NCBI GenBank assembly: GCA_017881585.1
Contig: JADGQS010000020.1
Location: forward strand, 1 to 34,532
Source: Gemmatimonadaceae bacterium
GTDB lineage: Bacteria > Gemmatimonadota > Gemmatimonadetes > Gemmatimonadales > Gemmatimonadaceae
DNA length: 34,532 nucleotides
Direction of reading: 5' to 3'
Below, piece after piece: positions 1 to 34,532 of the stretch (the stretch's first letter is position 1; the number at the start of each line of letters is the position of its first letter). Below the pieces are notes generated by a model. That model saw only the letters and a list, made by a program, of their open reading frames with translations, made no database searches and was not told where the DNA came from. A program made the position numbers and the translations under genes.

Positions 1-353
1 CAGGTAGACGCCGCCCCACCGCATCGTGCGCGCCGCGTATGTGGAGACCTGCGGCTCGCGCCGCACGTAGCCGGCCGGACGCGCCGCGCGATTCTGCATG
101 GTGAGCTGGTACGCCGCGATCACGTGAAGGACCACCGAGGCGAGCAGCGTCACGCGCAGCAGCCAGGTGAGCTCGATCAGGTCCACCTGCAGGAGGTGCG
201 AGTACGCGTTGAAACGCGCGGAACCGGAGAAGAACTGCAGGTTGCCGGCCATATGGCCCACGACGAACGCGACGAGGATCAGCCCCGTCACGCCCATCAC
301 GATCTTCTTGCCGACGCTGGAGTCCCAGAATCGCCGCAATCCACTCCGTTCCA

Positions 354-354
<1 letters not shown>
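1..354 (-). CDS. sdhC: Succinate dehydrogenase cytochrome b subunit, b558 family (partial, C-terminus outside window)
   Basis: Only the first 118 codons are present; the gene runs off the left edge. It starts with ATG at 354, giving MERSGLRRFWDSSVGKK, then a hydrophobic segment (about residues 18-36) ending in GHMAGNLQFF, and a second one around residues 62-84 containing LHV. The GHMAGNLQ signature with a membrane histidine is typical of the b558-type SdhC/FrdC anchor that binds heme b and links succinate oxidation to quinone in the inner membrane. Its ATG shares one base with the mdh stop (TGATG), so it is translationally coupled to mdh; sdhA and sdhB are expected next, outside the window. 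The family call is firm. Direction of use (succinate oxidation or fumarate reduction) cannot be read from this fragment. Confidence 0.9.
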
Positions 355-1584
<1,230 letters not shown>

Positions 1585-2574
1585 CTATCCCCCCACCTGC
1601 GAGAGTGCCCGGAGTCCGCCGACCTGCATCTGGAGCAGGTTGTGCTCTTTCGGCTTGTCAGCAAGCGCCTGACGGAAGATCGGCTCGAGCGCCGCGCCGG
1701 CGCGGAGCGGATCGCGAAGGTTGACCTCGTGATCGCCGTAGAGACAGGTGCGCAGCCGGCCGTCCGCGGTGAGGCGAACGCGGTTGCACGACCCGCAATA
1801 CGTGTGCGTCATCGGAGTGATGACGCCGATCGTACCCGGCGCACCGGCAAACCGGTGGTACGCCGCAGGCCCGTTGCCGCGCGCGGGGCCGCCGGACGGC
1901 TCGAGAACCCCGTGCACGCTGGCGCGCCGCAGCACCTCCTCGCTGGGCACCACATGCTCCCAGGTGAGATTCGCCATCTCGCCCACCGGCATGAGCTCGA
2001 TGAACCGCACGTGCCACGGATGTTCGAGCGTGAGGCGGGCGAAATCGGCGATCTCGTCGTCGTTGATGCCGCGCATGACGACGACGTTGAGCTTGATGGG
2101 GTCGAGGCCCGCGGCTTCGGCCGATTGCGCGGAGACGACCGGATCGAACGCGAACTTCCGGCGCGCGATCGACGCGATACGATCGGCGCGAAGCGAGTCC
2201 GCGCTGATGTTGACACGATCGAGACCGGCCGCGCGCAGCGGCGCGGCGAGCTCGGGAAGCTTCACGCCGTTCGTCGAGAGCGCGATGTCCTCGATGCCCG
2301 GGACGGCCTTCAGCATACCGACGAGCGCGACCAGGTCCGGACGGATCGTCGGCTCGCCTCCGGTGAGGCGCAGACGCCGCAGTCCGAGCGGCGCAAGCTG
2401 GCGCACTACCTCGGTGATCTCCTCGTACGTGAGGATCTCCGTTTTCGGCAGCCACTCGAGTCCCTCGAGCGGCATGCAATAAACGCAGCGGAAATTGCAG
2501 CGGTCGGTGATCGAGATGCGGAGGTATTCGATCGACCGCCCGAACTGGTCCTTCAGCGTGATCGCCGTCATCAC
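1585..2574 (-). CDS. moaA: GTP 3',8-cyclase MoaA (molybdenum cofactor biosynthesis, radical SAM)
   Basis: 329 aa, normal for MoaA, which together with MoaC converts GTP to cyclic pyranopterin monophosphate. The radical-SAM CxxxCxxC motif (SITDRCNFRCVYC, Cys26/30/33) binds the SAM cluster. A second C-terminal [4Fe-4S] site is seen as CGSC followed by a Cys 14 residues later (RTCLYG). The protein ends in Gly-Gly, the conserved C-terminal GG needed for catalysis in the family. Start choice: GTG at 2574 overlaps the moaE stop as GTGA, while ATG at 2571 overlaps it as TGATG; either gives coupled translation and differs by one residue. It is the last gene of moaD-moaE-moaA; moaC and moaB are not in the window. 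The operon would supply cofactor to molybdo-enzymes such as the formate dehydrogenase at 28 kb. Confidence 0.96.
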   Translation of the reverse strand: MMTAITLKDQFGRSIEYLRISITDRCNFRCVYCMPLEGLEWLPKTEILTYEEITEVVRQLAPLGLRRLRLTGGEPTIRPDLVALVGMLKAVPGIEDIALSTNGVKLPELAAPLRAAGLDRVNISADSLRADRIASIARRKFAFDPVVSAQSAEAAGLDPIKLNVVVMRGINDDEIADFARLTLEHPWHVRFIELMPVGEMANLTWEHVVPSEEVLRRASVHGVLEPSGGPARGNGPAAYHRFAGAPGTIGVITPMTHTYCGSCNRVRLTADGRLRTCLYGDHEVNLRDPLRAGAALEPIFRQALADKPKEHNLLQMQVGGLRALSQVGG

Positions 2575-3041
2575 GCGGTTCCGCGAGCGAGCGACGACGC
2601 GGAGAGCGCCGACGGTGCGATAGACGAGGACGGATCCACCCAGTCGCGCGTGCCGTCGGTGTAGTGCTCGCGTTTCCAGATCGGCACGCGCCGCTTGAGT
2701 TCCTCGATCACGAATCGCGTCGCGTCGAGCGCATCACGACGGTGCGGATGCGAGGCCGCGATGGCGACGCTCACGTCGCCGAGGGCGAGCGTGCCGACGC
2801 GATGCTCGACCACGATCGTCACGCCGCCGAACTTCTCCGCCGCTTCGCTCACGATCCTCTCGAGCTCGCGCGACGCCATCGCGTCGTAGGCCGTGTACTC
2901 CATTCCGGTGACCGCACGGCCGTCGTTGACATCACGAACGGTGCCGAGGAAGAGTGACGTCGCGCCGTTGGCATCCGACGCAACCTCGGCGATGAGGGCC
3001 GTGGCGTCGATCGCACGGGTGACTATCGCGGTGCGCGTCAT
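2571..3041 (-). CDS. moaE: Molybdopterin synthase catalytic subunit MoaE
   Basis: 156 aa. MoaE transfers sulfur from the MoaD thiocarboxylate to cyclic pyranopterin monophosphate to make molybdopterin. Diagnostic stretches are FLGTVRDVNDGRAVTGMEY (about residues 31-50), EHRVGTLALGDVSVAI near 79, SHPHRRDA near 96, and ELKRRVPIWKRE near 112-123, which contains the conserved lysines of the active site. The protein is a little longer than average because of a Ser/Ala-rich tail after WVDPSS. The ATG at 3041 overlaps the moaD stop (ATGA), and its own stop overlaps the moaA start, so the three cistrons are tightly coupled. Confidence 0.96.
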   Translation of the reverse strand: MTRTAIVTRAIDATALIAEVASDANGATSLFLGTVRDVNDGRAVTGMEYTAYDAMASRELERIVSEAAEKFGGVTIVVEHRVGTLALGDVSVAIAASHPHRRDALDATRFVIEELKRRVPIWKREHYTDGTRDWVDPSSSIAPSALSASSLARGTA

Positions 3042-3280
3042 CCGCCGGCAACCGGAGGAATGAGCGCGACCTCGTCGCCGGAATGAATGACATCGCCGGG
3101 AGCCGCGTAGTCCTGGTTCAGCGCGATCAGCGGCGCGGGCGGCAGGGCGTGACCCACGGCCATCTCCTTCACTTTCGCGAGCAGCTCCGTCACGGTCGCA
3201 CCTTCACGCAACGTGACAGCAACGCTCGGCACACCAAAGGCTTCGGCGTAGGACGCAAAGAGGAGGACCCGGACTTCCAT
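3038..3280 (-). CDS. moaD: Molybdopterin synthase sulfur-carrier subunit MoaD
   Basis: About 80 aa with a ubiquitin-like fold. MEVRVLLFASYAEAFG begins the first strand, IALNQDYA lies in the middle, and the protein ends VALIPPVAGG. The C-terminal Gly-Gly is the residue pair that becomes adenylated and thiocarboxylated. I chose the ATG at 3280 because it fits the family start; the frame stays open to a GTG at 3298 that would add six residues. The stop overlaps the moaE start by four bases. The gene follows the DNABII gene after a 123-bp gap containing a perfect short palindrome. Confidence 0.93.
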   Translation of the reverse strand: MEVRVLLFASYAEAFGVPSVAVTLREGATVTELLAKVKEMAVGHALPPAPLIALNQDYAAPGDVIHSGDEVALIPPVAGG

Positions 3281-3334
3281 GCGAGTAAAATACATCACGC
3301 GCCCGCCGAACGGTCCCGTCGCAGTGGGCCGGCG

Positions 3335-3350
3335 GCTGTCAACTGACAGC
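3335..3350. repeat. Short palindrome and CAGCTATC microrepeat between the DNABII gene and moaD
   Basis: GCTGTCAACTGACAGC is a 7-bp perfect inverted repeat around a 2-nt centre (realistically a 6-bp stem with a 4-nt loop). Immediately to its right CAGCTATC occurs twice within about 30 bp. There is no T-run, so a terminator is doubtful; a protein-binding site or residual repeat is possible. The rest of the 123-bp gap shows nothing I can name. Confidence 0.4.
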
Positions 3351-3403
3351 TATCCGCTGCGAGCGATCAGCTATCATCTCCCAACTGCAGTGTCCGTATC
3401 TGG

Positions 3404-3724
3404 TTATGCGTCCGTGAGTTCCGAGATGTCGATGTCGGCGACCATCGCGCGCAGTTCCTTGGACGGCTTGAACACCGGCACCGGCCGCGCGGACACCTCG
3501 ACCGGCGCGCCCGTGCGCGGATTGCGGGCCATGCGCGTCTTGCGCTGCCGAATCTTGAAGGTGCCGAACCCGCGAACCTCGATGTTCTTCTGATCTTTTA
3601 GCGCGTCTTTGATGGCGTCCAGAAAGGAGTCTACGACACGCGCGCAGTCCTTCTTGGAGATCATCGGCCCCGAAGTCTGCGAAATCGCCTCGGTGACTTG
3701 CTCGACCAGATCGGCTTTGGTCAT
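3404..3724 (-). CDS. DNABII family DNA-bending protein (HU / integration host factor type)
   Basis: 106 aa, slightly longer than HU (90 aa) and in the range of IHF subunits. The N-terminal helices begin MTKADLVEQVTEAIS; the DNABII signature GFGTFKIRQRKTRMARNPRTG (about residues 52-72) forms the beta-arm with the conserved Asn-Pro that intercalates DNA, followed by VFKPSKELR. It binds and bends DNA in the nucleoid. HU and IHF-alpha/beta cannot be separated reliably by eye; the KTRMARNP arm is more IHF-like, so the symbol is left open. The gene has a good ribosome site (AAAGGGA seven bases before ATG) and a credible sigma-70 type promoter directly upstream, so it is probably transcribed independently of carA and may drive moaDEA. 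Confidence 0.92.
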   Translation of the reverse strand: MTKADLVEQVTEAISQTSGPMISKKDCARVVDSFLDAIKDALKDQKNIEVRGFGTFKIRQRKTRMARNPRTGAPVEVSARPVPVFKPSKELRAMVADIDISELTDA

Positions 3725-3771
3725 TTACATCCCTTTGCGGAGGACACTCGGCGACGGCCGTAAGTGCATCC

Positions 3772-3801
3772 AGTCTAGGATGTTATCTACCGTGGTGTCA
3801 A
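3772..3801 (-). promoter_or_regulatory. Candidate sigma-70 promoter for the DNABII gene
   Basis: On the minus strand a perfect -35 hexamer TTGACA (complement at 3796-3801) is followed after 18 bp by TAGACT (3772-3777), which matches four of six bases of the -10 consensus. This sits 48 bp upstream of the ATG in an AT-richer patch. It is a sequence match only. Confidence 0.6.
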
Positions 3802-3824
3802 GCGGTTGGGCGGTCCACCCTCTG

Positions 3825-3862
3825 CCCGGGAGGGGCCCGCGGAGGCCCCGGGAGGGGCCCGG
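3825..3862 (-). terminator. GC-rich hairpins just after carA, formed by a 14-bp direct repeat
   Basis: CCCGGGAGGGGCCC occurs twice (3825-3838 and 3847-3860) at a 22-bp period. The right copy overlaps a perfect GGCCCC/GGGGCC stem with a TCCC loop, starting a few bases after the carA stop codon. It lacks a clear downstream T-run, so intrinsic termination is uncertain, but its position between carA and an independent promoter fits a transcription boundary. Confidence 0.4.
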
Positions 3863-3867
3863 ACGCT

Positions 3868-4983
3868 CTAGGAACGCGCCTCGACGGCCTTCATGAACTC
3901 GTCGAAGAGGGCGCGCGCGTCGTGTGGCCCCGGCGCGGCCTCCGGATGGAACTGTACTGCGAAGACTGGCAAGCGTTTATGGCGAAGTCCCTCGATCGAA
4001 CCGTCGTTCAGGTTCACATGGGTGACCTCCAGTTCGGGTGCGCCCGGGATCGCGTCCGCGGTTCCCTTCACCGCGAAGCCATGATTCTGCGCCGTGATGA
4101 GCACCTTGCCAGTCGCGAGGTCCTTCACCGGATGGTTTCCACCGCGATGACCGTACGGGAGCTTGAAGGTCGTGGCGCCGTACGTGATGCCGACGAGCTG
4201 ATTCCCGAGGCAGATGCCGAAGACGGGCACCTTCTGGTCGGCGATGCCGCGAATGTTCTCCATCGCGTACGTGACGGCTTCCGGATCGCCGGGGCCGTTC
4301 GAGAGAAATACGCCGTCGGGCTCGAGCGCGAGCACTTCCCTCGCCGTCGCGGTCGAGGGAACGACAGTGATCCGGCAGTCGCGATCCTCGAAGAGCCGAA
4401 GAATGTTGTGCTTGATGCCGTAGTCGTATGCGACGATGTGCGTGGCCGCGCGCGGGTTGCCCCAGGGGTACGCCTGACTCGTGCTGACCACGGAGGCGAG
4501 GTCGAGGCCCGACATCGACGGGCACGCCTCGAGCGCCGCCCTCGCTGCGGCGTCAGGCACCTCGCCTGCCCCGATCACGCCGCGTAGGACGCCCACGGTC
4601 CTCAAGTGACGCGTGAGGCGACGCGTGTCAACGTCGTACAGGATTGGGATATCGGCTTTCGCCATGTATCCCGCGAGAGCGCCGCCGGCGCGCCAGTTCG
4701 AGAACGTCGTCGAGAGTTCGCGAACCACCACACCGCTCACCTGCGCGCGCGTCGATTCGGGGTCTTCTGCATTGACGCCATAGTTGCCGATCATCGGAGA
4801 CGTCATCACGACGATCTGGCCGTGGTAGGACGGGTCGGTGAACACCTCCTGGTAACCGCTCATGTTCGTCGTGAACACGACCTCCGCCACCGCCGGCGCG
4901 TTGCTTACGGCGTGGATGTGGCCGTGAAAAAGGGTTCCATCCTCGAGGAGGAGGAACCCTTTTGTAGCTCTGAGAGCGCTCAC
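3868..4983 (-). CDS. carA: Carbamoyl-phosphate synthase small (glutaminase) subunit
   Basis: 371 aa, normal length. CarA hydrolyses glutamine and feeds ammonia to CarB for carbamoyl phosphate (arginine and pyrimidines). The N-terminal CPSase domain shows TTNMSGYQEVFTDPSY near residue 38. The class I amidotransferase domain shows LSNGPGDP near 227, nucleophile Cys258 in VFGICLG, and the His346/Glu348 pair in QFHPE. One oddity: the motif that usually reads GICLGHQ is GICLGNQ here (Asn261). The nucleophile, His and Glu are intact, so activity is expected. carB is not adjacent. The ATG lies 29 bp after the secG stop, so carA is probably cotranscribed with secG. Confidence 0.96.
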   Translation of the reverse strand: MSALRATKGFLLLEDGTLFHGHIHAVSNAPAVAEVVFTTNMSGYQEVFTDPSYHGQIVVMTSPMIGNYGVNAEDPESTRAQVSGVVVRELSTTFSNWRAGGALAGYMAKADIPILYDVDTRRLTRHLRTVGVLRGVIGAGEVPDAAARAALEACPSMSGLDLASVVSTSQAYPWGNPRAATHIVAYDYGIKHNILRLFEDRDCRITVVPSTATAREVLALEPDGVFLSNGPGDPEAVTYAMENIRGIADQKVPVFGICLGNQLVGITYGATTFKLPYGHRGGNHPVKDLATGKVLITAQNHGFAVKGTADAIPGAPELEVTHVNLNDGSIEGLRHKRLPVFAVQFHPEAAPGPHDARALFDEFMKAVEARS

Positions 4984-5012
4984 GCTCGGCTCACGTTGTG
5001 CTCACGCCGGGA

Positions 5013-5462
5013 TCAGGGCTTCTTGGCAGGAGCCGGGGCCTTCGAGCCGGAGTCCGGCTTCGGGGTGCCGGTCGGCAGCGCCGTGCCCGGTACCGACGGA
5101 GCAGGTGCCGCAGCGCCGGGGACGGCCGGAGTCGTGGTGCCCGGCAACTGCTGAGGACGCGGCTGGGCCGGCGCGGTCTTCGTCGGTGCGAACGACTTGT
5201 CGAGGATCGACGTCGGCACGCGGCCGCGACTGGCGCTGATCTCGAGAATGAACGCGAGGCCGATGAAGATGCCGCCGCACCACCAACTGGCCTTCGTCAG
5301 GAGGTTACCTGCCTGACGGGTGCCGAAGAGGGCGTCGCTCGAGGAAGACGCGCCGCCGAACGCCGCTGCCATGCCGCCGCCCTTTCCGCTCTGGAGCAGG
5401 ATGGCGATGACCAGGACCAGCGCGTCGATGATGAGCAGCGTGAGCAGGAACTTGTAGAGCAT
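5013..5462 (-). CDS. secG: Preprotein translocase subunit SecG with Pro/Ala-rich tail
   Basis: 149 aa. Residues 1-22 form the first membrane helix (MLYKFLLTLLIIDALVLVIA), followed by the family hallmark ILLQSGKGGGMAAAFGG and SSDALFGTRQAGNLLTKA, then a second membrane helix around residues 58-75. This is the SecG hairpin that assists SecYEG export. After about residue 80 comes a 65-residue low-complexity tail rich in Pro, Ala and Thr ending APAKKP, longer than the E. coli protein. In many bacteria secG directly follows tpiA; here the pair is separated by the inverted-repeat element at 5559-6270. A promoter-like site lies between that element and secG. carA follows at 29 bp. Confidence 0.93.
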   Translation of the reverse strand: MLYKFLLTLLIIDALVLVIAILLQSGKGGGMAAAFGGASSSSDALFGTRQAGNLLTKASWWCGGIFIGLAFILEISASRGRVPTSILDKSFAPTKTAPAQPRPQQLPGTTTPAVPGAAAPAPSVPGTALPTGTPKPDSGSKAPAPAKKP

Positions 5463-5505
5463 ATGGCTTTCGGAGCCCTAATTGCGGGAGTTGGGTAAGC
5501 CTTGA

Positions 5506-5534
5506 AGAATACCTGAGTTACCGGCTCTCATCAA
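5506..5534 (-). promoter_or_regulatory. Candidate promoter for secG-carA
   Basis: On the minus strand TTGATG (complement at 5529-5534; 4 of 6 bases match the -35 consensus) is followed by a 17-bp spacer and TATTCT (5506-5511; 4 of 6 match the -10). It lies 44 bp upstream of the secG ATG and just outside the inverted-repeat element, so it could restore expression of secG-carA if the element blocks readthrough from tpiA. Sequence match only. Confidence 0.4.
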
Positions 5535-5558
5535 GGTGTCGGGGGAGATTGGAGTTAT

Positions 5559-5638
5559 GAGCAGTTCGGAGAGTGAGTTTGAGTCGGAGTGATGCGGGTG
5601 AGTGGGAGTAGTGGGAGTCAGAGTGGGAGGAGTGGGAG
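5559..5638 (+). repeat. Left inverted-repeat arm (G-rich)
   Basis: Partner of 6191-6270 in inverted orientation. The plus strand carries at least five GGG runs separated by 4-8 bases (GTGGGAGTAGTGGGAG and similar units), so it could also form a G-quadruplex. The internal periodicity of roughly 8-10 bases suggests it grew by slippage. Confidence 0.8.
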
Positions 5639-5728
5639 ACGGAGTGGGAGGGGGATGCGGCGCGCGAATGCGCTCGGCCGGAACGAATGGGTGATGGTTT
5701 TAGGCGCGGCGAGTGCGAGGATGGGCTC

Positions 5729-6166
5729 ATGCCGATCATACACGACGAGGAGTTTCGGACTTGGGAGTCCACGGTGAGAGAGGGTCAGCGCGGCGACCCT
5801 GTGTGGCGTTTCCACGCGTACAGAGTTGCGCTGTTCATGCTCGACCGGGTCGGTCGTGATGCAGTCGTCCTGAAACGACAGAGTGCGCTGCCGTTTCAGA
5901 CGGATCAACTGCTGCGCGCCGTCGCATCCATTGGCGCGAACATCGCGGAAGGTCTGGGCCGACAGTCGGCGGCGGAGCGTTCGCGGTTCTTCGGAATCGC
6001 ACTTGGCTCGCTTCGCGAATCCGAGACTTGGTATCAGGCAGTCGCGGCCGATCTCCCCGTCGCGGTCGTCGACCAGCGATTCGAACAGCTGACGGAACTT
6101 CGCAAGCTCCTCATCGGCGCCCAGAAATGGCTCGAATCCAAACCGAGGCCCACGCGCCTGATGTAA
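5729..6166 (+). CDS. S23 / four-helix-bundle protein (23S rRNA intervening-sequence family)
   Basis: 145 aa, the only rightward gene before 28 kb. The start is ATG at 5729 (MPIIHDEEFRTWES), with GAGG about ten bases upstream; the frame is open further back, but that sequence looks like spacer. Family hallmarks: VWRFHAYRVALFMLDRV (helix 1), QTDQLLRAVASIGANIAEG (helix 2), RQSAAERSRFFGIALGSLRE (helix 3) and a C-terminal helix with LTELRKLLIGAQKWL. The SIGANIAEG and GSLRESET stretches are what I recognise. The family includes proteins from 23S rRNA intervening sequences and resembles the Avd accessory protein of diversity-generating retroelements; the fold tends to form pentamers that bind nucleic acid. 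No reverse transcriptase or variable repeat is nearby. Its molecular role is not established. Confidence 0.88.
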   Translation: MPIIHDEEFRTWESTVREGQRGDPVWRFHAYRVALFMLDRVGRDAVVLKRQSALPFQTDQLLRAVASIGANIAEGLGRQSAAERSRFFGIALGSLRESETWYQAVAADLPVAVVDQRFEQLTELRKLLIGAQKWLESKPRPTRLM

Positions 6167-6190
6167 CCGAGTCTCCGTCTCGAACGCCCA

Positions 6191-6270
6191 CTCCCACTAC
6201 TCCCACTCCCACTCCCACTACTCCCACTCACCCTCATCCCTCCGACTTCAACTCCCTCTCCGTTCTGCCC
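6191..6270 (-). repeat. Right inverted-repeat arm (C-rich on plus strand)
   Basis: Inverted partner of 5559-5638. It ends on the base next to the tpiA stop codon (6271-6273). In a minus-strand transcript from tpiA towards secG the two arms would pair into a long stem closing a loop of about 550 nt, a potential RNase III substrate. Confidence 0.8.
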
Positions 6271-7020
6271 TCAAGCACGGACGATCGTCGCCCACCCCTC
6301 GGCGTCGAGGCTCGCGCCGCCCACGAGCAGGCCGTCGACGTCCGGAGCGGCGAGGAGCGTCGTGGCATTCCCGCTATTGACGCTGCCGCCGTAGAGAATC
6401 GGCACCGCTTCCTCGCGCTCGCCCGTGAGTGTGCGAAGTTCCGAGCGAATGATCGCGTGCACCGTGCTCGCGTCCGCGGGTGACGCGGTCTTCCCCGTTC
6501 CGATCGCCCACACCGGCTCGTACGCGACGAGCGAAGACGAAATCTGGTGCGGCTCGATGTGCGCGAGCGCGGCGCGCAGCTGGCGGAGCACGACGGATCC
6601 CGTCTCGCCGGCGTTGCGCTGCGCGAGCGTTTCGCCCACGCAGACGAGCGGCGTGAGTCCCGCTCGAACGGCCGCGGCGGTCTTCTTGCCGGTCTCCTCG
6701 TCCGTCTCGCCGAACACATGCCGTCGCTCGGAGTGACCGACGAGCACGTATCGTGCGCCGGCGGCGCGCGCGATGGGCGCGGAGTTCTCGCCCGTGAACG
6801 CGCCCTTGTCTTCCCAGTGAATGTTCTGCACGCCGAGTTGGATGTCGGGCCGGTCCTTCAGCGCGTCCGTCACCGCGTGCAGCGTGAGCGCCGGAGGAAA
6901 GATCAGGACCGTGCGATCCTGCTGTCGCGGGAAGTATGCGAGGAACTGCCGCACAAATGCCTTCGCGTCGGCGGGCGCGTGATTCATCTTCCAGTTCGCC
7001 GCGAACACGGGATGCTTCAC
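6271..7020 (-). CDS. tpiA: Triose-phosphate isomerase
   Basis: 249 aa starting at GTG 7020, which overlaps the pgk stop as GTGA; an upstream open extension is a pgk shadow. It interconverts dihydroxyacetone phosphate and glyceraldehyde 3-phosphate. All catalytic residues are visible: Asn9 and Lys11 (AANWKMN), His96 (VLVGHSERR), and Glu168 in the loop-6 region (AYEPVWAIGTGKTA), followed by YGGSVN and DGLLVGGASL for phosphate binding. It is the third gene of gap-pgk-tpiA. The usual next gene, secG, is displaced by the inverted-repeat element that begins right after this stop codon. Confidence 0.97.
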   Translation of the reverse strand: MKHPVFAANWKMNHAPADAKAFVRQFLAYFPRQQDRTVLIFPPALTLHAVTDALKDRPDIQLGVQNIHWEDKGAFTGENSAPIARAAGARYVLVGHSERRHVFGETDEETGKKTAAAVRAGLTPLVCVGETLAQRNAGETGSVVLRQLRAALAHIEPHQISSSLVAYEPVWAIGTGKTASPADASTVHAIIRSELRTLTGEREEAVPILYGGSVNSGNATTLLAAPDVDGLLVGGASLDAEGWATIVRA

Positions 7021-8219
7021 GTGCCGGCCCTCTCGTCGAGCGCGGCGACTCCGGGCAGCTCCTTTCCCTCGAGGAACTCGAGCGAGGCGCCGCCTCCCGT
7101 GGAGACGTGGCTCATCTTCGCGGCGAGTCCCATCTGCTCCACCGCGGCGGCGGAATCTCCGCCCCCGACGATCGTCGTCGCTCCCATGGCAGTCGCTTCG
7201 GCCATCGCGTTCCCAACGGCGTTCGTCCCCATGTTGAACGGCGGAGTCTCGAACACGCCCATCGGGCCGTTCCAGACGATCGTCTTGGCGGCGAGGATCG
7301 CCCGCGTGTACGATTGCGCGGTGTCGGGACCGATGTCGAGCATCGCCTCGGTCGCGGGGATCGCGTCGCGCTTCACGGCGTGGGCCCTGGCGCCGGCCTC
7401 GATGCCGGGCGCCACGGTCGCGTCGTGCGGGAGCGTCAGGCGGAATGCGGCACGCTCGATCAGCGATGCCGCCATGTCGACGCGATCGGACTCGACGAGC
7501 GACGTGCCCGTCTCCAATCCCATCGCCTTGAAGAACGTGCACGCCATCGCCCCTCCGATGAGAATGCCGTCCACCTTCGGTATCATCGCCTCGATGACGT
7601 CGATCTTGCCGGAGATCTTCGAGCCGCCGAGTATCGCGATGAACGGGCGCTTCGGCTTTTCGAGCGCGGCGCCGAGCCAGTTGAGCTCGGCGTCCATCAG
7701 CAGTCCGGCGACGGCAGGATGCAGGAACGCGGCGACGCCGGCCGTGGAAGCGTGCGCGCGATGCGCGGTGCCGAACGCGTCGTTCACGTAGAAGTCGCCC
7801 AGGCGCGCGAACGACTTCGAGAGCGCGGGGTCGTTCTTCTCCTCGCCGGGAAGGAAGCGCGTGTTCTCGAGGAGCAGCACGTCGCCGTCGGCGAGCGCCT
7901 TCGTCGCGGCGAGCGCGGCGTCGGTGTCCGTCTCGGGGCAGAACGCCACCGGCTTGCCGAGCAGCTCGGCGAGGCGCGCCGCCACCGGCGCGAGCGAGTA
8001 CTTCGCCTCGGGCTTCGCCTTCGGACGGCCAAGATGGGAGAGGAGCACGACGCGCGCTCCGCCGCTGACGAGCGCCCGCAGCGTGGGAATCGCGGCGCGG
8101 ATGCGCGTGTCGTCGGTGATGCGCGTGCCATCGAGCGGCACGTTGAAGTCCACGCGCACCAGCGCGCGTCTTCCCTTGATCTCAGCCGGAGCGAGATCGC
8201 GGATGGTGCGCTTGTTCAT
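7017..8219 (-). CDS. pgk: Phosphoglycerate kinase
   Basis: 400 aa, typical length. It transfers phosphate between 1,3-bisphosphoglycerate and ADP in glycolysis. Visible: RALVRVDFNVPLDG (residues 18-31), LLSHLGRPK near 60, LENTRFLPGEEKND near 116, DAFGTAHRAHAS near 146, AILGGSKISGKIDVI near 194, and the nucleotide-site stretch VGGGDSAAAVE near 347 followed by HVSTGGGASLEFLEGKELPG. It lies 19 bp after gap and overlaps tpiA by four bases. Confidence 0.98.
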   Translation of the reverse strand: MNKRTIRDLAPAEIKGRRALVRVDFNVPLDGTRITDDTRIRAAIPTLRALVSGGARVVLLSHLGRPKAKPEAKYSLAPVAARLAELLGKPVAFCPETDTDAALAATKALADGDVLLLENTRFLPGEEKNDPALSKSFARLGDFYVNDAFGTAHRAHASTAGVAAFLHPAVAGLLMDAELNWLGAALEKPKRPFIAILGGSKISGKIDVIEAMIPKVDGILIGGAMACTFFKAMGLETGTSLVESDRVDMAASLIERAAFRLTLPHDATVAPGIEAGARAHAVKRDAIPATEAMLDIGPDTAQSYTRAILAAKTIVWNGPMGVFETPPFNMGTNAVGNAMAEATAMGATTIVGGGDSAAAVEQMGLAAKMSHVSTGGGASLEFLEGKELPGVAALDERAGT

Positions 8220-8238
8220 GATGTGGGCCGGTGCGCGC

Positions 8239-10056
<1,818 letters not shown>

Positions 10057-10070
<14 letters not shown>

Positions 10071-10102
10071 CGGTCAGTCACCGGTCAGTCACCCGGCGGT
10101 CA
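10057..10102. repeat. 11-bp tandem repeat at the aroE-comF junction
   Basis: TCACCGGTCAG is repeated perfectly twice (10067-10088) with a partial third copy, flanked on both sides by CGGCGGTCA. It fills the 29-bp space between the aroE stop and the comF-like start and supplies several GTGAC start-like trinucleotides, which makes the comF start ambiguous. Confidence 0.7.
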
Positions 10103-10906
10103 TCCGCGCACCGCCTTCCACATCGCTTCGCGGTCGGGGATCGCGCCGAACCAGCGTTCGAACGCGAGCGCGCCCTGCTCGACGAGCATGGCGAGACCAT
10201 CGGCTGCGCGCAGGCCGCGCGCCCGGCAGGCGTGCACCCAGGGCGTCTCACCGCGGCGATACGCGAGATCGAGGATGTCTGCGCCGGGGGGCAGGAATGC
10301 CGGATCCATAGGGTAATCGGCTCCGTCGAGGCCGACCGGCGTCGCGTTCACCACGAGCGACGCGTCGTGAACGGCGTCGGCCACGTGTTCGAACACGCTG
10401 GCGATCCGCGCGAAACGCGAGGCGAGCGCGTTCGCACGATGACTCGTGCGGGCGACGATCCGGACGCGTGCGCCGTCCCAGCGCTCGACCGCCGCGAGCA
10501 CCGCCGCGGCGGCTCCGCCCGCTCCGAGCACGACGACCACGCCGTGATCGTGCGGCAGACCGAAGTGCCGGCGCACGGCGGCGTCAAACCCTCCGACGTC
10601 GGTGTTGTCGCCGAAGAGGGCTCCACCCTCGGTCCAGAACGTGTTCACGGCGCCCACGCGTTCGGCGACGGGACTGCGCGATCCGCAGAGCGCCGCGAAC
10701 GCCTCCTTGTGCGGCACGGTCACGTTGCCGGCGGCACCGGCGTCGCGCAGAAGGCCGGCGACGGTCGCGAGCCGTGCCGGCGTGACGTCGAGCGTCTCGT
10801 ACGTCAAAGGGATTCCGGCGCTCAGCAGTGCGGCAGTCTGCAACGCCGGGGAGAGCGAGTGCGCGACGGGGTGGCCGAGCAACACGAGCCGCCCGGGAAG
10901 CTCCAT
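10100..10906 (-). CDS. aroE: Shikimate dehydrogenase
   Basis: 268 aa. It reduces 3-dehydroshikimate with NADPH in aromatic amino-acid synthesis. Visible: shikimate-binding HSLSP at residues 16-20, catalytic Lys in NVTVPHKEAF (about residues 61-70), Asp in GDNTDVGGF near 99, the nucleotide-binding glycine loop VLGAGGAA near 125, the NADPH-type ARTSHRA after beta-2, and a C-terminal QGALAFERWFG helix. The ATG overlaps the stop of the phosphatase gene by one base (TAATG). Confidence 0.95.
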   Translation of the reverse strand: MELPGRLVLLGHPVAHSLSPALQTAALLSAGIPLTYETLDVTPARLATVAGLLRDAGAAGNVTVPHKEAFAALCGSRSPVAERVGAVNTFWTEGGALFGDNTDVGGFDAAVRRHFGLPHDHGVVVVLGAGGAAAAVLAAVERWDGARVRIVARTSHRANALASRFARIASVFEHVADAVHDASLVVNATPVGLDGADYPMDPAFLPPGADILDLAYRRGETPWVHACRARGLRAADGLAMLVEQGALAFERWFGAIPDREAMWKAVRG

Positions 10907-11382
10907 TACAGCGCCCCGCTGTTTCCGGGGCGCTCGCTCGCGATGCGGTCGAACACGAGTCCGACGATCCGCTCGAGTTCATCCGTCGTGGAGCGATAGT
11001 CCTCGAGGCCGCCACCAAACGGATCGACGATCGCCCGGCCCTCGTCCGATCGCTCCGCGTAGTCGGCGACGAGGTGCGTCTTGCCGGCTCCGCCGAGCGC
11101 TTCGACGCGCTCGACGTGGTGCGGTCCCATCGCGAGGATGAGATCGGATTCGTCCACGATCTCGCGGTTCAGCTGGCGCGAGCGGTGTGCGTTGAGGTCG
11201 AGCCTGCGTTCGATGCCGACGAGGAGCGCGCCGTCCGATGCGGGCGCGCCATCCCATGCGCTGGTGCCGGCGCTCGACGGCTGGACGTCGTGCATTCCGC
11301 GCGCGCCGGCCTCGCGCACCGCGATCGCTTCCGCGAGGGCGCTGCGACAGGTGTTGCCGGTGCAGACGAAGAGCACGCGCAC
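10906..11382 (-). CDS. Low-molecular-weight phosphatase, probably protein-arginine phosphatase (YwlE type)
   Basis: 158 aa from GTG 11382. The P-loop VCTGNTCRS carries nucleophile Cys7 and Arg13; the general-acid Asp lies in DPFGGGLEDY near residue 118. The Thr in CTGNTCRS is the residue that, in B. subtilis YwlE, favours phospho-arginine over phospho-tyrosine, and the gene sits beside the sua5/ywlC homologue as ywlE does in Bacillus. That makes arginine phosphatase the better guess, with a tyrosine phosphatase as alternative. Its start is two bases after the sua5 stop and its stop overlaps aroE. Confidence 0.85.
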   Translation of the reverse strand: MRVLFVCTGNTCRSALAEAIAVREAGARGMHDVQPSSAGTSAWDGAPASDGALLVGIERRLDLNAHRSRQLNREIVDESDLILAMGPHHVERVEALGGAGKTHLVADYAERSDEGRAIVDPFGGGLEDYRSTTDELERIVGLVFDRIASERPGNSGAL

Positions 11383-11383
11383 G

Positions 11384-12055
11384 TTAGTGGTCTCCGAGGA
11401 GGTCGGGCACGCTCTCGCGAAGCGCCGAGGCGGCGATGGCGCCGGGACGAATCACCCGCAGGCGCTTCGTCGTGCAATCCACGACGGTCGATGGTGCGGA
11501 CGCCTCCAGCGTGCCACCGTCGAGCAGCCGGATCGTGCCGCTCGCGATCTCCGCGCTCCACGACGAGAGCACATCGCCCGCGCTCATCGCCGGCGGCAGG
11601 CCGGGCCGGTTCGCGCTCGTGGACGTCAGCGGATCGCCCATCGCGGAAATGAGCCGCTGCAAGCCGGGGTGCGAGGTCCAGCGCACCGCGATGCCTCCCT
11701 CGGGTCCCCGAAGCCGCGGCGAGACGCGCCGCTCGCCGCCGCTCAGCACGAGCGTGAGCGGGCCGGGCCAGAACCGCGCGGCGAGTTGAGAGGCGGCGCG
11801 CGACAGATGGAGTCCGAGACGCTCGATCATCTCGCTGCCGGAGATGAGCAGGAGGAACGGCTTTCCGGACGGCCTGTGCTTCATGGCGACGAGCCGGTCG
11901 ACCGACGCGCTGTCGATGGCGCCGCCGAATCCGTACACGGTCTCCGTCGGATACGCGACGATTCCGCCTTCCGCGAGATGTGCGAGCGTTCCGGCGATCG
12001 ACGCTTCGATCTCGGGTAGCGACCAGAACGGCACGCCGCGAGCGCCCGTTGTCAT
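11384..12055 (-). CDS. L-threonylcarbamoyladenylate synthase (Sua5/YrdC/TsaC family)
   Basis: 223 aa from ATG 12055, which overlaps the ispD stop (ATGA); the longer open frame behind it is an ispD shadow. It makes threonylcarbamoyl-AMP for the t6A modification of ANN-decoding tRNAs. Visible: GGIVAYPTETVYGFGG (residues 30-45), the lysine-rich site KHRPSGKPFLLLI, FWPGPLTLVLSG, IAVRWTSHP, and TSANRPGLPPA. There is a short C-terminal extension after the YrdC core (DCTTKRLRVIRPGAIA) but no full Sua5 domain, so it is of the short TsaC-like kind. Confidence 0.93.
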   Translation of the reverse strand: MTTGARGVPFWSLPEIEASIAGTLAHLAEGGIVAYPTETVYGFGGAIDSASVDRLVAMKHRPSGKPFLLLISGSEMIERLGLHLSRAASQLAARFWPGPLTLVLSGGERRVSPRLRGPEGGIAVRWTSHPGLQRLISAMGDPLTSTSANRPGLPPAMSAGDVLSSWSAEIASGTIRLLDGGTLEASAPSTVVDCTTKRLRVIRPGAIAASALRESVPDLLGDH

Positions 12056-12753
12056 TCCGGGAGCGGGAAGAGCGCTTCGACGCGAGCGAAGTCGCCGTCC
12101 TCGGTGACCTTCAGCGCGCGTTCGCTGCCGCGGACGACCACGACCGGCAGCTGCAATCGTTCGCAGAGCGCGGCGTCGTCGGTGGCGGATACGCCCGCGG
12201 CGCGCGCCTCGCGATGTGCGCGCACGATCATGTCGCGCGGGAATCCCTGCGGCGTTTGCGCCCGCCAGAGGTCCGCGCGTTCGACCGTCCTCACGATCAT
12301 CCCGGCGTCGTCGACCTGCTTCAGCGTGTCGACCACCGGCAGCGCGGCGATCGCGCCGTGACCCTTGCGGGCTTCGCTCACCACGCGATCGATCGTCCCC
12401 GGCGCAACGAGCGGGCGCGCCGCGTCGTGAATGAGCACGATGCGGCACTCGTCGGGCAGGTCCTCGAGCCCATTCTGCACGGACTCGCTGCGATCCTTTC
12501 CGCCCACGGAGATCAGCATGCGCTCCACGTCGCACTGGAAGATCCACGGCGGCGGATCGCCGGCGTACGAGGACGGCAGCACGCACACGACCATCGCGAC
12601 GTCCGCGCGCTGCTGGAACGTCTGCAGCGAGTGCAGCAGCATCGGCTTCCCCGCCACCCAGCGCAACTGCTTCAGGCGGCCCTGATCGGTGCCGGTGGTG
12701 CGCGTACTCGCGCCGGCGGCTACGATGACGACTCCCACGTCGCGAAGGCTCAT
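12052..12753 (-). CDS. ispD: 2-C-methyl-D-erythritol 4-phosphate cytidylyltransferase
   Basis: 233 aa. It couples MEP to CTP in the non-mevalonate isoprenoid pathway. Visible: nucleotide-binding VIVAAGASTR (residues 9-18) with LKQL, IHDAARPLV near 108, VVDTLKQVD near 139, TPQGFPRD near 167 and TDDAAL near 190. The opening loop is a little divergent (TTGTDQGRLKQ). ispF, which often follows ispD, is absent here. It overlaps both neighbours by four bases (radA upstream, sua5 downstream). Confidence 0.94.
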   Translation of the reverse strand: MSLRDVGVVIVAAGASTRTTGTDQGRLKQLRWVAGKPMLLHSLQTFQQRADVAMVVCVLPSSYAGDPPPWIFQCDVERMLISVGGKDRSESVQNGLEDLPDECRIVLIHDAARPLVAPGTIDRVVSEARKGHGAIAALPVVDTLKQVDDAGMIVRTVERADLWRAQTPQGFPRDMIVRAHREARAAGVSATDDAALCERLQLPVVVVRGSERALKVTEDGDFARVEALFPLPE

Positions 12754-14147
12754 CGAAAGAGCCTCTTGAAGAGCTCCGTGAGCGAGGGCACACCCTCGAC
12801 GCGTATGGCCTTCGGCGCGCGTTTCGGCACACTCCTCTCGCCGACGTATGCGACGGTCATTCCCATCTTCTCGGCTTCCGCGATGCGCCGCTCAATCTGG
12901 CTGACGGCGCGAATCTCGCCGCCGAGACCGACCTCGCCGACGAACACGGCATCCGCCGGCAGCGACTTGTCGTACACGCTCGAAGCGAGCGCCGCGGCCA
13001 CGGCCAGGTCGCCCGCCGGCTCCTGCATGCGCACGCCGCCCACGACGTTGAGAAACACGTCGAGGTTCGCGAACGAAAGTCCCGCGCGTTTATCGAGCAC
13101 CGCGAGCAGGAGCGCGAGCCGGCGCGCGTCGTATCCTCCCGCCACGCGCTGTGGCGTGCCGAAGCCCGCCTTCGCCGCGAGCGCCTGGACTTCGAGCAGC
13201 ATCGGCCGCGTGCCCTCGAGGATCGCCGTGATCGCGCTCCCGGACGTGTGATGCCGTTCGCGATCGCCGAGGAAGAGCGCGGATGCATTCTCGACCGGAA
13301 TGAGTCCCTGCTGCGTCATGCGGAACACGCCGATCTCATCGACGGAGCCGAAGCGGTTCTTCGTGGCGCGCAGCACGCGGTGATCGAGCGTGCCCTCGCC
13401 CTCGAAGTAGAGCACGGTGTCGACGATGTGCTCGAGCGTCTTCGGACCGGCGATGCCGCCGCCCTTCGTCACGTGGCCGACGACGAACACCGCGATGCCG
13501 CTTTCCTTTGCAAAGCGCATCAAGCGTGCAGCACACTCACGGACCTGCCCCACGTTTCCCGGCGCACCCTCGAGATCGCCGGTGAAGACGGTCTGGATGG
13601 AATCGACGATCATCACGGTGGGAGTCCGGTCCGCGGCGGTCGCGAGGATCGTCTCGAGCAGCGTCTCGCCGAGCAGCTCGACGTCGCCGGAACTCCCGCC
13701 GAGCCGGTCGGCGCGCAGCTTCACTTGCAGCGGAGACTCTTCGCCGGACACATACAGCGTGCGCACGCCGGCGGCCTGCAGCTGCGCGGCCACTTGCAGC
13801 AGGATCGTGGACTTGCCGATACCCGGCTCACCGCCGACCAAAACCATCGAGCCCGGAACGATGCCGCCGCCGAGCACGAAGTCGAATTCAGCGAGGCCGG
13901 TGCGCAGGCGATGATCCTCGGTGCCGATGACATCGCGAATGCGGGGAGTCGGAGACACCGCGCCGCCGCTGCCGAGCGCGGTGACGCCGGCCTTGCGGCG
14001 CGCGGACCCGCCCGCGAGGACGCGCGGCGCGGCGACTTCCTCGACGAGCGTGTTCCACTCGCCGCACGTGTCGCACTTGCCCGACCACCGGAGGTGTTCG
14101 GCGCCGCACTCGGTGCAGCGATAAACAGTCTTGGCCTTCGCGCCCAT
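12750..14147 (-). CDS. radA: DNA repair protein RadA/Sms
   Basis: 465 aa. A branch-migration helicase of homologous recombination. The C4 zinc finger has Cys11/14/25/28 (CTEC and CDTC); Walker A GGEPGIGKST covers residues 105-114; the RadA-specific KNRFG motif occurs in ATKNRFGSV near 261; the C-terminal half (SGSAITAILEGTRPMLLEVQA and on) is the Lon-protease-like domain. Length and domain order are normal. It starts 21 bp after the dnaB stop and overlaps ispD. A purine-rich AAGGGATAGG lies just before the ATG. Confidence 0.97.
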   Translation of the reverse strand: MGAKAKTVYRCTECGAEHLRWSGKCDTCGEWNTLVEEVAAPRVLAGGSARRKAGVTALGSGGAVSPTPRIRDVIGTEDHRLRTGLAEFDFVLGGGIVPGSMVLVGGEPGIGKSTILLQVAAQLQAAGVRTLYVSGEESPLQVKLRADRLGGSSGDVELLGETLLETILATAADRTPTVMIVDSIQTVFTGDLEGAPGNVGQVRECAARLMRFAKESGIAVFVVGHVTKGGGIAGPKTLEHIVDTVLYFEGEGTLDHRVLRATKNRFGSVDEIGVFRMTQQGLIPVENASALFLGDRERHHTSGSAITAILEGTRPMLLEVQALAAKAGFGTPQRVAGGYDARRLALLLAVLDKRAGLSFANLDVFLNVVGGVRMQEPAGDLAVAAALASSVYDKSLPADAVFVGEVGLGGEIRAVSQIERRIAEAEKMGMTVAYVGERSVPKRAPKAIRVEGVPSLTELFKRLFR

Positions 14148-14159
14148 CCTATCCCTTAC

Positions 14160-14176
14160 CCGGTTCGCCTAACCGG
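14160..14176. repeat. Small hairpin over the dnaB stop codon
   Basis: CCGGTT and AACCGG flank a 5-base loop that contains part of the dnaB TAG stop. There is no T-run. It may affect translation coupling to radA or simply be chance in GC-rich sequence. Confidence 0.3.
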
Positions 14177-15593
14177 GCGTCCGCGCGGTCCAATTCTCGA
14201 AGCGCGTGAACTGCTTGCGGAAATTGAGTCGCACCATGCCGGTCGGCCCGTTGCGCTGTTTCTGCACGATGACCTCCGCGAGCCCTTCGATCGGCGTGCC
14301 GTCCGGCATCTTCGTGGCGTTGCCCGAGTCGTCGACCGGACGATCGTACATCTCCGGACGGTAGATGAACATGACGACATCGGCGTCCTGCTCGATGGCG
14401 CCCGACTCGCGGAGGTCGGAGAGCTGGGGGCGCTTGTTCTCGCCCGTGCGCTGTTCCGGCGCCCGTGACAGCTGCGAGAGCGCGACCACCGGAACATTCA
14501 GTTCCTTCGCGAGGATCTTCAGCGAGCGGGAGATCTGGCTGATCTCCTGCTGGCGGCTCTCCGAGTTCAACGGTCCCTGGATGAGCTGCAGGTAGTCGAC
14601 GATCACCATCTTGATCCCCGCCTGCGACTTGAGCCGCCGCGCGCGCGACCGGATCTCGAGCAGCGTAAGGCCGGGCGTGTCGTCGATCCAGATGGGCGCC
14701 TGCCCGAGCAGGGCCGCCGCCTTGGCGAGATTGGAGTGATCCTGGCTGTTGAGCTTGCCGGACCGCAAACGCTGGGCATCGATGAATCCCTCGGAAGCGA
14801 GCATGCGCTGGATGAGAGATTCCTTACTCATTTCGAGCGAAAAAATCGCTATCGGAAAATTGCCCTCGACGGCGGCGTATTGCGCGATGTTCAGCACGAA
14901 CGCGGTTTTTCCCATCGAAGGGCGCGCCGCGATGATGATCAGGTCCGAGGGCTGGAATCCGAGCGTGATCTTGTCGAGGTCGGTGAAGCCCGTGGCGACG
15001 CCCGTGAGCGGCCCGCCTTCGCGCAGCTGTTCGATGCGCTCCATCGCCGGCCAGAGCAGCTCCTTGATGCGCATGAAGCCGTCGGTGCCGCGCTGCTGGC
15101 TCACCTGGAAAATGCGATGCTCGGCCAGGTCGATGAGATCGGCCGCGTCCGCGCCGGATTCGTGCGCCTCGACGACGAGCCCCTGCGCCACCTCGATGAG
15201 CCGGCGACGCAGCGCTTTTTCCTTCACGATGCGCAGATGGTACTCGACGTTCGCTGCCGTCGGCACGACGTCGAGCAGCGTGCCGATGTAGTCCTTTCCT
15301 CCGGCCGCCGCGAGCCCGCCCTGCTTCTCGAGTTCGTTGGCGAGCGTCAGCGGGTCGAGGACCGCACCCTGCTGATGCAGCGACAGCATCGCGCGGAACA
15401 TGCGGCGGTGCGCTTCGCGATAGAACATCGTCTCGTCGACGAGTTCCACCGCGCGCACGATCGCGTCGGCGTCGAGCAGCATCGCGCCCAGCACCGCCTG
15501 CTCCGCATCCTCCGACCAGGGAGGCTTGCGGTCGCGGAACGGATCACGCGCCGCTTGCGGCGCTATCGAAAACTCTGCGGGCGAGCTGGACAT
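14169..15593 (-). CDS. dnaB: Replicative DNA helicase DnaB
   Basis: 474 aa, normal. The N-terminal DnaB domain begins around PPWSEDAEQAVLGAMLLD (residues 24-41). The RecA-like domain has Walker A ARPSMGKTAF near 223, the EMSKESLIQRML helix, Walker B MVIVDYLQLI near 325, and SQLSRAPEQR and ADVVMFIYRPE further on. No intein is present. It unwinds DNA at the replication fork. The ATG at 15593 lies inside the uracil-glycosylase gene, an overlap of 50 bp, which is long compared with the 1-4 bp overlaps around it; no better in-frame start is seen downstream. Confidence 0.97.
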   Translation of the reverse strand: MSSSPAEFSIAPQAARDPFRDRKPPWSEDAEQAVLGAMLLDADAIVRAVELVDETMFYREAHRRMFRAMLSLHQQGAVLDPLTLANELEKQGGLAAAGGKDYIGTLLDVVPTAANVEYHLRIVKEKALRRRLIEVAQGLVVEAHESGADAADLIDLAEHRIFQVSQQRGTDGFMRIKELLWPAMERIEQLREGGPLTGVATGFTDLDKITLGFQPSDLIIIAARPSMGKTAFVLNIAQYAAVEGNFPIAIFSLEMSKESLIQRMLASEGFIDAQRLRSGKLNSQDHSNLAKAAALLGQAPIWIDDTPGLTLLEIRSRARRLKSQAGIKMVIVDYLQLIQGPLNSESRQQEISQISRSLKILAKELNVPVVALSQLSRAPEQRTGENKRPQLSDLRESGAIEQDADVVMFIYRPEMYDRPVDDSGNATKMPDGTPIEGLAEVIVQKQRNGPTGMVRLNFRKQFTRFENWTARTPG

Positions 15594-16521
15594 CTTCCCA
15601 AGTGGGGCGCTTCCACGATGGATTGCGGAGCAACGCGGCGGGGTGGTAGGTGACGATCAGCGGCACCCCGTAATAGCGGTGTACCTGTCCGCGCAATTTA
15701 CCGATTGGTTGCGTGGTCTGCAGGAGAGTTTGCGACGCGAACGTGCCGAGGGCAAGGATCACTCTGGGCTGGAGCAGCTCCAGCTGGCGCAACAGGTACG
15801 GGCTGCAGGCCTTGATCTCGTCCGGCGCCGGATTCCTGTTGCCCGGCGGGCGGTGCTTGAGGACGTTGCAGATGAAGACGTCTTCCCGCGCGAGATTGAT
15901 TGCGGCGAGGATCTTCGTCAGGAGCTGACCCGCCGCGCCGACGAACGGCCGGCCGGTTTCGTCCTCCGTCGCGCCCGGCGCTTCGCCGACGCAGACGAAT
16001 CCCGCGTGCGGGTTTCCTTCGCCGGGCACCGGATTCTTCGCGCCCGCGTACAGCGCGCACGCCGTGCACGACGCGACGGCAGCCGCAACGGCGGCGATCG
16101 AATCGAGATTCGCGAGGGCGCCCGCACCGGGTTCCGTCGCGTGTCCGACGACGATGCCCGGCTTGAGGTCGCCGCTCGCGCTCTCGCTCGGTCCCGTCGG
16201 CTTCGGCATCTCGTACCGGCCGACCTTCTCGGGCGTCGCTTCGGCTACGGGCGGGTCGCCGGCCGGCTTCGCCGGCGTCGCCGCGTTGCCGGGCTGATCC
16301 ACGCCCACCGAGCGAAGCGCCTCACGCCAGTCGCCGCTCACGGGGCCGCTCACGGGGCCGCTCACGCGCGCCTCGCGCGGCGAAGGCTTCGTCGGGATCG
16401 TGCCGCGCACGCCGAGCGCGCTCAGCGCGTCCTCGACCGAAAGGCCGTCGAGCACGAACTCGCTCTCGCCGAGTTCGCGCCGCTGCTCGAGATACTCGCG
16501 CAGCCGGTCCCTAGCGTCCAT
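15544..16521 (-). CDS. Uracil-DNA glycosylase, family 4 type, with N-terminal extension
   Basis: 325 aa; the catalytic domain starts near residue 143 and is preceded by a low-complexity extension containing VSGPVSGPVSG and many Pro/Ala/Glu. Domain signs: SCTACALYAG (Cys152, Cys155), motif A GEAPGATEDETGRPFVGAAGQ near 179, CNVLKHRPPGNRNP near 218, KACSPYLLRQ (Cys239), and motif B TYHPAALLRN near 291. In family 4 enzymes the stretch usually reads KCRPP, the Cys being a [4Fe-4S] ligand; here it is His223, with the normal 15-residue spacing to Cys239. The protein should remove uracil from DNA. It overlaps dnaB by 50 bp and coaBC by 11 bp. Some relatives are annotated as SPO1 DNA-polymerase-related proteins. 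Confidence 0.88.
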   Translation of the reverse strand: MDARDRLREYLEQRRELGESEFVLDGLSVEDALSALGVRGTIPTKPSPREARVSGPVSGPVSGDWREALRSVGVDQPGNAATPAKPAGDPPVAEATPEKVGRYEMPKPTGPSESASGDLKPGIVVGHATEPGAGALANLDSIAAVAAAVASCTACALYAGAKNPVPGEGNPHAGFVCVGEAPGATEDETGRPFVGAAGQLLTKILAAINLAREDVFICNVLKHRPPGNRNPAPDEIKACSPYLLRQLELLQPRVILALGTFASQTLLQTTQPIGKLRGQVHRYYGVPLIVTYHPAALLRNPSWKRPTWEDVQLARRVFDSAASGA

Positions 16522-17719
16522 TCAGGATCTCTTCGACGCGGTCGAGCACGGCGTCGGCGACGTCCGGCTTGCTCAACAGCGGCAGCACCGCGGGTTCGGC
16601 GCTTGGCGAGAGGATCGTCACGCGGTTCGTGTCGACGCCGAAACCGGCGCCTTCCTCCCGCGCATCGTTCACGACGATCAGGTCGAGCGCCTTCGCCGCG
16701 AGTTTTTCGCGGGCGTGCCGCATCACGTCGTCGGTCTCGAGCGCGAAGCCGACGATCACAGCGCCCTTCTTCCTCGCGTCGCGCGTCGTCGCGAGGATGT
16801 CGCCGGTGTTTTCGAGCGCGATGGAATCGGGACGCTGCGCCTTCTTGATCTTTCCGGCGGCGGCGTGTGTTGGGCGAAAGTCGGCTGGCGCGGCCGCCAT
16901 CACGAGCACGTCGGAACTCGCGAGCTCGGCGCGAACGGCGTCGTGCATTTCTTCGGTGCTCTCCACATGCACCACGCGGACGTCATGCGGCGGCGCGACG
17001 GCGAGTGGGCCTGCCACGAGCGTCACGTCGGCGCCGCGTCGCCACGCGGCGGCCGCGATCGCGACGCCCATCTTGCCGCTGCTGTAGTTCGAGAGGAAGC
17101 GAACGGGATCGAGCGCCTCTCGAGTGGGACCCGCCGTGACCAGCACGCGACGGCCCGCGAGCGCACCGCGCGCCTCGAGCATGCGGCCCACGTGCGCGAA
17201 GATTCTCTCCGGCTCCGGCATCCGGCCCGGGCCGGATCCCTCCTGGGGGGACGCGAGCGGGCCCAGCTCGGGGTCGAGCACCGTGTATCCGAGCGAGCGC
17301 AGGTGCGCGACGTTCTCCGCCGTCTGCCGGTGCGCCCACATGCGATCGTTCATGGCCGGAACGAGCAGCACGGGCGCGTCCGCGGCGAGAAGGCAGGCGC
17401 TGAGCAGGTCGTCCGCGCGGCCCGACGCGGCGCGCGAAAGAAAATCCGCCGTAGCCGGCGCGACGACGATCAGCGCGGCGGCGCGAGCAAGCGTGATGTG
17501 ATCGAGCGCATGTCCCTCGGCGACGAGCTCCGTGTGCACCGGCCGTCCCGTGAGCGCTTCGAAGGTCACCGCGCCGATGAACTCACGGGCGGACCTCGTC
17601 AGCACCACATCCACTTCGGCGCCGGCCTGCGCGAGGAGCCGGGCGAGCCACGCCGTCTTGTAACTCGCGATTCCCCCAGTGACGCCGAGGAGAACGCGCC
17701 GGCCCTCGTACGGGCGCAC
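16511..17719 (-). CDS. coaBC: Bifunctional phosphopantothenoylcysteine decarboxylase/synthetase
   Basis: 402 aa from a GTG at 17719. The CoaC half (about residues 1-185) is an FMN-dependent decarboxylase: VLLGVTGGIASYK, the His in DHITLAR, VVAPATADF, and VPAMNDRMW. The CoaB half begins near 190 with RVLVTAGPTREALDPVRFLSNYSSGKMG and includes the CTP-binding KIKK stretch and IVVNDA. Together they convert phosphopantothenate and cysteine to 4'-phosphopantetheine on the way to CoA. The gene follows rpoZ by 38 bp, the common rpoZ-coaBC order. Confidence 0.96.
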   Translation of the reverse strand: MRPYEGRRVLLGVTGGIASYKTAWLARLLAQAGAEVDVVLTRSAREFIGAVTFEALTGRPVHTELVAEGHALDHITLARAAALIVVAPATADFLSRAASGRADDLLSACLLAADAPVLLVPAMNDRMWAHRQTAENVAHLRSLGYTVLDPELGPLASPQEGSGPGRMPEPERIFAHVGRMLEARGALAGRRVLVTAGPTREALDPVRFLSNYSSGKMGVAIAAAAWRRGADVTLVAGPLAVAPPHDVRVVHVESTEEMHDAVRAELASSDVLVMAAAPADFRPTHAAAGKIKKAQRPDSIALENTGDILATTRDARKKGAVIVGFALETDDVMRHAREKLAAKALDLIVVNDAREEGAGFGVDTNRVTILSPSAEPAVLPLLSKPDVADAVLDRVEEILNGR

Positions 17720-17757
17720 GGCTGCTCGGTCCGCGGCCGTTGTCGTGGGGGTGCGGG

Positions 17758-17967
17758 TTACTCCGACCGGCGGCGCGGCACGACGCGATACTCGATGTTG
17801 CCGGCGGTGAGTTCCTCGAGCGAGCGCGTCGTGAGCTTCTTCTCACCGCTCTTGGAGCGGTCGCGGGGGAACTCGTTCAGCACACGGGCGTACTTCGCGG
17901 CGACGAGAATCGCGAGGTACTTGTTCGCCGCGTGGACCGTGACTTCGTTCGGAGTGAAAACGCGCAT
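17758..17967 (-). CDS. rpoZ: RNA polymerase omega subunit
   Basis: 69 aa. It starts MRVFTPNEVTVHAANKYLAIL, continues AAKYARVLNE and has the RpoZ core EKKLTTRSLEELTAGNIEYR, ending VVPRRRSE. Omega helps assemble the beta-prime subunit. The ATG has an AGAGG ribosome site ten bases upstream. It lies between gmk (49 bp upstream) and coaBC, a conserved arrangement. Confidence 0.93.
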   Translation of the reverse strand: MRVFTPNEVTVHAANKYLAILVAAKYARVLNEFPRDRSKSGEKKLTTRSLEELTAGNIEYRVVPRRRSE

Positions 17968-18016
17968 GGTTCAAGACCTCTGTAAGTTCGAAAATGCGAA
18001 ACTACCGTCCGGGCTA

Positions 18017-18673
18017 TTACTGCGGTCCGTCGCCTGTCGTCTGCCGTCTGATTTCAAAATCGAGCGTGCCGATCAGATCGGCAAGCTGCGAATCGAGCGC
18101 CCTGATCCGCTCCCGTTTCACTTCCTCGGCGTCGATGATCGACGACACCCGGGCCACCGTGGGCTCGAGATCGTCGTTCACCAGCACATAATGATAACGA
18201 CTTACCACCTGTAATTCCTCATGGGCGCTCTTCAGGCGGGTCAGGAGGGTGGCCCCGTCCTCCGTATTCCGCTCCTGAAGCCGGGCCAAAAGCACCCCCA
18301 CGGACGGCGGGAGCATGAACACCAGGACCGCCCCGGGCCACGCCCCGGCGAACTGGGCGGCCCCCTGAACGTCGATGTCCATTATTACGTGTTTCCCGCT
18401 CGCCAGCACCGCGCTCACCGCGGACTTCAGCGTTCCGTAGAACTTCCCGTGCACCAGGGCCCATTCGGCGAACTCGCCGCGTTCTCGATGCTCGATGAAC
18501 TGCCCTTCGGTGAGGAAGTGATAATCCACTCCGTCCACCTCGCCCGCTCGCGGTGCGCGCGTGGTGCACGAGACCGAGTAGCCGAGGTCGCCGCGCCGCT
18601 GCATCAGCAGCTTCGTGACCGTCGTCTTGCCGCCGCCCGACGGCGCCGAGAGCACCAGCGGAAACGGGTTCAT
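18017..18673 (-). CDS. gmk: Guanylate kinase
   Basis: 218 aa. It phosphorylates GMP to GDP. P-loop SAPSGGGKTT lies at residues 9-18, followed by VSCTTRAPRAGEVDGVDYHFLT (GMP binding, about 34-55), FAEWALVHGKFYGT, the Walker-B-like VIMDIDVQGAAQ near 95, and the lid RLQERNTED near 132. The P-loop has Ala where many homologues have Gly (GPSGxGK), a common variant. The stop is TAA at 18017. Confidence 0.96.
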   Translation of the reverse strand: MNPFPLVLSAPSGGGKTTVTKLLMQRRGDLGYSVSCTTRAPRAGEVDGVDYHFLTEGQFIEHRERGEFAEWALVHGKFYGTLKSAVSAVLASGKHVIMDIDVQGAAQFAGAWPGAVLVFMLPPSVGVLLARLQERNTEDGATLLTRLKSAHEELQVVSRYHYVLVNDDLEPTVARVSSIIDAEEVKRERIRALDSQLADLIGTLDFEIRRQTTGDGPQ

Positions 18674-18680
18674 GGGGCAA

Positions 18681-19556
18681 TCACTCGACGTTTTCCGCCT
18701 GTTCGCGGATCCGCTCGAGCTCTTCCTTCACGAGCAGCACGTCGCGCTGGATCTGCGTGTCGTTCGCCTTGCTGCCGGTCGTGTTGGCCTCGCGCAGCAT
18801 TTCCTGGAGCAGGAAACCAAGCCGCTTGCCGACCGGGTCGCCGCCCTTCGGTGCGAGCACGTCCCTGAACGCGGCGACGTGCGCCCTGAAGCGGTCGATC
18901 TCCTCGCCCACGTCGAGCCGGTCCGCGAGAATCGCGATCTCCTGGGCGAGCCGCTGCTCGTCCACGGCCACGCCCTCGGCCAGTACCTTCACGTTTTCCC
19001 GAAGGCGATCCCGCTGCGCGATCACCCGCTCCGGCGCGCGCGCCGCAATGCGGCCCACTGCCTCCTCGATCACGGCCATGCGCTCGAGCAGCACGGCAGC
19101 CAGTCGCGCCCCCTCGGCTTCGCGCATCTTCGTGAGCTCGCGGGCCGCCGCCTCCACGACGGCAACCAACTCGTCCGCGGTCCCTTCGGCCGTCTCCTCG
19201 CCGGACATGCGAATCACGTCGGGCATGCGGAGGACCGTGGCGACGTCGATCTCACCGCCGAGGCCATGGCGGTCGCGCAGCGCGAGGAGTTCGGCGGCGT
19301 GCTGTGCGAACTTCGCCTCATCCACGACGGCGCCCTCGGTTGCCGGCCGCTCGATGTGCGCGGAAATCGTCACGTGCCCGCGCGCGATGTGCTTCCTCAA
19401 AGACTCGCGCACCTCGGCCTCCCAGCGCGCGAACGCGGATGGGAGCTTCACGCTCGGGTTGAAGAAGCGGTGGTTTACGGTCCGGACCTCGACGTTGACG
19501 CGCGATCCACCCACGTCGCCCTCGGCGGAGCCGAAACCCGTCATGCTGCGTATCAT
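18681..19556 (-). CDS. yicC: YicC family protein (endoribonuclease)
   Basis: 291 aa starting MIRSMTGFGSAEGD, the same start as E. coli YicC as I recall it. N-terminal VEVRTVNHRFFNPSVKLP and C-terminal GKRLGFLLQEMLREANTTGSKAND (interrupted here for length) are the two conserved blocks; the middle is a long helical region. YicC is reported as an RNA-cleaving enzyme involved in sRNA turnover in E. coli. It heads a yicC-gmk-rpoZ-coaBC group, seven bp before gmk, an order seen widely in bacteria. Confidence 0.93.
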   Translation of the reverse strand: MIRSMTGFGSAEGDVGGSRVNVEVRTVNHRFFNPSVKLPSAFARWEAEVRESLRKHIARGHVTISAHIERPATEGAVVDEAKFAQHAAELLALRDRHGLGGEIDVATVLRMPDVIRMSGEETAEGTADELVAVVEAAARELTKMREAEGARLAAVLLERMAVIEEAVGRIAARAPERVIAQRDRLRENVKVLAEGVAVDEQRLAQEIAILADRLDVGEEIDRFRAHVAAFRDVLAPKGGDPVGKRLGFLLQEMLREANTTGSKANDTQIQRDVLLVKEELERIREQAENVE

Positions 19557-19568
19557 AGAGAGCTAGCT

Positions 19569-19597
19569 AACCTATTGTCTGATAATGGGTTTGTAAA
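19569..19597 (-). promoter_or_regulatory. Weak candidate promoter before yicC
   Basis: In the AT-rich 46-bp gap between the outer-membrane gene and yicC, minus-strand TTTACA (complement at 19592-19597) and TAGGTT (19569-19574) are 17 bp apart. The -10 is poor, and a start here would leave a leader of only a few bases, so this is tentative. Confidence 0.25.
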
Positions 19598-19602
19598 GTT
19601 GC

Positions 19603-21465
19603 TCAGTTCCAGAACTGCCACCGCATGCCATACATGTTCACGAGCCGCGGCATCACGTAGCCCGGATACGTCGAGTATATCGCGCCAACCGGGTTCCGGT
19701 ATTGCCAGAAGATGACGGCGGTGGAGATGCGGATTTCGAGCAACGTCGAGAAGATGCCGGCGCCCGGCGTGCTCAGACCGACCGGATTCGCGCCCAACGG
19801 CACATAGAGCGTCGAGAAGTAGTCGAACGTGCCCGATGCAAACAGGTGAAAGTTGTTGCGCGGAAACCGGCGCAGGAAACTCGACTCGAACCAGACGCGA
19901 GCGCGAGCCTGGGTCTGCGGCCGGTACGCATCGGCCACGCTCCACTTGATCGCATCGATGTCGAGGTTCACGCCGAGCACGAGCGGTCCGCGGAACGAGA
20001 CGATCACGCCGTTCGCCGCCGGCGACACGATGGTGCGCAGTGCGGTGTCGATCTCGACCGGCGGTGCGACCAGGCTCGCGGCGCGCGTGACGCCGCCGCC
20101 GGTCAGCCAGCGATTTCGCCACTCCACGCCGATCTCGAGCCGCATGTTGGTTGTCGTCGCACCCGCGGTGCCGCTCTTGGGAGCCGACCGGCTGATCGCT
20201 CCGCCGACATTGAGCCACGAGAACGGAGCGAACCGTGCGAGGACGTCCGTTCGCGTCGTCGAGTCCACGGCGCGTTCCGCGAACGCCGAGACCGTCAGCA
20301 GGGTCGACTCGTACTCCGCGCGCGCACCGGGCGAGAGATTCATCTTGCCGTTGATCGAGCGGATGCGATTCGTGCTGCTGAGGCGGATGCCCCAGCGCGT
20401 GATCCCCGCCGCGAGCACGTACTCCGGCCGGGATGTCGTGGTGTCCGTCGAATCGCGCGACGCGGACCCCGCGAGGTTTGCCGCAAGACTGGAGCCCGTG
20501 TCCTTCTTCGCCTCGCTCAGCGTCGACGCGATGAGCTGCGCCCACGGGCCGTTCGCCTCGGGATCGCGCCACGCGATCCGGAGATAGGCGAGACCCTCGC
20601 TGCCGTTGTATGGCGGGATCGTCCGGAGTTGCGGCGACGTATTGATGAACCGGTCGCCGGCGTTGCGGTTGATGCCCTGATGTATCCAGGTGGCGTCCAC
20701 GCTCCAGTCACCGCGCGCCCACCCGATGCGCGCCATGCCGCCGAGCGCGTCGCCGTCCATGCCGGCGACGGAGATGCTGCTCTGCTGCTGCCCGGCGAGC
20801 TGAATGACCGCGCCGTTGTCGAAACGCTTGCCGAAGAAGCCGCGGTAGAGGTTCAGGTTTTCCGTGCCGGTGACGACGTCGGTGCGCGTGTTCGCGGTCG
20901 TCCGGTCGACGCGCCAGAGGCGCAGGTGCACGCGCAGTTCGCCGGCGGCGCGCTCGGCCTTCACATCTTCGAGCGACCAGAGCGGGATCATCGCGAGATC
21001 GTGGATGCCGCCGTTGCGAGCGTTCAGGACATCGAGTTCGATGCCGTCGAGATAGAGGCGGACGCGACCGGGGTCGCCGTAGTACGCGGCGACCTGGGGT
21101 GCGAGGAGGAACCCCGTGGTCATCATCGTGACGCCGGGGACCGACGCGAGGAGGTCGCCGAGCGTCATCGCACCGGATGCGAACAGCTGGTCGCGGTCCC
21201 AATGCCACCTGCTGGCGCCGATATCCGTGGAGCGCGGCGTGTAGGGGCGGGCGATCGGCGTCTTGACCGTGTCGCGGGGCGGACGCACGATCGCGGCCTT
21301 CGTGGTGTCGCGTGCCGCCGGCTTGGTGGTGTCGGCGACGGCGCGCTTCGTGGTATCGGCGCGCGCGGTATCGGGGCGAGGCGGCGCACCCTGCGCGCCG
21401 AGGGCGGTCAGCGGCGCGCACGCAGCCAGTAGGAACACCAGCAGCGTGCGCGCGATCGCCGTCAG
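19603..21465 (-). CDS. TonB-dependent-receptor-like outer-membrane protein with plug domain
   Basis: About 620 aa. The frame is open far upstream over pepA, but the protein begins near a signal peptide (TAIARTLLVFLLAACAPLTALGA). No ATG or GTG precedes it, so I use a CTG at 21465 that overlaps the pepA stop (CTGA); the start is uncertain. LAAC also fits a lipobox. Next come Asp-Thr-Thr-Lys-rich repeats (ADTTK, ADTTKPAARDTTK), then a plug-like region: LGDLLASVPGV, VRLYLDGIELD, and IPLWSLEDVKAERAAGELR. The rest, about 400 residues, is rich in alternating polar/hydrophobic strands and ends with aromatic WQFWN, as outer-membrane barrels do. Substrate unknown; no TonB box is obvious. It lies downstream of icd-pepA. 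Confidence 0.7.
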   Translation of the reverse strand: MTAIARTLLVFLLAACAPLTALGAQGAPPRPDTARADTTKRAVADTTKPAARDTTKAAIVRPPRDTVKTPIARPYTPRSTDIGASRWHWDRDQLFASGAMTLGDLLASVPGVTMMTTGFLLAPQVAAYYGDPGRVRLYLDGIELDVLNARNGGIHDLAMIPLWSLEDVKAERAAGELRVHLRLWRVDRTTANTRTDVVTGTENLNLYRGFFGKRFDNGAVIQLAGQQQSSISVAGMDGDALGGMARIGWARGDWSVDATWIHQGINRNAGDRFINTSPQLRTIPPYNGSEGLAYLRIAWRDPEANGPWAQLIASTLSEAKKDTGSSLAANLAGSASRDSTDTTTSRPEYVLAAGITRWGIRLSSTNRIRSINGKMNLSPGARAEYESTLLTVSAFAERAVDSTTRTDVLARFAPFSWLNVGGAISRSAPKSGTAGATTTNMRLEIGVEWRNRWLTGGGVTRAASLVAPPVEIDTALRTIVSPAANGVIVSFRGPLVLGVNLDIDAIKWSVADAYRPQTQARARVWFESSFLRRFPRNNFHLFASGTFDYFSTLYVPLGANPVGLSTPGAGIFSTLLEIRISTAVIFWQYRNPVGAIYSTYPGYVMPRLVNMYGMRWQFWN

Positions 21466-22940
21466 CGCACCCTCCCTCGCACGAACTCGACGAACGTGCG
21501 CACCGGCACGCCTGTCGGCCCTCGAGGAAGCGAGATCATGTCGGTCTCCGAATACGCCGTGCCGGCGATGTCGAGGTGCGCCCACTTGTAGTCCTGGGTG
21601 AACTCCGCGAGGAAGAGTGCCGCCGTGATCGTTCCCGCGCCGCGTCCGCCCACGTTCTTCATGTCCGCCACGTCGGACTTGATCTGGTCGCGATACTCGG
21701 GCCACATCGGCAGCTGCCAGCCCGGCTCGCCGCCGCGCTTGCCTGCCGCGAGAATTTCGTCGATCACGCCCTGATCATTACCCAGCACCCCCACCGCGAT
21801 GTTCCCCAGCGCGACGACGACCGCGCCCGTGAGCGTCGCGGCATCGACCACCGCCTGCGGCTTGAAGCGTGCGGCGTACGCGAGCACGTCGGCGAGAACG
21901 AGACGGCCTTCCGCGTCGGTGTTGATGATCTCGATCGTCTTGCCGTTGCTCGCGCGCACGACGTCGCCGGGATTCATCGCCATAGCCGACGGCATGTTGG
22001 TGGTCGATCCCACGAGGCCGACGACGTTGATCTTCAGCTTCATCCGCGCGATCGCCTCCATCGCGCCGAGTACGCCCGCGGCGCCGCTCATGTCGAACTT
22101 CATCCACTCCATGCGATCCGCGGGCTTGATCGAGATGCCGCCGGAATCGAAGCAGAGTCCCTTCCCCACCAGCACGACCGGCGCGTCGTCCGCTCCCCCT
22201 CCGCGATACTCGAGCACGATGAACTTCGGTTTCTGCGGTGTGCCCTGCGCGACGGCGAGGAACGAGCCCATGCCCAGCTTCTCCATCTCCTTCCTGCCGA
22301 ACACCGTCAGCTTCAGCTTGTGGCGCTTGGCGATGTCCCTCGCGGTGTCGGCGATGAAACTCGGTGTGCAGAGATTTCCGGGCATCATCGCGAGGGTGCG
22401 CGCGATGCGCTGTCCCTCGGCGACGGCAGCGCCGTTCGCGAGAGCCGTCTCCGCCCCGCCCTTCGACGAGTCGACGCACACGACCGCCGTGACCAGCGGC
22501 TTCGGCCGCTCACTCGCGGGCGGCTGGGTGCGCAGTTCGGTGTACTCCCACCCGCCGAGCGAAAGTCCTATCGCGGCGTTCTCGATGGCGGTGCCGTCGA
22601 GTCCCTCCGCCCAGAATCCCATCCGCTCGATTCCCATCGAGTTGCCCTTGCGCCCCGCGAGCGACGCGGCGCGCACGATGGCACCCGGCTCGGGCGAGGG
22701 CCCGAGTCCGACAAGCAGCACGCGCTGCGGACCGTTGCCGTGCGCGAACAGCAGCAGCGTTTCGTCGCGGTTCCCCTTGAAGTCCTTCTGCTTCACCGCG
22801 CGGGTGAGCGCGCCGCCAAGTGCCTTGTCGAGGGGCGCGAGCGTACGCGGCACCGTTTTGTCGGACGGGAGCGCGACGGCGAGGAGGGGCGTCGCGAGAC
22901 GCGCGGGATCGCCGGCGTGCAGCGACAGGGCGAAGGGCAT
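21462..22940 (-). CDS. pepA: Leucyl aminopeptidase (M17 family)
   Basis: 492 aa, normal. A hexameric di-metal exopeptidase that releases N-terminal residues from peptides in the cytoplasm. The catalytic C-terminal domain shows VGKGLCFDSGGISIKP (metal ligands Lys260 and Asp265), MKFDMSGAAGV near 280, and NTDAEGRLVLADVL near 340 with metal-binding Asp and Glu and the catalytic Arg. The N-terminal third is variable, as usual. The ATG is two bases after the icd stop, and the stop overlaps the outer-membrane gene. Confidence 0.96.
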   Translation of the reverse strand: MPFALSLHAGDPARLATPLLAVALPSDKTVPRTLAPLDKALGGALTRAVKQKDFKGNRDETLLLFAHGNGPQRVLLVGLGPSPEPGAIVRAASLAGRKGNSMGIERMGFWAEGLDGTAIENAAIGLSLGGWEYTELRTQPPASERPKPLVTAVVCVDSSKGGAETALANGAAVAEGQRIARTLAMMPGNLCTPSFIADTARDIAKRHKLKLTVFGRKEMEKLGMGSFLAVAQGTPQKPKFIVLEYRGGGADDAPVVLVGKGLCFDSGGISIKPADRMEWMKFDMSGAAGVLGAMEAIARMKLKINVVGLVGSTTNMPSAMAMNPGDVVRASNGKTIEIINTDAEGRLVLADVLAYAARFKPQAVVDAATLTGAVVVALGNIAVGVLGNDQGVIDEILAAGKRGGEPGWQLPMWPEYRDQIKSDVADMKNVGGRGAGTITAALFLAEFTQDYKWAHLDIAGTAYSETDMISLPRGPTGVPVRTFVEFVRGRVR

Positions 22941-22942
22941 GA

Positions 22943-24190
22943 TCAGCTCCGCATTCCGGTGATCACGGCATCGCCGAAGCCCGTGGTCGAGACTTCGGTG
23001 GATCCCGGCATCTGCCGGGCGAGATCGTACGTCACGGTGCCGGCGGCGATCGCCTTCTCGACGCCCTTCACGATGAGCGTCGCGGCTTCGTTCCAGCCCA
23101 TGTGCTGGAACATCATGACCCCGGAGAGGATCACGCTCCCCGGATTGATCTTGTCGAGCCCCGCGTACTTCGGCGCGGTGCCGTGCGTCGCCTCGAACAC
23201 GGCGGCCTCGTCGCCGACGTTGCCGCCCGGCGCGATGCCAAGCCCGCCCACCTGCGCCGCGGCCGCGTCGGAGAGGTAGTCGCCGTTCAGGTTGGGCGTC
23301 GCGATCACCTCGTAGTCCTCGGGACGCAGCAGGAGCTGCTGGAACATCGAGTCGGCGATGCGATCCTTGAGGATCACGGCGTCTGCGCGGGCGGTGCTCC
23401 CCGCCTTGTTCAGGTCGGCCTCGGTGACGACGAGATTCTTGAACTCGTCGCGCGCCACTTCATACCCCCAGTCGCGAAAACCGCCTTCCGTGAATTTCAT
23501 GATGTTTCCCTTGTGCATCATCGTCACGGATTTCTTGTTGTTCTTCAGCGCGTACTCGAGCGCCATCTTCACGAGCCGCTTTGACCCGAAGGGCGACATC
23601 GGCTTGATGCCGATCGCCGAGCCCTTGCGAATCTTCTCCGAGAATTCCTTCTCGATGAACGAGCGGAGCTTTTCCGCTTCCGGCGAGCCGGCGCGGAATT
23701 CGATTCCCGAGTACACATCCTCGACGTTCTCGCGGAAGATCATGATGTTGAGCTTTTCCGGATGCTTCATCGGGGCGCCGACGCCCGTGAAGTAGCGCAC
23801 GGGCCGGATGCAGGCGTAGAGATCGAGTTCCTGCCGCAGCGCGACGTTCAGCGACCGGAAGCCGCCGCCGATCGGCGTGGTGAGCGGTCCTTTGATCGCG
23901 ACCTTGAACTCGCGCACGGCCTCGATCGACTCCGCGGGCAGCCACTCGCCCGTCGTCTTGAAGGCCTTCTCGCCCGCGAGGATTTCCATCCACGCGATCT
24001 TGCGCTTGGCGCCGTACGCGATCTGCACCGCGGCGTCGAATACGCGCACCGAGGCGCGCCAGATGTCGGGGCCCGTGCCGTCACCCTCGATGAACGGGAT
24101 GACGGGATGGTCGGGAATGCTGAACTTTCCGCCCGAGGCCTCGATGCGATCGGCGCCCGCCGGAACCTTGGCATGCTTGTATTGAGTCAC
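22943..24190 (-). CDS. icd: Isocitrate dehydrogenase (NADP-dependent type)
   Basis: 415 aa from GTG 24190 with AGAGGG ten bases upstream. It oxidises isocitrate to 2-oxoglutarate. Visible: [11 protein letters not shown] (residues 34-44), the substrate loop [20 protein letters not shown], whose Ser is the phosphorylation site in E. coli, [14 protein letters not shown] with the catalytic Tyr, [15 protein letters not shown], and [15 protein letters not shown], in which the Lys-Tyr pair indicates NADP. pepA follows directly. A possible terminator hairpin lies in the upstream gap. Confidence 0.96.
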
Positions 24191-24236
24191 GGTGCTGCGT
24201 CCCTCTAGGTGTCGGTAAGATGGCGAAAACTAGGAG

Positions 24237-24254
24237 TGCTCCTCGGGCGGAGCA
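24237..24254 (-). terminator. Weak hairpin between the serine-glyoxylate aminotransferase and icd
   Basis: TGCTCC and GGAGCA form a 6-bp stem around a 6-base loop. On the minus strand CTCCTAGTTTTC follows, with only a four-T run a few bases away. It lies 36 bp past the aminotransferase stop, which fits a weak terminator or attenuator. Confidence 0.3.
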
Positions 24255-24289
24255 AGGAAAACATTTCGACGCTTTTCGGCCACTCGTGC

Positions 24290-25465
24290 TCAGCCGGTGG
24301 CGGTCTCCCGATACCACTGCTGTGCCGCTGCCACACCGCTGCCGAGCGTCACGGGAATTCCCGCGTCGTTCAACGCCATCTCGACGCCGGAGAGCGCGCC
24401 GAGCACCATGAGCTCGTTGATGTCGCCGACATGCCCGATGCGGAAGACTTTCCCGACGAGACGGCCCGTACCGCCGCCGAGCGACAGGTTGTAGCGGCGG
24501 AACGCGATGTCGATGACCTTCTTCGCGTCGAGGCCATCGGGCACCACGACGGCCGAGACCGTGTCCGAGTAGATCTTGGGGTCGAGGGCGCAGAGCTTGA
24601 GGCCCCACGCCGCGATCGCCCGTCGTACGCCTTCTCCGAGCCGATGATGCCGCGCCGCGACGTTGGCGAGTCCCTCTTCGAAGAGCAGGTCGAGTGCGGC
24701 GCGAAGGCCGAACAGGTGCGCGATCGGCGGCGTGTACGGGAAGTACCCTTCCGCATTGTGCTTGATCTGGTCGCGCAGGTCGAAGAAGGCGCGAGGACAC
24801 TTGGCCTGGTCGAGAAGTCCGAGCGCCTTCTTGCTGACGCACAGGAACCCGATGCCGGGCGGCATCATGAATCCCTTCTGCGATCCGGCGATGGCGAAAT
24901 CCACTTTCCAATCGTCGAACCGGAAGTCGAGCGAGGCGACGGAACTCACGCCGTCGACGTAGAAGAGTGCCGGATGGATCGCCGCATCGATCGCGCGGCG
25001 GACGGCGGCGATGTCGCTGGTCACGCCCGTCGCGGTCTCGTTGTGCACGACGAGGACGGCCTTGTACCCGTGCGCGGTGTCCGCGGCGAGCATCTCGCCA
25101 ACTCGCGCGGCCGGCACGGCATCGCCCCACTCGACGTCGATCACGTCGACCTTGAGACCGAGACGCTGCGCGGTGTCGATGAACAGCGTGCTGAACTGCC
25201 CGTTCCGAACGGCGAGCACGCGGTTGCCCGGCGACAACGCATTGACGAGCGACGCTTCCCACATCGCGGAGCCGGACCCGGAGAAAATGAAGGCTTGGCC
25301 GTTCGCGCTGCCAAACACCTTGAGCAGGTCGGGAAAAATGGAGCGCGCCATCTCTGGAGCCGCCGATGATCGATGATCCTCCATCGGGCGATCCATCGCG
25401 CGCAGCACACGGTCGGGAACGTTGGTGGGTCCTGGAACGAAGAGAAAATGGCGGCCCGTCTTCAT
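24290..25465 (-). CDS. Class V aminotransferase, serine-glyoxylate/alanine-glyoxylate type
   Basis: 391 aa from ATG 25465 (MKTGRHFLFVPGPTNVPDRV); the upstream open frame is a shadow of the neighbouring gene. Family signs: GPTNVP and MEDHRS near the start, FSGSGSAMWE near 61, VVHNETATGV near 139, and PLP-binding Lys197 in AIAGSQKG preceded by DGVSSVASLDF. It ends with FRIGHVGDINELMVLGALSGVEMAL (given whole it runs past 20, so note the FRIGHVGDINEL core), a strong serine-glyoxylate aminotransferase signature. It probably transfers the amino group of serine or alanine to glyoxylate. The ATG overlaps the stop of the class I/II aminotransferase, so both are one transcription unit. Substrate is inferred from family only. 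Confidence 0.88.
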   Translation of the reverse strand: MKTGRHFLFVPGPTNVPDRVLRAMDRPMEDHRSSAAPEMARSIFPDLLKVFGSANGQAFIFSGSGSAMWEASLVNALSPGNRVLAVRNGQFSTLFIDTAQRLGLKVDVIDVEWGDAVPAARVGEMLAADTAHGYKAVLVVHNETATGVTSDIAAVRRAIDAAIHPALFYVDGVSSVASLDFRFDDWKVDFAIAGSQKGFMMPPGIGFLCVSKKALGLLDQAKCPRAFFDLRDQIKHNAEGYFPYTPPIAHLFGLRAALDLLFEEGLANVAARHHRLGEGVRRAIAAWGLKLCALDPKIYSDTVSAVVVPDGLDAKKVIDIAFRRYNLSLGGGTGRLVGKVFRIGHVGDINELMVLGALSGVEMALNDAGIPVTLGSGVAAAQQWYRETATG

Positions 25466-26622
25466 ACGATGGCTTTCAATCGTGAGAGGTTTTCGACTGC
25501 TCGCTCGAGCGTTTCGTGCTTCTTGCAAAATGCAAACCGGATGTAGCGCTTCCCTTCCGCGGCGCCGGGCCTGTAGAAACTCGATCCCGGCACGGTCGCG
25601 ACCTGGATCTCCTTCGTCATCCACTTCGCGAACGTCACGTCGTCACGATCGTCGAGGCCCGAGAAATCGGCCATGATGAAATAGGCGCCGTCCGGCGTCG
25701 CGAATTTGAAGCCGGCCTCGCGCAGTGCGCCGCTCAGGAACTCGCGCTTCGCCTTGTAATCGCCGGCGAGCTTCGCGTAGTACGAGTCATCGAACGAATA
25801 TCCGATCGCGGCCGCATCCTGCAGCGGTGCCGGCGCGCCGACCGTCAGGAAATCGTGCACCTTGCGGATCGCGCTCGTGCGCTCGGCGTTCGCGATGGCA
25901 TAGCCGATGCGCCATCCGGTGATGCTGAACGTCTTCGACAGGCTGGAGATCGTGACCGTGCGATCGCGCATGCCGCGGATGGTCGCGATCGGAATGTGTT
26001 CGCCCGAAAAGATGATGTACTCATACGGATCGTCGGTGAAGACCATGAGGTCGTGCTCGACGCAGACCCTCGCAATGGCTTCGATCTCGGCGCGCGAGAA
26101 CACGTGCCCGGTCGGATTGTGCGGCGAGTTGAGGACGAGGGCGCGTGCGCGCGGCGTGATGGCGGCGCGGAGTGCCGCTTCGTCGAACTTCCATTCCGGC
26201 GGCGTGAGCGGGACGAACACCGGCTTCGCCCCGCAGAGGATCGCGTCGGGCCCGTAGTTCTCGTAGAACGGCTCGAAGATCAGCACTTCGTCGCCGGGAT
26301 TGAGCAGCGCGAGGAACACCGACGCCGCGGCCTCGGTGGCGCCGCAGGTGACGGTGATCTCACGCTCCGGATCCACGGACATGCCGTATCGCCGGTCGTA
26401 CTTGCCCGTGATCGCGTCGCGAAGCTTCTTGGAGCCCCACGTCGTGGCGTACTGGTTGATGTCGTTGTGAATGGCGGCGCAGGCCGCGTCCTTCATCACG
26501 GAGGGCATGGGAAAGTCCGGGAACCCCTGCGAGAGGTTCACCGCGCCATGCTCGTTGGCGACGCGGGTCATCTCGCGAATCACGGACTCGCTGAACGTCA
26601 GCGTGCGCAGGGCGTTGGGCAT
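25462..26622 (-). CDS. Class I/II pyridoxal-phosphate aminotransferase (methionine/kynurenine aminotransferase-like)
   Basis: 386 aa. Visible: AVNLSQGFPDFPMP (residues 27-40), INQYATTWGSKKLRDAI, TCGATEAA near 92, NSPHNPTGHVF near 165, Asp197 and Tyr200 in FTDDPYEYI, PLP-binding Lys230 in SSLSKTFSITGWRIGY, and the substrate Arg in KRYIRFAFCKK near the end. The NLSQGFPDFP opening is typical of the YbdL/KAT group acting on methionine, aromatic amino acids or kynurenine. It lies 20 bp after the secreted-protein gene and overlaps the class V aminotransferase. Exact substrate unknown. Confidence 0.9.
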   Translation of the reverse strand: MPNALRTLTFSESVIREMTRVANEHGAVNLSQGFPDFPMPSVMKDAACAAIHNDINQYATTWGSKKLRDAITGKYDRRYGMSVDPEREITVTCGATEAAASVFLALLNPGDEVLIFEPFYENYGPDAILCGAKPVFVPLTPPEWKFDEAALRAAITPRARALVLNSPHNPTGHVFSRAEIEAIARVCVEHDLMVFTDDPYEYIIFSGEHIPIATIRGMRDRTVTISSLSKTFSITGWRIGYAIANAERTSAIRKVHDFLTVGAPAPLQDAAAIGYSFDDSYYAKLAGDYKAKREFLSGALREAGFKFATPDGAYFIMADFSGLDDRDDVTFAKWMTKEIQVATVPGSSFYRPGAAEGKRYIRFAFCKKHETLERAVENLSRLKAIV

Positions 26623-26642
26623 GGACGGAATCTAGACGGTCA

Positions 26643-27884
26643 TCACTTGGAAGTGCGCTTCCGGGCGGTGATCAACACCGGGATATCGTCCGTGCGCGGG
26701 TTCACGAAATCGAGCCGGATGCGCCCGTCGGGCATTTCACTCACCGTGCCCGGCACGGAACTGTTGGCGAGCATCCATCCCGCGGGCAGGACCACCGCGT
26801 TCGCGGGCCGGCCGAAGCTGCGGTCCCACATCAGCTCGTTGCCTACGATCTTGTAGCGCACGGTATCCGTGTACGTCTCGAACATCCGGATGCGGACGGA
26901 CTCGCCGGTCTTCACCTGCGGAAAACGGAAGACGACGATCTCCGATTGCGGCGTCACGTTCACGACGCCCAGCTTCGCCCTGGTGATCGCGTCGCCCTGC
27001 AGCACTTCCCACTTGAGTTCCTCGCCCGTGTCGAGGTTGCGCGCCGAAGGCTTCGATACGGTGCTGCCCGCGCGCACTTCATTGATGTACGTGCCCGTGC
27101 CGGGGCGCGACTCCGTATAGTCGTGATAGAGATCGAACGCGTGCGTTTCGGGTTGCTGCAGGAAATAGACGATCTTCCTGTTCTGGTGCGCGCGCTCGTC
27201 GAGCCGCGCGGCGACGCCCGGAACGGCGGTTTTCGTCGCGCCAAGCCCCACCGCCGGACGCGCGCGCAGCGTGAGCGGCGCCTCGGCCGGCGTGCCGTTC
27301 CAGAAGCTGATGGCGACGCGGCCGTCGTCCTGCTGGATGACCTGTGACGGGTAGTTGCACGAGATCATCTCGTACCCGGGCGGCAGCACGACGGTGTTTC
27401 GCTTGATCCCGAGGGAACGCGTGAACACGATCACGTCGCCCTGCGCGAAATAACTCGCCGCATCTTCGTACGTCTTGAGGATCAGCACGCGCGCTTCGCC
27501 GCCATCCGCCGGCACGGGATGCGAGAGCTTCACCCGGATGTACGTCTGCGTGGAGTCCGTTCCCCGAACGCCGCCGGCCGTGGCGACCGCCTGACTGACG
27601 ACGTCGAACACGAGCGGCTTTCCCGTGGCACGATCGCTCACGCTCTCGTCGGTCGCGACACTCCCCTTCCGGATCGGATTGAAGTAGTACATCGCGCCGG
27701 GAGTGGTCGCGGTGACCTCATAGATGATCCGGAATTTGGCCGACCCCGGGGCGAGCAATTCATACCTGGTGTAGGCGTCGCCCTCGGTTTGCCGGGACGG
27801 ACCGCTCTGAGTCTGGCTCTGGGCGCGGGCGAACGCGGGAACGAGCAACGACACGCCAAGGGCGCACGTAACAATGCGGTTCAT
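26643..27884 (-). CDS. Secreted protein of unknown function with two tandem repeats of about 180 residues
   Basis: 413 aa from ATG 27884 with a clear signal peptide (MNRIVTCALGVSLLVPAFARA, cleavage expected after residue 21). I do not recognise the family. The mature part is two diverged copies of one beta-rich unit. Copy 1 contains TYEDAASYFAQGDVIVFTRS and NTVVLPPGYEM, then DGRVAISFWNGT and LTLRARP. Copy 2 contains TYTDTVRYKIVGNELMWDRS and NAVVLPAGWML, then DGRIRLDFVNPR and VLITARK. Aligned landmarks fall in the same order in both. It should be periplasmic or surface-exposed, perhaps in adhesion or binding. It is divergent from the formate dehydrogenase operon with a 139-bp shared upstream region. 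Confidence 0.75.
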   Translation of the reverse strand: MNRIVTCALGVSLLVPAFARAQSQTQSGPSRQTEGDAYTRYELLAPGSAKFRIIYEVTATTPGAMYYFNPIRKGSVATDESVSDRATGKPLVFDVVSQAVATAGGVRGTDSTQTYIRVKLSHPVPADGGEARVLILKTYEDAASYFAQGDVIVFTRSLGIKRNTVVLPPGYEMISCNYPSQVIQQDDGRVAISFWNGTPAEAPLTLRARPAVGLGATKTAVPGVAARLDERAHQNRKIVYFLQQPETHAFDLYHDYTESRPGTGTYINEVRAGSTVSKPSARNLDTGEELKWEVLQGDAITRAKLGVVNVTPQSEIVVFRFPQVKTGESVRIRMFETYTDTVRYKIVGNELMWDRSFGRPANAVVLPAGWMLANSSVPGTVSEMPDGRIRLDFVNPRTDDIPVLITARKRTSK

Positions 27885-28023
27885 GGGCGGACGATCCGAA
27901 AGAGGGGATGAATGCTTCTGAAAGTTACGCCCGGCCCAGTTCTCTCGCACCCTGCTCCGGGAATAGATTGGTGAGGAGTGAGGAGTGTGCCATCGGGAGT
28001 CACCTCGCCAGGAGAAGCACGGT
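27885..28023. other. Divergent intergenic region between the secreted-protein gene and the formate dehydrogenase operon
   Basis: 139 bp that must hold both upstream regions. I see TGAGGAG tandemly twice (27972-27985) and a strong ribosome site AGGAGA at 28010-28015, eight bases before the formate dehydrogenase ATG. I found no convincing sigma-70 or sigma-54 boxes in either direction. Confidence 0.5.
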
Positions 28024-29964
28024 ATGGCCCGCAATCGTTCGAAGCCCCGCCTGTATCCCCGCCTGACCACGCCGCTCGTGCGCGACAACGGTGTGCTCCG
28101 CCCCGCCACATGGGACGAAGCACTCGACCGCGCCGCGGATGGATTCCGGCGGAACATCGAAGCGCGCGGCCCGAACGCGCTCGGAATCTTCAGCTGCTCG
28201 AAGTCCACGAACGAAGTGAACTTCCTCGCGCAGAAGCTTTCCCGGGTCGCGTTCGGGACGCACAACATCGACAGCTGCAACCGAACGTGACACGCGCCTA
28301 GCGTCGTCGGTCTGGCGACGGTCTTCGGTGCGGGCGGCGGGACCAGTTCCTACCGCGAAGTGGAGGAGACGGACGTCGTCTTCCTCTGGGGCTCGAACGC
28401 GCGTGCGGCCCATCCGATCTGGTTCCATCACCTGCTGAAGGGGATCCACAACGGGGCCAAGCTCTACGTGATGGATCCGCGCCGCACCGAGTCGGCGCAG
28501 TGGGCCGACGTGTGGCTCGGGCTGAACGTCGGATCCGACATCGCGCTCAGCAACACGATGGCGCGCGAGATCATCCACGCGGGGCTCGTGCACCAGGAGT
28601 TCGTCTCGAACGCGACGTCCGGCTACGAGGCGTACAAGGCATCGGTCGAGTCCTACACACTTGAAAAGGGCGCGCTCCTCACCGGCGTGCCGGCCGACGT
28701 CATTCGCGACGCGGCGCACACGTTCGCGAAGGCCGACCGGGCGATGATCTGCTGGACGCTCGGCATCACGCAACATCACGACGCCGCCGACAACGTGCTC
28801 GCGCTGATCAACCTGTGCCTGCTCACCGGCCACGTGGGCCGCTGGGGCTGCGGGTGCAATCCGCTGCGCGGACAGAACAACGTGCAGGGCGGCGGCGACA
28901 TGGGCGCGATCCCGAACAAGTATCCGGGCTTCCAGGAGATCACGGATCCGTCGATTCAAGCGCGCTTCGAGAAGCACTGGACCGTGAAGCTGCAGCCGGA
29001 AGCGGGACGGAACCTCACGCAGATGCTCCACGCGATGGCGAGCGGCGAAATGACGTCGCTGTACGTGATCGGTGAGAACCCGGTGCAGTCGGATGCGGAC
29101 GGCCACCACGTCGAGCAGGCGCTCAAGGGACTCGATCATCTCGTCGTCCAGGAAATCGTGATGACGAAGACGGCCGAACTCGCGCACGTGGTGCTCCCGG
29201 CCGCCGCCACGTGGTGCGAGGGCGAGGGCACGGTGACCAACAGCGAGCGCCGCGTGCAGCGCTGCCGCAAGGCGAGCGAGCCGCCCGATGGCGCGAAGGA
29301 CGAACTCTGGATCATCGCACAGATCGCGAAGCGGCTCGGACACGACTGGGGGACGCCGACCGCCGAAGAAGTCTGGAACGAGTTTCGTGAGGTCGCGCCG
29401 GAATTCGCGGGCGGAATGTCCTATGAGCGGCTCGACGCGCTCAACGGCATCCAGTGGCCGTGCCCCGACGAGTCGCATCCCGGCACGACGTTCCTGCACG
29501 AGCGCCTGTGGGAGAAGGGCGAGAAGCGCGGGCCTGCGGCGCCGTTCACGGTCGTGCGTCACGAGGGACCGGTGGAGATGCCCGACGCGGAGTTTCCGCT
29601 GCTGCTCACAACGGGACGCCGCCTCGAGTCGTATAACACCGGAGTGCAGACGGCGGGCTACGACTCGCCGCTGCACTGGGGCGAAATGCTCGACATCTCG
29701 CCAGAGGATGCCGCACGCCTTGGCATCTCGGACAACGAAGAAGCGCGCATCACCTCGCGTCGCGGATCGGTCGTGGCGCCGGCGCACATCGACCGGTCGC
29801 TGCGGGCCGGGATGGTATTCATGACGTTTCACTTCCCCGAAAACGTGGCCACGAACCTTCTCACCCTCGACGTGTCGGATCCGAAATCCGGGACCGCGGA
29901 ATTCAAGGCGTGCGCGGTGCGCGTCGAACCGTCTCGCGCGTTGGCGGGTTCGGCCCACACCTGA
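28024..29964 (+). CDS. Formate dehydrogenase catalytic subunit, selenocysteine-containing, lacking the N-terminal [4Fe-4S] domain
   Basis: 646 aa if TGA at 28288-28290 is read as selenocysteine (Sec89); ATG 28024 has an ideal ribosome site. The frame continues smoothly through the TGA: NIDSCNRT-Sec-HAPSVVGL matches E. coli FdhF around its Sec140-His141, and homology holds on both sides. Other signs: LRPATWDEAL near 25, CNPLRGQNNVQG (Arg282, equivalent to FdhF Arg333), MTKTAELAHVVLPAA, and the C-terminal cofactor domain with TTGRRLESYNTG and FHFPENVATNLLT. It oxidises formate to CO2 at a molybdenum or tungsten bis-pterin site. Unusually, the Molybdop_Fe4S4 domain that normally starts these proteins is missing; it is found at the C-terminus of the protein at 31865-32851. 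The stop overlaps the NuoEF start. Confidence 0.93.
28291..28330 (+). promoter_or_regulatory. Bacterial SECIS-like hairpin directing selenocysteine insertion
   Basis: Right after the in-frame TGA, CGTCG (28302-28306) pairs with CGACG (28316-28320), with an inner C-G pair, a U that is bulged or wobble-paired, and the apical loop GGUCU (28309-28313). In E. coli fdhF, as I recall it, the SECIS loop is also (A)GGUCU and begins 18 nt after the UGA; here GGUCU also begins exactly 18 nt after. Loop, bulged U and spacing all fit SelB recognition. The outer stem is weak by eye. Confidence 0.8.
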
Positions 29965-31868
29965 TGGATATCCGCCTCCTCGACGCCGAGCCGACGGCCG
30001 AAGAACGATCCGCGGTCGATGACGTGCTGGGCGCTCCCGGTTCGTCGTGGGACGGCGGCGATCGGGGGAGCGCTCGCGACTCGCACACGGCGGAGTTCGG
30101 CGGCCGCGCCACGCGCGAGCGGCGTCACCTGCTGCTCCCCGCGTTCCAGGCGCTGCAGGCCCGGGTCGGATTCATCACGGAGGGAGGACTCGATTACGTC
30201 TGCGCCCGGCTCGGCGTGCCGCCGGCCGAGGCGTGGGGCGTCGCGACGTTCTACGCGATGCTCGCGACGTCGCCGCGGCCGCGGCGAATGGTGCATGTCT
30301 GCGACGACATTGCCTGCCGCGCGAAGGGCGCCGCCGGCCTGTGCGCGAGTCTCGAGCGCGAGGCGGGGGCCCCGATCTCGCATGAACCCGCCGGCCATCA
30401 CGTCGCGCTCGACCGCGAGAAGGCCGCCTGGATGCATTCGCCCTGCCTCGGGTTGTGCGACGTCGCGCCTGCCGCTCTCGTGGTCGAGGCGGGAGCGAAA
30501 ACGGTGGAGCGCTCGATCGGCCATGCGACGAAAGACGGCGTGCTGTCGCTGCTGGGCGGCAAGGCGCCGGGTCCCGACGGCGCGAGCACGCCGCACATCG
30601 GCCGGAGCCCGCTGATCGTCGGCGGCGGGCTGTTGGAGCGAGTCGGCAAGGTCGATCCGGCGAGCCTGGCAGCGTACCGCGCCGCCGGTGGATACGCGGC
30701 GCTCGCGAAGGCCGTCGATATGGGTGCCGAGGGTGTGATTCGCGAAGTCACCGCGTCGAACCTCGTCGGCCGCGGAGGCGCGGCGTTCCCCACGGGACGC
30801 AAGTGGGAAGCGGTGCGCACGCAGCCCGCGCAGCCGCATTACCTCGTCTGCAACGCCGACGAATCCGAGCCGGGCACGTTCAAGGACCGCGTGCTGCTCA
30901 CCGAAGATCCGTTCGCGATCGTCGAGGCGATGACGATCGGCGCATTTGCGACGGGAGCCGAAAAGGGATTTCTGTACATCCGTGCGGATTATCCGCTCGC
31001 GTACGAGCGAATGCAGGGCGCGATCGTGCAGGCTCGGGCGGCGGGATTGCTCGGCGAGAACATTCTCGGCCGCGGCCTGCGGTTCGACATCGAGATCCGT
31101 CGCGGTGCGGGCGCGTACATCTGCGGGGAAGAGACCGCGCTGTTCGAGTCGATCGAGGGCAAGCGCGGAGAGCCGCGCAACAAGCCGCCCTTCCCCGTTT
31201 CGTACGGATTGTTCGGCAAGCCGACGACGATGAACAATGTCGAGACGTTCGCGAACATTCCCGCCATCGTCCTCGACGGCGGCGCGGCGTTCGCCAAGGT
31301 GGGAACGGCACAGTCCACGGGCACGCGCTTGTTCTGCCTCAGCGGCACGGTACGGAAGCCCGGCGTGTACGAAGTGCCGTTCGGCACGAAGCTCTCCGCG
31401 CTGATCGGCATGGCCGGCGGCGTTCCCGAGGGACGCACCCTGAAGGCGGTGCTTCTGGGTGGTGCCGCCGGCGGTTTCGTCCGCGCCGACGAGCTCGACA
31501 TCACGCTCACTCACGAGGACACGCGAGCGACCGGCACCACGCTGGGCTCCGGCGTCGTGATGCTGTTCGACGAAACGGCGGACCTGCGCGACGCGGTGCT
31601 GCGCATCGCGGCGTTCTTCCGCGACGAGTCGTGCGGACAGTGCGTGCCCTGCCGCGTCGGGACCGTGCGGCAGGAAGAAGCGCTGCACCGCATCGCCAGC
31701 GGAAAGATGCGCGGCGGAGTGAAGGGTGAACTCGCGCTGCTCGACGAACTCGGCGATGCGATGAAGGACGGATCGATCTGCGGACTCGGACAGACGGCGT
31801 ACTCGGCGGTCGAGTCCGCCATCAAGCGACTTGGCCTCTACTCCGACGCGGGGAGCGCGACCGCATGA
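29964..31868 (+). CDS. Fused NuoE-NuoF-type NADH/diaphorase subunit of formate dehydrogenase
   Basis: 634 aa from ATG 29964, sharing one base with the preceding stop. Residues 1-200 are NuoE-like, with a [2Fe-2S] site from VCDDIAC and SPCLGLC. From about 210 on it is NuoF-like: FMN/NADH motif GRGGAAFPTGRKW, CNADESEPGTFKDR, GAGAYICGEETALFESIEG, MNNVET, and the C-terminal [4Fe-4S] motif SCGQCVPCRVGT with the fourth Cys in SICGLGQ. In NAD-dependent formate dehydrogenases these are separate gamma and beta subunits (FdsG, FdsB); here they are one chain. The presence of the FMN/NAD module shows the enzyme uses NAD(H). It overlaps the next gene by four bases (ATGA). Confidence 0.93.
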   Translation: MDIRLLDAEPTAEERSAVDDVLGAPGSSWDGGDRGSARDSHTAEFGGRATRERRHLLLPAFQALQARVGFITEGGLDYVCARLGVPPAEAWGVATFYAMLATSPRPRRMVHVCDDIACRAKGAAGLCASLEREAGAPISHEPAGHHVALDREKAAWMHSPCLGLCDVAPAALVVEAGAKTVERSIGHATKDGVLSLLGGKAPGPDGASTPHIGRSPLIVGGGLLERVGKVDPASLAAYRAAGGYAALAKAVDMGAEGVIREVTASNLVGRGGAAFPTGRKWEAVRTQPAQPHYLVCNADESEPGTFKDRVLLTEDPFAIVEAMTIGAFATGAEKGFLYIRADYPLAYERMQGAIVQARAAGLLGENILGRGLRFDIEIRRGAGAYICGEETALFESIEGKRGEPRNKPPFPVSYGLFGKPTTMNNVETFANIPAIVLDGGAAFAKVGTAQSTGTRLFCLSGTVRKPGVYEVPFGTKLSALIGMAGGVPEGRTLKAVLLGGAAGGFVRADELDITLTHEDTRATGTTLGSGVVMLFDETADLRDAVLRIAAFFRDESCGQCVPCRVGTVRQEEALHRIASGKMRGGVKGELALLDELGDAMKDGSICGLGQTAYSAVESAIKRLGLYSDAGSATA

Positions 31869-32851
31869 CGACGCCCTTCGTGCAGATTCGCCGGCCCGAC
31901 CGCGAGCCGAAGAAGATGGTTGAGCTGCAAGTCGATGGAATTGCGGTCAGTGTTCCGGAAGGTACGACGATTCTTGGCGCCGCCCGCACCATCGGCATCG
32001 ACATTCCCACGCTCTGCTATCTCGAGACGCTGCGGCCGGTGAATGTCTGCCGCGTCTGCATGGTGGAGGTCGAAGGTTCGCGCGTGCTCGTGCCGAGCTG
32101 TTCGCGCGCGGCCGAGCCTGGAATGATCGTCCGCACCGGCAACGATCGGGTGAAACACACGCGGAAGATGGTGCTCGAGCTGCTCGCCTCGTCGGTGGAT
32201 CTCTCCACGACGCCGGGGATGGCCGCGCTGCTCGATGAGTACGAATGCGATCCGGAACGATACGGGCCGCCCGCGCCGCCGGCTGCCGCCGGTGTACGCG
32301 ATGCCGCCGTGTGTGGCCATCACACGCCGCCGAACCCCGATTTCGCGGCGACGCTCGCGCAGCCGCCGATCGTCGACAACGACCTCTACGTGCGCGACTA
32401 CGCCAAGTGCGTGCTCTGTTACAAGTGCGTGGAAGCGTGCGGCGTCGATCACCAGAACACGTTCGCGATCGCGGTGGCGGGACGCGGCTTCGATGCGCGC
32501 ATCTCCACCGAACTCGCCGTGACGCTGCCCGACTCGGCGTGCGTGTATTGCGGCAACTGCATCGCGGTGTGCCCCACCGGCGCGCTGATGGCCAAGCGCG
32601 AGTTCGACATGCGCGGCGACGGCAGCTGGCACGAGGAGAAGCAGACGAGCGCCGACACGATCTGCCCCTACTGCGGCGTCGGATGCACGCTCACGCTTCA
32701 CGTGCAGGATAACGAGATCGTGAAAGCCACGTCGCCCCTCGACAACGGCATCACGATGGGAAACCTCTGTATCAAGGGCCGGTTCGGCTGGCGATTCGTG
32801 CAAAGGAAGCCGGAAGCCGGAAGCCAGGAAGCCGGAACCGGGGCGCTATGA
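31865..32851 (+). CDS. Formate dehydrogenase iron-sulfur subunit ending in the displaced molybdopterin [4Fe-4S] domain
   Basis: 328 aa. In order: NuoG/FdsA-type [2Fe-2S] domain with Cys51, 62, 65, 79 (TLCYLE, NVCRVC, PSCS); a linker of about 100 residues where relatives have a His-Cys3 cluster (HxxxCxxC...C), not seen here; two ferredoxin clusters CVLCYKCVEAC (182-192) and CVYCGNCIAVCP (226-237); and a Molybdop_Fe4S4 domain CPYCGVGC (267-274) with LCIKGRFGW (Cys302, Lys304). Lys304 matches FdhF Lys44, which bridges cluster and cofactor. Everything after RFVQ is a short repeat-coded tail. The catalytic half that should follow in one chain is the separate protein at 28024. Electrons should flow from the Mo site through these clusters to NuoEF. 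Confidence 0.92.
   Translation: MTTPFVQIRRPDREPKKMVELQVDGIAVSVPEGTTILGAARTIGIDIPTLCYLETLRPVNVCRVCMVEVEGSRVLVPSCSRAAEPGMIVRTGNDRVKHTRKMVLELLASSVDLSTTPGMAALLDEYECDPERYGPPAPPAAAGVRDAAVCGHHTPPNPDFAATLAQPPIVDNDLYVRDYAKCVLCYKCVEACGVDHQNTFAIAVAGRGFDARISTELAVTLPDSACVYCGNCIAVCPTGALMAKREFDMRGDGSWHEEKQTSADTICPYCGVGCTLTLHVQDNEIVKATSPLDNGITMGNLCIKGRFGWRFVQRKPEAGSQEAGTGAL
32805..32839 (+). repeat. GGAAGCC tandem microrepeat encoding the tail of the iron-sulfur subunit
   Basis: Four copies of GGAAGCC (one followed by an extra A) and a degenerate fifth, GGAACC, run across the last codons, translating to the KPEAGSQEAG tail. The repeat starts exactly where the Molybdop_Fe4S4 domain ends and stops nine bases before the fdhD start. 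Confidence 0.8.
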
Positions 32852-33648
32852 CCGTGGACGTTCCGGCGCGCGAGCATGAGTTCGTGCGGCTCACCGGTGC
32901 TATGCGCGCTGACGAATGCGCGCCGGTCGCCGAGGAAGTGCCCGTCGCGTTTGTTTATTCCGGGCGGCCGCACGTGGTGATGATGTGTTCGCCGGACGAT
33001 CTGGAAGATCTCGCGTACGGGTTTTCGCTCACAGAAGGAATCGTCGAGCGCGCGTCAGAGATCGAGCGCGTCGAACTTTCGCGTCACGCGCGCGGTGCGG
33101 AGCTCGCGATCACGATTCCGCCGGAGGCAGCGGCGCGCCTCTCGCAGCGAACGCGCGCGCTCGCAGGGCGCACGGGCTGTGGCCTGTGCGGCGTCGAGGC
33201 GATCGATGACGCCGTGCGGGCGGTGCGCCGGGTAGAATCTCCGCTGACCCTTTCAACGGACGCGCTCTGGCGCGCCGGCGAGTCGCTCGACGCGCACCAG
33301 CCGCTCAACCGCCAGACGCACGCGGTGCATGCGGCGGCCTGGGCAACACCCGACGGCGCGCTCGTCGTCGTTCGCGAGGACGTAGGCCGGCACAACGCGC
33401 TCGATAAAGTTCTCGGTGCGCTCGCGCGTGCGGGCACCGATGCATCAACGGGGTTTCTGGTCGTCACCAGCCGCGCGAGCTTCGAACTGGTGCAAAAGGC
33501 TTCCGCGGCCGGAGTCGCCATTCTTGCCGCTGTTTCACGTCCCACCGGACTCGCGGTGCGCATCGCCGATGCGTCCGGCATCACCCTGGTCGGCCTGCTC
33601 CGCGGCCAAACCGCAAACATCTACTCGCATCCAGAGCGCATCACGTGA
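32848..33648 (+). CDS. fdhD: Formate dehydrogenase accessory sulfurtransferase FdhD
   Basis: 266 aa. FdhD passes sulfur from a cysteine desulfurase to the formate dehydrogenase molybdenum cofactor. Visible: [19 protein letters not shown] (residues 48-66), the sulfur-carrying Cys pair GRTGCGLCG (Cys111, Cys114), THAVHAAAW near 148, [13 protein letters not shown] near 167, [12 protein letters not shown] and [10 protein letters not shown] near the end, all hallmarks of the family. The ATG overlaps the iron-sulfur subunit stop; its own stop overlaps fhs. Confidence 0.96.
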
Positions 33649-34532
33649 TTCCTTCCGATATCGAAATCGCACAGTCCGCCCGCCCGCGTCCCATCACCGA
33701 CGTCGCGGCCGACCTGGGGCTCGGTCCCGACGAGCTCGATCTCTACGGCAAGTACAAGGCGAAGATTCCGCTCGAAATTTCAGAGCGTCCCGTGCGGGGA
33801 CGATTGGTGCTCGTCACCGCCATCAGTCCCACGCCGGCCGGCGAGGGCAAGAGCACGGTGAGCGTCGGGCTCACGCAGGCGATGCGCCGCCTCGGATCGA
33901 ACGCCGTGCTCTGCATGCGCGAGCCGAGTCTCGGTCCGGTGTTCGGCGTGAAGGGCGGCGCGGCCGGCGGCGGATATTCGCAGGTGATTCCGATGGAGGA
34001 CATCAACCTCCACTTCACCGGCGACTTCCACGCGATCTCGAGCGCGCACGCGCTGCTCGCGGCGATGCTCGACAACTCTCTACAGCAGGGAAACCCGACC
34101 GGGCTCGATTCGCGGCGCATCACCTGGCCGCGCACGATCGACATGAACGATCGCGCACTGCGCCATGCGGTGATCGGGCTCGGCGGCGCCGCAGACGGCG
34201 TCGTGCGCGAAGAGCACTGGGTCATCATTCCGGCGAGCGAGATCATGGCGATCGTCGCGCTCGCGACGAGCCGCGCGGACCTCGAGGAGCGCCTCGGCCG
34301 CATCATCGTCGGATCCACGGCCGGCAAGAACAAGGCGCCGGTGCGCGCGCGCGATCTCAAGGCGTCGGGCGCGATGGCGATGCTGCTGAAGGATGCCATC
34401 CGCCCGAACCTCGTGCAGACGCTCGAAGGAGGTCCCGCGTTCGTGCACGCCGGCCCGTTCGGCAACATCGCGCACGGCTGCAACAGCATCCTCGCGACGC
34501 GCTCCGCGCTCGCGCTCGCCGACGTGGTGGTG
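33645..34532 (+). CDS. fhs: Formate-tetrahydrofolate ligase (partial, C-terminus outside window)
   Basis: The first 296 codons; the gene runs off the right edge. It starts with GTG at 33645, overlapping the fdhD stop (GTGA). It reads [17 protein letters not shown], then YGKYKAKI near 35, the ATP P-loop [14 protein letters not shown] near 62, [20 protein letters not shown] near 90, and [15 protein letters not shown] near 112, and continues [30 protein letters not shown] in the family pattern (shown in part; core [16 protein letters not shown]). It makes 10-formyl-THF from formate, ATP and THF. Lying in the formate dehydrogenase operon, it connects CO2/formate interconversion to one-carbon metabolism. 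Confidence 0.97.

Follow-up and report, generated by a model that had tools for sequence, protein, structure and literature searches.

A formate dehydrogenase alpha chain divided between two proteins in Gemmatimonadaceae and other bacteria

The alpha chain of a formate dehydrogenase encoded in a 34,532-nucleotide stretch of Gemmatimonadaceae DNA (the window) is split in two, and the split is a real, conserved design. One part, the catalytic chain (cat), has no proximal Fe4S4 domain; the other, an iron-sulfur (Fe-S) protein, carries this domain at its C-terminus. Judging from the domains and residues present, the product of the operon is quite probably (about 0.85) a formate dehydrogenase of the FdsABG/MeFDH1 kind, cytoplasmic, NAD-linked and with a Mo/W-bisMGD centre, in which alpha is cut between the Fe4S4 domain and the bisMGD core, and the Mo/W-[4Fe-4S] pair is most likely formed across two chains.

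Operon organisation and domain content

The operon runs in the order cat, NuoE-NuoF fusion, Fe-S protein, fdhD and fhs, so that the halves of alpha flank the NuoE-NuoF gene on opposite sides. Its features in the window are:

28024..29964, + strand: cat, the formate dehydrogenase catalytic chain, with a MopB core and a dinucleotide-binding domain and without an Fe4S4 domain (Pfam, NCBIfam and PDB-chain matches)
28288..28290, + strand: in-frame TGA, predicted selenocysteine at residue 89 of cat, at the FdhF Sec140 site (motif NRT-U-HAPS)
28303..28319, + strand: SECIS-like hairpin GTCGTC-GGTCT-GGCGAC, 3' of the TGA (conservation of GGTCT)
29964..31868, + strand: NuoE-NuoF fusion with a 2Fe-2S thioredoxin-like domain, Complex1_51K FMN domain, SLBB and NADH_4Fe-4S, the diaphorase
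31865..32851, + strand: Fe-S protein with a [2Fe-2S] domain, a Fer4 dicluster and the proximal Fe4S4 domain at its C-terminus
32651..32803, + strand: the proximal Fe4S4 domain within the Fe-S protein, with Cys267, 270, 274 and 302 and Lys304 (equivalent to FdhF Lys44)
32848..33648, + strand: fdhD, sulfurtransferase for cofactor maturation (Pfam and NCBIfam)
33645..34532, + strand: fhs, formate-tetrahydrofolate ligase, truncated by the contig end (Pfam and NCBIfam)

Every junction overlaps, with one base shared between the cat stop and the NuoE-NuoF start and four bases each between the NuoE-NuoF and Fe-S genes and between the Fe-S gene and fdhD. The cat reading frame begins MARNRSKPRLYPRLTTPLVRDNG, is preceded by AGGAGA ahead of its ATG and contains a single in-frame TGA.

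The original prediction held that cat starts after the N-terminal cluster domain of E. coli FdhF and that the missing domain forms the C-terminus of the Fe-S protein, and both statements are borne out. Pfam matches Molybdopterin and Molydop_binding in cat and finds no Fe4S4 domain there, and FdhF aligns with cat from residue 58 onward. The Fe-S protein contains Fer2_4, Fer4-type domains and Molybdop_Fe4S4 at residues 263-313 (61.4 bits, cut-off 22.7). The NCBIfam model TIGR01591 (Fdh-alpha) is shared out between cat, which matches its positions 52-672 (662.6 bits), and the Fe-S protein, which matches 1-52 (47.1 bits); cat alone misses the equivalog cut-off of 666.25 bits and the two proteins sum to 709.7. 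R. capsulatus FdsA (6tg9_A) is the top PDB match of the Fe-S protein, covering it at 18-304 and cat at 308-935. The Fer2 domain, Fer4 dicluster, Fe4S4 domain and core are hence not on a single alpha chain but on two proteins. The AF2 model of cat has a mean pLDDT of 81.5 and retrieves 7vw6_A first and 1fdi third in Foldseek, and the AlphaFold model of the Fe-S chain alone is poor (mean pLDDT 57.7, residues 163-241 below 50), so its Foldseek hits carry no weight here.

Active-site and cluster residues

Cat retains the active-site Sec/Cys, His, Arg and Gln in 28 of 28 aligned sequences, as well as the two remaining segments of FdhF domain I, the limits of which we take to be 448-476 and 499-540 and of which 29/29 and 40/42 positions are aligned. 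The Fe-S chain has ligands for one [2Fe-2S] and three [4Fe-4S] clusters plus the conserved Lys; the 16 cluster cysteines, including the four of the Fe4S4 domain, and this Lys are invariant in 37/37 aligned Fe-S proteins, and CxxCxxxC..CxKG is present in all 101 split Fe-S proteins read. Pfam identifies the NuoE-NuoF fusion as a NuoE/NuoF-type FMN diaphorase, and the ligands for the direct-path clusters (A1, A2, A3, A5 and the NuoF cluster) are all kept. The motif of the off-path His-Cys3 cluster A4 of the R. capsulatus enzyme (RcFDH), scored with a strict His-Cys3 pattern, occurs in none of the 101 split Fe-S proteins and in none of the six fused sister proteins.

Variants of Lys44 in E. coli FdhH retain activity only as Lys44Arg (7.1%), and K44E and K44M lose more than 90% of the cluster (PMC12176258). 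The same source gives an edge-to-edge distance of 6.1 A to the bisMGD in this enzyme. A figure legend of the same paper names Asp179 and Ser180 next to Lys44, and this pair is not kept in the split family: the Asp179 position is Glu in 20, Asp in 4, Ala in 3 and Phe in 1 of 28 cat sequences, the Ser180 position is Thr in 15, Ala in 12 and Asn in 1, and the cat of the window has Ala-Ala.

Selenocysteine

Cat has the marks expected of a selenoprotein, namely an in-frame TGA, a hairpin 3' of it, and SelB and tRNA-Sec in the genome. SelB scores 296.5 bits, or 331.5 with the neighbouring gene (cut-off 242.25), and tRNA-Sec scores 77.4 bits with ARAGORN concurring. A second match to the tRNA-Sec model, barely above the cut-off at 47.5 bits, is a tRNA-Ser according to ARAGORN. 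Among the 103 split loci given, 20 were not readable at the Sec site; the readable 83 have TGA in 76 cases and Cys in seven, the Cys-containing versions including named Nocardiopsis, Streptomonospora and Saccharopolyspora strains of the Actinomycetota. GGTCT is found at the expected stretch in 74 of the 76 split Sec loci and in all six fused Sec sisters. An Rfam search of 24000-34532 gave no match at E up to 1, so that the SECIS assignment is based on the hairpin and its conservation together with the Sec genes instead of a curated family.

Distribution among genomes

The same split recurs in other genomes. A genome scan shows the three-gene order in 68 of its 80 best named loci; 11 further loci end at a contig edge, and the remaining one (L124) has no adjacent cat. 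A Fe-S protein of the split kind is found in 25 of 61 genomes, that of the window counted, and the complete Streptomonospora nanhaiensis chromosome carries the full order. The named loci span at least seven bacterial phyla (Gemmatimonadota, Acidobacteriota, Actinomycetota, Chloroflexota, Planctomycetota, Vulcanimicrobiota and Myxococcota), and it is this conservation that argues for the two chains working together. The predicted unusual architecture holds as regards the split itself. It is no local oddity, however: the family is widespread, and its members usually have Sec, some of those in the Actinomycetota having Cys instead.

No second Fe4S4 match above 35 bits occurs in the 80 named loci. 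No other formate dehydrogenase was found in the 90%-complete assembly of the window's genome, and hence no complete alpha chain that would make this copy redundant; three other proteins with molybdopterin domains score below the Fdh-alpha cut-off and resemble other families. PLSDB plasmids yielded no close split type, the best place lying below 60% identity in all 1418 records matched. No description of a split formate dehydrogenase alpha was found in searches of open-access papers, nor by word look-up in passages of PMC13397495, PMC8808070, PMC10100899, PMC11237513, PMC8965080, PMC7171172, PMC10869683 and PMC7365893.

Origin of the split

In trees of the alpha chain rooted on E. coli FdhF, the split family forms a single clade beside one fused, Sec-containing clade in the cat tree (support 96/94), and the Fe-S tree likewise places it beside that clade (support 92/74, with a long-branch warning on exactly this join). 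The agreement of both alpha halves suggests a single gene fission, and the cut site corresponds to a linker of about three residues in the fused sister clade (e.g. FVQ-HPD-RL). The NuoF tree groups the split family with other fused rows (83/84) and not with the sister clade, for which a diaphorase lies in the locus in only four of six cases. Duplication and loss leading to a circular permutation of the entire operon would also account for the gene order, but this reading was dropped, as the NuoF tree gives it no backing. Of the arrangement originally called split and permuted, the split stands and the permutation applies to the gene order; a permutation of the whole operon has no support from the trees, which back fission of alpha alone.

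Alternative explanations

The genome is a draft of 240 contigs, and a fused alpha gene might have been broken by an error of sequencing, assembly or binning. This is hardly credible and is refuted by the recurrence of the same order across assemblies, the complete chromosome among them; the position of the halves on either side of the NuoE-NuoF gene likewise speaks against a break. It is extremely unlikely that the halves are rejoined after translation by a split intein or another ligation to give an ordinary single chain. Nothing was found in its favour, a Pfam scan of both proteins gave no intein-like domain, and in 104 loci the 1-64 residues left past the Fe4S4 domain, mostly fewer than 25, leave no room for the N-half of a split intein, which we take to be larger.

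The split could instead be the ancestral unfused state that preceded FdsA, and the MopB survey PMC10100899 indeed puts forward a fusion origin of FdsA, from a formate dehydrogenase and a hydrogenase-like Fe-S protein. Such a state is very unlikely, as the Fe4S4 domain would be expected on cat, as in FdhF, whereas it is found on the Fe-S protein, so that the cut lies at a different joint; moreover the split rows form one clade beside fused rows in the FdhF-rooted trees. It is also unlikely that the C-terminal Fe4S4 domain is vestigial or docked elsewhere, with the electrons of cat taking another route. There is a precedent in the disconnected cluster N7 of T. thermophilus complex I, which is seen as a remnant (PMC7171172), and the loss of the Asp179/Ser180 pair points the same way. 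However, the four cysteines and the Lys are invariant, the dicluster with the A2-type cluster that joins A1 to the chain is retained, and cat would be left without the [4Fe-4S] cluster that is called ubiquitous among Mo-FDHs (PMC12176258).

Proposed enzyme

In the split-alpha enzyme favoured here, formate would be oxidised at the Sec-Mo/W(MGD)2 centre of cat and the electrons would pass the boundary to the Fe-S chain, entering at its proximal [4Fe-4S] and continuing via its dicluster and [2Fe-2S] to the NuoF [4Fe-4S], FMN and NAD+. With its C-terminal tail, the Fe-S chain is envisaged to fill the place of the FdhF 'domain I' segment that cat lacks; the relay and Lys bridge at the active site would then arise only upon assembly and the product would be an obligate heterotrimer of catalytic, Fe-S and diaphorase subunits. 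Beside fhs, it may balance formate between C1-tetrahydrofolate and CO2 plus NADH. More tentatively, and with a low likelihood, the proximal [4Fe-4S] relay and Lys bridge may be a module that can come off, with docking of the Fe-S chain as a final step, open to control, in closing the bisMGD site. If so, maturation of the Mo/W-Sec chain could proceed apart from that of the Fe-S chain and the enzyme could be switched on and off, or the catalytic chain could pair with other redox partners, and a protein-protein interface would form the active-site electron exit of a formate dehydrogenase.

Comparison with known systems

MeFDH1 of Methylorubrum extorquens (7vw6, 8j83) has its NuoE and NuoF parts fused in one beta chain, and its active-site residue is Cys in place of the Sec here. 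Its alpha subunit is one chain of 989 residues, whereas here it is divided over two proteins whose genes are separated by that of the diaphorase. Like the split Fe-S chain, MeFDH1 alpha is described with one [2Fe-2S] and three [4Fe-4S] clusters and an absent A4 counterpart, and its beta subunit as a diaphorase unit with FMN, [4Fe-4S] and [2Fe-2S] (PMC10869683). FdsABGD of Rhodobacter capsulatus (6tg9) has the same domain series as the split operon and a direct cluster path A1-A2-A3-A5-B6 (PMC7171172), but FdsA is one chain, FdsG and FdsB are separate, and there is an extra A4 near Cys121 at the dimer interface. The fused sisters from other Gemmatimonadota (L053, L169, L170, L172, L173 and L174) share the Sec and the same GGTCT hairpin, lack the A4 motif and have NuoE-NuoF in one frame in the four of six loci where it was found; they differ in carrying the Fe-S, Fe4S4 and catalytic domains on one chain, downstream of the diaphorase gene where found.

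E. coli FdhF (FdhH) shares its catalytic residues and fold with cat but has its own N-terminal Fe4S4 domain and no diaphorase. Formylmethanofuran dehydrogenase is also a MopB enzyme spread over genes, with a FwdB chain of 432 residues; there it is the dinucleotide-binding domain that is detached, as FwdD, and the Fe4S4 domain stays on the catalytic chain. Fdh3 of Thermococcus onnurineus was rejected as a precedent: the catalytic Cys of Fdh3A (76.5 kDa) is at residue 133 (PMC8965080), as in FdhF-type chains, so that Fdh3A probably has its own Fe4S4 domain.

The natural split of the cluster/active-site pair makes the Lys-cluster contact directly testable by mixing or omitting subunits and offers the engineering of CO2 reduction a ready-made separation of catalytic and relay parts, for which the Cys versions would work without selenium machinery. 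Since the cat of the window falls just below the curated Fdh-alpha score, enzymes of this kind may be misnamed in surveys.

Domain architecture of the divided alpha chain

The catalytic chain opens a single tight operon on the + strand (28024-34532), whose genes overlap at their junctions by one or four bases.

Genes of the operon
28024-29964, + strand, catalytic chain with Molybdopterin and Molydop_binding domains only
29964-31868, + strand, NuoE-NuoF fusion
31865-32851, + strand, iron-sulfur protein with Fer2_4, Fer4 dicluster and C-terminal Molybdop_Fe4S4 domains
32848-33648, + strand, fdhD
33645 to contig end, + strand, fhs

The original prediction placed the Fe4S4 domain, absent from the catalytic chain, at the end of the iron-sulfur protein. 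A domain search bears this out, as do the TIGR01591 model, divided at position 52 across the two proteins, and Rhodobacter capsulatus FdsA, divided across the same pair between residues 304 and 308. Residues 1-60 of Escherichia coli FdhF lack a real counterpart in the catalytic chain (12 of 60 positions are placed, scattered) and correspond to the end of the iron-sulfur protein, with Cys267, Cys270, Cys274, Cys302 and Lys304. Because the first 51 model positions lie on another gene, the catalytic chain falls 4 bits below the NCBIfam Fdh-alpha cut-off, and automatic annotation may leave such genes unnamed.

Each of the 22 loci labelled as fused, with the domains in one chain, has the Fe4S4 match ahead of the catalytic match. 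Between the two lie 0-12 bases in 16 loci and 126-273 bases in the other six, whose catalytic match begins later, at residue 25, after an insertion; L183, one of these 22 loci, is FdhF-like and matches no other part of the iron-sulfur protein. At the cut point a fused sequence of the sister clade reads, for example, FVQ-HPD-RL; the split-family iron-sulfur protein ends soon after FVQ and the window's catalytic chain starts about a dozen residues ahead of RL.

A complete alpha chain elsewhere in the genome would make this copy redundant, and none was found in the 90%-complete assembly, its other three molybdopterin-domain proteins resembling other families: alternative complex III or Qrc (contig C73), DMSO reductase (C109; dmsA_ynfE 289.6 bits, Fdh-alpha 259 bits, cut-off 666.25) and NuoG (C119). 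Judging from sequence, the locus very probably (about 0.85) encodes an NAD-linked formate dehydrogenase whose Mo/W-[4Fe-4S] pair would be built across two chains. Its novelty would lie in the architecture and not in the kind of enzyme; a full-text search of open-licence papers found no such split alpha arrangement. Modelled by itself with AlphaFold (mean pLDDT 81.5, pTM 0.79), the catalytic chain has as its top Foldseek match the Methylorubrum extorquens enzyme MeFDH1 (7vw6_A, TM 0.86 on query) and as its third FdhF (1fdi, 0.88). For the iron-sulfur chain by itself the model was uninformative (pLDDT 57.7).

Active site and selenocysteine

Aligned to E. coli FdhF, the catalytic chain carries Sec89, His90, Arg282 and Gln284 at FdhF places 140, 141, 333 and 335, and retains two further segments of FdhF domain I, which we take to complete that domain. 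The 16 cluster cysteines and the Lys304 equivalent are all invariant in 37 aligned iron-sulfur proteins. FdhF Asp179 and Ser180, which a legend in PMC12176258 puts beside Lys44, are not retained.

Behind the TGA codon at 28288 lies a hairpin whose loop reads GGTCT, and SelB and tRNA-Sec were found in the source genome. GGTCT occupies the hairpin place in 74 of 76 split selenocysteine loci and in all six fused sister loci. The site is readable in 83 of 103 split loci, as TGA in 76 and as cysteine in seven, all of the latter from Actinomycetota (L112, L113, L129, L130, L131, L136, L137). A split-kind catalytic chain (62%) at G200:C136:27365-29263 (+) has two in-frame TGA codons, not one.

Cluster path

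In R. capsulatus FdsABGD (RcFDH) the direct path comprises clusters A1, A2, A3, A5 and B6, with A4 located by the dimer interface, close to Cys121 (PMC7171172); Cys121 falls within the HPLDCLTC stretch of 6tg9_A. The clusters of the direct path are all represented, as predicted from sequence, in the split family. Unlike RcFDH, which has A4, the split iron-sulfur proteins lack the strict A4 motif, H-x3-C-x2-C-x5-C (0 of 101; 103 entered the scan, L081 and L132 being removed by a stop or length filter). The motif occurs in 5 of 18 fused rows and in the source genome's own NuoG, and in none of the six fused sisters, selenocysteine-containing loci of other Gemmatimonadota (L053, L169, L170, L172, L173, L174). 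As this sister clade also lacks the motif, A4 seems to have been lost before the alpha split. MeFDH1 resembles the split family in this respect, having no counterpart of RcFDH A4 (numbered A5 in PMC10869683).

Origin of the split

A catalytic-chain tree of 40 rows groups the split rows in one clade (100/100), next to the six fused selenocysteine-containing rows (96/94), a pairing that receives a support of 96 in a quick tree of 57 rows. The iron-sulfur tree (31 split rows, 18 fused rows and NuoG) agrees, with 100/99 for the split clade and 92/74 for the pair, with a long-branch warning at that join. The NuoF tree, which took in only four of the six fused sisters, also has a single split clade, which has a weak join (83/84) with other fused rows; loci L169 and L173 yielded no diaphorase gene. 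Both alpha halves thus seem to share a common history, which points to a single fission of alpha. FdsA is proposed to have arisen by fusion (PMC10100899); the split cut lies at a different joint from the one proposed there, since Fe4S4 stayed with the iron-sulfur protein.

Distribution of the split family

An iron-sulfur protein of the split kind was found in 25 of 61 genomes, counting the window's own together with those of 60 relatives, as a single match in 20 and as two neighbouring pieces in five. The order catalytic chain, NuoE-NuoF, iron-sulfur protein holds in 21 of the 24 loci fetched from them (L029-L052); in L037, L046 and L052 the diaphorase match reaches the contig edge and no catalytic chain is seen. 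Among the matches listed, 34 of 298 genomes of the phylum have a catalytic chain of at least 62% identity, which in one case (G011) is divided between two contigs. No listed match at that level in the 34 genomes lies in an open frame longer than 839 residues, and most relatives listed at 39-46% have one longer than 900.

A scan of named genomes covered the best 80 of at least 576 relatives; as its query was the split iron-sulfur protein, these loci are expected to be of the split kind. Within these best 80 the full gene order is present in 68, a contig edge leaves no room for the catalytic gene in 11, and no second Fe4S4 match exceeds 35 bits in any locus. The remaining locus, L124 from Chloroflexota, has NuoE-NuoF and the iron-sulfur protein at 3054-5974 and a different gene at the catalytic place; a catalytic fragment of 67% identity borders the end of a different contig of this genome (G311:C135), so the two alpha halves may be unlinked there. 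By record title the best 80 comprise Gemmatimonadota (22), Acidobacteriota (18), Actinomycetota (18), Chloroflexota (10), Planctomycetota (7), Vulcanimicrobiota (2), Myxococcota (1) and two with no phylum given. This set and the relatives' loci share some assemblies and cannot be counted as independent. Three loci titled Planctomycetota (L064, L073, L084) have catalytic chains within the Gemmatimonadota group, reflecting gene transfer or mislabelled bins.

Gene neighbourhood

The fhs gene adjoins the split operon in Gemmatimonadota and some Planctomycetota, which suggests a role in C1 metabolism. The divergent neighbour of the operon (26643-27884, - strand) encodes a protein with a secreted-like start (MNRIVTCALGVSLLVPAFARAQ) that seems, by eye, to consist of two similar halves. 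An aminotransferase (24290-25624, - strand) is closest to BhcA (549.7 bits, under the cut-off of 650), the L-aspartate-glyoxylate aminotransferase of the beta-hydroxyaspartate cycle, and its gene adjoins that of an NADP isocitrate dehydrogenase (22943-24190).
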